Source of the DNA: Ligustrum vulgare
Lineage: Eukaryota > Streptophyta > Magnoliopsida > Lamiales > Oleaceae
Direction: 5' to 3'
NCBI GenBank assembly: GCA_963555705.1
Contig: OY743169.1
Coordinates: forward strand, 49,218,124 to 49,282,123
DNA length: 64,000 nt
A model generated the notes under the pieces. The model was not told where the DNA came from, made no database searches, and saw only the letters and a list, made by a program, of their open reading frames with translations. Each line of letters begins with the position of its first letter. Position 1 is the stretch's first letter. The position numbers and the translations under genes are program-made. Below, piece by piece: positions 1 through 64,000 of the stretch.

Positions 1-2
1 CA

Positions 3-164
3 AGTTACATGAATACTACAAGATATGATGAAATATCACATACGATTGGGAATTTTCATTTTGATTCAGAAGAATTTATGAGTAGACATATGTCTATTAT
101 TGATAGAAAAGTCCATGTCTTAAGAAAACAAATTGATGCATTTAGTCAAAGTCCAGTGGGTTAA
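3..164 (+). pseudogene. C-terminal tail of a Ty3/gypsy pol (partial)
   Basis: An open frame enters from the left edge and stops at TAA 162-164 after 53 codons. Its second half (MSIIDRKVHVLRKQ) resembles the 'ILDRKVxxLRxK' stretch after the integrase core of plant Ty3/gypsy polyproteins. The residues that normally follow (VKVxW) are absent, so the tail looks diverged or cut short. It lies upstream of a purine-rich tract and an LTR start, where the pol 3' end is expected. The family call is inference from a short match. Confidence 0.5.
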
Positions 165-604
165 ATATGGTTGGGTTAAATATGGTAGCGATGATGCTAC
201 ATAAGAAGAAGAAGAAGAGATTCTGATTAAGTGTTCAGAAATCATAAGATCAAGTAAGATTAATTTCGAGGACGAAATTATTTTAAGGGGGTAAGTTTGT
301 AGCGACCAAGAATTTTTACGCGATTAATAATTATTTTAAATGAAAATCGTGTCGCTACTATTTCACCCATTTTTATTAAGTTAACGCCACGACGTATTCG
401 TATAGCCAAGTCAAGAAATAATCGAGATCGTTCGATTTTAAATTAAATTTCGAATTTCTAAAAATATCTCCATTCTCTTGATTTAAAGTATATTAAGTCT
501 AAGTACTTAATTCAATGTTATCCCAATATTTATTTGTACAAAAATTACTTTTATTATTTAAATTAAGAAAATATATGCAAGCATGAGAGGTTCCATTATA
601 TATA

Positions 605-1082
605 ATAATTATGAGAATCTTAATTTAATAAATATGGAAAAGTATATAAATGGTTGATAGATTCCATTATATGTAATCATGAAGAGCATAATATTTGTAT
701 AAATATGGAAAAGTATATGAATGAATTATATACTCCATTATATATAATCATGAAGAGCATAATATTTGTATAAATATGGAAAAATATATGAATGATTGAT
801 AAGACTCCATTATATGTAATCATGAAGAGCATAATATTTGTATAAATATGAAAAAGTATATGAATGAATTATATACTCCATTATATATAATCATGAAGAG
901 CATAATATTTGTATAAATATGGAAAAGTATATGAATGATTGATAAGACTCCATTATATGTAATCATGAAGAGCATAATATTTGTATAAATATGGAAAAGT
1001 ATATGAATGATTTATATACTCCATTATATATAATCATGAAGAGCATATTATTTGTATAAATATGGAAAAGTATATGAATGGT
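605..1082. repeat. 71/72-bp tandem repeat inside the gypsy LTR
   Basis: The phrase GAAGAGCATA recurs at 681, 752, 824, 895, 967 and 1038. Spacings alternate 71, 72, 71, 72, 71, so the higher-order unit is about 143 bp with two alternating variants (ATGAATTATATACTCC and ATGATTGATAAGACTCC). Copies are nearly identical, so the array expanded recently relative to the rest of the LTR. Confidence 0.9.
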
Positions 1083-1307
1083 GCTTTACTTTAAGAAAAT
1101 GATGTGTTAAAATTAATAGAATTGAATGATTATGTTTACAATATGCCAACTTTATACATCTATTTAAACCCATCTCTTTTACACACAACTCTACACATAT
1201 ACACTTATTTCCAATCTCTTGACAAAATCCACAAGTAAGAGAAATTCAAGGTGGTCAAGAAAGTTTTGGTCCATTTACTACTACACTTCATTTTAATCGT
1301 TTAAAAG

Positions 1308-1678
1308 GTAAGTATATCTTATGTTTTTATGAAAAGTAAGTATGTTTTTATGAAAGGTAAATACACCTTATGTTTTTATGAAAAGTAAGTATGTTTTTAT
1401 GACAAGTAAGTATATCTTATGTTTTTATGAAAAGTAAGTATGTTTTTATGAAAGGTAAATACACCTTATATTTTTATGAAAAGTAAGTATGTTTTTATGA
1501 CAAGTAAGTATATCTTATGTTTTTATGAAAAGTAAGTATGTTTTTATGAAAGGTAAATACACCTTATGTTTTTATGAAAAGTAAGTATGTTTTTATGACA
1601 AGTAAGTATACCTTATGTTTTTATGAAAAGTAAGTATGTTTTTATGACAAGTAAGTATATCTTATGTTTTTATGAAAA
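1308..1678. repeat. 49-bp tandem repeat inside the gypsy LTR
   Basis: CTTATGTTTTTATG recurs at 1318, 1367 and 1416 and onward with a 49-bp period, for about seven units. Each unit is made of two related halves built on AAGTAAGTATRTYTT and TATGTTTTTATGA. This array is unrelated to the one at 605-1082. Confidence 0.85.
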
Positions 1679-2190
1679 TGTTTGGATCATTGCTATGAAA
1701 TCAATCTCACAAGATTGTTATGGGTTCCATATGATATGTTTATGATTATGCTAAGGGGACCGGAGTTTAGTAGCGCTACACATAAGAATTCTTGCCATTT
1801 AAGTTCGGTAAAATTCTTGTGTCTCCCTATGTTTATGAATATTTCAATCCTATCCTATGTTATGATGAAAATGATCCATATGCATTCAAAAGAAAATTTA
1901 TGCTTGGTATACTTACTGGGATTTTATAAATCTCACTCCACTATATTTACCATTTTCAGATAATTGAAGGTTCGAGGCGGTCAACATGGAAGTGGCAAAA
2001 GTGGTTAAGATTGATGAGATAATTATGTTGAACTTTATGTAAGAAAATTATGTTCTATTTTTATTCACAAATAAAATTATGGGATTCTAATTATTCTTTT
2101 GAATAATTTTACATTACTATTTAAGTCTCGATAATATGATATGAGTCACTTTTTGTGGCACTCGAATGGTCGAGAATTCGGGTCGTCACA

Positions 2191-2348
2191 AGCTCAGATT
2201 GAAATTCAATGATGAAGAAATAACATTTGATGTCAACAAGACAATGAAGTATCCTACTCCATCAGATTCATGTTATATGGTTGATGTGGTAGAATAGGTC
2301 GTTCAGGAAGTATCCAACATGGAAAACCCATCCGATCCATCATCATGA
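2191..2348 (+). pseudogene. Ty3/gypsy protease-RT linker fragment
   Basis: Read in one frame, this stretch gives KLRLKFNDEEITFDV...MKYP...CYMVDVVE, a stop, then VVQEVSNMENP. It resembles the region between aspartic protease and reverse transcriptase in Athila/Tat-type gypsy polyproteins (LxLRxxxEExxFxVxxAMKxP...CxxIDVV). It starts at the base after the LTR at 298-2190, which suggests that element inserted into an older gypsy copy. Only about 50 codons remain, with an internal stop. Confidence 0.55.
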
Positions 2349-3179
2349 ATTCAAATTCCATCAATGAAGATCTAAATTTTAATAAGAAATTACATGAGTC
2401 GAATGAAAATTAAAATTGAGGACAAAAGTGTAACTTGACAAATAGTTGAACGTTATGATCATAAAGCAACTAATCATAAGATCGCAAGGGCATAGAGTAG
2501 GATTTCAGTGAATAAAAGGTCACAAGGCATAAATTCAGGCATGGTATTTTGTTTATATTTTTTTACTTTTTAATCTCTTTATGGAAAGTAATTGGCCGAC
2601 GGCAAACATCAAAAGCTTTAGAATTTGTAGCTCGTAACTAAAGATCGAAAGCAAGAGAAAATGTGGGATTATTTGAAGACTAAATTGAAGGAATTCAACA
2701 ATGAAATTGGTTATATTTCATCTCCTTGCAATCATATATTTTGAGTGACAAATATTCAATACTTATGTCATTTTTGTATAATAAGCATGCTAGGCTAAAT
2801 CTTTTTAAGTGGGGATACCTATATAAAATTTAATTAATCATTTTATTGAAATAAATTTTTTGGTATGGTTTGTGTTGATTAATTGCCATCACATTTATAT
2901 TTATTATTTGAATGATTGGTCACCATTTAGGTAATAAGTAGCATATTTTCACTTTCCGGAGGTTCGAAATAGGTTTAGCACATTTTGATAATCAACATAA
3001 GGTCCTATGAATGTTAGGGATAATTCTTTATGAATTATGCAATCAAATATGTAACTTTGTGAAGTAATGTGTTTCTAAGCATTCTATATATTTTTAAGCA
3101 AAGAAAGATTGTCTTTGGTGAGTTTTTAGGTTTCACCTAGGAAGACCGATGGGTTTAGGATTTTCCAACCACACATAGA
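2349..3179. other. No recognisable gene
   Basis: AT-rich sequence without a convincing open frame or repeat structure. It is probably decayed transposon or spacer DNA. Confidence 0.5.
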
Positions 3180-3740
3180 TCATAAAATGAAATAATAAAA
3201 AGAAGGAGAGGGATATAAACCCGACCTCCAAAAAGCTATAGCGCAACAAATGAAAATAAAGATATTGAAAGCAATAAATGGGAGAGTACTACTCCCCGTG
3301 TAAATAATGAAAATGCAAACTACTCTAGAGGCCTCTGAAGTTGGGTAGTCCATATCTGTTAATTTGCATAAGTGCCTTAAGCTAAAGCTGGTGAGGTAGA
3401 TCATACAGTCCGTACTTTTGGTAGAGTTGTTGATCCCAACCCACAGATGCGAATGAGCCACCCACTTGATCACCCTCACAATAGATATGAGAGATAGTGT
3501 CTCGATCAAAAAGAAAGATGTCTCTAATTCGTCAAAGAATGCTTTGAATCGCCAATGTTTCTCCCCCCTTAGTGATGCAGTGAATGCCCATAGCAGAGTC
3601 AAACTCGACCTTAATGACTGAAATGTTGAGTAAGCAAGCAATAAGTATGCCATCAAGAACAGCTCGTAGTCTCGATCACTATAAGCACCGTCCTGGACAC
3701 ATCCATCAGTTTTGATCTTGCAGGATCTTATTTCCAATGC
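3180..3740 (-). pseudogene. LINE RNase H domain (broken)
   Basis: The 185-codon open frame starts with CKIKTDGCVQDGA, matching the KxNTDG start of the plant non-LTR RNase H domain (RVT_3). Later segments FLMAY, SLLWG (in a neighbouring frame) and SFFLIETLSLIS match the expected order of this domain, but several frameshifts separate them. In a working enzyme this domain removes RNA from RNA/DNA hybrids during target-primed reverse transcription. It lies at the 3' end of the LINE, as expected. Confidence 0.65.
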
Positions 3741-4329
3741 ACTTTAAATTACGACAATTGACATAGGGAGAGAAAGTTATTGTGAAAATATTGTGCGATC
3801 GTAAAGAAGGCAGCATGTTATATTTTGCGGTTGCAAGGTATAAAACCCTTGTGATCACAAGGTTGTCTTAAAATCAAACAGAAAGGTTTTCAACATAACA
3901 TTGTGATCGCAACCCTTAGTACCACGTGATTCCAACACCCATTCCTATAGGACTTCACAGATTTTTCCTTTTGTAAGTCTATGTTTGATTGTTTAAATTT
4001 TCTATGGAAAATGTCACTTCCATGGAAAATCTTTTCCGACATTGTGTTTGATTGTAATAATTGGCATGGAAAACATTTTCCATATACAATCCTTTGAAGC
4101 ACAAAGAGCCAAGAAAATATTTTCTCACCATTTTGGTGAGAAACGATTTTCTCACTTAACTAGAAAATATTTTAATTTCCACCTCATATATCAAAAACAC
4201 CCAAATTTTATTTTGTTTTCTTCAAGCCTCTATTATGGAAAATAGGGTTTATCACGTTATTTTTTTTTTATCATATTTAACACGTATTTTCTTCATTATA
4301 AAACACTAGACTTGATTATTATTGAGAGT

Positions 4330-5640
4330 AATTTATATCTTAAGGTGATGATTCCACTTTTTATTGTTCTTCACTGAACTTTTCAAGAACTTATTAAAGA
4401 TCTTTTCTTTGTGGCATTCGACCTAGATGGGGTTCACTGGCTGTAAAGGAGAAGACAAAAGATGTTGATAGAATGAGATAATGAAAGTCTAAATATCTAT
4501 AGGAGTAGATAGTACTTTCCCCACCGGGTCAAAATAAACTTGACGCACGATCTAATATGGCATCGCTAAACCATTGTATAGAAGTAGCTAGTGTTATGAT
4601 CACCTTCACACACCAAGCGAAAGTCAATCTTTTACTTCTAGAAGCCCTCCTCAATAGCCAAGGTCTGATTTAAAGAAGTATGTGCTTGGTGCAAAGAATT
4701 GTGATGCTCCTGTTTCGGGTCTAAATCATACTATATCTCCAAATCATCCATCCTACACTCAAGTTCATTAACTCTTTGGAATATATCACCAAATACATGT
4801 CGATTCCACCATAACAAACCATGTTTCAACCTGAGAAACTTCTCCTTGAGAGCAGCCATTATTGTGAGACATAAGTGGGAAGTGACCACTTCTGAGAGAC
4901 AAAGGCTAGAAAACCACTTGTGCTTGTTCCATACATTGAGGAATAAAAAATGTCTGGGTCCTAAATCATCCTAATCATCCTAATGAAGTTGTAAAGACGC
5001 ATGATTGGATGAAGTCTAATTCAAGTGCCTAACCTAAAGCTATCGACTGAATGATGAACTAACACAACTAATCAAAACTCTATACAATCTCTTCTAAACT
5101 CGGCCATTGGTCTAAGTATTCCTGGAGACAGAGAACTCAACATCCTCGAACCCACTGTTTAGCATCATATCTGAAAAATTTGAAGTACCTCTATCCCTTT
5201 TTATGGCAAGTGCGCTCATCATCATGAGCAATGAAGTTAAAGTCTCCCCCTAATATCCACTATCTATCCACATTGATAGAGATGCGATGAAGACCCCGCC
5301 CAAAAATCTCTCCTACAAGATGATGGACAAGCAACATAAATAGGAGTCATAAAAATAGGTCGTGATAGCTTAGGATTCTCAACTCTAACATGAAGAAATT
5401 GGAGATTATTAACTTATGAAGTAATATAGTCATAGAATTCTAGAAAGGCCAAATCTTTGAAGATATTCTAGCAACAACAAATGTTATCAAATCTCTCTTG
5501 AAGAACAAAAGGCTCCAAAATAACCTGTAAGTAAAGCTAATGAAGCTGAACATGTCTCTTCAGGCACCAGTGAATGACTGTACTAGTTGCAACTCTCATG
5601 TTCCATATGTTGTTACTCGTAGTTGTTATTCGAGTATTAG
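4330..5640 (-). pseudogene. LINE ORF2 endonuclease and downstream spacer (broken)
   Basis: Minus-strand frames give the start of the endonuclease domain (NIWNMR...VILEP around 5640-5500), the hallmark LGGDFNFIAHDDERT near 5280-5220, and then the spacer leading to the RT (LKHGLLWWNRHVFGDIFQ, HQAHTSLNQTLAIEE, EGDHNTSYFYTMV) at about 4880-4560. These are the landmarks of L1-type ORF2 between the apurinic-like endonuclease and the RT. The GDFN motif is intact, but frameshifts and stops make the gene non-functional. The RT finger and palm motifs that should follow were not found. Confidence 0.8.
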
Positions 5641-6071
5641 GAAATTTGGTGTTAGAAGCCCGTAGATTTCTCTTCCTAGTAATAGGAATAAACCCATCAT
5701 TCGCAGTCCTTTGAGTGAGCCCAACCAAGCCATCTATCAAAGATCTGCAGAAAGAACCCTGCTCAGTATTAGAATGAGCTTCAAAATCATACGAAACATA
5801 AGCACTCACATTTTGATGTTAAACAAGAGGAATATAAGCATCAATAGTTGGGACTGAAGTCCTGGAGGGAGCCTGAATATCTAGAAATATATGATCTCAT
5901 ATTGTGTAGATGACTACTACCTTTGAATCATACATCAATCGATGTATCAAAAAAAGCAATAGGAGCAAAACAGAGAGTGAAAATGGCCACCAACGGTGGA
6001 GTCATGATGAAGGACTTGCACAGCTGAGTAGACTAAATAATCAGTTGAACTACAGCTAAAGGAGCAACAAA

Positions 6072-6762
6072 TTAAAGACTAACTAATTGAGAAACTGTGG
6101 GAGGAACAATAGGAGTTAGAAAGGCAGCAATAGAAATAGGAACAGGAATAGTGGATGTAGCGACTATAGACAAATTATCCCCAAGGAGAGGATGCTGTGA
6201 GTGAAACACACATGAAAAGGCCATGTGCTGTCTCCTGGCTGACTGAGAAACAGGCACGCACTGCTTGGGTGTCTCATCAACCAACTTTCCCTTGCCCTTC
6301 TCTTTAGCCCTATCAACAGGCCTTGTAGCAGGGTGAACAAATTGAGCAACAGTAGGATAGATAGTGTTATGAGCTGGTGGGCGTAGTTTTGGTAGCAGGT
6401 CGAGTAGGCGCAGAGGTACGTGGCCTCCCCGTCTGACATTGATCATCAATATGACCCAAGTGTTTGCACACGAAATAGAATTCTGGCTTCTTTTCATATA
6501 CAATAGGCTTCCAGAAACTAGGGTACTTTTGGCGTTCAATCCCGACACGTTTGGGAAGTTCAAAATCAAAGTCAACCTCAATACAAACTTGAGCTTCACT
6601 CGGCCGACTCAGATCCGTGGTGGCCTCATCAATTCGCTGAAGGACCCCAATGACCCTAGCAATTGCAAATAAAAAACCTTAGCACGAAAAGTGAAGAGGA
6701 AGTAATGGAAAAGAAACCCAGACAAGGAAAATGGGGGTCTCATGCTTGGGGTAAAGCCGGGT
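6072..6762 (-). pseudogene. LINE ORF1 C-terminal half (broken)
   Basis: From about 6762 downward the minus strand reads VWVSFPLLPLHFSC, stop, FAIARVIG, DEATTDLSRPSEAQVCIEVD, ELPKRVGIE, KPEFYFVCKHLGHIDDQC. This is the DUF4283 and CCHC-knuckle portion of plant LINE ORF1, a nucleic-acid-binding protein. The knuckle keeps the last C-H-C spacing, but the first cysteine has become an aromatic residue. A low-complexity linker rich in K, P and R follows (RAKEKGKGKLVDETPKQ). The 5' end is truncated at about 6762. Confidence 0.75.
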
Positions 6763-7673
6763 GTCCATTTGATTATGATAATTTTCACAGGGTGAAATTG
6801 TTATAAAATATTGAGTAGAGTATCATCATGTATTGTTTGACTATTGATTATAATTTAATAAAAACTAATTTTAATGAAATATCCAATATTAGGGTTTTGA
6901 GTTTGATTTCTAAAATAAGATCTAAACCATGTAATTAGCCGTGGAGAAAGCCAACATCGAGAAGTCCTGATTTCGAAATTTAACCTACTCATATTAAGTT
7001 CATATTTTGGTTCAATTGATGCATTTTTGATGATTAAACTGAAGATAAAATATTAATATTCATCTCTCAAACGCTAGTTAAAATATTCCTAATTATTATA
7101 TGTTTCTCTCTCTAATAGTTTGATAAAAGTATTGCATAAGAACTTATGACAACTGCATAAATCAATAGGAATTTATTCATTCAACAACAAATCCATAGAA
7201 ATCGGCTACCAATATCTTGGTTTAATATGTAATCAATATAATGTTACCGAACATGAAAATAAATTAATCATTTCAATTGAATACAACATATACAAAGTTC
7301 AATTCAAAATATTTAGTTAAAAATGAGTAAAGTAGTTAAATTGTTTGTCAAAAAAAATAATCTAGCTAAGAAACATGAATAAATCAAGACAACAATAATT
7401 TGACATAAACATCACCTATGGGGATCATCCACGGTACATCCCATGGGTCAACCCACGGGATATCCCAACGTGATCACCTTTTACTCTTTTATTTTTTATT
7501 TCTTTGTTCTTTCTTTTATTTTTTTTTAGTTCTCTATTTTTTTTTTAATTAAACATGTTGGTGGACTTATTTAAATATTTTTTATTTAATTTTATTAAAT
7601 TGGTTTTGGTTTGATCGTTATGTTGTTGTCATAAATTATAAATAATGAATCACGTGATTTAACAGATGAAAGC
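6763..7673. other. AT-rich spacer, no gene seen
   Basis: No convincing coding sequence. A short run at 7410-7470 mixes near-palindromic CCCATGGG and CCCACGGGAT segments; CCCGTGGGGAT recurs near 10313. It might be a decayed terminal inverted repeat of the FAR1/MULE-like element between them, but the match is too short to rely on. Confidence 0.4.
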
Positions 7674-7765
7674 TCACTTGAATTGAGAAAAATTTACATT
7701 AGAACATTGTAAAATTAAAACAATATAAGTTAAGTTCAATGAGTCATTCTTATGATTTGTATACA

Positions 7766-10045
7766 TCATGGTCGAAGAAGTTGAGAGGTTGGTAGGTATG
7801 TCTCTGACTTGGGGGCTGCAAGTAGGAATGTGGGTGATAGGGTTCTGCCTAGAATGAATTTTGTGAATAGGATTGTGTATAGTATGCTCATTCTTCCTCC
7901 GATTCCTTTGAGTAGAGATGGGAACGATAGGCATTGTCTTCTGCTGACAGTGCGTCTGGACACTTTCGCTTGTCATAGAGCCTGCTACAGAATCTGCATA
8001 CACTGTTTGCTTGCTTCATTGATTTCTCTTTCGAGGACTTTATTCTTTTTCAACTTCCCTTTGCTCTTATGAATTCTGGATCCCTTATCGAAGTATCCCC
8101 ATATTGGACTTTGCCTTTACCCTTAGTTGGTGATGGGGTCACTCCCTCTGTCGCAAGTGAATCATTCACTCCAATTTTTATGTCTCTTAGCTTGTTAATC
8201 ACGTAATTGGTAGATGTCCGAGTCAGCGATGCGTCTTCAAATAAATTGGTCAATACTTCTCCAATTGCTCCAAGAAATGAGGGAATTGGCATTTGTTTGT
8301 TGGACGAGGATGGTGCCTTAAACACTGGACACTATTTTACGTCCTTCGTCCACCTACGCAAGATATAAAATGGTGGAAATTTTTAGACCTTTTTATGTGT
8401 GAAATACCTCAACATATGGTGGCATGGGATGCCCTCATTCGGGAATAGCATACATGTGCACATTGTGACGTCACCATCTATGTAGTAATCAACCATCCGT
8501 CTTCAACGTTGGTCATCTCCCTCTCTTTGGCATCCGACCTTATACGTCTTTAAACAACCCGAACTATTTACATGACGTATCCCATATGATGTGATGTGAT
8601 CTAAGCTAACTCCTTCTGAAATAGTAAAAAAATTACTTTCGTGTACACCTTTGACATCAGCTCTTCCATCATGAAATGTGTCATCAATAGAGGACGCTGA
8701 TTCAAATCACTATTGTTTGCATATTGTTCCTCGTTCCTCTGGTGCATATTGTTCCTCGTTCCTTGTTATGAAATCCATCAAGGAATGTTTCCTATTCCCG
8801 TACGGCTTCATGAAGGAATGGTGCACCTCGACGAATTGGCTACTCGACATCCCACCTGTAAAATAACGTTTCACGTACGCAGGTACCTAGCATCCCCGTA
8901 TGTCATACATATTCCGCAGTCATTGGTTATTGTCCAAAGCAGTGCTACTCATTAATTCCCACCATCTGCTTTCAAATTCCACCTCAAACTCAAACTCCGA
9001 CTAATGGATTATGTTTATTAGAATACACTTATGCACTACGTACAATACGGGTACTAATTTTTCAAAAAAAATTGTATTTAATGTGCCACAAACACAATCG
9101 ATGGAATGCAAAAGGGAAAACATTAGATACAGCAGCACCTATCTTCTGATCTTAGTTTGTGATAATAAGTCTGGAGGCCTCATGTATTGGCATCACTTCC
9201 AAGAACTTTACGAACAACCACTCAAAAGACTGTCTTCTCATCGCTCAAGAGGCCACAACCGAGTAAAATTTTCTGACGATGGTGATTAATTTGAACGAAG
9301 AGTGCAAGGATCATTCCATATTTATTTGTCTTTCATGTCATGTCAAACACAATACAATCACTAAATATAGCATAATTGTTTCACGACTCAGAATCTACCC
9401 AAAAAGGTCTAAAAATCCCATTAGGAAACATCTTGTGAGCAAAGAAATAGTTCTCATCCCGCGCATCTCATTGGCCATATATTGCATAAACATTTTTGCA
9501 TCATGCCCTGAAAACTCCACACGTTGGTCCCTCTGAGAGTTTCTGACGTCTCTAGGAATCCCATTGAAGAAGGCCATCCTGCCTTAACCTCCATGATTCG
9601 GATTTGTTGTCATGTTGGTACATTTGTTGCTGAAAATTGTTCAGCTTGGCACTTCTTTGCATCGGCAATTCACGGTGTGAGCCTAGGAAGTGGATATCAT
9701 CTTTTGAGCTAAGAGGGTGGTTGTGCTGCTAAAAAAAAGATGTCACACCCCATGTGTCCGCACCTAAACACTTCGTCATCAACATCTGTGCCTTACACTC
9801 CGTTTTCGTGTGCGACCGATTTCTCGCTCCGATCCTCATTTTTTCATGCTTTTTTCATTCTGTCATCGAAGATCGGTCTTCCCTTGTTTTGAACTAGTAA
9901 ATTGCTTCCACCAATTCGTGCCCTGTCGTTTAGTGTACGCATTGTAGAACTCAAATGCCTCATCGACGGAAGAGAATCTCTGCCCTTCCCTTGAAAGTAG
10001 ATCAAGAGTTACTTGTGGCAAAAATATGTTTCTTTCGCTTTCCAT
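7766..10045 (-). pseudogene. FAR1-related / MULE-type transposase gene (broken)
   Basis: Minus-strand reading in shifting frames recovers the FAR1 family in order. The N-terminal DNA-binding domain (GQRFSSVDEAFEFYNAYTKRQG) is at 9980-9900. The MULE transposase region with GIPRDVRN...HDAKMFMQYM is at 9570-9470, followed by FWVDSES, NNYAIFSDCIVFD and ASRLIITN down to about 9150. A SWIM-type CxC...CHH region lies near 8470-8400. A C-terminal segment (FKAPSSSNKQMPIPSF...KLRDIKIGVND) ends about 8050. FAR1/FHY3 proteins are transposase-derived transcription factors; here many stops and shifts rule out function. It could be a true MULE or a dead host FRS gene. Confidence 0.75.
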
Positions 10046-11545
10046 TTACTTGTCGAATATTGGAACAATTTTGTTTAAGAAGAAGAAGAAACAATTCTGT
10101 TGAAATTGTGAAGAATATGAAATCTTTTGGTGTGAATGTTGTGTACCAAATGAATATATATATAAATAAATAACCCTTATATTTGAACAAAAAAATTGAA
10201 AAACTTAATAAGGTGACCGTTGCCAACGGTGTTGGCAACTATCACTTTCAATTGATATTTAATAATAATAAAAAGATTAAAATGGTAGCAAACAGGACGC
10301 CTTCACCTGGCCCACACGCCATCCCGTGGGGATTAGCATTGTAAACATTACCCCATCTACAATCTACAATATCTTAAAATTATGAATAAGTGGAATCTTT
10401 TGATTTCCCGTTACCCCCACATTCTTTTCTTTTTCTCAATAATACCTTTAGTTCATTTATTGAAACTTATTTTACATTTATTTTAATTCTTATTTCGAAA
10501 ACATTAATTTATCCACATTGACTAAATTGAAATTGGTTATCCAATTAATATTAATTTAGCGTCGTTACCTTTTAATTTAATTTTAAAATATTGAGCATCG
10601 TTATTTTTTTAATTTACTTTTAAAATATTATCCCATCAAATTTCATTTCTTGTGATAACTCTATTAAACAATTCAAAGATTGCGTTTATCTGTTTAATAG
10701 AGTTTTTTTTTCTATTTTTAATTCAAACAATTATCTTTTAGCCCTCTGTTGAACAATACTATTTCGTTTATAAACATTCTTTGAAAAATTCAAAGAAGAT
10801 GTTTATGCTTTTAATGATTTTTTCTATTTTTAATTCTAACAATTATGTTTTAGTTATCGATAAAAATAAAATTTTTTATTTTTATTTTTAAAGTACGATG
10901 AGTGAAATCTGTAGTTAAAATTCATTGTGGACTTTAATTTGAATTAAATCTTATTTTAATTTTTCCCAAATAAGAGCATAATATAAAAAAAAATTCTTTA
11001 TAAAAATTCAATTTATCTATGCACAATTTTTCACATTTTTTTGCGACTTATCATAAATAATTTATAAAACAACTCTTGATTTGCTTAATATTTTTTAATA
11101 TCAGATTATTTCTTAACATATTACATGTGTTTATTTATTAAGCTGACATTTTAAATAGTATTAATACTTAAAAACGTTACTTTAACATTCATCATATACA
11201 TAAGACATGCAAATCACGTGCTTACTACTAGTAGATTTAAAAGAGAAGATGTGATGAATTTTTTCAATCCGTAAATGCTTGAATTCCATTAATAAAATTT
11301 CCCAGAGCCCGTAGATCTTCATGTTTGAAATCTATTAATTTTCGACCTCTGATTTTTCTTAAGATGAATTCTGATTTGTTATTTGATATTTAAGATGTAT
11401 TTTTCCTCTTTTCTTTCTTCCCTTTTCTTTACCTATGTTTGATCTTTATATAATCACAATTTAATATCATTGCTCAATTGAGAGATTTTTCTACAGAAAT
11501 ATATATGTGGATTAATTTCCTAACATGCTCTTCATGTAGGTTCTT
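10046..11545. other. AT-rich spacer, no gene seen
   Basis: Very AT-rich sequence with no coding signal. The stretch at 10215-10235 (GCCAACGGTGTTGGC) is a short imperfect palindrome just upstream of the dead FAR1-like gene. Confidence 0.5.
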
Positions 11546-11549
11546 CAAG

Positions 11550-11663
11550 TAGATTCAAAAGTCTAGATAAGTGTGTAAAACGCTTTTATCATTTCCAGTG
11601 ATTTTAAGTAGATTCAAAAGTCTAGATAAGTGTTTAAAACGCTCTTATCATTTCCAAGGTATC
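11550..11663. repeat. 59-bp tandem duplication
   Basis: AGATTCAAAAGTCTAGATAA begins at 11551 and again at 11610. The copies match through TTATCATTTCCA apart from a few substitutions. Confidence 0.85.
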
Positions 11664-11671
11664 ACTGGTAC

Positions 11672-11755
11672 TGTGGTACACATTGGCAAGTAATTAAAAT
11701 GATTTTTAGATATTTAAAGGGACCACTGAACCATAGTTTGTGCATCCAAATCAGG
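11672..11755 (+). pseudogene. Ty1/copia RNase H-proximal fragment
   Basis: One frame reads THWQVIKMIFRYLKGPLNHSLCIQ. This matches the HWxAVKRILRYLKGT segment between reverse transcriptase and RNase H of Ty1/copia polyproteins. Only about 28 codons are recognisable, and nothing nearby extends it. Confidence 0.6.
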
Positions 11756-13255
11756 TAACAATCTCAATGTTTTCATAAGCAGTTTAGGCCTTTGTGATAC
11801 GCCTGTTGCCTCTGTTCGCCAGACGGTCTTTGCCAGTAGTGCCATCCTCCCCGCTGGCTGTATGGGCGGGTTGTCCTTCTTGGTCCTCAAATGATCTTTA
11901 AAACACAAACTACCAAATTATTAGCAGAAAAGTAAAAGGGAGTCAAAAGTTTAGATATTTTTCATCCACTAACGGGTCCAAATGTTCATGTACTCTAAAC
12001 GTTAGTAGAATCTACTCTAGATTATTTTCTCTCGCCTCACAAAATTGTTCACAATCTATGTATACACACTCAATATATAAAAATCTGCTAAAAATTTACG
12101 GATTTGAATGAAGAAGATGAACAACCCATAGTACAAACACTAATGGGGCATGATGTTTTTCTTGATGATTTTCTTGGTTCGTGTTTCTGAACAATTCAGG
12201 TTCAAGCGTTGATTTCCCCGGGTATGCTCGGTGTTTTTGTAAATTTGTATATGGATCTTGGTAGGACATGTTACCTCCTTTAGGTTCTTGGCTGCGACCA
12301 AGTTTTGATTTTGTACTTGATAGCAGAATGTTTGTTTTTCTCAGGTATGGCCGGTAATTTTGTATCATAATTTTGTATCTATTTATTTACATTTCGATTA
12401 AAAAATAATAATAATAACACTAGAACCAAAGAAAAATCTCAAACAGCACAAACGTACATTGCACACAACTCAAATGCGAGTTAGACAAGCCCTATAAAGG
12501 AGTAACAAACCACAGATCAACTGTCCCTTAGTTATCCACGTGTAAGGCCACATAGAGACAGAGAAGAAATTGCCTAAGTCGCATTTCACAAATGTGATTC
12601 TGCAAGTTTTAGTCAACCAGTCAAACAATTAGTGAGACAGTCAAAATGTCAACAATCTCTACTATTACAAAAACAAGGTTTTCCTGATGGTCAAATCCAT
12701 CGATGAAATAAGGTACTCCATCTCTATTGAAATTTTCCGACTGAAAAAAATTTGTCTGATATTTTTCGAGAATAATAGTATCCGCAAAAATATTTTCGAA
12801 GAATCTATCAAATCATCAAAAAATTTCGATGGAATTTCCGACGAAAAATTATAGCCATCGAAAAATAATTTAAACAAATCATTTATATTTATTTTTATCC
12901 GTCCCACATATTGTCTTCAATTTATATATGATAATTTGTGCAATAAATGAATTCAAACCCTTGACCTAAAGATTGAGTGCTAACCCACTGAAGCAATTGT
13001 ATTCTTATTTTTTTTTCCGCTAATATATATTAGATAGTTGGACATATATTTGTTTTAAAAAAATACAATTCGTACTTACAAACTCACCTATAATTAAAAA
13101 ATAATACTTATACATAAATTTTCATTCAATTTTTTATTTTTTTGTTTTATTTTTTTGGGCAAAATTGAATTTCGGTCGGAAATTTCCAATTCCGACACAA
13201 ATTTTCATTTTTCCAAACTTTCTGAGGGCAACCGCTGTCACAAATATTAATATTC
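11756..13255. other. No recognisable gene; degenerate CACTA-like end possible
   Basis: No credible protein-coding gene. From 12661 (CTACTATTACAAAAACAAGG) to about 13230 there are repeated TTTCCGAC and GTCGGAA phrases like CACTA subterminal repeats. No clear CACTA terminus or partner end is present, so this may be one end of a decayed CACTA element. Confidence 0.35.
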
Positions 13256-13258
13256 TAA

Positions 13259-13784
13259 GAGTGTGTTTGATAGGCGAAGTTTTCCGTGGAAAATATTGTT
13301 TTCCACGTGATTTTTCAACTTTGCGCTGTTTGGTTGCCTAAGTTTTCCATGGAATTCATTTTTCCACTTGCCTTGAAATCCGGTATTTTCCTTGTTTTGG
13401 ATGAATTCGTTTTCCTAGGGGGGAGGAGGTTTTATTTTTCATGAAAAATCTTATACCATTTTCATTACGTTTGATCCTTTTTGTTGTTGTTAATTGATTT
13501 ATTTTTTTTCTAAAAATTAACATTATTATTATTAAGTACAAACTTGTTAAAAAATGAAAAAAAAAAAAGAAATATTATAATAGCTAAATTTTACTTTATT
13601 TTCCATAGAAAATAGTGTCAATCAAACAACAAAAGTTGAAAAATTCTTCACTTTTTCTACCTAGAAAATTAAACCAATCAAACATATAAACTTTCAATTC
13701 CCAGGAATTTAATTCCCTAGAATTCAATTCCCTGGAATTCATTTTCTTTCCACCCAATTTCCACCATCGCTATCAAACGCAGCC
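13259..13784. mobile_element. Tourist-like (PIF/Harbinger) MITE, 526 bp
   Basis: Left end GAGTGTGTTTGATAG and the reverse complement of the right end GGCTGCGTTTGATAG agree at 12 of 15 positions. TAA flanks both sides (13256-13258 and 13785-13787), the target duplication expected for PIF/Harbinger. Both arms are rich in GTTTTCC/GGAAAA-type phrases. There is no coding capacity. The family call rests on the TAA duplication and the GTTTGATAG terminus. Confidence 0.75.
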
Positions 13785-13939
13785 TAATAGCGTGTCTTGC
13801 TGAACTAATTGAGTTTAATTTTTAATGTTTGAACCTTCATAAATATTGTTTCTCATTTGCTCTTGTAAAAAAAGTAAAAATTTGAAGTTAGTTACAAAAG
13901 GTAAAAGGATTAAATTGCTTAGCTATTCACTACAACAAA

Positions 13940-14340
13940 AATAGCCTTTTGCAACACTCAAAAAATGTTGCAAAAATGTTTTCCAACGTTTGGCAAGTGT
14001 TGCAAATCGCAGTGTTGCCGTAGAGAAAAAACTTTTTGCAACGTTTTTTAAGTGTTGCGGTAGACCTTTTGCAACATTTTTTAAGTGTTGCCGTAGACCC
14101 TTTTGCAACGTTTATTAAGTGTTGCGGTAGACCATTTTGCAACGTTTTTTAAGTGTTGCCGTAGACCCTTTTGCAACGTTTATTAAGTGTTGCGGTAGAC
14201 CCTTTTGCAACGTTTTTTAAGTGTTTCCGTAGACCCTTTTGCAACGTTTTTAAAGTGTTGCCAAAACTTTTAACTTAACATTTTGCAACATTTATTGAGT
14301 GTTGCCGTAGACCCTTTTGCAACGTTTTTTGAACGCTGCT
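13940..14340. repeat. CACTA-2 left subterminal repeats
   Basis: About ten copies of TTTTGCAACGTTTWTTAAGTG followed by TTGCSGTAGACC, spaced about 37-40 bp. The unit is an imperfect inverted repeat: TTTTGCAAC on one side and GTGTTGC on the other. Confidence 0.9.
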
Positions 14341-16770
14341 ATATATATATATATTTTTTTAAAAAAATATTATTGAATAAATTATTTATAAAACCCAAAT
14401 TTTTGTAATTACTTCATTGAAATGGTACTTTAAATAAAAAATAAAAGTAAATACATTATGAATTTTCAAATCCATACAAAATAAAGTCTTGATAATGTCT
14501 AATAAATCCACAATACAGAATAACAAATCCACGAAAGAAAGTGTTGATAATGTTTAACAAATTCGCAAAAGAACATCATCATTTGAAAAAAGAAATATTT
14601 TACTACGGGAATATCAACTTCATCCCGCAATATAACCGCACCTTTAGATCGCAAAATTCGGTCCATCTTCAAAGTTACACCTATAACAAATTTGAGCAAA
14701 GTTATAAGTGAATGTCACGTTTTACTTAATAAATGGTAGAAAAAATAAAAAATAGAGTTAAAAGCAAAATACATTTATATATTTCAAATGTGATTTCATA
14801 GAAATTGATATGACTTGTCCTAAATCAATGTACTAGACCAGAGACGTGAAAGTGCATCGATGACAGATGTCAGTTAGATGCTAGATCTACCACCAAGGAA
14901 AATGAGCTTTCACCCAAAGTGTAAAACCTAAACTTAGACACGTTAACTTCTCTTTCCTTCCCTTCTATTGTAAAAAATTTTATAGAAATTTCGACAGAAC
15001 CTCCCCTATAAATTGGAATTAGTCAACCTGTAAAAAAATATCATAACCAACATAATAATTTAAAAATCAAACCAACACCTCAAACAACTTCCAACATCAA
15101 TCCCTAACTCCTCAACATCACAAATTCAACAATAAACTCTATCTAAACCCAAATCAAATTTAAAACTAATTAATAATAGCTAACAAAAATCTTGAATTCA
15201 AATTTATCTTGAATAAAAAATAGACTTATATGAAGTTAGTCATAAATAAGAATTACACAAGATCATTGAATAAATAAACGTTTCTTACCATAAGAAGCTT
15301 GTGCCTCTCTTAATTGCTCATCTTTTGAAAAGAATGGTTTCTTGAGCAATTCTATGCTGAAAGAGAATAATTAACCAATAAATTTATATTTTTTTACTTA
15401 TAAAATCAAATAGTCAAAAATAATAGTTACGTAAATATAGCAATTATCATGATATGACAACATGCAATGTTTGAGGTAAAAAATTACACTAAAAATCGTA
15501 AATCATATAACTTTTATGCAACTATTAAAATTAAGATGATTAAAAAAATATAATTCATTATTAACCATAGTATCCTACATTTTTTCTGAATCTAATTCTT
15601 TTTCTCCTTGGTTCAAAAGGACAACTCACATAGACATTAAAGTAGATTCAATCACATAACTTTTGTTGGATGGAGCTTATCTTTAACTTCTTAATGTGAA
15701 CTTAGTTTTCATATTTCCAATTTCCCTAATCAAAGTCGACTTTATGCACAATTATATCCAAACATTAATTAGATTTATCTGATCTCCATGGGCATATATC
15801 AACCCATGAATTAATATAGACTCAAAGGAATTTGTTAACTTTCAGCCACATGACAACAATATTGATTTGCAAGTTCGGTACTAACTACTAAATACCTACA
15901 AATATAAAGGTAATCATAGAGATTAAGGGCATAACATACCCAACGCAATCCCCTGAGTTAGGACTGGAATAGAGAAGTCCATAAACATACAATGATTATT
16001 GTTGTGCAAGACAAAGTGGGCTATTCACAAAAAATGGCTACTATATTTTGGATTCAAAATAGACCGTGAAGACATCTACTCATCTAAAATATAAACACAA
16101 TTAAAGCATTATGATTTTGATAAATTCTAGAAAAGAGACAGAAGAAAATATGCCAAAATATATGAATCGGGCACCGAAACTCACCATCTGGGGATTAACT
16201 TTTTCCAGGAAAAATCAATTGATTTAATAGGTAGCAAGACTATGCGACGGGAAGCTCAAGAGAAAGGCAAAGCTATCGTGCTAAGACAAAGAAGAGGTCT
16301 AGCCTGCATGCATAATAGCACAATACTTTTAGTACACAGTGGTGACAAAATAAAGTACAATGTAGAATATACCAAAATATCATATTTATAACAAGACAAC
16401 TTAAATATCGAATGTACTGAAATTTTGTGCCATGAGAAGAAGATGCTTTAGAAAATTATTGAAGTATATATTAAGCATGCCTAAAAGTATATAATCTTGA
16501 GCAGTATTAACACAGACCATGAAATAAAAATAAAAAGCAAGTAAAGCACAAGTTATTTATAATAGTTCCCTCCTGGTGAGAGAACTTCATTAAAAGCAAA
16601 AATTCAAGTTTTTACCCATATCAAATCTTTATCCAGTAAAAAATAAGAATCTCTTCAATAGTAGTTCACCGAAAAGATGAATCATAAAATCTTGGGGAGA
16701 ATACAGTAGGTTATTTATGATTGCACAGACAATCCTTCTGGTAATTTTCTACTGCATTACTTCAGCATCT
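14341..16770. other. CACTA-2 interior, no assignable gene
   Basis: AT-rich sequence without long open frames. On the minus strand around 16330-16180 there is a segment bounded by a possible acceptor (GCAG) and donor (GTGAGT). It may be an exon, but its translation matches nothing I recognise. Confidence 0.4.
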
Positions 16771-17755
16771 CACAGCCATCTACACTGCATTCTCGAACCA
16801 ACCCAACATTTATCGACACCATAGCCAACTACTGAAATCACACTACACCAACACCACCAAGCAGCCACCATCGCACCAAATCTAAACTGCCACAACGCCA
16901 CAGTCCAACCACCACCTCCAAGAAACCATCACTGCCAATCTACTAATCAATACCAAGAATCAATTTTCACAATACCACAAACCAATTCACCAAGTATATC
17001 ATCATCACCACCATCGGAATTCATCACTGCCCAATCAGGTTACACCACAAATTCCACCACAAATGCCTCAACTCCAAACCGGCCAGCCACCATTACCAAA
17101 CCACTATCACCACCTCAACCAACACCGCCACAGTCTCTGAATCATCATCATCACCACCCATTTCGAACCCACCGCCTGCAACCAAATCAGCAGTCCACAC
17201 AATAACTATCACCGATCGCACCATCGTTAATCTGTCCAACCCAAGAATCCCAATCAGCTAGTAATTGAAAAAACCCATTTCCGCCGCCAACCACCAAGAA
17301 TCCACTATCAACCCCTGCAGCAACACCAAATCGCGGCCAACCCCAACCCAAATCAAAAACCCAAAATCAACCCAAAAACCATGAATAAGACATAACCCAG
17401 ATACTTACCTATCTCGACCGCCGGTATGCTCGCCGGAAAATCGCGAAATCAAGCCTCGGTTATTCTCGGATCTCCCCAAAATTCTGCCCAAATCTTCCCC
17501 TTTCCGCTGTTTTCTCTACATCACTACCACCGCCACCCTGCGGCGGCGTTCCGCCGGCCAATCGCCGGCTGTGGCGCCGGATTTGGTGAGAGCCTCGCAC
17601 GCCATCGTCCCTTCCTCTGTTTCTCTCGTCTCTCTCCCTTAACTTCTCTGATTGATACGAATGAGAGAGAGGGAAGAATCTGATTTTTAATATTTTTGAT
17701 TTTTAGAAATTACACTTTAGTCCCCAAGCTTTTTAAAGTTATTTATTTCAGAATC
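16770..17755. repeat. Gypsy-LTR-like fragment inside CACTA-2
   Basis: A C- and A-rich stretch leads into a GC-rich patch (about 17400-17600, with GCCGCC and GCCGGC runs), a GAGAGAGAGG tract, then TTTTTAATATTTTTGATTTTTRGAAATT and a phrase of the type 'TTTAGTCCCCAAGC'. The same order occurs at 24.2-25.5 kb in CACTA-1 and, inverted, at 39.0-39.9 kb in CACTA-3. The 24-25 kb copy continues into a typical gypsy LTR tail, so an LTR origin is likely. Confidence 0.6.
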
Positions 17756-17905
17756 TGAAACTAAGCTATTGCAACATTTATTAAACGTTGCAAAAGGGTA
17801 CCCCTTTCGCAATGTTTTTTAAACGTTGCAAAAGAACACATTTTTGCAACGTTTTTTAAACGTTGCAAAAGGTACATTTTGCAACGTTTAAAAAACGTTG
17901 CAAAT

Positions 17906-18331
17906 TCGAATCGACCCATCCGGTATATTTTCCACGTTCATAGGAGTGCGTCCATGTTTTTGCTTTACGTTCCATCGTTCCCATCGCTTCGTACTTAATG
18001 GTTAGGTCCGAATTCTACAATGGAGCTCATAATCCAATTTGTTCCTGAGTCAATCTTCTTAGTCTTTATTGGCTCCAAGCTCTTTATTTTTTTCTTGATT
18101 CATTGAATCTGACTCATAGTGATCATTTATCACAGAATGACTCTAGGGTTGAACAACCGGGAGCAATTTACTTACGATACTTAGTTGACATTCATAAAAA
18201 GGATCTATTGAATTATGAGTTCAATACATCCTAGGCAGTAAGGGTCGGAGAAGGGCAATCACTCATTCTTAAAACCAGCGTTCTTAAGACCAAAGAGTCG
18301 GACGGAAAGCTCTCCGTTCCTGGGATTCCTT
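17906..18331 (+). other. ycf2: Plastid-derived DNA (ycf2-like) within the CACTA-2 right end
   Basis: Between two blocks of CACTA-2 subterminal repeats, one frame (about 18107-18230) reads [28 protein letters not shown] and LLNYEFNTS, which I recognise as plastid ycf2 protein sequence, then a stop. The next segment (18240-18325: ACCAGCGTTCTTAAGACC, CCGTTCCTGG) also looks like plastid inverted-repeat DNA, but the join is not collinear. The piece before 18100 may be plastid too. It has no function here and is nuclear plastid DNA. Recognition is from memory, not from a search. Confidence 0.6.
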
Positions 18332-18545
18332 TTGCAACGTTTAAAAAACGTTGCAAAATGTTGAACTCTTTTGCAACATTCAATAAATGTTGCAAATGAG
18401 TCTCTTTTGCAACATTCACTTGACAAATGTTGCTAAAGCTCAATTGTTAACACCAATCGCAACATTCACTTCTTAAAATGTTGCGATATGTCTCTTTAGC
18501 AACATTCAACTGCCGAATGTTGCAATTCAAGTGTTGCAAAAGCCC
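18332..18545. repeat. CACTA-2 right subterminal repeats
   Basis: Inverted pairs such as TTTTGCAACGTTTAAAAAACGTTGCAAAA, and several TTTGCAACATTCAMT...ATGTTGC units, run up to the right terminus. A separate block of the same repeat at 17765-17905 lies on the other side of the plastid-like segment. Confidence 0.88.
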
Positions 18546-19014
18546 TTTTTTGTTGTAGTGATTCCAAATCTCATAAGTTTCAAGAAACATTTAGAATTTT
18601 CAAGTAATTTCTTAATTTATTTATAGGAAGAATCTTTGTACCAAGATCAAAGTAGTGGTCGGCGATTATTTATTCGGTTCAGTTATTGAAGGAACCAAAA
18701 TGGACGGTTAGGTTTTGGTTCGGTTTCATGAAACCCTTAGGACTGAAAGATTTCGATTTCGATTTGACTTCAATTATTTTCTCAATTGTTGCACGTTATA
18801 AATAAAATTTGATTTTTTGCAAAAGACAAAACTAAATGGAAAAAAGATATTGCACACAATATAGTACCAAAACTATAATTTAGTAAAATGTCTTTCTTGA
18901 TCATATAGAGGTAAATACACAATTTTTTGGATTTCTAAAATGTTACCTCAATAAAAAAAAAAAAAAATTCATTAAACCTAAAAAATTATTCATTAGTCTT
19001 AGGTGATTGTTCAC

Positions 19015-19190
19015 TAGGCAGCTTAGTCTCTTTTGATTTCCATACCTACAGTTCTCTTAGTTTGATTTAAATCTTTCATTTTAATCATGATTTTAAGTTT
19101 AATTTAATTGTGGCTATTTCTTTTGTATCATGGGAAGGAAGTAGCATATCATCAACATAGGGCAACAAAAATACCTTTACCCTTATAGAA
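19015..19190 (-). pseudogene. Decayed minus-strand copia: RT catalytic motif and downstream
   Basis: Minus-strand translation gives LLPYVDDMLLPSHDTKEIA, then LKMKDLNQTKRTVGMEIKRD. This is the Ty1/copia reverse transcriptase YVDD active site and the following F-EMKDLG-A--ILGMEI-RD segment. CACTA-1 starts about 30 bp to the right. The upstream RT portion (QSKGFETKDNL...) lies on the far side of CACTA-1 at 33111-33402 in the same orientation, so CACTA-1 split one RT gene. An in-frame stop and substitutions make it dead. Confidence 0.8.
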
Positions 19191-19239
19191 AAATAGGAAT
19201 CAAAATTAATTTTAACAACACTACTAGAAAATGCGCCTA

Positions 19240-19520
19240 TAGCGATAGAATATTAGCAACAGAAATATTCTATTTCTATTAGCAACAAATTAGCAACTGA
19301 TTAGCGACAAATAATTAGTTTTCATTTTTTAATAATTGAACGCAAACTTACCAGCGGAATTACCAACAGATAATTGCTATTGGTACTAGTCCGTTGCTAA
19401 ATCCGTAGCAAATTAGCGACAGATTACATATGTTCCTATTAGCAACAGAATGGTGAGAATCACAAACGAAATTTTGTTCTTGATAGTTTTCTGTTGGCAA
19501 TCCGTAGCTATTTTACCAAC
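19240..19520. repeat. CACTA-1 left subterminal repeats
   Basis: Multiple copies of ATTAGCAACAGA, TTAGCGACAGA and TATTGCTAATCYGTWGC-like phrases in both orientations. They mirror the right-end repeats at 32.6-33.1 kb. Confidence 0.8.
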
Positions 19521-20095
19521 AAACATTAATTTGTTTCCAATTTTTTTGAATAAGTGGGCAGCTCTACCAAGTGTATTAAACAAAAATTGAATTTGTGAGC
19601 CCAAGTCTTGAAGCCCAACCAAAACACATTAAAACAAATGAAAAGCAGCATCGATGTGTTTCAAAGAAATAGAATCTGTCGATGTGTTCTTCAGTCAAAA
19701 TACATCCTTCTTTATTCCAAAGGACAAACCCTTCTTCCACACCCATCGATCAATTGTAGAGAAATTGAAGTGGATGAGAGGAATTGGAAATATATTGAGT
19801 TAACTCTTTACACTCTTTAGCTATTCCTGGTCTCAAATCCAAAAAACAGAGGCAAGGTAAATTTTTCTAAATTTAGATTTTGTTGTTGGAATTGAAGAAT
19901 CTACATTAAATTTTTTCCATGACATCAAAATATTAGATTTGATATTATTGGCGTAGAGTAGGCGTTAATGCACTTAATTGACTCATTAGTAATTAACATA
20001 TTCCTAGCATTCAACTTGTTTTGATCTGTTCATGTACAAAACCCAACTTTATGATAGCTGATTATCTTGTTTTTTGTCAGAAGTAATAGGTAATC

Positions 20096-23000
20096 ATGAG
20101 ATCAGACCGTAGTTGGATTTCACATCGATTAGATAACGGATTTCTTTCAGACATATTTATTGGAGGTGTCGAAGAATTCATCAACTTTGCAAGGTCTCAT
20201 ACAGTTGTTGGCTGTGAAATTAAGTGTCCATGACTTCATTGTGACAATAGAAGATTTCTAAAAGAAGATGATGTTAGAGTTCATCTTTACAAAACTGGGT
20301 TTACCAGGGGTTATACACAATGGAATGCACATGGAGAGCCATTTAATATGAAGACACCAAATTTAGGTGAATCCTCTACTCCAGAAATTGCAGTACACAA
20401 TGGTCATCAATCAATGGTCTTGGATGCGATGGGCCATGATATGTATGATATTTTCATCAATGAAGATCATTGTACTATAGCAGATCAAGTCCCGAATCAA
20501 CATGCTGCAAATTTCTTTAGACTTCTAGAAGAAGCTAACAAACATGTTTGGCCTGGGTGCAATAACCAGAATAGAATGCTTACAATGGCAAGATACTTAA
20601 ATCTGAATCTAATATGTCAATGGCATGTTATGATCGTATGATGTCCACAATTAAGGAATTTTTTCCAAAAAGGGACATGTTAGAGCCTACATTCTATAAA
20701 ACAAAGAAAATGCTATCTAGTCTTGGCCTTGGTGTTTTGAAGATCCATGCATGTGTCAATGATTGCATATTATACTACAAGGAAACCGAGAAATTGAAAG
20801 AGTGTCCTACATGTCTCAGTCCAAGGTACAAAGATAGGGTCTCTCAGTTTGGACATAGAGTGCCACAGAAAGTGCTTCGATATCTACCTTTAGCTCCGAG
20901 GCTACAAAGGTTTTACATGTCTAAGCATATTGCAAAGCATATGATATGACATTCAAAGAATCAATTAACAAATGGGGAAATGTCACATCCCGTACACAGT
21001 GAGGCTTGGAAGCACTTTGATAGAACTTATCCAGATTTCACTGTTGAATCACGTAGCGTTTGCCTTGGTCTATGTACAAACGGCTTTAATCCTTTTAGCA
21101 TGTCTAATGTACAGTATTCATGTTGGTCGGTTATCATGACTGTGTACAATCTTCCTCCTGGATGTGCATACAACAGGACAATATTCTATTGAGTATGGTT
21201 ATTCTAAGGCCGAAAAGTCCAGGTAAAAATCTTGATGTTTACTTACGACCTCTTATAGATGAGTTAAGATTATTGTGGGATAGCGTTGAAACATACGACA
21301 AACATACAAGTCAAGATTTTAAGATGAAAACTGCGTTGATGTGGACTATTAGTGATTTCCCTGGATATGACATGTTGTCTAGATAGAGTACACATGGCCT
21401 AAATTCTTGTCCACATTGTATGGGAGACACTAAATCATTTCGACTGAGAAATGGTGGTAAAACATCTTTTTTTGATTGTCACCGTCGATTCCTGCCACGT
21501 GGTCATGCTTTAGAAAGCAGAGGGACATGTTTTACAATGGTAAAGTTGAGAAGGATATGGCTAGAGAACGTCTATCGGTGAGGAGTTGCAAACTATAGTT
21601 GATAACCTTCCAGACATTCCAAGTGGTAGAACAAGTAAGAGACAAGAAATAGAAGGTTTTGGTTATAGCCATAATTGGGTTAAGAAAAGCATTTTTTGGG
21701 GATTACCATACTGGCATTCAAACTTGATACGTCATAATCTAGATGTGATGTATATTGAAAATAATTTTTTCGAAAATATCTTCAACACAGTTATGGATGT
21801 TAAAGGAAAAACTAAAGACAACTCCAAGGCCAGAAAGGATTTGGAGATTTATTGCAACCGTCTCAAGTTCCATGTGTATGTAGATGAAAGAGGTAAACAT
21901 TACATGCCAAAAGATTCTTATAGCTTAACGAAGGAACAAAAAAGAGAAGTGTGCAATTGGATTAAAAGTTTACAAATGCCTACGTCGTGTTAAGGGAGAT
22001 TGTGAGTTCTAAGGGATGAAGAGCCATGACTATCATATTTTCTTGTAAAGGGTGCTACCAATTGTATTTAAGGATTTGCTACCAAAACCAATTTGGGAAG
22101 TTTTAACGGAACTTAGTCATTTCTTCAGGGACATATGCTCTACTGTTGTAAGGGTGAAGGATGTGGAGCAATTGGAAGAAAACATTGTCGTGAAATTATG
22201 CAAGCTTGAAAAGATATTTTCACCAGGATTTTTTGATTCCATGGAACATCTTCCAGTTCACTTACCATATGAAGCAAAGGTGGGAGGTCCTATGCAATAT
22301 CGATGGATGTATCCTTTTGACAGGTACTACATGTTTAGATTGCAATATTACATGGTAGCAATAAGTTGAGAATAACTTCCATTTTTTAATTGACAGGTTC
22401 TTACACCACTTCAAAAAGAAGGTGAGAAATCGTGCTCATGTCGAAGCCTCTATAGTGGAAGCATATCTAGTAGAGGAGACCTCGACTTTTTGCTCACTTT
22501 ATTTTGGAAAAAATGTTGAGACAAGATTGAATCGTGTGCCAAGGAACGATGATGGAGGTTTTGTGGATCCTGAAGGACGATTGTCAATTTTTAAGCACAG
22601 TGGAAGACCCTATGGCACCCGACATTCTAATGTCAGGTTTATGATAGAGGAGGAATATAAGGCAGCCTCCTTGTATGTGCTCTTAAATTGTGAAGAAGTC
22701 ATCCCATTTGTGGCGTAAGTTTTTTTTATTCGCATTGTTAATATAATTTAGAACATGGTGAGGTTTCATAGGCAATTACAAATTCTTAATGGTGTCCAGG
22801 GAGTTTGATAAGGAAATGAGAATGATTTATCCTCAAGTGTCAGATGCACAACTTGATAGCTTGCGCGATCAATGCTTTTCTTGTTGGTTAAGGGAATATG
22901 TAAGTGAATGTTGTGAATTACATCATTGTTACCAAGTAATATTTTTCAAAAATGGGAATCTCATGCAAGTGATTTCTTATGTTCAGGTGTTGGATGATAG

Positions 23001-23700
23001 TCACACAGTTGATCCCTGTATAAAGGCTTTGGCAATGGGTCCTCCTCGCATCATAAAAACTTATAATGGATATTTTGTCAACGGTTTTAGATTTCACACT
23101 GCAGACTATGGGAATGGGAAAACTACAATGAACAGTGGCGTATGCGTAGTTGGCAGTTGTCATAATGATTATGAGCGTGACTACTATGGTATGTTAACCG
23201 AAATATTGGAACTTGAATATTTAGGAGGTGTTGGAAATAAGATTACCTTATTCAAATGTGATTGGTTTGATAACAATGGCGCAGTGAGGGTGCATCGATG
23301 ATTTGGCCTCGTTGAGATTAATCATAAGAAGAAACTAGTAACCGGTGATGTCTTCATACTAGCTCAACAAGTTTATTATACCAAATTTCCTACGAAGGCT
23401 AGAGATAGGCTGGAATGGTGGGCAATTGTGAAAACAATAGCAAGGAGTGTCACAAATATACAAGGAATCATAGCAGAGAATGAAGAGTATAATGTGTGGG
23501 CGGAACTTATATTCCAAGAGGATCAACCCCCACCAGCCAGCAGCCTGTGCAAATAAATTTGGAGGTTGATCACCAAAATTTAATACGCGCTAATATCAGG
23601 GCTAAAGAAAATATAGAGTCCGATGCAGTTGATGTACAAGAAAATGCACAGCAAGATTGTGTGGATAGTGATGATTGTTTCACATCAAGTACAAGTGACG
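20096..23700 (+). pseudogene. CACTA TnpD-type transposase (multiple disabling mutations)
   Basis: The ATG at 20096 opens MRSDRSWISHRLDNG, the Transpos_assoc domain, with its CPC reduced to CP-stop (TGA 20231). Transposase_21 follows (about 20760-21560): ACVNDCILYYKE, ECPTCLSPRYK, LAPRLQRFYMSK, HPVHSEAWKHFDRTYPDF, GFNPFSMSN, DVYLRPLIDELRLLWD. DUF4218 spans about 22060-22690 (YRWMYPFDR / FLHHFKKKVRNRAHVE, LNCEEVIPF), then DUF4216 (about 22990-23330). Credible introns lie at 22322-22397 and near 22718-22795 and 22899-22987. Stops at 20231, 20947 and 21384 and frameshifts near 20600 and 21170 inactivate it. The family enzyme cuts CACTA ends. Confidence 0.92.
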
Positions 23701-23712
23701 GAGAAGCTTGTA

Positions 23713-26231
23713 CGGTTATTATTGTGTTCATTTATGCAGTCTGTTTATTTATTTATTTATTTTTTGGTTAAAATGATTCAATTTAACTTTGCCTTGAATA
23801 TTTATTCAAATAAATATTTTTAAAAGCGTGTCGCTTCGACCTGCCCATCATTTAGTTATTTTATTTTTAAACGCGTGCTCGTCTAGCCAGTTAAGTGAAA
23901 AATTTAATTTATTCAAAATCTTCATCAAATTTCAATCTTTATCAAAAGTATTTCAAATGTCACAATTTATTTGAAATCCAAGTATTAATTATATTGAGTC
24001 CCAATTTTAAATGTTTTAGTCCAACCATACTTATCGAGCCCAAATGTTTTTACCAGTCATTCAAGCCCATTTAAAAATCCAATAAGTCAATTCTTGGTCC
24101 AACAAATTCAATAGCTTCTTCCTCCCCAAGTCATTCCTTACACAATCGATACTTATTTCCAAAATTCTTGCAAGTTTTCCATAAATCAAGATTTAACCTA
24201 AACTACCATGTTTAACACCTAAATCAATTATATAATTCCTCCAACTCACCACCTTCATCACCAGCCACTGCCCAAGTTTTCAAGCAAAAGCCGTCTCTCC
24301 ATCAAGCCAAACCAATCTGTATCATCACCTTCACCAACAGACTGCCAAGCTAAATTTCTCTGCACATCACCACTGCCCAACCAACCTAATCACCAACTCC
24401 AATCCAGCCACCGAAACCACCATCATTCAAATGGCAACCACCAATGAATCGATTTCAATTTCTATTTCCAACAATTTCCATTTCAAGATTTAAAACCACC
24501 AGTTAACCAATTCATCAAGCAGCCATCATCTGAATCAAACTTCCATTGTCTGCAATCCAACGAATCACCACCAAATTTGCAAATCACCAATTCAATCATA
24601 GACCACCGAGTCATCAGCCCAACTCCCCTGCAACTATAACTGCTCAACACCACCATCACTGCAGACACAGTAATCATCTGCACTACTCAACCGACCAAGA
24701 ACCACCACTGTTTCCAACCGTCTGCAACCACAATCCAAACATCACTGCAGAACCTCAATCTCAAAGCCATAACCAAAATCCCCAATTCAACACCACATCA
24801 CCTAATCCAATTTCGAACCCTCCATAACCGGCAGCCCACCCCAAATCAACCACAAATAAAACTCAAACCCCAGAAATAGAAGAAGTATAGAACTTTACCT
24901 TGACCTCATGACCATATTCACCGGTTTTTCGCCGGAGAAATCACGATCCAAGCAGCGGTCAACTCGGGTTCTTCGCACCAAACCACACAAAAACAGCCCA
25001 AAACCTTTTTGTCTCAAACCCTCACACTCGCCTTCCCCACCGCCACGTGACGGCGGCGACAGCGCCGGCAGCAGTCAGGCCGGAGCGGGCGTGGATCGCC
25101 GCTGCTCTCTCTCTTTCTCTCCTCTGCTTACCGAACGATGAGAGAGAGGAGTGTAAATTGTTTTTAATATTTTTGATTTTTGGAAATTGCAGCTTAGCCC
25201 CCCAAGTTTGTAAAATGATTTAAATCAATCCTTGTAATTTTAAACTAATCATTTCAGCCCCCTTAAGTTTCTAAATGAGTTTTAATCAGCCCTTTCATTT
25301 TGAAAATCAATTATTTCAGCCCTATAGTTTAATATTCGTTTTGAGTTTCAACCCAACTTTCAAAGTATTCATTTTAGTCCATCAACTTTCTAAGTACTCA
25401 TTTTAGTCCCTCAACTTTCAAAAGTATTCATTTTAGACCCCAAGTTTTAAAATAATCATTTCAGTCCTCAATTTGTTATAAACAATAAATTTCTAAAGAA
25501 AAATTTAACATATGAGCTAGACGAGGCGCTTGGACATTTAGAAGAACAACGTGAACTTTCTTGCTCAACTTTCAGACTCGTGATTTAAGGTAGACTCGCC
25601 CCCATTAATTAGTTTAAATTATAATTGCATGTCTTATGTGAAATTACGTGATTTACATGCTTTGATGCATGAGACGAGGAAAGAATATCTCTTATGAGAT
25701 AAATGAGAAATGATGATGTTATGCATAACTTATGTGCCTTAAGTGCACGAGACGAGACTACCCACACCCTATGATTTTACGAGCCTTGATTTTGAAAATA
25801 AAATAGCCCAAGAATATGATGATGATGTCACTATATGATTGCATAATTACGTGTTCAATTATTCTGTAAATTAATTATTGGCGATGAGTCTACTGAGTAT
25901 TTTTTGAAATACTCATTCCATTATTTTAACAGTTTTTGCAGATCTCGGAGAAGGCGGCGAATGAAATGGGAGCGGTGGCAAATTAAATAAATGATGATGT
26001 TATTAGAAAATTTTACGAATGTTACTCGTTAAATTATTTATCGTTAATTTCATTTAAATAATTGGGATTAAATTTTTACGAATTGTTCTTTATTTAAATT
26101 AATCAAATTTCCGCTGAAGTTTTCAAATGATGAATGTGATGCTTTGAATTAAATTTATTTTCCGCAATAAAGTCAGTTTTAAAGGACGAAGTGGCGTCCC
26201 GGGCTCCGCGGAATTCGGAGCGTTACAATTT
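23713..26231 (+). mobile_element. LTR-like Ty3/gypsy insert (about 2.5 kb) in CACTA-1
   Basis: GCTTGTA stands immediately left (23706-23712) and right (26232-26238) of the block and reads through when the block is removed, so this may be the target site. The 3' part is typical of gypsy LTRs: repeated 'TTTAGTCC...AACTTTC' phrases (25.2-25.5 kb), CTACTGAGTATTTTTTGAAATACTCATTCC (25889-25920, split by a short loop), and a GC-rich end reading CGGAATTCGGAGCGTTACA. The left end lacks a clear TG start, and the 7-bp duplication is unusual for LTR elements, so the exact boundary is uncertain. Confidence 0.6.
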
Positions 26232-26238
26232 GCTTGTA

Positions 26239-27840
26239 AGGATGAGGCTTTAGTTTTATTGTAGGATTAGACTGATTTTGGTAGAATTTAAATTGCTTGT
26301 AAAAATTTTGTTTTGCTTGCAGAATTTTTTTTCTTGATTTCTATTTTATTGGAGGATTAGACTTTATTTTAGATGACTTTTTGCATACTGTGACCTTCAT
26401 TTCTCCTTTATTTGTTTGTTTTTGATAGCTTAATTTTCTTAACTAACTTTCATTTTGCTTGTTTATGGATTAGATTGAGATCATTGATGTGAAGTGGCTA
26501 GGACTCGACTAGCTGCAATTCTAGCCCTCCCACAGGGGTTTCCATCAGCTTGTTTTGTGTTCATTCCCTGATTTTCAAATGTTGCTTATAGGTTCCCTTG
26601 AAGCATTATTTTATATTCGTTTTGAGCTTGTTAGATGGTAAATGATGAATGAATTATGATTGATTGGTTTACCCTATATAATTTGTGTTGTCTTTATGTT
26701 CCTTTCATCAATAAGGTATATGCTGGTAATGAGCCTCATTTCCTTCTTGTTTACTGATCTGAAATAGGTCTTCTTGAATTAGCATTTGGCTACATTATCC
26801 CAATGCATACCAATGACAATTGACAACATCAGTAACAAAACCAGCAACAACAATCTAATTTCCCAGCAACAACAACAATCTAATTTCCCACCACCATCGC
26901 ATTGGAAACTAGTAATAACAATGAACCAAAATCATCAAAAATCATCAAAATTCGTTGATGGAAAAAGGCATAATAGCAAAATAAAGGAAGAATTCAGTTT
27001 GCATTGCACCAAAGTTGGGTTTTATTCATGTTCAACCTCAAAAAAATCTACACTTGCATACACAACTCAAAATAACCTACTTCTTCAAACAAAAACTAAA
27101 TTCTAAATAAAAGCACAATCTCAGTGGAAATCAGACAAGATTGGACACAACATTTAAGAAGTTACAAAAATTGGCTATCATCATCTCTACATTATCCAGA
27201 TTCGAACAAAAAAGTACATATTGGCAGTTCCCTCTGTAACCAGAAGTAGCAGTCTCCACTAGAAATCAGAAACTTGATTCGAACCCACAAGAAATCGTAA
27301 ACATGATGTTGAACCCACTAAAAATTGCAAACTCGATGTTGAACCCAGCAGAAATCAAAAACTTGATGTTGCATCCAGAAGAAAGTGAAAACTCGATGTT
27401 GAACCGAGAACTTGATGTTCAATCCACAAGAAAGTGAAAACTCGATGTTCAATCCAGCAGAAATCAAAAACTTGACGTTGAACCATTTTCCGTTATCTCC
27501 TAATCTGTGAATACGAATTGGTATTTATTGAGTCTTGAATCTGCTTAAAAATTTCATATAAGATTGAGATCGGACTGTAGGGGGTGGTGTCATTGATGGT
27601 GAGATCTTGGAGTGGTGTGGTGGATGGATTCAGGCCGTAGAGTGGAGGTTGAGTCAATGCAAGTCTCACAACAACAGATTAGGGGTGTGAAGGACTTGGA
27701 GGAGATAAATGAGTTAGGAAGAACAGTATTTAGAATTATTGTTCCTTTTTTTAATTTTTATTTGTAAATTCGAATTTAAAAAGATAAGAATTAGTTATAT
27801 GGATAAATATAAAATTTGAGATAGAATGTGTAATTATATT
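26239..27840. other. CACTA-1 interior, no assignable gene
   Basis: Unassigned sequence between the LTR-like insert and a microsatellite. A 106-codon frame at 26786-27106 is rich in N, Q and S and has no recognisable domain; I doubt it is real. Confidence 0.4.
27262..27484. repeat. About 30-bp degenerate tandem repeat
   Basis: Units of the type GAACCCACAAGAAATCGTAA followed by ACATGATGTT recur about seven times with substitutions and one shortened unit. The 30-bp period would keep frame in a protein, but no gene context supports coding. Confidence 0.8.
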
Positions 27841-27849
27841 GAGCCTCCA

Positions 27850-27913
<64 letters not shown>

Positions 27914-27914
27914 T
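27850..27914. repeat. (ATT)n microsatellite
   Basis: About 21 uninterrupted ATT units inside CACTA-1. Confidence 0.97.
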
Positions 27915-27974
27915 GTGAAGTGGTCCAACTGTTGTAACTAAAAAATTCAAAACATATAATGAACATGAGATTAA

Positions 27975-29340
27975 AAATAATCAACGGAGCCTTCGACTAG
28001 AGGTCCGTACGAGAATGCATTTGAAGTTATAGATTTAAAATCAAGTTCCGATTGATTTGTAGTTTGAGATATGAAGACGTAATGAGGCACTAGTTGTGGA
28101 TAATGGTGGTACCTGAACAATAGTCAAGGAAACCTGAGGTGGAAACTGGAATAAAGTGAATTGTGTTCTTGTATCTATTGCCAATTCCCTCATTTCTTCA
28201 TTAAAAATAATCAACAGAGCCTTCGACATGAAGTTTGCATGAGAAGACATCGAAGTTATAGATTTCAAATTCAAGTGTCGATTGATTTCTAGTTCGAGAT
28301 ACCAAGACTTAATGAGGCACCAATAACTCGAGTACCGTGGAGAACAGTGGTACTCAAACAATAGAGAAGGGAACCCGACGTGGAAACTAGAAATACAGTG
28401 AATCGCATTCTTGTCTCCAGATTGTGATGGAGTACAGGATCGCAACAAGTGAATTCCCTGGTGGTTCAACTTCAAATGGTTCTAGAAATCGCATATGGTG
28501 TCAGAATGACTATTATAATATGTTTTCGGAATTATCTCGACGAGCTCTACAAGACTCATGGATTCACCGCGAGTATAGGATCAAGCATTGGCCTTGTTTG
28601 AGCGTTCGGGATGGCAAACATGTGGGTTCGTAGGTGGTTCAATTTCAAATGTCTCTAGAAATCACATACGGTGTCAGAATGACTATTATAATATGTTTTC
28701 GGAATCATCTTGACGAGCCCTACAAGTCTCATGGCTATGCTATGATAACGATGGATTTTAGTCATTTGAAGTCGTTTACTAAGTTAAAAACTGCGTTTTG
28801 TTATTTCATTTATTGTTTTCAGTCCTTTTTTCTTTTATTTCGCAAGTCCAATCCATTTTGTTGTCGAAGCCCTTTATGGATTTGTATTTAAACTCTTTCA
28901 TTATTAATTTTAGGTTTTGGTTGATTTTGAATAAAAAGTTTGTGAGATTTTATTAAATTGCAATCCGTATTTGAAGTTTAATTTCCGATTGTGTTATTTG
29001 TGGATTTCGTTGGTGAGCCAACATCACATTGGAAATTCCCTCCTTTAATCATTAAAAACAATCAATATAGCCTTCAAATAAAGGTTCGAGTATTGGTTCG
29101 GTCATTGGGGAGAATGGTGCTACTTGAACAATAGACAAGGGAACCCGAAGTGGAAACCGAAAATATAGTGAATCGCATTCTTTTCGCCTTCGAAATTCTT
29201 TTTGTGGGGTTGATGAGGCCCTCATTGTGAATAAACCATCACATTATCGTACTTAAAAAATATGTTATAACGTAATGAGACATTAGTAGCCTGAGTATTG
29301 CGGAGAACAGTTGTACTTGAGCAATACATTATGAAAAGTC
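27975..29340. repeat. Diverged duplicated blocks in CACTA-1
   Basis: A block starting AAAAATAATCAACGGAGCCTTCG near 27975 recurs near 28204 and, more diverged, near 29053 (ending with AACCCGAAGTGGAAAC). A second duplication (GTGGTTCAAYTTCAAATG, with TGACTATTATAATATG) occurs at 28461 and 28634, 173 bp apart. The second type resembles gypsy LTR sequence. No gene is evident. Confidence 0.7.
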
Positions 29341-29702
29341 AAATATTGTGGACTTGGTTGAGATTGAATGTTTTAAAAACCAGGGGCCAAACATGGGCTC
29401 AATAGTTACTCTATTTTTTGTATATATTAATATACATTTTTACTTTTTCCATTTTATACTAGTTTTTCATCTCAAAGTCATTATGCTATAAATTAAATTA
29501 CACCCAAATTTCATCAGCCCCTCAATTCCCGCTGAATTCACCCAAAATTCAATTCCCGCGCGCTATTTTTCCTTGCTTAATTAACCATTTCCCCTTTAGA
29601 AACCCACCAAATTAGGGCTATGGTTTCTCCTTCTCGCCATTTATCCCTTCCTCGAAAACCAATATCTGATCTCGATCTTTTGTAGAAACATAAGATAAGA
29701 GG

Positions 29703-32146
29703 ATGATTATCAAAGCAAGATGGAATGCAATGCCTGGGGTTCGTGGATTGCAAGATGAAAACGTTGATTACTCGGATGAAGATTATGCCCCTGGCTGTGA
29801 GGTTGAAACCGAAGACTCTCTTTCTACAGATGAGAGTGAAGATGCTAGTAATCGGACAAGGGGTCCTAATCAGGGTACTAATGGTTCCTGTGTGGATGAA
29901 TATGGGCGTATCATCTTAGAAGAAGGTGATGATAGGTAAATGAGTTCATTTTTTTCTACATTCTATATATTGAGTTATGTTTATTGCTTCCTGTACCAAA
30001 TGTTTTGAAAGACATGATATTAGTGCACCCTAATGAAATATTTTTAGTTATGTTCATGTTTCTTGTATTATTTAGTTATATTTATTGATTTTTAACATTG
30101 AAACCCAGTTCTGAATTTATGTGCCTCAATGCCGGAATTTTGGTTGGTTTACGATAGACAATTTCACATTCAATGGTTTGATAACAAGTGATTTGCTTGT
30201 TAAATGGTACTGGTAATGGACTGGTTCACCCAGTTCTTAATTTATGTGCCTTGGTGCTAGAATTTTACTTAGTTTAAGGTTGACTATTTCCCATTCAAAG
30301 TTTTGATAACAAGTAATTCCCTTGTTAACTGGTACTGGACTTATTAGCCTGAGAACAAGTGGTTTTCTTGTATCTATTCTTTCCCTATAAGAGTATAGTT
30401 TCATATCAAATATAAATTAGAAATTGACCAAATAGTGGTGTTAAACCTGGAAAGATTGTGCATCTCTTGACAGATTAAAGAAAGCTAAAAACTTTAGGTG
30501 GATATCACTTAAATGTGCAGACTCAAAGGTAAACATGACCAATAAACCTAGTTATTGGTACTGGTAACTAAAAATGACTCAAATGTTGTTACAATTTCTT
30601 CTTGCCACTTTGTCATCTGTTGTGGGACAAATTCAAGGTTGTACAGATTTGTTGCTTGTGTGAACTTATTAATCTTGATCCTCTCCAATTAATATTTGAC
30701 ATTTTGATAGGCACAATACTCTTGTCCGGAAAATAAGGAATGGCAGGTGAAGAAAGAGTGGAATACTGCTTCAAAAGATCGACTTCTTGATGCATTTTTG
30801 TCGTGCTCGCAATGAGGCCAAGAAAAAAAGTGGGAAACCAACTGGTGCTGCTAATTGGAAAGGATTTGGATCAGAATGATTAAGTCCGGAACACTGGAAT
30901 GAGATCATAGATACATGGTGGGATAATGATAAATGATCGAGAAGTCTAAAGTTGGTCATGCTAACCGGTTAACTTTGAAGTCAGGGTCATAAGAAACATC
31001 TGGTATTACATTTTCTTTCATAAGTTTGTTGAATATTTTATAATTAAGTGATTCTCATTTACTCATTAATAAATAGAACATGCTCAAATATTCAATTAAC
31101 CAGCTTCACTATCATCATGAAAGTGATGATAGGATACATTTTCTTTCATAAGTTTATTGTCAGGTGCTTCAAAGTTTCTTTGAAAGATAATTTAACTCTT
31201 GTGTCTCAAATAAATGAAGGAGAGTTGTAGTGTAATGGTTGAGTTGAGTTGAGTTGGTGTTTTCAGGGGTTTCATATTTTCTTTGAAAGATAATTTAACT
31301 TTTCTGTCTCAAATAAATGAAGGAGAGTTGTAGTGCAATGGTTGAGTTAAGTTGGTGTTGTCAGGGGTTTCACATAGGTTTTGTAAGATGAACTAATTTC
31401 CATTTACTTTGAGAGATAAGTTTTAGCTTTAGACTCTAACTTCAGATTTTTCTTTTTTGAAAATGGTATTCTTCTACATGTTGCACATTGTGAATTCCTA
31501 TTCTTCAAGTTCAATGACTTTACTGTTACAAATATCTACATGACGATAACCAAATCTTTTGTTTGCAGCATGCTAAATTAGGAAAGCCACCAACTGCTTC
31601 ACAGTTGTTCAAGCGTACACATCGGCGAAACGAAGGAGAAGGAGACTATGTAGACAAAAAATCGAAAATTGTTTGTGTAAGTACACTTATTTTGACTTAG
31701 TAGTCTGCCCATAGTTTTTGAGTTCTTTGGCCTAAGCTCTTCTTAGGAACATGCAACTGCTTCACATATTTTACATGTTAGATTGATTGGATCGTATGTT
31801 TCTATATTTTTTTTAGGAAAAGTATGATCTTTGTATTGAAGAAAAGTATGGTCGAGATGAGTTTTTATATCCTGAAATTAATATTGGTGCATGGTACGAA
31901 GCAAGCCAAGGCCCAGGTAAGGGAGGTCATTTATATGGGCTTAGAATTCGTTGTCCAGCCATGCACAAACTTGGCTCATCTTCCAATTCACTATCAAATG
32001 AAAATGATGATGATATTACTGTCTTGAAAGAGAATTTTTGCAATGCTTGTGCAAAACTAGATGACCTAACTCTTGAGAAGGAAGAATTACTTCAACAAAT
32101 GGATGAGAGGGCACAAGAAGAAGAAAGGAAATGCAAGGCATTTTAA
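29703..32146 (+). pseudogene. CACTA second gene, Transposase_24 (Ptta/En/Spm) type, broken
   Basis: Exon 1 (29703-29938) encodes an acidic N-terminus (DENVDYSDEDYAPG...ESEDASN) and ends at a GTAAAT donor. A later exon (about 30720-30990) reads KKEWNTASKDRLLDAFL, then after shifts ARNEAKKK, SPEHWNEIIDTWWDND, EKSKVGHANRLTLKSGS. The next exon (31568-31677) reads HAKLGKPPTASQLFKRTHRR and YVDKKSKI; the last (about 31818-32146) ends with a glutamate-rich coiled segment (LDDLTLEKEELLQQMDERA). This order matches Transposase_24 proteins of CACTA elements, thought to bind subterminal repeats as TnpA does. A frameshift near 30800 and stops in the second part disable it. Confidence 0.82.
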
Positions 32147-32574
32147 GAGAATGTATTGAGGATGTTGGGTGATAGGAATGCGTTGACTTGTTAACTTCTG
32201 GAAGCACACTTGGGGTCTCGAGATTGTTTTTGTTCATAAAATAGCATTAGTAGAAAGTGTGCTCGTAATTATTTGACTTAGATTATTCACTATTTTTTTG
32301 TTTTGTAAGTGTACATCTGTTAGGGAAACATGGGATATGATGTATTATATTGTTCACTATCTTTTGTCTTGTAAGTGAACATGTGTTAGGACAACATGGG
32401 ATATGATGTACTTCTATTTTGTTTTGAACAGTGAATGCAAATGTTGATTACTTTATGTTAGATGGTTCTTTTTAAATATTTTTAATGTAAATAAAAAGAA
32501 AAAAGAAACTATATAGTATATTTAGTTGCAAATGTTTTTAATTTAGTATTATTTTCAAGCAATATATAGCAATG

Positions 32575-33090
32575 AAATATATTGTAGCTAATTAGCCACC
32601 GATTAGCGACAATGTATTAATGTTGGTAATTAAAAACTATCAACAATAAATGTTGGTGGAAATTCGCTATGGATTAGTGACAAAACATATCATTGGTATT
32701 CACAAACAGACTAGCGACAACATATGTCGTAGCTAATTAGCAACGTAATTTAGCAGTGGAATATAGTTCGTCTCTGTTTACCAATGGACTATAGTTCGTT
32801 GCTACTTTAGCAACGAAATATAGTTCGTCTCTGATTACCAACAGAATATAGTTCGTTGCTACTTTAGCAACAAAATATAGTTCGTCTCTGTTTACCAACG
32901 GAATATAGTTCGTTGCTACTTTAGAAACGGAAGATATTTCATTGCTATTTAGCAACGGATTCAAATATCTGTAGCTAAGATTAGCAACAAGGGTATCTGC
33001 AATGGTTTTAGCAATGGAATGGTTCTGTTGCTAATGCCTCTTACCAACGTAAATCAGACCTTCAGCAACGGAAATTTCTGTTGCTAAAGG
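32575..33090. repeat. CACTA-1 right subterminal repeats
   Basis: About a dozen units such as TAGCAACGAAATATAGTTCG and TTCGTTGCTACTTTAGCAAC. The central block (32760-32960) is a clean tandem array with a roughly 59-bp period. Similar but sparser repeats occur at the left end. Confidence 0.88.
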
Positions 33091-33110
33091 CGCGTTTTCT
33101 TGTAGTGCAA

Positions 33111-33402
33111 AGTTTAAAGTTTGAACATGTGTACTAAGTTTCTTATACATTATCTAGAGGTTTGTTTCAAATGATAAATTGATTTATTTAATAAACATGC
33201 TTTCCAGGTTATCTTTTGTTTCAAATCCTTTAGATTGTCATATATATACTAAATCACCACTTAATAAAGCAATTTTATCTCTAGTTGATCCAGTTCCTAA
33301 TCAAAATGAGTAGTTAAAGCAAATAGAATTTGAATGGAATTATATTTTGCAACAGTTGAAAGTAATTCATTGTAATATGTGTCCTCTCTTTGAATAAATT
33401 CA
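33111..33402 (-). pseudogene. Decayed minus-strand copia: RT palm region
   Basis: Minus-strand reading gives LLSGDLVYI, stop, QSKGFETKDNLESM, then YKKLSTHVQTL. This aligns with copia RT (FLHGDL-E-IYM-QPEGF---GKENLVCKL...W---). The YVDD portion continues at 19190 on the other side of CACTA-1, whose right end is the adjacent base. Stops are frequent. Confidence 0.72.
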
Positions 33403-33410
33403 TTAATTAC

Positions 33411-33642
33411 CAGTGTTTAGAAAATCAAAAATTGGTTCGAGTAGGAAAAGACAACGGGTCAATGGTCAAAATGTCCAGTCGAGTCGAACCGGTTTCAATT
33501 AAAGTATAAAAAATTCTTCCAAAAATCACAAAATTTTCTAAAAAACAAGGTATTTTACAAATAAACTAATATTTACTCATTTAGAAAATAAAATTATATA
33601 CAAAAGTAGCTTAAAATAACTAGAGAAAAGCAAAAGAACAAA

Positions 33643-33712
<70 letters not shown>

Positions 33713-33867
33713 TTGAAATCTGGGTTTAAAAAAACAGTCGGTTCCCGGTTCAACCAGTTGAAAATCGGGTTTTCCGGCCGGTTTTGAGGTCAACCAAACT
33801 GGTTTTCCAGACGGTTACTGATTTTCCCTGTTGAATCGATCGATCCGGTCCAATTTTCTAAATATTG
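33411..33867. mobile_element. hAT-type MITE, 457 bp, containing an (AAT)n tract
   Basis: A perfect 8-bp duplication TTAATTAC flanks it (33403-33410 and 33868-33875), the hAT signature. Left end CAGTGTTTAGAAAATCA; right end read inward CAATATTTAGAAAATTGG. The interior is full of CCGGTT and GGTTCAACC-type phrases. A second copy of the right terminus, TGATTTTCTAAACACTG, lies about 100 bp further right at 33951-33967, closer to the left end in sequence than the boundary copy. That implies a nested or duplicated end. Confidence 0.82.
33644..33706. repeat. (AAT)n microsatellite in the hAT MITE
   Basis: About 20 AAT units within the MITE. Confidence 0.97.
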
Positions 33868-33967
33868 TTAATTACTATTCTAGCTTTATGTCTCCATTTG
33901 TTTGTATTGGACTAGTCACTCTCAATTTTTTTGATTGAACCGATCCGGTCTGATTTTCTAAACACTG

Positions 33968-34569
33968 ATAATTAGTCCGTTTCATCTCTCATGGCTTTTC
34001 TCTAAAGAATAAACTCTTTAGAATTAATGGCTTCTTCATAGCGGGTAGTTTCATAATAGAGGAAGTCCAAAACAGAATAAATGATTATATAATCATAATA
34101 TCTGATCCTACTAGAAGGAAACCAATTTATTCTACTTCTATCTCTCTCTCTCTCTCTCTCTCTTGTTAATTGGTCCACCTCAATTTGATTACTAGGTTCA
34201 GTAGTATCTAGATTTTGATTTTCTAAAAATCGTCTCTTTAATTATTGGATCTTCAGATGAATCGGGACTGAGAGAAACAGCAAAAGGCATAATTTCTTCA
34301 TTAAAAATAACATTTATGCTAATAATGACCTTAAAACGACCTTGCTCCTTAGCCCAAAGTCTATATCCCTTAGTTTCACCCCCATAGCCTAGAAAACATA
34401 ATTTATGGATCTAGGTTCAACCTTCCCTTCACTTTGATGGGAAGAGGCTGCACAACCAAAAACCTCAAGACTAGAATAATTTGCAGATTTACCAGACCAC
34501 ACAATTTTAGGAATATGAAAGTTAATAGTGAAAAAACCTAATTTTGGTACAACTACACCTAGATAGGGA
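33968..34569 (-). pseudogene. Decayed minus-strand copia: integrase C-terminus to RT start
   Basis: Minus strand reads FHIPKIVWSGKSANYSSLEVFGCAASSHQSEGK, VEPRSINYVFLGYGGETKGYRLWAKEQGRFK, then VIFNEE. This is the copia segment P-EVWSGK--NYS-LKVFGC-AY-H---GKLEP---KCIFLGY that links integrase to reverse transcriptase. A (TC)n tract lies at 34139-34162. Confidence 0.8.
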
Positions 34570-35638
34570 TGAATAAGTGCAATATACATAATTATAAATT
34601 AATTAATAAGTAATTGTATTAAGATGAATATTCAATCAAATTGCAATCAATCTAAAGCAATAAATAAATGTGTAATGTAAATAACACCAAGAATTGGCAA
34701 CAAAGGAAAATCACTTGAACTTTACAGGGATAGAAAACCTTCGGGAAAACATACCAATAAAATCAACTAGAAAAGAATAACTTCTAGTTGGTTCAGACAC
34801 TACTAAACCTTAGTTAACACTAAAACCTGTAAATTAACAAAGAACTCCTTAGATTATGCCTCCAGTACTATCCATAACCTCAGGACTTTTTCCTCTGCCA
34901 GGATCACCAAAAACAAACCTCATTCTTCTTTAACCCAACTCCAACAACGTCTCCCCGACTCCAGAACTCTAAAAGTTTATAGGTCAAGAATTCTAGGTTT
35001 TGTGCTTTATGAATGTTTGAATAATCAAGAACTTATTGTGATTGATATTTTGAATGATCAACTAATGGATCAAAAGATTGATATAATGTAATCTTTATAG
35101 AATATAATGATCAACCACATGAAAAAACAAAACAAGGCTTGTTTATATATAATATGAAGTGTTTGAGATCATATATGATTGTAAAGAGGCTGAAAGTCAC
35201 GAAATATCAATTCTCCAAATGAAAAGCCACTCGGGCACACGTCAAGTGGAATTCGAGCGCCAAGAAATTGTTAAATCTACTCGAGTGGGACTTTGAGTGC
35301 TAAGCAAGTGATCTTTAGTATTTTGGTCATAACTTTCTCCCTCGATGTCTGATTGAGATTATTCAAAGTGCACTGGAAATATGACTCAAGGAGCTACATT
35401 TAATTCTTTCTGAATTAGCAATTTCCAAATTCGAATGTTTTTATACAAAAATAAAGTCTTAAACTCAAAATGAAAATCTAGATTATTATCCTTGCGGGTT
35501 TGGATCCTCTTTTGACTTTTGATTACATCTCAAATCTTCTTGAGCTCAAATACTCAACTACAAAACTTTGACTCTAATTTTAACTTTATAAAGGAGTCCT
35601 TTTATTTGTGTGATTGTCAATTATATCAAAATCTAACA
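34570..35638 (-). mobile_element. Probable solo LTR (copia type) inside the decayed copia
   Basis: The segment interrupts the integrase gene between INRTLLVLF and GFFTINFHIPKIVWSGK. On the minus strand it begins TGTTAGATTTTGATAT and ends near ...GCACTTATTCA, about 1.07 kb, with TG/CA ends. No 5-bp duplication is visible, and about 45 unexplained bases follow the proposed right boundary. The call is moderate and the ends may be off. Confidence 0.45.
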
Positions 35639-36409
35639 AATAGAACTAGAAGAGTTCTGTTTATAAGATATGTAGAAGTTTTTAAAGCTTTTCTCCAAAA
35701 CATTCTGGGAAGACCAAAACTCCCATCTAACATTTTTTAGTAAGGTTCTATTCATTCTCTTAGCTGCACCATTCTGTTGAGGTGTATAAGTAACCATTAT
35801 GTGTTCAAATGTACAAATGAATCAAATTCAAAATTGCATATTTCGAATCCATTATCAGTTCTCAGTGCATTAATTTTCCCACGTTATTTTTCTATTAACA
35901 ACTTCCATTTCTTAAAGTTTTGAAACGTATCAGACTTCCAAAAAGAAGGTCCAATTTTTTCTTGAAAAATCATCTACTATACGAATGTTGTCTCCCCAGT
36001 GATCAACATGCAAATATTAAAGAATGGAAGTGGACTGTGAGTGCCAGTCATAAAAAGTATCTTGTTCTGTTTACCAATGATCAATTGTTCCAAAAAATCA
36101 TGTTGTTCAATTTTATCAATCCTAGATAATCCTATTTTATTGAGTATCTACAGATTTTTGTCAAGTCTTTAGTGCTAGATTAAAGACTTACCAGAGTGCG
36201 AGTTTACAACAACGGAGCTATTACAAACTAATGGTTTAGCCAACAGTTTGTGTATATTCATTTAATTTAGGAGCATAAATTATTCCCTGATAGTTAAAAT
36301 AAATTTTAGTAAAGCCTTGACGAATCCTTACATCGTATTCATCATCTAATTATCCTAGTGAGATCAAATTCCGTTGCAGGCTAGGTACATATCTAGGTTC
36401 TGTCAATTC
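35639..36409 (-). pseudogene. Decayed minus-strand copia: protease end and integrase
   Basis: Minus-strand frames give ILELTEPRYVPSLQRNLISL (protease/pre-integrase region, about 36410-36345), FKKWKLLIEK and INALRTDNGFEICN near 35910-35830 (integrase core, second aspartate), and MLDGSFGLPRMFWRKALKTSTYLINR near 35730-35650 (matching MLxxAxLPxxFWxEAxxTAxYLINR). Stops and shifts separate the parts. Confidence 0.8.
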
Positions 36410-36427
36410 TAGAATGTGGTTATTCTC
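36410..36427. repeat. Left target-site duplication of a SINE
   Basis: TAGAATGTGGTTATTCTC here and TAGAGTGTGGTTATTCTC at 42241-42258 differ at one of 18 bases. They flank the SINE that CACTA-3 interrupts. Confidence 0.8.
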
Positions 36428-36644
36428 GTCCCAGAGCATATCTCTCAGTGCTAAAGGGAAAGGTAGGAAACTTCTTCAGCCCAGTCGAGTGTAGGGTTTG
36501 AATCCTGAAAAAATGAATTTGTGCCGTGTAGCAAGCGGGAGTTACCACCATTCGATGAAGTTACCAATGCCTTTTACCCTGGCTCTGGGAGGCATAACCT
36601 GTTATTTACCTCTCGAACCAATGACCACTACAACAAAAGTGACC

Positions 36645-37230
36645 TTTTACGACATGAATTTACGGCGTGCATATAGGGCACGCCGTAAATCTTAATTATT
36701 TACGGCGTGCATAAAATGAATGCCGTAAAGGAATATCTTTTACGGCGTGCATAATTAGCACGCCGTAAAATTTCATTTATTATCACCTTTAACGGCGTAA
36801 ATATTCGCACGCCGTAAAAATTTTAAAAAAAAAATTATATTTTTTACGGCGTACATATTCGCACACCGTAAAAATTTTAAAAAAAAAATTATATTTTTTA
36901 CGGCGTACATATTCGCACGCCGTAAAAATTTTTAAAAAAAAAAAAAAAAAAATTTTACGGCGTACATATTCGCACGCCGTAAAAATTTTTTACAAAAAAA
37001 AATTTTTTACGGCGTACATATTCGCACGCCGTAAAAATTTTTCAAAAAAAAAAAAAAAAATTTTTACGGCGTACATATTCGCACGCCGTAAAAATTTAAA
37101 AAAAAAAAAAAAATTTTACGGCGTACATATTTGCACGCCGTAAAAATTTAAAAAAAAAAAAAAAAAAATTTTACGGCGTACATATTCGCACGCCGTAAAA
37201 ATTTAAAAAAAAAAAAAAAATTTTTTTACG
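36645..37230. repeat. CACTA-3 left subterminal palindromic repeats
   Basis: About twelve hairpin-forming units of the type TTTTACGGCGTACATATTCG followed by CACGCCGTAAAAATTT. Arms of 8-13 bases surround a loop of about 9, and units are separated by poly(A)/poly(T) runs. From 36840 to 37200 the array is nearly perfect. Confidence 0.92.
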
Positions 37231-37746
37231 GGCTAAAATCTCCTCGGGCGCTTCCAAGATAGTATAATTTTGCAGAAGGGTAACGGACTTCGTGAGATGA
37301 TTCGTTGTAAGAACTTGAAATCTGGACTTCAATCCGAATATGGATCGAGCTGAGTCGAGCATGGATTCCAAAGAGGTGGCACAAAACTTGGTTTCTCCTT
37401 TAAGTGGTGGAAATTCACAATGTTGTAGGGTATTTTCCATTGCTTTGGCTTGTTTTGAACCCTTTAGGAAGGAGAACAGTTGAAGAATATAGGGAAGATT
37501 TTCTGATGAGAAAGGAATAGAATCAGATTCTTGTTTGGACAGCAAAGGGGGAGACGTTGAAGGGTCTTTTATTGGGAAGTAGATAGGCATTTTCTTCCCA
37601 ACATTAAGTTCATTGATATAAAAGAACACATTTAGTTGAGGATCCAAGTGATTCTCATGTGACTTTGAATGTTCATATAAATTACTGCCAGATTTTCCAT
37701 TGTATCTTTCGATGTTCTCCCCATGTGCTTCAGTCATCTCGATGCG
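37231..37746 (-). pseudogene. Captured BURP-domain gene, exon 2 fragment (3' truncated)
   Basis: Minus-strand open frame: a variable linker, then the BURP domain with VFFYINELNVGKKMPIYF, SDSIPFSSENLPYILQLFS, KAMENTLQHCEFPPLKGET, KFCATSLESMLDSARSIFG and LLQNYTILEAPEEI. This matches the N-terminal half of BURP domains. The family's later CH-repeat half is missing: coding similarity stops at about 37231, where CACTA subterminal repeats begin. No stop codon interrupts the fragment. An acceptor (TTGCAG) precedes it. BURP proteins are plant-specific secreted or wall-associated proteins. The fragment is out of context and probably non-functional. Confidence 0.88.
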
Positions 37747-37900
37747 CTGCAATGGTGTCAAAATTAGATAAAACTTCGTAATATGTACTACTCAAATTTA
37801 GAGAAAAATATATAGAAACTTATCCGAACCGCGATTACTGGATAAAGATTTATGCAGTTCATGAAATTATAGTGCAGAAAGAAGGAAGAAAACAATATAC

Positions 37901-38002
37901 CTGCAACACAAGTAGTGAGCAAAAAAGGTGGACAAGAAAACCAAATCCAAAACCCATATTTTCTTTTCTTGTATCTGTTCTATGTCCAATAATCTTCAGC
38001 TT
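37901..38002 (-). pseudogene. Captured BURP gene, exon 1 with signal peptide
   Basis: ATG at 37957 (minus) opens a 19-codon coding segment, MGFGFGFLVHLFCSLLVLQ, a hydrophobic signal-peptide-like start. It ends at a GTATAT donor (37900) and is followed by a 154-bp intron ending TTGCAG before exon 2. BURP genes commonly have a short signal-peptide exon first. About 45 bases of leader precede the ATG after another possible acceptor (TTGCAG). Intron retention shows the capture was at DNA level, not from mRNA. Confidence 0.75.
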
Positions 38003-38960
38003 CTGCAATAATAATAATACCAAAATAATGACTATTTAGTATTAGGTAGTGAGATGCACATAGCTAAGAACAAGGAATTTCCTTTAAATATAACCTCATG
38101 GTGATGCCTTGTACAGTGATTTTCCAGAGAATATTGAAATGCTCTTATGGAGTTTGATTCTATTTTGATGGTTGAAAAATGGTATTTAATAGTTTATGTC
38201 CCTATCTGCTGAATTGGAGTTCTTCATATATAATCTTGATTTGATATTATTTAATTATTTTGTCAATGGGTTTGAAAGAAATATCTCAAGAGCGGTTAAT
38301 CGCGATCGTTACAATTTACTTCTCTTTATAACATTCACATCAAGAAATATAATTAGATTAGTTAAAATCTCTAAATTTTTTTCGGGATCAGCATTCCCCC
38401 ATCCCATGTTGATTAAGAATTTAAAAATCTAATTATCGAGAGGTGGGATACATCCAAACTCAACTCGAATCTTAAATAAAATGATTTTATATAGTCAAAT
38501 TAAAGGCAAATTCTAGTTTCTACAATGTCAAAAATGCAATCCAACATTAAAAAAAAGGTTATGATTTTGGATAGACTTGTAGAAGATGAGTAGACATTTC
38601 ACATTCATATTGATCATGTTTCCAAAGGCTGCTTCAACTTTGACAATTTGAAGATGCCTATTAGTTGAATCATGAGGGTGGATATGTGGATGAGTGTCAC
38701 TTTTCAAGAATTGGTTTGTACCAAACTATACTTTTCAAATTACTCGATTGTCTATCACAATCTATACAGATTTATGTTAAATCGAACGATTTGACAAAAG
38801 ATATTGCATATCGGTAGAGTTCAGATTTGCCGTCTCAAAATGGTGTCTCCTTAGTTGTCCACCAAAATGGAGTTTTTCGATTTATACAGATTTATGTTAA
38901 AATGGAGTTTTATACAGATTTATACAGATTTATGTTAAAATGGAGTTTTTCGAAACTTTC
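38003..38960. other. Interior of CACTA-3 upstream of the BURP fragment
   Basis: No coding signal. By position it may be the captured 5' flank or leader intron of the BURP gene. Near 38880-38945 a TTTATACAGATTTATGTTAAAATGGAG phrase is locally repeated. Confidence 0.4.
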
Positions 38961-39894
38961 AAGACTCGAATAAAACGCTATAAAAATATTCAGGCTGAAA
39001 ATAACATATTTTTAAATTAAAGGATAGAGTTTTGAAATATTTGAACTCGTGGGCCGAAATGAAACATTTGGAACATTGGGGACTAAAATGTAATTTTTCA
39101 AAACTTGGGTTGAAGCTCAAAACGGATATTAAACTGTAGGGATTGAAATAATTGATTATTAAAATGAAGGGACTGTTTAAAATTATTTAAAAACTTAAGG
39201 GGCTGAAATGATTAGTTTAAAACTATAAGGACTAATTTGAATAATTTTAAAACTTGGGGACTAAGCTGCAAATTTTGAAAATCAAAATATTAAAAACAAA
39301 CCTTACTCTCTCTTTCCCAATTCATTTTCAGAACTGAAGAGAGAGAGGAGAGGCGCGACCGGGAGTGGCCCTCCGCGCAACCGGCCCTCAGCCAGAGAGT
39401 TGCCGGCGAAACGCCACCGCAGGGTGGCGGTTAGCGGCGACCAAGAAGGGGGTCAGATTTGAGGGAGTTTGGTGCGAGATGGGTGTAAAACCGAGACCAA
39501 AAACGAAGCTGAGTTCGTGATTTGCTATGGTTTTCGGCGAGCTTACCGGCGGTCGAGGTAGGTAAGTATCTTGGGTAATTTGTTTCTTGGGTTTGAGTTT
39601 GATTTTGGGCTGATTGGAGTTGGGTTGACCGCAATTTTGGTGGTGCAGCAGGTGGTTCTTGGTGGTTGACGACGAAAGGGTTGTGGTGGTGTTGTGGAAA
39701 TGGTTGATTGTTATGGGTTGAGTGATTTCTTGAGGTTGGGTAGAGATGAAATTGGAGGTTGGCCGTGACTTTGGAGTCTTGGCAGTGGGCTGGTTGTTTG
39801 GCAGTGGTGGTGCTCGATTGTGATGGTGTTCATCGAGTGGCATGACTGGTTGGAAGGATGGTGCAGTGGAGCTTGGTGCAGGCAGTTCAATGTG

Positions 39895-39925
<31 letters not shown>

Positions 39926-40000
39926 GGAGGTGGCGGATGTGGTGGTGTTGCAAATGGTGAGGTTGAAGCTCGAGGTTACCTGGCTGTGGGAGGTGGCTGG
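38960..40000. repeat. Gypsy-LTR-like fragment in CACTA-3 (inverted relative to the other two copies)
   Basis: Repeated 'AACTTGGGGACTAA' and 'GGGGCTGAAATGATT' phrases, a GAAGAGAGAGAGGAGAGG tract and a GC-rich patch (39350-39440) are the reverse complement of the order seen at 16.8-17.8 kb and 24.2-25.5 kb. Open frames here are low-complexity histidine, asparagine and proline-rich artefacts. A (GAT)n run lies at 39897-39922. Confidence 0.6.
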
Positions 40001-40009
40001 AATGGAGTT

Positions 40010-40114
40010 GACAGCCTAAACTTTGATGGAAGGCTATTCATAATTGGCTTCATGGGTGGAACAAAAGCAGAAGTAAATCTTGCAGGGTTGCTACCAAGAC
40101 GCCTCACAGTGCAG
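40010..40114 (+). pseudogene. Captured exon of a PIG3-like (zeta-crystallin family) quinone oxidoreductase
   Basis: One frame reads DSLNFDGRLFIIGF, MGGTKAEVNL, AGLLPRRLTVQ. This matches the cofactor-domain segment 'LNxDGRLxxIGFxGG...EVNLxxLLxKRLTVQ' of plant PIG3-type NADPH:quinone oxidoreductases in the MDR family. TTGACAG just upstream is a plausible acceptor, and the similarity ends at Q, a known exon-end position as far as I recall. Only about 35 codons remain, so no enzyme can be made. It is the second host gene represented in CACTA-3. Confidence 0.8.
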
Positions 40115-40740
40115 TGTAACATGCTTAAGCCTTCTGCTATTTATATTATTCCTCTGTTTCAACTTTGTTTGTTTATTTGGTCTATTCATGGAAGAACACA
40201 CTCACACACGGAATCATCAAGGTCTCTTGCATCAGTATATGGTAAAGCTTATCCTTATTACGTACATTATATGGTAAGAACTGGTTTTTGCAAAGACAAG
40301 AACAATTATGTCTTTTAAGTAGTGCATTTTTTAAATGTAAGTTTGATAGATTAGGGCCCTGAAGCATTACCCTTGTACACTTCTTTGCTGATAGACTGCT
40401 CCAATCATTCAGGTGGATTTCTCTCTACACATTTGTGGGTTACTTTCTGAAAAATGAAAAATGACTAAAATGCTCCAAAAAAACATAAAAACAATTTAAA
40501 GAATGTCCGTTTTGACTGTCTAAACGATCTCGAAAGGCTAAAATCCATCATACGTCACGGCGAAGCGGTGAGTCTTGTCTGGCTCGTCGAGACCTTTCCG
40601 AAAAGTACTTATGGGCCCAAAACGAACTGGAGAGTACTGGAGTTTGCAGTCACATTCTGATCTTCTCTAGTGGAGAATACCTCTAATGTTTGTGTGTCAT
40701 AATTGTTTTTCTTAAAGACAAGTTTGATGGTTTATTGCAG

Positions 40741-40830
40741 CCAAAAACGGTGAACGCATTTCAGAGGGTTAAAGTTGATCAGGTGAAGTTTGTGGATGAG
40801 AGGCTTCAAGATAATTCGTACTGGGCAAAG
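40741..40830 (+). pseudogene. Captured SRP40/NOLC1-type gene, exon a
   Basis: Preceded by TTTATTGCAG (acceptor) and followed by GTTTGA (donor). The exon reads PKTVNAFQRVKVDQVKFVD, ERLQDNSYWAK. This is the start of the SRP40 C-terminal domain (FQRVxVDEVxFxDxRLxDNSYWAK) of nucleolar phosphoproteins related to yeast SRP40 and NOLC1, linked to snoRNP assembly. The next piece of the domain is in exon b in the same phase. Confidence 0.88.
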
Positions 40831-41015
40831 GTTTGATTTTTTTCCCTTTTATTGATCCTTCAAATGCCATTGCATTTGTATATCTATTGACATTTTTTTA
40901 TGGATACACTATGCATTTGCAAAATTTATATGTGCAAACAGATAGAATCATAGATATTGGTAGAATGTAGATATGTATATGTTTACGCGAATTTAATATT
41001 TTGACCCCATCAATG

Positions 41016-41017
<2 letters not shown>

Positions 41018-41112
<95 letters not shown>
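41018..41112. repeat. (ATT)n microsatellite in the captured SRP40 intron
   Basis: About 31 uninterrupted ATT units between the two SRP40 exons. The open frames spanning it (poly-N, poly-L) are artefacts. Confidence 0.97.
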
Positions 41113-41113
<1 letters not shown>

Positions 41114-41129
41114 CGTAGTTTCCTCACAG

Positions 41130-41191
41130 GATGGAGCCGACACTGGCTATGGAGCAAAAGCACAAGAAATTTTGGGTCAGGTCAGAGGAAG
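41130..41191 (+). pseudogene. Captured SRP40/NOLC1-type gene, exon b
   Basis: After the acceptor TCCTCACAG the exon reads DGADTGYGAKAQEILGQVRGR and is cut by a GTATGC donor within the arginine codon. It continues exon a: in the family, NSYWAKDGAxxGYGAKAQEVLGQVRGRDFRHEKTKKKRG. The basic tail that should follow was not found. A later possible exon after GTGCAG at 41587 (VKSPDTSYGQDVSKEAES) does not match the family and is unassigned. Confidence 0.88.
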
Positions 41192-41929
41192 GTATGCTAT
41201 TGTGTTTTATGTGCCGAAATACTGAATGTCAAGTTCACCTAGTCTAGTATGTTTATGGACAAAGCTCAGATAATATGTGTAATGAGCTCAGGTACTGCTA
41301 CAGAGATGAACTACAGAGATGAACTGGGAAAAAGAAGATAAAAATGCGTAGATGGATAGTGAACTCCTGTTGTAAACAGCATAAGTGGGGATAACTCACC
41401 GGATAATTTGTGGTTCTTAAAAAATAATAAAACATGCTCGTGGGGGTTTAAATGACTTATTAGTAATATAAGGAGTAGTGGGTCATGTGAAATGCGAGGA
41501 TAATAATGGGTTGTAGTTATAAATGTGTGGTTGAAACTAATGTTCTATTTTGATTGCTAAGTTTAGCTTGCTATTGTTCTGTGCAGGTAAAGTCTCCCGA
41601 TACAAGTTATGGCCAGGATGTGTCAAAGGAAGCAGAGTCAATGAAATTCCATGTTAAAGCTTCGATATGGATACTTTTATTTTTTACGACATTTTAAGTT
41701 TATTTTGAAGTAGTTGTCTATAGACTTTTAACATTAATTCCTATCTAGATTTTTGAGTAGGTTATGTGATATCAAATTTTTTGTATATTGTGTTGAATCT
41801 TACTATGATATTGTTTGTTTATCGAAATCACGTTTATTGATTATATATACATTAATGTGTTTTTGTTTTATTATTATAGGATTTTTGGAATTATAATTTA
41901 TAGAATTTTTTTTTTAAAAAAATAAAATC

Positions 41930-42180
41930 CTTATTTACGGCGTGCATTTTGAACGCCGTAACAGTTCACGGCGTGCAAAAATGCACGCCGTAACTGTTCA
42001 CGGCGTGCAAAAATGCACGCCGTAAAATATTTAACGGCGTTCAAAATGCACGCCGTGTAAATTTAATTTACGGCGTGTGGATTTGCACGCCGTAAATGTT
42101 TACGGCGTGACTTTTTACGGCGTGCGGCTGCACGCCGTAAAAATGATTTTACGGCATGCAATGCACGCCGTAAAAGGCTA
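41930..42180. repeat. CACTA-3 right subterminal palindromic repeats
   Basis: ACGGCGTGCAAAAATGCACGCCGTAA-type hairpins repeat about six times, mirroring the left array but with shorter spacers and GCATGC-like centres. Confidence 0.9.
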
Positions 42181-42258
42181 ACTTTGTTGTAGTGGACCCA
42201 GGACAGGGTCGGTTCGAGCCCTTAAGGTGTGGGTTACACCTAGAGTGTGGTTATTCTC

Positions 42259-43300
42259 AAGCAAGAGATTAGATTATTCAAATCCTCCTTTTTCGATAAC
42301 TCAGGGCATTTCCCATTTGAACTTGTTTAACATTTCAGTCAATAAGTTCAGTGAAACATTCTTTTATGGGGCACAAATGTAAGGTGCAGTCAAAATTAAG
42401 AACTCAGTCATTTAGATTTTTCCTAGTTGCAGTCAAAAGGACAGTGCCTTGTATTTCAAAAAAATTGTTACAAGCTATGGCTGGTGACCAATCAAGATTA
42501 GATTTTTCTTCTAAGTCAACAACTTCTTGCATCTTGAACGACCTTTTATGAAATGCCCAGTCTTTCCACAGTAGTAGTATTTCTTTATCTTAGCCTTAAA
42601 TTTTGATTTTGATTTTTTTTTTCTTATTTTTATCTCTGAACTTATCATTCTGAAATTTCCCATATTGTAAGAGTTATAATTACTAATCTTAATCTAAAAT
42701 TTATTCGATTTTACTTTTATGTACAATTCCCCCACCTCTTGCTATTTTTGAAATCAGATTTCAATAGTAGCTCTTTACTTCTTAGAGCTTGAATTTTTAT
42801 ATCAACAGCTAATTATTCAATTCTATACTAAGGAATTTTTAACTTCTCTATACATGTCATCTATGGAATTTAGAATGACAACAACCTATCAGAAAACTTC
42901 TCATAATAGTTAGCTAAACCATGAATTAATCTTGTGAGCTTGTCAATATTCTCTTTTAGACTAGAAGAAAGGTCAGACCTAAAATTATAAAATTATCTTA
43001 GAAGGAAGCAGTTACATGGCATGGTTTTAGTCAGATAGAATGATTCTAATTTTGTCCACGGAGCCTGGGTCGAAGTAAATTCCCCAACCTTCGTTATCAT
43101 ATTGTCAGACAGGTGAAGAAAGATAGAGCTCCAAGTTATCTCATTCTGTAGGCACTAATTTCATTTTCTCATTCTCAAATAAGGGCCCAATTCATGTTTG
43201 TTGTAATAACATCTCACTCATTTTCTGGCTTCAAAACCAAAGTCTATATTACCGTTCCACAATTCAAAGTCAAATTGATGTGTTGTAGTCATGCTAGCAG
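42259..43300 (-). pseudogene. Decayed minus-strand copia: gag and zinc knuckle
   Basis: Minus strand gives FDFELWNGNIDFGFEA (compare the KFDG-NF--WK--ME gag start of Tnt1/Tork elements), SSIFLHLSDNMITKVGEF, APWTKLESFYLTKTMP, then IDKLTRLIHGLANYYEKFSDRLL. A knuckle remnant KKYYYCGKTGHFIKG lies near 42575-42540, having lost its first cysteine. Order and orientation match the integrase and RT parts further left, so all pieces derive from one element. Confidence 0.78.
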
Positions 43301-43583
43301 TTAAGATCACAAACTCAGATATATACCACACATTAGTTTATCACAACCAGACAGAATGCACAAGTAAATTTTTAAATAATTATAGTAATCTTTACATATC
43401 ATAGAGATAAAAGAAAAAACATTGTATGACAAGTTATACAGTAAAAAATTCTTTAAAAGAAATAAAAAAATTATATGCATGCTAGTCATGAGGATGATCA
43501 ATAAATACAGTTTACTCCGCTGCTCCCTCAAATTTTCATATTTTCGTATAAGATCTTGGATAAAAGTAAACGAAGGCAAGTTA

Positions 43584-46079
43584 TGTTACAACCCACTTTT
43601 AATTTGGTAAGTCAAATATTTATTTAGTCAAGTTAACATTTATTTGGTCAGTTTTGTCCAAGTTTGGACTGATTTAAATGAGTAGAATTTTTGGGGATCA
43701 TTTACATTTTACTATTAGTTGAGGGTTTAACTTATTATTATTTATAGTTAGGGATTTTGTTGGAGAAATAATTGAAGGACCAACCACGCAGTTCAATTAA
43801 ATTTATCTGACTTGGTTTAGAAAAAGGGAGATTTTCATTCAACCATCATCTTCTAGGCAAAAATCCATTTATATTGAGATGTGATTTTAATTTTAAGTTT
43901 TTGAGTTAAATGTTAGATTTTTGGATGAATTTATAGTTGATTTAAAGATATTGGACTAAATATTCAAGTTTGGTTGAGGACATTGTGGTTACATTCTAGG
44001 GTTTGCATAAATAGTGGATTAAATTCAAGATTTGGGTATGATTAAGTTATTGGAGCCTATGTTAACTTATTTCATGTTTAAATGCTTAATTTGGTGGATC
44101 ATATTTGGAGTTTAATTACCCACTAAATCTTCAAGAGGTAAGGCAAATGCCCATTTATATTGACATGTGATTTTAATTTTAGGGTTTTGTTTTTTGAATT
44201 AAATGTTTGATTTTTGGATGGATTTATAGTTGATTTAAAGATATTGGACTAAATATTCAAGTTTGGTTGAGGACATTGTGGTTACATTCTAGGGTTTGCA
44301 TAAATAGTGGATTAAATTCAAGATTTGGGTATGATTAAGTTATTGGAGCTCATGTTAACTTATTTCATGTTTAAATGCTTAATTTGGTGAAGCATATTTG
44401 GAGTTTAAATTACTCATGCATTTAAGTTGAAGATTTAGTCAATTACTAGTTTCTTTGGAAATGAGTTTTGGTGTCAATAAGCATTCCTTTGAGGTATTGG
44501 TTAAATGAAGGATATATTAGTTATAATGAAGTTATATTTCACACAAGAGAAAGTTGGTTAGTTGTAAAGTTGGATTATAGGAGATTTGTAGATATTGTGT
44601 AGGATGTTATTTCATTTATGGCATTTGTTATTGGAGTTGATTCAAGGTTTTAATCTAAATTTCAGGAGGCGACACGGAGACGACTAGGCTTATCAGCCGA
44701 ATTATGTTTCTGTCACAATCTCTGTGAGTGGAGAAACTTATTTCTTATTTAAAGTCAAATTTCAGTATTTGACAGTACGAATTTTCTATGTTTCACGATT
44801 TCAATTAAAGAGAAAAGTTACAGAAATTACTGCTTTTCGCAAATACCAGTCTAGAAGCATGATTTCAAATTTCTTCTTTTAAAATTTCAAGTTAACCAAA
44901 TTATTAATTTAGTACATTATTATATAAAAGAATTTCTTACATGTAAATTATTATTGTTGAAAAACCATCAGAAAAGTACACAAGTGATATTACCAGCTCT
45001 ACACGGATGTGAATTCGTTTCCACAGTGTATGACCAGATTATCAAATTATTAAAGGTCTTTGGGAGTCGTTCTTGTGCACATATAGACTTTGGGCCTGTG
45101 TGTTAGGGTGCTTTAGCCTTGGGGCAGTCTATGCGCATATGATACAGTTTATCATCATATCATATCTGAATGGCTTTGCCATTTACATCGAGAATACTCT
45201 ATACTTGAGTAAAGCTGTTCATTGGGTACACTTTGATGTGATTCTTTTTCAGTGCATTATAATACATTTATTCATAGAACAACGTTTCAGCTTCTCGGTA
45301 CAATTCAATGGATTTTTTATAGTATTTTCAGTGCATTATTTATGCCATGATGTTAGTATTTACACATTCTCATTTCGACTAGACATACTTTTCAGAATAA
45401 GTCAAACATTTTTCTTATGTCAATCAAAAGTTATAGTTACATTAAAAATAGTGATTTTATAAATAAATATAAATGAGAAAAGCGTGATTAGTTTTCAAAC
45501 TCTCCACTTACTGAGTTAAAATCTCATATTTTCGTCATATCTTTTCCTACAGGATACTTTTGAGTTTTGAGAGGACGTTGAAAAGCCTGCCAAAGGTCCA
45601 CAAGATCATTTAGATATATATTTCAAGTCTTCATCATATGTAGTATCTTCTTTTGGGACTCATGTATATATTAAACTCCGTCAACTCTCGAGTTTGTTGT
45701 TTTGTCAAGTACCTATTTGATTAGACTGCTATTTTGATGTATTAATTGCAATAGGAATTGATGATATGTAGATGAAACTAGATGGGCAGGTGCAAACTCT
45801 TTTGATTTTTGATACGATGATGTGAAGGGATATGGATTCCCAGTATTATACATGTGGTTGTTTCAGAATTTATTGATTTTGTTACAAGGATGTTATATCC
45901 AATATTTAAAGGAAACTCTGTCAATTTCTTTTTTCTTTTTAAATCATGAGGTCTTAAGTCTTTTAGTAATAGAAAAGTTGCAGTAGCCTTGGTGGTGGGT
46001 CCAGTATCTAGCTGACATCCATCATCGGCGCACGCCACGTCTCAGATCCGTTATGGTGGTTCTAGACGGGGTCGTGTCA
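43584..46079 (+). mobile_element. Solo LTR of a Ty3/gypsy element, 2,496 bp
   Basis: Begins TGTTACAACCC and ends GGGTCGTGTCA, flanked by a perfect AGTTA duplication (43579-43583 and 46080-46084). No internal coding region, PBS or PPT lies within. A CTTACTGAGTTAAAATCTCAT stretch near 45500 parallels the gypsy LTRs at 298-2190 and 23.7-26.2 kb. Solo LTRs arise by recombination between the two LTRs of one element. A 129-codon frame inside (45073-45462) has no recognisable domain. Confidence 0.9.
43857..44440. repeat. 293-bp tandem duplication inside the solo LTR
   Basis: TGGTTGAGGACATTGTGG occurs at 43971 and 44264. The two copies (about 43857-44149 and 44150-44440) are nearly identical over a long core, so the duplication is younger than most of the surrounding repeats. 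Confidence 0.9.
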
Positions 46080-46084
46080 AGTTA

Positions 46085-46906
46085 CCTTAATAACCTCAAT
46101 TAGAAAGACATTATGCAATTTGATAAAAGGAAGGATAACAGAAGTTCATAGAGGAATGCATAACAGAATCAATACTTTAAAAAACAACAAAGAAGTTAGC
46201 AAGTCATTTGTTTTAGTGTAACCCATAGGGAGTCAATAATGAATGTGTAGAACTGGTGTGTGTTAAACTAGCTCTCCAATAACCAAGAAGTTTCCAAATC
46301 ACCACTAACAAGGGTGAGTTGCCCCCATTCACCTTAACTTGGTACTACGGTACCAAAGAATTACCTAAATACAATGTGAAAAACGCCAAGGTTCACTCGA
46401 TCGTAATAGATTACAAATATTATATATGTCCACGAGTAGAAAATCCAAGAAAATTTAAACAAAAGTGTTAAAGATCTTTTTAGGCATTTTTTCTGCAAAA
46501 GCCAAAGACGTTGCTAGTTTTTCGAATTTGTCGTTCATTTCTCCAACGAAAAATGAATGTTTTCCCATAAGGACTTCTCCAATCAATTTATCTCTTCCCC
46601 CACAGACCCAGACATTTTTTTATAATGCAACAAAAGGAAGAAAAAAACTTGAATACCCTTTTAAAGAAAATGCAAAATTATAATCCAACAAAAAAAAAAA
46701 TCCTTTAACAGTCATGTCTTTTTTTCTCTCTCCCAAGAAACAGAGTCGACAAGTGTTGGAAAAATTACCCAAAATGAACAAAGATGTTGCAATGCGAGAA
46801 TAAATTTGACAAGACAAGCTAGTTAGAAGTACAAAAATGTAGCAAAAATAATTTGTAATAGTAATATTATTCGACTCATATCATGCAATGAGATGATATT
46901 CAAACA
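46085..46906. other. No recognisable gene
   Basis: Unassigned sequence between the solo LTR and the next copia element. Short frames at 46465-46683 and 46620-46817 show no domain. Confidence 0.45.
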
Positions 46907-47118
46907 TATTGGGAATTAAAATAAATTGTTTGTTATTATTTTATTTCCTTATTAAATTACATTTTTGTATTTATGGTAATTTATATCCTGTAATCTTTAT
47001 TTTTATTTAGCATAGTTATCTGATAGACGTTAGTTGGCTCATCATCTTGTATATATATATATCTCCACAGTTTTAATGAAATTGATTCTTTCATTATATT
47101 TATTCTTCCCTTCTTTTA

Positions 47119-47130
47119 TGGTATCAGAGC
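47119..47130 (+). promoter_or_regulatory. Primer binding site (initiator tRNA-Met type)
   Basis: TGGTATCAGAGC, complementary to the 3' end of plant initiator tRNA-Met, directly after the 5' LTR of the second copia element. Confidence 0.85.
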
Positions 47131-47289
47131 ATTATTACTCCCAAGCTCTTTGATCCTATAGCCTCAATCACAAAATCCTCCACTCTGCCCGCCAACTCCG
47201 ATGATAACACTTTCTTTCACTCCAAGTCTCAAATCCATCTCCCACACTCACCACCACCTTTACCACCACTATTCATTCACCTCCCATTG

Positions 47290-48097
47290 TTATCAATGGT
47301 CAATCACAACTTCCAATCAAACTCACTCCTTCAAACTTTCCCGCATGGCACATACAATTTCACAGCCTCTTAGTCAGCTATGATTTGGTTGGGTTTGTTG
47401 ATGACACCCCACCATGTCCTCTCCTATGATCCCAAATCCAACCATACCAAATTATTCCATCCTAAACCCCAAGTTCTCCAAATGGATTCGATGGGACAAG
47501 CCCTTGTTAAACGCTATTGTCAGCTCGCTATCCCCAAATCTAATCTCCTTCATTGTCACCGCAAAAACTTCTAGAGAAGTTTGGGTCACCATAACAAAAA
47601 CATATGTGAAACCGTCAAGAGGTCGCATCATGAACTTAAAAAACATTCTTGGACAACTCCAGAAAGAGGATTCCACCATTACAGAATATATGCACCAAGT
47701 GAAAAGCATCGTTGATAATTTGACCTTGATGAATTCATTCTTCACATCCTACAAGGACTTGATCCTGAATATAATGGAATTTGCGAGGCTATTCACGCTC
47801 GTGAATCATCGATCTCATTTGATGAGCTTCACGAAAAATTGGTTACAAGAGAATCCCAACTGTAGTCTGTGAGTTCTCCCACTTCTTTTACCCCTGTCGT
47901 AGCCAACTTTACATCAAAATCCAACACTTCCCACTCTACCTCCCACTCGCAAAAAATAAAAAATAAAAAAACAAATACCCAAAGGAATATCAATCAATCC
48001 TGTGGTCCCTCCAACTCCACTAACAATTACAGCCCTCGGCCTTACAAATGTTACTGTCAATTGTGTAGCCAACAAGGTCATGCGGCTAAAAGGTGTC
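47290..48097 (+). pseudogene. Copia gag with UBN2 region and zinc knuckle (broken)
   Basis: Frames combine to PIKLTPSNFPAWHIQFHSLL, VSYDLVGFVDDTPPCP, then KWIRWDKPLLNAIVSSLSP, AKTSREVWVTITKTYVKPSR and TITEYMHQVKSIVDNL. These are the UBN2-type gag landmarks of plant copia elements. A knuckle CYCQLCSQQGHAAKRC (about 48046-48095) follows a serine/asparagine-rich linker. Frameshifts divide the frame. The solo LTR begins one codon after the knuckle. Confidence 0.82.
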
Positions 48098-49045
48098 TGA
48101 TGTGATCCGGAAAAGGCGTCAAAAATGAGAAATCAAGATACGGGAAATTCAACAATATTCTACATGGGAAAATGAACAAGTTTCGTGTTTGGTTCGAGTC
48201 GAGATTCAATTCACGTCAAAGGATCAGAAATTAAGGTAGAAGGGATTTTACGGCCGTAACTTCCATAATTACGACCGTAACATTATCAGCGCACAATTTG
48301 GGAAGAACAACGTTTACGGCCGTAACCTGGGTTCTCACGGCCGTAACTAATCCATGTAATTTCACGGCCGTAAGGAATGATTTCACAGCTGTAACTGAAG
48401 TTAGGTAATTTTGTTATTCAGCAAGTATCTCACGGCAGTAAGGACAAATGTTACGGTCGTAACAAACTAAACTACATTTTGATCCGAGAGGCTATTACAG
48501 CCGTAAAGATAATTGTTACGGCCGTAATTCAAGTTACGCGTTTTTTTGGCCTTCTTTTGCGGCTAGGGTTTAGTTGGTTATTTTTAGTTTTAATTCTTTT
48601 GGTAATTTTGGTAATTTTAGTTATTTTAGCTATTTTAGCCTAATTAGAATTCTATTCAGAGTCAGTTAGCTATTAGAGTTTATTTTGCCTATTTATATAC
48701 TTTTCCATTCAATGTAAAAACAGAAGATTTTGATGAATAAAATTATTGAGTGTTTTTACTCTCTCTAAAGGTGAGGATTTTCTCTTTAAACAACAAACTT
48801 ATCAAGATTCAAATCTTGTGGCGTTCAACAAATCGAACTTATCAAAGGCTTGGACATCCTTTTTGGTGTTCAAATCATTACGGTTCTTATTTCCGCATCG
48901 TAACGGGTCTCGAGTTTAATATACCCCTGGTTCTTAAGTCGTGAGGCTCGGGTTGTAGTGTTCTCGTCTGTTCCAACTTGAATTCGGAACTTTCCAAGTG
49001 TTATTCCGCGAGCTATGACGCGGACCCCCTCCCGGGTTCGCATCA
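48098..49045 (+). mobile_element. Solo LTR (948 bp) of the same family as the element at 59.4-62.9 kb
   Basis: Begins TGATGTGATCCGGAAAAGGC and ends GGGTTCGCATCA, with perfect GTGTC duplications (48093-48097 and 49046-49050). The start matches the LTR start of the element at 59383-62909 read on its own strand (TGATATGATCCGGACCAGGC). Both carry arrays of TTACGGCCGTAA-like palindromes; here about ten units occupy 48245-48540. It separates the copia zinc knuckle from its protease. Confidence 0.93.
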
Positions 49046-49050
49046 GTGTC

Positions 49051-50440
49051 CTTGTCGTTTCTCTCCTTGGCAGAACTCATCCTCCTCTCCAAACTATACT
49101 TCTTGGCCCCCTGACACCAATCCCTCAGCTAATGTAGTCCAGCCTATGGCATCCAACACATCTCCCGATGACTGACTTCTTGACTCTAGGGCCTCTCATC
49201 ATATTACCAATTACCCGAATAATCTCTCTTTACACTCCAACTACACAGGAAATGATGATGTTATCATAGGTGATGGCACAGGTCTTGATATATTGTATTC
49301 TGGAAAAGCAATTCTTCAGACTCCAAATTGGCATTTCTCACTAGACAACACTTTATGTGTTCCTAGCATGAAACGCAGTCTCAATTCTGCCTTTAATTTT
49401 TGCTATCAAAATTATGTTTCTATTGAATTTGCACCTAGTTGTTTTGTTGTGAAAAATTTGCAAACAGGGGTGCCACTTTTGAAAGGACCAGTTAAAGATG
49501 GAGTATATGTGCTATCACCTTCCCAGTCCAAGTCAATCATTGTCTTCTCTGCCTCTCATTCATCCTTAGACACGTGACACCAAAGACTAGGACATCTCTC
49601 CTCGAAGATTTTAAATTTTTAGTTTCAAATAATCTATTGTCATTGTCGTCGTGAAAAAGTCATTTATTTCCTTGTAATTCATGCAAATACAATAAAAGTC
49701 AAAAGTTGTCTTTTCACAATAAAAGCATTTCTAGTTCAGATCCTATACAAGTAATTTATTCTGATGTTTGGTCTTCTCCTATTCCTTCAGTTGATGGGTA
49801 CAAATACTATATCATTTTTCTAAATATATATGGTTCTACCCATTAAAGAAAAAAATCATATGTCCATGATATTTTTATTAAATTCAAGGTACTTGTTGAA
49901 AATACTTTAAAAATCAAAATTGTTAGCCTTTATACCGACAATGGTGGTGAGTCTATTGTATTGTCAAATTTTCTTTCTCAAAATGGAATAAATCACTTGA
50001 TCACCCCATCTCATAGACCTGAACATAATGGATATTCTGAGCGATGACATCGACACATGGTTGAAACTGGTTTAAGTCTTCTCCAACAACGTCAATTCCT
50101 ACAAAATATTGGTCATATGCCTTTGGTATTGACGTTTATTTAATCAATCGATTAACCAAAGTTTACCTAGATTTTATTCCCCATTTTCCAAATTATTCAA
50201 CATTGTACCAAATTTATTGAAATTACATATTTTTGGCTGTTTGCGTTATCTTTGGTTACGCTCATACAACAAGCATAAACTTGATCCTAAATGTAAACCC
50301 TGTGTTTTTTTTGGTTACAGTACCCCACAAAGTGCATATTTATATTTTGATCGCACTACTAGTCGTCTTTATTTTAGTCACCACGTTCAATTTGTCGAAC
50401 AAATTTTTCCTTTCTCTACATCCTGAAGTCAAAACACACC
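49051..50440 (+). pseudogene. Copia protease and integrase remnants
   Basis: After the solo LTR, frames give WQNSSSSPNYTSWPPDTNP, then the protease motif as D-stop-LLDSRASHHITNY (active-site DSGA changed to DSRA, tryptophan to TGA at about 49172). Next are GDGTGLDILYSGKAIL, the pre-integrase HQRLGHLSSKIL (about 49580), and the integrase core: SDVWSSPIPSVDGYKYY, VSLYTDNGGES, ITPSHRPEHNGYSER. Then GCLRYLWLRSYNKHKLDPKC near 50235-50300. The catalytic D, D and E residues remain readable, but many stops and shifts intervene. Confidence 0.82.
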
Positions 50441-51470
50441 AAACACACCCTTTTCCCAACCACAAATTTTGGTCACTCCAAATAATCATCCTCAATCTAC
50501 ACCTTATCCTAATCCTCCCAACTTTGAAGGTGATACACAATATACTTCTTCAACAATTGGGACTGAGAATGTGGACGCTTTCGAAAGCAATCACAATCGT
50601 ACACAAGGTAAAACTCTTGAAACAAATCCTATTACCTCATTTAAATCACACTTATCTCTATCACCTTCTTTATCCTCATCTTATCCTCCAAACTAAGCCA
50701 CCACACATAACTCTTCCTTATCCTTATCACCTCCCCTACCCTTGGATAACACTCCAATTCTCTCAACCCAATCGGCCCCTACCTTATCTCTATCCCATTC
50801 GGAACATACAATTCTGGAAACTGACGGTAGATGCACTGAGCAAGAAAGAAAGTAAAAAAAAGATGAGGCTTCTTTTGAGATTAAATGTGTGTGACCAAAA
50901 GTTGTGCCACCTAGCTCTAATTGTAGTCACTACCACTTCCTCCAAATTATGCACTCTGAAATAAAAGCTGAAGGGTGGTGCAACCCCACCTAACAATCGT
51001 TTTGGACTCTCTCAACATGTATCAAAGGAATTTGGCCAGAGATAAAATTCTGGTTGACTACATGAAACCTGAGGTTCTTCAATTGAGATAATGTTTGTTG
51101 TAGAGACCCGATTATCCGACCCAGTACAACAATGAATTCAGCAAACCAATAGCTGGGTTGATCCTATCTGTCAAACTAGGTGACCCAGCCTGTGGATCAC
51201 CTAGATTCAAAGCTACAACTCTATTTCCTCGAAAACACACTCAGGTATAGTTTCACATCTCCAAAGTGAAATCCCGCATCCTGTCAAGAAGGAAAAAGTG
51301 ACATTAATTTTGGTTCGAATCACGATGGCACCCTTTCTTATACGCCGGAGGGCCTCCCCGATTTTCCGACAACCACTGACAAAAGTAGGAAGGAGAGATC
51401 GATCCTCTTCTGCTGATTTTTTATTTCAGGCTTATGTTTGTGCTTTTATTTACACTGTAAATAATAGGGT
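50441..51470. other. Copia tail, then unassigned DNA left of the young element
   Basis: Up to about 50990 the sequence is a C-rich, low-complexity copia linker in several frames. From about 51106 (TGTAGAGACCCGATTATCC) it has an LTR-like look, and a gypsy gag remnant lies at 57.0 kb beyond the young element. The young copia may therefore sit in an old gypsy LTR. This is inference. Confidence 0.4.
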
Positions 51471-51475
51471 GTTTA

Positions 51476-51997
51476 GGTTGAAAAGTGGAGTCAAAAGGTG
51501 GTTTCAACTTTTCTTTTGGGAGACAAATTGAAGTGGAAATAAATTAATGGAGCCATTATTCTTTCATTGGCAGACAAGAATGTGTGGAGGCAATTGTTTA
51601 ATGGTCACCAATTTTTCTTTTGCGTGAAAGTTGGACAAATTCTGCCTATAAATTGAGCCTCCGTTTGCAGTAAGAAACACATCAAAAATCAATACAAGCT
51701 CAAGAGAGAGAGAAAGTATAAACACAAGATATTTTCTTGTGTGGAGAGAAAAGTGAGTTGGAGAGAATAGTCTTTGTGCAGACAGATAAAAATATAGTGT
51801 AGTATTTTTGTACTCCTCATTTTTCGAGTTAGTGAAATATATTGGTGTGGGTCCGTGGACGTAGGCAAATTGCTGAACCACGTAAATCTTTGTGTTTCGT
51901 ATTTGCATTTTATTTTTGCGTATTTATATTTTCTCAGTCCAATTTATTTGTGTCACATCGATCCTGGGTGGGATTAGTTGCGTCCTAATTCTCAACA
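51476..51997 (+). repeat. 5' LTR of the Tnt1-like element
   Basis: 522 bp, ending CTAATTCTCAACA. The first base is G rather than the T found in the 3' LTR (GGTTGAAAAG versus TGTTGAAAAG), so the canonical 5'-TG is lost. As the 5' LTR it carries the promoter region; a GAGAGAGAGAAAG tract lies near 51704. Confidence 0.96.
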
Positions 51998-51999
51998 AT

Positions 52000-52011
52000 T
52001 GGTATCAGAGC
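52000..52011 (+). promoter_or_regulatory. Primer binding site (initiator tRNA-Met type)
   Basis: TGGTATCAGAGC, two bases after the 5' LTR, as in most plant copia elements. Confidence 0.95.
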
Positions 52012-52124
52012 TTTGGCTCATTGAGATCTTTTGAAATTCTTAGTATGCTCTGTGGTTGCAGCTTTGACTGATCTTCCACATCAGAAAAGATTTCTTTAGA
52101 CTGTTTTGTGATCGAGTGGGAGCA

Positions 52125-55100
52125 ATGTCGACAGATGAGAAAATATCCAAAATTGACAAATTTGATGGTTCAAATTTTGGATTTTGGAAAATGCAAATGG
52201 AGGACTATCTGTACCAGAAGGATCTATACAAGCCACTAAAAGAAAAGCCAGAAGATATAAGCCAGGGGGATTGGGAGTTGCTTGATCGAAAAGCACTCGG
52301 CACAATCAGGCTGACGTTGTCAAAGTCAGTGGCCTTCAACATAAAAAATGAGAAGACGACAGAGTCTCTCATGGCAGCCCTTTCTAGCATGTACGAACAG
52401 CCATCTGCAGCAAATAAAGTCCACTTAATTAAAAAGCTGTTCAATATGAAGATGGCCGAAGGCGGAAGATTTGGGGAGCACCTAAATGAATTCAATGAAG
52501 TGACGGACCAGCTAAACACAGTCGAAATCACTTTTAGTGATGAAGTTCGAGCTTTGTTAATTCTTGGGCAGTTGCCAGACAGCTGGAATGGTACAGTCAC
52601 AGCAATTAGTGGCTCTGCCGGAAAGTCAAAATTGAAGTTCGATGATGTCGTAAGCATGATCTTAACGGAGGAGATCAGACGACAATCAGAAGGTGCCTCA
52701 ACTTCAGGATCGGCGTTGAACGTGGAAAGCAGAGGCAGAAATTCTAACAGAGGAAATGGGCGGGGCAATGGCAAATTCAGAAGTGGAAGATCAAGATCCA
52801 GAAATTCAAACAATTCCAACAAAACTAAGGTTATGGAATGTTGGAAGTGTGGGAAGACCGGTCATTACAAAAACCAGTGTCCAACACCTCCAAAAGAAAA
52901 GGAGGACAGGACAGAAGTCAATGTTGTGGAAGAGGAAGCGGACGATGCTTTGATATGCTCTTTGGAGAGAAAAACGGAATACTGGGTGATTGATTCCGGA
53001 GCATCTTTTCATGCTACCTCAAACAAGGAGTTTTTTGTAAACTATACGCGGGGTGATTTTGGCAGAGTATATCTCGGTAATGATCAACCGTGTGACGTGG
53101 TCGGAAAAGGTGATGTACAGATCAAGATCAATGGATCTGTGTGGAAGCTGAAGGACGTGAGACATATTCCAGAATTGAGGAAGAACTTGATCTCCGTCAA
53201 GCAATTGTCGGGAGAAGGACATGTCACCACCTTCTCTGGTGATAACTGGAAGATCACCAAGGGCGCCATGATTATCGCTCGAGGCAAGGATACTGGCACC
53301 CTCTACACAACGGCGGATGCTTGTGTGACAATTGCAGTTGCTGAAAGCAAGGAGGGCCCAAACTTGTGGCACCAGAGACTTGGGCATATGAGTCAGAAGG
53401 GACTCAAGTATATGCATGCAAAGGGGAAACTACCAGAGCTTCAGTCTACTGATATAGACTTATGCGAGAGTTGCATCTTTGGGAAGCAGACCAGGGTGAG
53501 TTTCAACACTAGTGGCAGAACTCGGAAGCAAGAGAAACTTGAGTTAGTCCACACAGATGTCTGGGGACCAACCGCAGTTTCATCTATTGGCGGAAAGTCA
53601 TACTTTGTGACTTTCATTGATGACCACTCGAGAAAAGTGTGGGTTTATTTCTTGAGACACAAGTCCGAAGTATTCGATGTGTTCAAGAAGTGGAAAGCCA
53701 TGGTGGAAAATGAAACAGGATTGCGAGTAAAGAAACTGAGGTCCGACAACGGAGGAGAATATACAGATATGGCGTTCAAGAAATTCTGTTACCAGAATGG
53801 CATCAAAATGGAGAGGACGTTGCTAGGGACTCCACAGTAAAATGGAGTTGCAGAACGTATGAACCGGACATTAACGGAGAGAGCCAGAAGCATGAGGTTA
53901 CATGCAGGCTTGCCCAAACAGTTTTGGGCAGAAGCAGTCAACACAGCGGTGTACTTGATCAATCGAGGACCCTCGGTACCGTTGGATTACAGGATACCGG
54001 AGGAAGTATGGAGCGGAAAAGAAATAAAACTTTCCCACTTGAAAGTTTTTGGATGTGTCGCATATGCACATATTAGTGATCAGGCAAGGGGCAAGTTAGA
54101 CCCCAAATCATTAAAGTGCACATTCATTGGATATGGCGGAGATGAGTTCGGCTACCGCTTATGGGATGACCAGAACAGAAAGGTCATCAGAAGCAGGGAT
54201 GTCATATTCAACGAGAAGGTTATGTATAAGGACAGAAATGCAGTGCAGTCCGATGACACAGTACATGATGATCCAACATATGTTGAGTTGGATGATGCTA
54301 CAGAAAGTAGTACGTCGCAGCAGACAGAGGAGGATCTGCAGTTACAGGAGCCTGTTCTAGAGACTGATGCATCACAGTCTCCAGTCCCTGTTCTTAGAAG
54401 GTCAACCAGACCTCATGTTCCAAATAGAAAGTACATGAGTTACATGTTACTTACTGATGCAGGTGAACCTGAATGCTATCATGAGGCATGTCAGTTCGGT
54501 GATTCTGGAAAGTGGGAGCTTGCAATGAAAGATGAGATAAAGTCTCTCATCTCTAACCAGACGTGGGAACTAGCCGAGTTACCTACAGGAAAGAGAGCTC
54601 TACACAATAAGTGGGTGTACAGAATCAAGGAGGAACATGATGGATCAAAGAGATACAAGGCGAGGTTGGTGGTCAAAGGTTTCCAGCAGAAAGAAGGAAT
54701 TGACTACACGGAAATATTTTCGCCAGTTGTGAAGCTGACAACAATCAGATCAGTCTTGAGTATTGTTGCAGCAGAGGGTTTGCACTTGGAGCAGTTAGAT
54801 GTGAAAACTGCTTTCCTTCATGGTGACCTTGAGGAGAAAATATATATGCAGCAGCCAGAAGGCTTCTTAGTCAAAGGAAAGGAGAAGCTCGTTTGCAAAT
54901 TGAAGAAGAGCCTGTATGGCTTAAAGCAAGCCCCGAGACAGTGGTACAAGAAGTTCGACGGATTTATGCAGAAAAATGGCTACTTCAAATGTAATGCTGA
55001 CCATTGTTGCTACTTCAGGAGATTCGAGTCCAGTTATATAATTTTGCTACTTTATGTCGATGATATGTTAGTAGCAGGCTCAGATATGGACGAAATCAAG

Positions 55101-56015
55101 AAGTTAAAGATGCAACTGTCAGCAGAGTTCGAAATGAAAGACTTGGGTGCAGCGAAGCAGATTCTCGGAATGAGAATTTTCAGAGATAAGCAGAAGGGTA
55201 TCTTGCAGTTATCTCAGGCCAAGTACATTAGTCAAGTTCTGCAGAGATTTAACATGTGCAGTGCGAAGGCTGTCAGCACGCCACTAGCTAATCACTTCCG
55301 TCTATCTAGTAATCAGAGTCCTAAGACAGAGGACGAGATAAACTTCATGGCTAAAATACCATATGCCTCAGCCATTGGAAGTTTGATGTATGCCATGGTT
55401 TGTACCAGACCAGATATTGCTCATGCAGTGGGAGTTGTGAGCAGGTTTATGGCAAATCCAGGAAAGCAGCATTGGGAAGCAGTAAAGTGGATATTAAGAT
55501 ATCTACGGGGAACTACTGATAGATGCTTATGCTTTGGACGAGGCGAGGTGACTCTACAAGGTTTTGTAGATGCAGATTTTGCTGGTGAGGTAGATCGCAG
55601 AAGGAGCACTACTGGTTATGTTTTCACAGTAGGTACTACTGCAGTTAGCTGGATTTCGCAGATACAGAAGATTGTTGCTCTATCCACTACAGAAGCAGAG
55701 TACGTGGCAGTAACCGAGGCTAGCAAAGAAATGATCTGGTTACAGGGTTTGTTGGCAGAATTGGGATTCAGTCAGGAGAAGAATGTTTTGCACAGTGATA
55801 GTCAGAGTGCGATACATCTGGCAAAGAATTCAGCATTTCATTCTAGAACCAAGCACATTGGACTCCGTTATCATTTCATCAGGTCTCTTTTGGAGGATGA
55901 AATATTAACATTAGAGAAGATCCAGGGTAGTAAGAACCCAGCCGACATGATGACCAAGACAGTAACAAAGGAAAAATTGGAGTTGTGCTCAGCTTCAATT
56001 AATCTTCTGAAGTGA
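52125..56015 (+). pseudogene. Tnt1-like gag-pol polyprotein with one nonsense codon
   Basis: Starting at ATG 52125 the frame spans 1,296 codons plus TGA, with one internal TAA at 53838 (codon 572). Gag: KFDGSNFGFWKMQMEDYLY; knuckle CWKCGKTGHYKNQC from residue 239; protease DSGA with D290; LWHQRLGH pre-integrase; integrase D478 (TDVWGP), D541 (RSDNGGEY) and E577 (NGVAER), the DD35E spacing. RT has LDVKTAFLHGDL and YVDD (residues 977-980); RNase H has DADFAG, STTEAEY and HSDSQSAIHLA. The stop lies between D541 and E577 in TPQ-stop-NGVAER, where relatives have TPQQNGVAER, so integrase, RT and RNase H are lost from the product unless the stop is read through. Confidence 0.96.
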
Positions 56016-56106
56016 AGACAAAGGAAATGACTCACACCATATTTCACAAGGAGTTGCAAGGAGGAGGTGTCTCAGGTGAAGCCACATTTGTCTCCAAGTG
56101 GGAGAT

Positions 56107-56628
56107 TGTTGAAAAGTGGAGTCAAAAGGTGGTTTCAACTTTTCTTTTGGGAGACAAATTGAAGTGGAAATAAATTAATGGAGCCATTATTCTTTCATTG
56201 GCAGACAAGAATGTGTGGAGGCAATTGTTTAATGGTCACCAATTTTTCTTTTGCGTGAAAGTTGGACAAATTCTGCCTATAAATTGAGCCTCCGTTTGCA
56301 GTAAGAAACACATCAAAAATCAATACAAGCTCAAGAGAGAGAGAAAGTATAAACACAAGATATTTTCTTGTGTGGAGAGAAAAGTGAGTTGGAGAGAATA
56401 GTCTTTGTGTAGACAGATAAAAATATAGTGTAGTATTTTTGTACTCCTCATTTTTCGAGTTAGTGAAATATATTGGTGTGGGTCCGTGGACGTAGGCAAA
56501 TTGCTGAACCACGTAAATCTTTGTGTTTCGTATTTGCATTTTATTTTTGCGTATTTATATTTTCTCAGTCCAATTTATTTGTGTCACATCGATCCTGGGT
56601 GGGATTAGTTGCGTCCTAATTCTCAACA
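56107..56628 (+). repeat. 3' LTR of the Tnt1-like element
   Basis: 522 bp with canonical TGTTGAAAAG start and CTCAACA end, preceded by the polypurine tract. Confidence 0.97.
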
Positions 56629-56633
56629 GTTTA

Positions 56634-57037
56634 GACTGTTAATTAGTTTTAAGTGTATAATTGTAATTAGTTCAACTTTTAAAGTATTTTGTGTAATTTC
56701 CTCAAAAAATATTGTTATTATATTAAGAAAATTCCAAGCAGCAACAATATTTTGATTTGTTAGGAATTTTTTTTTTCAAAAACCACTTTCTTGGAAATTT
56801 CTCAATTCAAATCTTCTCTCGTCTTTCATTGGCTTGTGTATTGAATCATTTGACTGGTTTTTTTGGAAACAACGGAAAAATGGATAAAGATAGAAAAAAT
56901 GCAAGAGTGGTGAGATTATTATCGAAAAAAAGCCAAATAAAATTGTACATGAGCGTAAAGAGACACGAAAACTTTATTAATTTTCTTGGTAACTAATTAA
57001 CCATTTTGACATGGAAAGATCATCATTATCGGTGGGT
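56634..57037. other. Right flank of the Tnt1-like element, unassigned
   Basis: AT-rich DNA with no coding signal. Together with 51106-51470 it could be the two halves of an old LTR whose gag starts near 57038. Confidence 0.35.
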
Positions 57038-57430
57038 GAGAACAAGAAACCAACATGATGGCAGCCATGCAAAAGTAGTTTGAGGAAATTATGATTAGGA
57101 TGGCTAGACAGGAACCGAATATTGCTTGCTTGCGTAAGGAGCAATTTCAAACAAACCCTAGAGTTAGGAGGTAGAATAGATGAGAATATAATCCTACGTA
57201 TGAGGTAGGGGTTGATGATGAGGGAGTAAGAAGTGAAGGGGACGATGTTCAATCTTTCATGGCTAGTGTGAGAAGGAGGAGAGATAGAGGAGGTATAGAA
57301 GAAATCATTATGATAGGGATGTAGTAGATGGAAACCTTGAGAATATCAAGATGGCAATACCATCTTTTCGAGGAAAAAAACTAATCGTGATGTGTACTTT
57401 GATTGGGAGAAGAATGTAGAATTAAAATAA
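57038..57430 (+). pseudogene. Ty3/gypsy gag N-terminal fragment
   Basis: Frames combine to ETNMMAAMQK, FEEIMIRMARQEPNIACLR, NPTYEVGVDDEGVRSEGDD, RYERDVV-like text, then NLENIKMAIPSFRGK and VYFDWEKNVEL. The last part is the conserved start of the plant gypsy gag domain (IKMKIPxFxGKxDPxxYLxWExxVE). Stops and a frameshift occur. The fragment ends abruptly at about 57430. Confidence 0.75.
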
Positions 57431-58161
57431 AATATGTTTTTCAAAATAACTAAAATTGGAATAGAAAAATTAATACTTTTATTTATTCAAATCTACTTGG
57501 TAGTCCACATCACCATTCCATCACAGATCCAATCAACCCGAACTAGCCTGTAAATTTTAAAGTAAGAGTGAGTATTAAAAATACTAAGAAACATTGAAAT
57601 TCTAAATTCAACATAATATAAATATAAAGTATATTCTATACCAAACATTTTTACATCGTTTAGAGTATCTGATCACGATAACAGATAACAAAGGAATTAC
57701 GAATCCCCCATCGATCCCGAACGATTAATATAGAATCCCAAGGGATTCAACCATAGAATGAATGATTTAACATAAAATCGACCCGAAGGTCTTAAGGAAC
57801 TGAAAGTAACAATGTATTGACATCATGAAAAATTTAGAATTTAACCACTTGTACACAATGTATCTCACCTCGTTAATCAAAGTAATTTCTTCAAATAAAT
57901 CATTGCAGTCTCTAATAAATTTCTCTACGAACTTGTGCGGAGAGAGTATTTTTCCGTGCTGATTCATCTGACTTTTTGGTAGTATTAAACATATTTAAAA
58001 ATAACTATGATAGAAATTTATGTACAACATAAATTGTCTTCCGCTAATAGTAATTTCTGTGACAAATTGAGAATTTGTGAAAATATAAATAGTGAGAATT
58101 GATTCTACAAATCCTAATCCGGCTGATAATTGTACAGTGATAAACGAAATTCCAATTATAA
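57431..58161. other. No recognisable gene
   Basis: AT-rich spacer without coding signal. Confidence 0.45.
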
Positions 58162-58608
58162 GGACATTTCCAATGCACTACGTGGATTGAAATTGACGTA
58201 ACAATAAAATTGATGAACATCTAGAGAACGTGGATAAATTGACGAAGAAATATAAAATTTCATCTCCAATGATTCCGTCTACAATTAAATATTGTTGATT
58301 ATGTGACATTTTTTTAAAATTTAAAAATAATAAAATACCAAGAGGGAGAAAATGTATGTATATTTATTTATAACATTCCTTTATTTGTCCATTAAAGCAA
58401 TTATAAAATAAAAATAAATGCTGACTCATCAAGTCAGAAGGAGCATCAAGATGTAGACGGAGCACTTGACATTGTTAATTTTTTTCCAGCCACGTTAGCT
58501 TAAAATTGTAATTGATAATATGTATTGGAGAGACATTTTTAACCCGTTTCATTAATTTACTGACGTGTCAAGTCTTTTTTCTTAATTGATGGTGTATTGG
58601 AGATGCTC
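58162..58608. mobile_element. Tourist-like MITE, 447 bp
   Basis: Left end GGACATTTCCAATGCAC and right end read inward GAGCATCTCCAATACAC agree at 13 of 17 positions. TAA flanks both sides (58159-58161 and 58609-58611). There is no coding sequence. The 'GAGCATCTCCAATAC' terminus is common among plant MITEs. Confidence 0.7.
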
Positions 58609-58664
58609 TAAATAATAAAGGTCTCCTCACCCATCAATAGACACGTTGCAGTTGCAGCATTAGG

Positions 58665-59000
58665 AAATTGAAAGAAATATTTGGTACTGAATAATAATTA
58701 ACATAAAAATCAATTTAAACTCGGATCCTTTCAATCAAAAGTAATTTGACGTTCTATCTAAACTTACTTTTTCTTGAGTCAAAACTCTTAATTAATTATG
58801 ATTTACATAACGAGTATAGTGTTGATATATAATTATAAATTGAAAGAAATATTTGGTATTGAATAATAATTAATACAAAAATCAATTTAAACTCGGATCC
58901 TTTCAATCAAAAACAATTTGACGTTTTATCTAAAATTACTTTTTCTTGAGTCAAAACTCCTAATTAATTATAAGGGAAAATTACATAGGCACTTGTCTTT
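58665..59000. repeat. 172-bp tandem duplication
   Basis: AAATTGAAAGAAATATTTGG begins at 58665 and 58837. The copies share TTTAAACTCGGATCCTTTCA and CTTTTTCTTGAGTCAAAACTC with few changes. Confidence 0.9.
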
Positions 59001-59233
59001 CAAAAATACAATTTAAAATTTTGGTGAGGGAAATTTTTTTTCTAATTTTTCAGGTGGTAATTAGCAATTAATTGATACATAATTAATTAATATAATCCTA
59101 AAATCATTTCTACAAAAATCAACAGCAAAGCAAGAAGAGGTCTCGCAATCTCTCTATCTACTATCTCAGCTTTAGCGACTGGCTTCTCTCCCCTCTCTCA
59201 AACTCCAGAGCTGCGTGTAGTGGCGACATAATC
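59001..59233. other. Possible leader or upstream region of the interrupted locus
   Basis: CT-rich tracts (CTCTCTATC, CTCTCCCCTCTCTC) lie 20-80 bp upstream of an ATG at 59234. Such Y-patches are frequent near plant core promoters and 5' leaders. Weak evidence only. Confidence 0.3.
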
Positions 59234-59382
59234 ATGGAGGCGAGAGAGGCGACAGCAGGCACGTTCGCATGCTGTGCGTCGGTGCAACAAGAGCCTACTG
59301 CCACTGCACAAGCGGCACCTGCTGTATGCCGACAGCAAGAGCTGTTGCGCATCGTGCGCGTGGCTCTGGGCATGATGGCTGG
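59234..59382 (+). other. GC-rich open frame interrupted by a retrotransposon; possible host exon
   Basis: ATG at 59234 opens MEAREATAGTFACCASVQQ and continues alanine- and glutamine-rich to GMMAG at the insertion point. Composition is far more GC-rich than the surroundings. The element at 59383-62909 sits exactly at its end, and the target sequence resumes at 62910 with GGTGCATTTC. No domain is recognised. It could be a host 5' exon or chance. Confidence 0.35.
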
Positions 59383-60309
59383 TGATGAGATCCCAGTCAG
59401 GGAATCTCGTCGAACAACGCGGAATAAGGAAATTAAAACCTAGGAAAGATCTAGATCAGATTTAAACACGAAATTAAAATACTGGAAAGATAAAATTGAC
59501 GATAGGACCTTGACCCAAGATTCACGACGCAAGAAATTAACGATGCAGAATCGAGATCCAAGGTTTTCGAAACACCACAAGGACTTGTCAATTTCCTTGA
59601 TAAGATTCTAAATTGGAAACGCCACAAATATTCTCGCGAATATTTGATAAGTTCAACGCCACAAAATATTTCACAATATTTGATCAGTTAGATTTGTTCT
59701 CGAAGAACACAAAAGGGACTCCTCAACATTTTAATTGGAGAAAATTCTCTCAACTTTATTAATCTCGAAACTCAAACTAAACTAAACTGTTTTTTACAAT
59801 GAATGGAAATGAATATATATAAGCAAAATAACCTAGCTGCTAATTTACTCAAAATATAATTCTAATTAAACTAGAATACTAAACTAGGCAAACAATTAAT
59901 TAAAAACGAAAAAATAATCAAAAATCCCCTAAAATCCGGAAAACCTCAATTACGGCCGTGATCACTTTTACGGCCGTAAATGACTTTCTGCTTAAGATTT
60001 ACGGCCATGACCATATTTCTTACGACCGTAAATATGAAATTCTGCAATTCTTCATCTAAACCCGAGGCGGAGTTACGGCCGTGATAATAACATTTATGGC
60101 CGTGATTATAAGAGTTACGGCCGTGACGGATCTTCATTACGGCCGTAATGACATTTCTGCCCAAAAAACTTCGATCACTCGACTTGGCTTGATCCTTTCC
60201 CCTTCTCGGGTCAATTCCAACATGGAACTTACTCTGTTTTGCACGTAGATCACCATCATACCGTCGATGTCTCGACTTCGCCCTTCGATGCCTGGTCCGG
60301 ATCATATCA
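59383..60309 (-). repeat. 3' LTR of the non-autonomous gypsy element
   Basis: 927 bp, written on the plus strand as TGATGAGATCCC...CCGGATCATATCA. Eight TTACGGCCGTRA-type units lie at 59948-60150. Confidence 0.9.
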
Positions 60310-60431
60310 TACTCCCTCTCTTGAAAAGGATTCGACCTCGAATCCATTTTTGGTCGGCTTTTCAAATTCCTCCTGCTCTCCTGGGCTCGATGATCATTTT
60401 TAAGCTTCGTGCGATCTTTTAGACTTTTGGG

Positions 60432-61735
60432 CTACTCATTTTTGCCAATGAATTTCTTTCCCGTCTTAAGTTCATGGCTTGACTTCGGTACCTGTAAAAC
60501 ATATTTTAAAGAATTGGGGAGGGGTATGTTAGCGTGAGTAAGTGCAAATAGACTCATTTTTGTGGTAAACTCTCTTTTCTTTTGCTTTTTGCACTCAGTC
60601 TCTCCTTTTTCTAAGGTTTGAACATCAACCATCTTTTCTTTATTTTTCACTCCCTCTCCTTTTTCTGAGGTCGTGGCCTCAACTCTCTTTTCTTTAATTT
60701 CCACTCCCTCTCATTTTTCTGCGGTCGTGGCCTCAACTCTCTTATTTTTCCCCTCAAACTCACTTTTCACCTTCAATTGATCTTTCAGGGCTTCAGTTGG
60801 ATATAGTGGCAATAGAGTAAACTTTTTTCCCCCTTTTACCAAGTTGTATCTATTCGTATACCCATCATGTAGCACAGCCCTTTCATGTTGCCACGATCTC
60901 CCCAACAGTATATGACTAATTTGCATTGGCACCACGTCACAAATTACCTCATCCGAATACCCACCAAAAGAAAATGTCACCAAGGCCTGTCTCTTCACCT
61001 TAACTTCCCCCGACTCAGTCAACCATTGTAATTTATAAGGTGTTGGATGTTTCATTAAAGGTAAACCTAATTTTTCCACCAACATTGTACTAACTACATT
61101 AGTACAACTTCCCCCGTCAATCACCAAGCTACAAACCTTTTCATCCACTAAGCATCTAGTGCGAAAAATATTATCCCTTTGCCCATCCACATTTTCCAAA
61201 GCACTCGCCTTACGCTTAACGCTAAGAGCATGCCTATCAATAATTGACTTATCCACCACAACACTTTTCGCCTCTTCACTATCACACCTAACATGTTTAC
61301 GTGGACAATCAAGTGCAATGTGACCCCGTTCCAAGCATTTAAAGCACTTAATATTTTTATCCTTAAGAGGCTTGGAATCAGAATTATTTTTACCTTTAGT
61401 TGTCGGTTCCTCCCTCATTTTGTGAACATGATCACTACTCTCCCGTTTTGATGTCTCTTTTCGCTTCAATGGCCTTTCATCCATCCCATCTCCGTACCTA
61501 GCATGACATTCACTCTTACTACTCCTCCTAGCCATAGAGTCCGCCCGCGATTGCTTTTTTTCAATTGGGCAATCATCGCATCTCTTTTATCCATCCTAGC
61601 CATTACCTTTTGAAAGTTTGCTTGCATCTCTGCCAATAATCCAACACCCTGCTCCAATATCATATTCCTTCTTTCGGGGCGTTTGTTGTCACCCATTGAT
61701 GAAGATCTCCCCCCGCGAGACATGAAAACTTGGAA
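60432..61735 (-). pseudogene. Truncated gypsy gag plus protease (non-autonomous element)
   Basis: Minus strand: an N-terminal gag stretch (61723-61540) with LEQGVGLLAEMQANFQKVM (coiled-coil-like), then after a frame change MARRSSKSECHARYGDG, a knuckle CFKCLERGHIALDC and a retropepsin-like domain with CSLVIDGGSCTNVVS and DVVPMQISHILLGRSWQ. The capsid portion of gag is missing between the N-terminus and the knuckle. After the protease come tandem repeats of an 18-residue unit (KRVEATTxEKGEGVEIKE), one with TGA in place of a glycine codon (60711-60713), then a lysine-rich tail to 60432. RT-encoding sequence is absent altogether. Confidence 0.88.
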
Positions 61736-61967
61736 TATGGGAAAAAAATGAAATTTTTCGATTTTTTTAATCTTCTGCCAGAGAATTGGACTACGAGTAT
61801 GGCAGAAAAAACGGAACTGGATTTGGACGAAAAACGAACAAGAAAAACACTTTTGAATTTTTGGGACTGACTCTTATGGATCAAACTGAAGAAAATTATG
61901 ACTGACACGAAGAACACGAAAAAAAATCAAGAAAATCAAGAAACGCAAGAATCTGAAATAGATCCAA

Positions 61968-61979
61968 GCTCTGATACCA
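61968..61979 (-). promoter_or_regulatory. Primer binding site of the non-autonomous gypsy element
   Basis: GCTCTGATACCA on the plus strand is TGGTATCAGAGC on the element's strand, two bases from its 5' LTR. Confidence 0.92.
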
Positions 61980-61981
61980 GA

Positions 61982-62909
61982 TGATGAGATCCCAGTCGGG
62001 GAATCTCGTCGAACAACGCGGAATAACGAAATTAAAACCTCGGAAAGATCTAGATCAGATTTAAACACGAAATTAAAATATTGGAAAGATAAAATTGATG
62101 ATAGGACCTTGACCCAAGATTCACGGAGCAAGAAATTGACGATGCGGAATCGAGATCCAAGGTTTTCGAAACACCACAAGGACTTGTCAATTTCCTTGAT
62201 AAAATTCTAAATTGGAAACGCCACAAATATTCTCGCGAATATTTGATAAGTTCAACGCCACAAATATTTCACAATATTTGATAAGTTGGATTTGTTCTCG
62301 AAGAACACAAAAGGGACTCCTCAACCTTTTAATTGGAGAAAATTCTCTCAACTTTATTAATCTCGAAACTCAAACTAAACTAAACTGTTTTTTACAATGA
62401 ATTGAAATGAATATATATAACCAAAATAACCTAGTTGCTAATTTACTCAAAATATAATTCTAATTAAACTAGAATACTAAACTAGGCAAACAATTAATTA
62501 AAAACGGAAAAATAATCAAAAATCCCCTAAAATCCGGAAAACCGCAATTACGGCCGTGATGAACACTTTTACGGCCGTAAATGACTTTCTGCTTAAGATT
62601 TACGGCCGTGACCATATTTCTTACGACCGTAAATATGAAATTGTGCAATTCTTCATCTAAACCCGAGGCGGAGTTACGGCCGTGATAATAACATTTACGA
62701 CCGTGATTATAAGAGTTACGGCCGTGACAGATCTTTGTTACGGCCGTAATGACCTTTCTGCCCAAAAAACTTCAATCACTCGACTAGGCTTGATCCTTTC
62801 GCCTTCTCGGCTCAATTCCAACATGGAACTTACTCCGTTTTGCACGTAGATCACCGTCATACCATCGATGTCTCGACTTCGCCCTTCGATGCCTGGTCCG
62901 GATCATATA
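61982..62909 (-). repeat. 5' LTR of the non-autonomous gypsy element
   Basis: 928 bp. Its outer end reads GATCATATA where the other LTR has GATCATATCA, a one-base loss next to the GCTGG duplication. Eight palindromic TTACGGCCGTRA-type units lie at 62547-62750. Confidence 0.9.
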
Positions 62910-62914
62910 GCTGG

Positions 62915-63345
62915 GGTGCATTTCTTCATGTTTATCAAAAACTCAATTCACTCACTTCGGGATTCCATAGATCTGGTGTTGTTCTAGATCGAAGAAGAAT
63001 GGGGTGTTTGGTCTGGTGCTTGTGTGTTGAGGTGGAAATCCGAAGTGTAGTTGAAATCTGGGGTGATTCTTGTGGTATATTGATGGTGATAGGTTGATGC
63101 ATCGGTGTGTTGATGGCGATGTGTGTTCCGTTGAGGCTTTGGTGGTTGGTGCAGTCTGTTGATTGTAATGGTGGTGCCGGCGCTGGCGTCGGAGGTGGTG
63201 GCGGCAGTAACGGGGTTAATGACGGGAGTGGGGATCTGGTTCAAATTTCTCTTGTTGATGGCTGTATTGGTTTGGGGATTTTAGGTGTGGGGATGGGGGG
63301 TAGTGGGGGTTGGAGTAGAGACATGGGTGGGGTAGGGTAAGTTGG
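62915..63345. other. Continuation of the interrupted locus, G/T-rich
   Basis: Follows the right GCTGG duplicate. If the retrotransposon is removed, the frame at 59234 continues VHFFMFIKNSIHS and stops about 24 codons later. The rest has glycine-rich frames (GAGAGVGGGGGSNG) that look compositional. No domain is recognised. Confidence 0.35.
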
Positions 63346-63361
63346 GGGGTTTGGGGGTGGG
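63275..63361 (+). other. G-run cluster with G-quadruplex potential
   Basis: At least nine runs of three to six G in under 90 bases (GGGG, GGGGGG, GGGGG, GGGG, GGG, GGGGGG, GGGGG...), with loops of one to seven bases in the densest part. Confidence 0.75.
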
Positions 63362-64000
63362 TCATATATTGTGATCAATTATAAGTGATTGTGACTAATT
63401 ATTAAGTAAATGAGACCAAAATATTTGACTAACTGTGACCGATCGAATTATGACTTTATGTGACCTTGTGTGCCTTTGTGTGACTGGTCTGCGACTCTGT
63501 GCAACGAACTATGACCTTGTGTAACCAAATCGTGACTTTGAGTGACCGACTGTGAACCTGCTAGTGGGGTAAATTTTATAACTAAATTTGTAATTGTGAC
63601 CGAACTGTGACTTTGTGTGACCAATTATGACCTAACTGCGACCTCGTTTGATCTAACTGCGACTTTGTGCGATCAAACGATGACCTTGCGTGACCAACTG
63701 TGACTTTAGGGGTGGGTGGGGCTTTACAACTAAATTTTTAATTGTGACATTATGTAACAAATTGTGACTTTATTTGACCAGCTGTGACTTTGCATGTGGG
63801 GTGAGGTGAGGTGGGGTGGATAGGGTTAGGTGAACTTTGCAATTAAATTTGTAATTGTGACCGAATAGTGATTTTGTATGACCAATTGTGACCTACCTGT
63901 GACCAGACTGTGATCTCATGTGACTTCATGTGATTGATCTATGATTGGAATGTGACCTCATGTGACTAGACTGTGATCTCATATGACCTAACTGTGACTT
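63362..64000. repeat. Degenerate GTGAC-type short repeat
   Basis: TGTGAC, TGTGACC and TGTGACTTTGTGTGACC-like phrases recur roughly every 10-25 bases to the window edge, with two longer interruptions (near 63700 and 63800) that share GGGGTGGGTGGGG / GGGGTGAGGTGAGG phrases. Not a clean tandem array, and its full extent is unknown. Confidence 0.75.

Follow-up and report, generated by a model that had tools for sequence, protein, structure and literature searches.

Tgm-Express1, a soybean CACTA element at the wp allele, is a precedent for the element described here: it is of similar size (5.7 kb) and likewise carries exon and intron pieces of several (five) unrelated genes. In the parts of its published record drawn on here, the account of Tgm-Express1 concerns a single mutant allele and includes RNA evidence, whereas the Ligustrum element, studied here at the DNA level, occurs in 15 copies, has a located donor for each of its genes, includes a piece of LTR in its cargo, and has joins that were read. 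The Pack-CACTA and Pack-TYPE elements of Arabidopsis, rice and maize are also alike in being non-autonomous DNA transposons that have captured coding DNA and form amplified families. The capture model given for Pack-TYPE elements in the portions consulted is, however, a fusion of neighbours, whereas the joins in Ligustrum resemble template switching from one chromosome to another. Animal Pack-TIR elements, for which gap-filling and FoSTeST models are presented in the sections used (PMC8277862), share breakpoint microhomology and a multicopy chimera that transposes later, but they concern animals, while the present CACTA element comes from a plant and combines at least four sources. Finally, CACTA elements of Chenopodium hold captured fragments of genes along with satellite DNA (PMC8978399). 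Gene fragments are the common trait, although in the excerpts of that account they lie outside and upstream of the coding sequence of the element, and no element coding sequence was found in the Ligustrum one. The top literature matches listed for CACTA gene capture in olive or Oleaceae, with most subscription journals outside the scope, included none on this element. Pack-type CACTA elements are known already; here the source genes are still traceable, and the joints suggest the route of copying.

The element occupies positions 36626-42194 of the window, by which we mean the whole stretch of 64,000 nucleotides of Ligustrum vulgare DNA that was analysed. The matched CACTA termini and GAC duplications reported in the preliminary description were verified: CACTACAACAAAAGT starts at 36626, AACTTTGTTGTAGTG finishes at 42194, and the left and right target-site duplications GAC lie at 36623-36625 and 42195-42197. 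The left end (36626-37226, plus strand) consists of the terminal inverted repeat and a ACGGCGTGC-type subterminal repeat array, whose repeat number differs between element copies, and the 3' backbone (41548-42194, plus strand) contains the right subterminal repeats and the terminal repeat. Terminal inverted repeats that open with CACTA, 3-bp target-site duplications and subterminal repeats near both ends are traits of the CACTA/En/Spm superfamily, and the ACGGCGT/ACGCCGT motifs inside the element are confined to start positions 36662-37190 and 41937-42165. A Pfam search of ten reading frames of the element, out of 62 frames listed, gave no transposase domain, a feature of autonomous members, which places it among the non-autonomous ones. 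It is confirmed as a non-autonomous CACTA element whose target duplication is GAC. In the Ligustrum vulgare assembly that was searched (1.385 Gb), the stretch 41548-41931 recurs at no fewer than 18 further places, with 40 scored of 447 first-look candidates.

The cargo begins with the 5' portion of a BURP-domain gene, captured on the minus strand (37227-38866) and made up of a partial exon 2 (37230-37746, with an open frame of 172 codons in the window copy), an intron (37747-37900), the coding part of exon 1 (37901-37957) and DNA upstream of the gene, reaching approximately 38866. The earlier assignment of BURP exons 1 and 2 is supported by the domain (PF03181 in Pfam, E 1.9e-36, covering profile positions 1-136 of 216) and by a donor at C7:48.795-48.798 Mb (L014), which differs at 28 of 1599 sites (1.75%); exon 2, however, is incomplete, being ended early by the subterminal array. 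The upstream part of the donor is longer than the captured piece by about 1.18 kb and 66 bp. With 18 of 18 genome candidates scored, the BURP piece was located in these elements, in its donor and in three more distant or short matches, and nowhere else.

An internal fragment of an LTR (38936-40011, plus strand) follows the BURP/LTR join (38867-38935, plus strand). It resembles solo LTRs of about 2.4-2.9 kb, with TGTAGCG-like starts, CTACA ends and 5-bp duplications, which are found in L016 (two), L017, L018 and L028. Its exact source copy was not found, the three relatives compared being 5.4-5.8% different. We dropped the idea that 39300-40000 is a host gene or a CACTA promoter, as the region matches these solo LTRs. 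The PIG3-type quinone oxidoreductase gene fragment (40008-40144, plus strand) comprises a partial exon and the start of the following intron. Previously described as an exon with splice sites, it does have parents on C2, but the piece starts inside its exon and so lacks the acceptor site. The donors are two copies at C2:50.319 and 50.438 Mb (L031 and L030), both identical over 129 of 129 bp of the query, and with 15 of 15 candidates scored the piece was located solely in these elements and its donors. The piece has no Pfam match, and one PDB chain at E 0.013; the protein search returned four proteins from six candidates (E 8.5e-12 to 4.1e-10, 76-78% identity), with PF00107 in all four.

Further along the plus strand, a repeat-derived block (40146-40627), common to a sister family described below (family B) and found in portions in another dispersed repeat too, precedes an SRP40/Nopp140-type gene fragment with introns (40628-41459), whose exons lie at 40741-40830 and 41130-41191. 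The SRP40_C profile alone is weak (E 6e-4 and 0.25, under the Pfam cut-off), and the two plus-strand SRP40 exons proposed earlier are borne out by a parent gene at C11:9.388 Mb (L026), which differs at 6 of 603 sites (1.0%) and is without about 0.1 kb seen in the element at 41244-41351. The last piece is a remnant of older cargo (41460-41547, plus strand), 88 bp identical to L029, a related 3.05-kb element with ribosomal protein L34 exon sequence. All three host genes of the preliminary description are present in the cargo, but the LTR fragment, the block and the remnant had been overlooked. The parent search by exon, with introns compared, places parents with introns on three contigs, C7 (BURP), C2 (PIG3) and C11 (SRP40), and the captured pieces keep those introns, in agreement with the proposed capture at the DNA level. 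The cargo is a DNA-level derivative of three still-present genes and a retrotransposon LTR.

The search for further copies with the same cargo recovered 15: eight full, one with an LTR-like insert (L009) and six internally deleted. The full copies lie at eight places on seven contigs with identical cargo order, and 14 of the 15 copies have matching 3-bp duplications (seven of the eight full copies and all seven others). The exception, the full copy L003, is without a matching target duplication, which counts against our best explanation. Full copies differ pairwise by 0.36-0.96%, indicating recent amplification. The composite, with its three unrelated gene sources in both orientations, is one mobile unit, as had been claimed, and recently amplified; 15 copies of whole or deleted forms in one genome put it far beyond chance. 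Two copies, L012 and L007, lie on C11 in the same orientation, about 45 kb apart. L009 was dropped as a deletion derivative: it holds an insert of about 2 kb with a TGTAGCG start, a CACA end and AAAAC on both sides. We also rejected the deletion derivatives as pre-capture ancestors, since three of the six (L013, L015, L019) have sub-clade sites (41184 or 41690) of particular full copies; the remaining three are uninformative at these sites, and each breaks at different points within the cargo.

The SRP40-piece search (24 of 24 candidates scored) returned the 15 copies, the donor, a 79% relative and seven copies of sister family B. This family has 40132-40627 and the sequence from 40954 onward in common with the element, while BURP, LTR and PIG3 matches are absent in all seven copies; a single fixed difference, at 41275, divides them from the 15. 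Because family B has the SRP40 part without BURP, LTR or PIG3, at least two capture steps are needed. The serial capture proposed earlier stands to that extent, but the BURP, LTR and PIG3 pieces could stem from one complex repair event, and their order relative to the other cargo of family B is not polarised. SRP40 should be the older capture, yet the donor divergences run the other way, that of BURP being the larger, with a difference that is not significant (Fisher p 0.25).

Taken globally, these data lead us to consider it likely that the locus is a multi-fragment Pack-CACTA whose cargo was built by template-switching repair before the unit spread. Mechanistically, the non-autonomous element would be mobilised by a transposase from elsewhere, and an excision gap or break within an older element would have been repaired by copying unrelated chromosomal templates, with switches at short microhomologies. 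The SRP40 piece, which family B now carries as well, would go back to an earlier round, and the BURP-LTR-PIG3 patchwork to a separate one, perhaps in a single event; the finished composite would then have moved as one unit, with the deletion derivatives arising afterwards through incomplete repair. Exact overlaps of at least 3 bp are present at five of nine internal joins and at three of the six deletion joins in the tally, several overlaps having been read by eye; a simulation gave 6.7%, under a rough chance model in which joins are drawn from the element's own interior. The join of L013 (about 7 bp by eye, in a low-complexity stretch) was excluded from the tally, and a 9-bp microhomology suggested by BLAST near 41548-41556 has only 3 bp exact. 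Exact overlap is absent at the other four internal joins: subterminal/BURP on a strict reading, LTR back to BURP, PIG3/block and block/SRP40. The BURP/LTR join contains a duplicated 38-bp step, in all eight full copies, and runs from LTR bases to reused BURP-upstream bases (as in about 38762-38784) and to LTR once more.

The main alternative holds that each piece was trapped between two neighbouring CACTA insertions that fused and moved together. This model appears in Gisby and Catoni 2022 (PMC8903248), is credited there to Catoni et al. 2019, and was proposed for Pack-TYPE elements with supporting clusters in the portion consulted; the local pair on C11 would also suit it. However, internal ends or subterminal motifs are missing at the BURP/LTR, LTR/PIG3, PIG3/block and block/SRP40 joins, the gene donors lie on three contigs, and their fetched flanks are without ends of this family: neither the 19-base ends (up to four substitutions, both strands) nor the ACGGCGT motif was found in the four donor stretches, where single 8-base CACTACAA/TTGTAGTG matches are limited to L014 and L030. 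Template switching is favoured by the join microhomology, by the missing internal CACTA ends and by the BURP/LTR join, where copying went back and forth, and we regard fusion of neighbours as unlikely.

An action of the element on its BURP, PIG3 or SRP40 parents, through chimeric transcripts or small RNAs, seems a rather slim prospect from the sequence. Candidate parts for a chimera would be an LTR donor-like site at about 39561, the SRP40 exons and a 3' exon-like stretch at 41587; splice sites match those of the donors, the 98-100% identity to the parents would permit small-RNA targeting, and Tgm-Express1 is reported with spliced chimeric transcripts in the material drawn on. Against this, every gene piece is truncated, and the BURP frame is shifted in three of the eight full copies, from two events, which counts against a conserved BURP product and leaves selection on that frame unsupported. 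The captured gene pieces are most likely passengers.

It is highly improbable that the BURP-LTR-PIG3 collage was made elsewhere, in another element or by chromosomal rearrangement, and enclosed later by CACTA ends. Other plant transposon classes do gather gene pieces, according to the sections used of PMC1947982, but with all first-look candidates scored no place was found where the pieces adjoin outside these CACTA elements, BURP and PIG3 sequences being restricted to the elements, their donors and the three distant or short BURP matches, and the idea is largely refuted in this assembly. Two or more separate adjoining insertions merely resembling one unit, for which no supporting evidence was found, can safely be dismissed given eight full-length copies in identical order at eight places, seven of them with matching duplications. 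Neither of the two findings named in the preliminary description as refuting its reading was therefore borne out.

Within the template-switching reading, we put forward only tentatively that the BURP-LTR-PIG3 patchwork was one repair event, the copying strand moving between templates on different chromosomes (C7, a dispersed LTR and C2) and returning to an earlier template, within a CACTA element. The way in which DNA transposons take up parts of genes is still debated. This family is young, its three gene donors are 98-100% identical at aligned sites and its joins are readable, and the sister family and deletion derivatives sit in the same assembly. It is a test case for template switching versus neighbour fusion, and for the pace of cargo turnover. 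If the single-event reading is true, a single process would account for both capture and internal deletion, and neighbouring insertions would be unnecessary for Pack-CACTA capture in plants.

The composite CACTA element CACTA-3 (36626-42194) has CACTA ends and a GAC duplication, as given in the preliminary description, together with ACGGCGTGC-type subterminal repeats, and it does contain the BURP, PIG3-like and SRP40 pieces reported there, as borne out by Pfam for BURP, by protein search and by the parent genes. The BURP domain, on the minus strand, covers profile positions 1-136 of 216 and ends abruptly at the subterminal array. In the domain search by itself the PIG3-like and SRP40 pieces were both weak, and their identities were settled by the protein search together with the location of parent genes. 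The former, an oxidoreductase piece which we take to be PIG3-like, matched a quinone oxidoreductase chain and, at 76-78% identity (E 8.5e-12 to 4.1e-10), four of six candidate proteins, all with PF00107. The best four protein relatives of the BURP piece are all from Oleaceae (Olea 77 and 67%, Forsythia 72%, Abeliophyllum 73%), while the best for SRP40, among the closest matches listed, are from Fraxinus (75%) and Olea (73-78%). No match comes close to identity, but the set suggests a host within Oleaceae. A Pfam scan of ten frames of the element found no transposase domain.

A search for other copies in the assembly (1.385 Gb, 51 contigs) established that the composite is one mobile unit, as had been proposed. 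Eight near-full copies, 5.33-5.65 kb long when all are turned to one strand, lie on contigs C1 (two), C2, C9, C11, C16, C17 and C19. They differ pairwise by 0.36-0.96%, and seven have matching 3-bp duplications (GAC, GTA, AAT, TAC, AGT, TTA, GTA), the eighth, L003, having none (TAT/ACT). Seven more copies each have matching duplications of their own, six of them internally deleted (L010-L013, L015, L019). Copy L009 (C5:38.70 Mb) holds an insert of about 2 kb at window 37889-37893 with AAAAC on both sides; the start of this insert resembles the reverse complement of the end of the LTR family described below. Since the whole-element search scored 40 of 5458 candidates, copy counts rest on the BURP-, SRP40- and PIG3-piece searches; the SRP40 search (24 of 24 first-look candidates scored) returned these 15 copies and the donor, along with seven sister elements and a single relative at 79%. 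Two copies on C11, L012 and L007 (45.49 and 45.54 Mb), share an orientation and are separated by about 45 kb, as expected from local hopping.

Searching with the exons also located the expected parent genes in the host genome, on C7 (BURP), C11 (SRP40) and C2 (PIG3). The BURP donor (L014, C7:48.795-48.798 Mb) differs from the element at 28 of 1599 aligned sites in three segments, and its exon 2 lies in a 273-codon open frame that extends across the BURP-domain portion absent from the element. Upstream, the donor has about 1.18 kb plus 66 bp that the element lacks, which may have been inserted into the donor or passed over during capture. The edge of the captured upstream segment (near window 38836-38866) shows several C/T and G/A differences between donor and element within about 30 bp, the stretch before it being nearly identical in the two. 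The SRP40 donor (L026, C11:9.388 Mb) differs at 6 of 603 aligned sites, has a TTA repeat of different length and is missing about 0.1 kb present at element 41244-41351. Two PIG3 donors (L031 and L030, C2 at 50.319 and 50.438 Mb) are identical to the element across the 129-bp query, and the matches fall within exons that are open in an oxidoreductase gene. The contig is also that of the window's element, about 1.1 Mb away, a closeness given no weight because element copies occur on seven contigs.

The three host genes do not exhaust the cargo. The interval 38936-40011 matches the interior of an LTR. Five related solo LTRs, of which L016 has two and L017, L018 and L028 have one each, measure about 2.4-2.9 kb, start with TGTAGCG or a near-variant, finish with CTACA and carry 5-bp duplications (GAAAC, AGCAG, GATGA, GTTGA, AGAAT); the three compared differ from the fragment by 5.4-5.8%, so that the exact source copy was not found among them. 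The block 40146-40627 is shared with sister elements and partly with another dispersed repeat. Finally, 41460-41547 has an identical counterpart in L029 (C8:61.012-61.022 Mb). This 3.05-kb relative shares the ends of CACTA-3, has a TAA duplication and contains exon sequence for ribosomal protein L34 (PF01199, E 6.3e-9), making it a further Pack-CACTA in the family. Elsewhere downstream, L029 has another stretch that looks L34-like but had no Pfam match. With this remnant of older cargo, CACTA-3 is thus a palimpsest in which what came before has been mostly overwritten.

Related LTR sequence also occurs in neighboring elements of the window. A CACTA element at 13928-18560 (duplication ATT) includes a related stretch (17272-17751, 66-70%), and its right subterminal array is broken by about 0.4 kb of other sequence, part of which (18038-18084) matches the plastid rpl16 intron (Rfam RF04334). 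The 13.9-kb CACTA element at 19219-33107 (duplication CAA) contains another (25158-25964) and broken transposase frames (Transpos_assoc and DUF4218, with DUF4216 below its cut-off); judging from its termini, which differ from those of CACTA-3, it is probably not the latter's partner. At 51477-56407, Copia-type retrotransposon frames are flanked by two identical 300-bp stretches.

The sister elements (family B: L020-L025 and L027) have in common with CACTA-3 the segments 40132-40627 and 40954 onward, and where CACTA-3 has BURP, LTR and PIG3 they carry different cargo. Six of the seven have both ends with matching duplications and share left-end sequence with CACTA-3; in L023 no left end was found and no such sequence is listed. 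Within the family B cargo at L024 2155-3636, one part is GC-rich and one stretch resembles an exon. Measured against the SRP40 donor, L024 retains 3353-3744 but not 3745-4077, and the copies of the window's family begin at about 3749; these are different deletions of a single SRP40 capture. A single fixed difference (41275) splits the 15 copies from the seven. In shared segments the window copy and family B diverge by 0-1.4%, about the level seen within the window's family, so these events fell within a short burst.

How the pieces were brought together can be read, in part, from nine internal joins, five of which have overlaps of at least 3 bp. Exact overlaps of 3 and 4 bp were found by eye at the BURP/LTR join and where BURP passes to LTR again, and by script at LTR/PIG3 (4 bp), SRP40/remnant (3 bp) and remnant/3' end (3 bp). 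No exact overlap was seen by eye where LTR returns to BURP or at block/SRP40, and the script found none, with one extra base, at PIG3/block; at the subterminal/BURP join, read by eye, 7 in-register bp (TTTTACG) precede a mismatch, and this was scored as none. Among the deletion joins, tallied with L013 excluded, three of six reach 3 bp: L012 (4 and 3) and L015 (9), against four extra bases in L010, 1 in L011 (all by script) and 2 in L019 (by eye). Simulated random joins, a rough model, overlap by at least 3 bp in 6.7% of cases, giving binomial probabilities of 1.7e-6 for 8 of 15 joins and 1.3e-4 for 5 of 9. At 38867-38935, in all eight full copies, sequence leaves BURP for LTR, returns to BURP bases that had already been copied about 100 bp before, and then re-enters LTR. 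A later tandem duplication could account for one repeated step only, leaving the return to the earlier BURP position unexplained.

Fusion of neighboring CACTA insertions, a capture model set out in PMC8903248, fits less well, since no CACTA end or subterminal motif was found at any cargo-to-cargo join. Nor did the donors (L014, L026, L030, L031) match the 19-base ends of the family, on either strand and with up to 4 substitutions allowed, or contain the ACGGCGT motif; L014 and L030 have one 8-base CACTACAA/TTGTAGTG match each. These bare joins, the overlaps and the back-and-forth at 38867-38935 favor gap repair with template switching, argued for animal elements in PMC8277862, as the process that would have brought the pieces into the element.

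Captured BURP exon 2 has seven fixed differences from the donor, four changing amino acids. Its frame is shifted in L002 and, separately, in L003 and L004 through one shared change, and is open in the remaining five full copies. Given these amino-acid changes and frameshifts, no product of the exon shows visible constraint. Cargo splice sites match those of the donors and, as Tgm-Express1 shows, exons of such cargo can be spliced, so transcription of the cargo would be possible. Multi-gene CACTA elements have been known since Tgm-Express1, and the kind is thus not new; the value of this one is that donors, sister family, derivatives and joins are all readable within one assembly.
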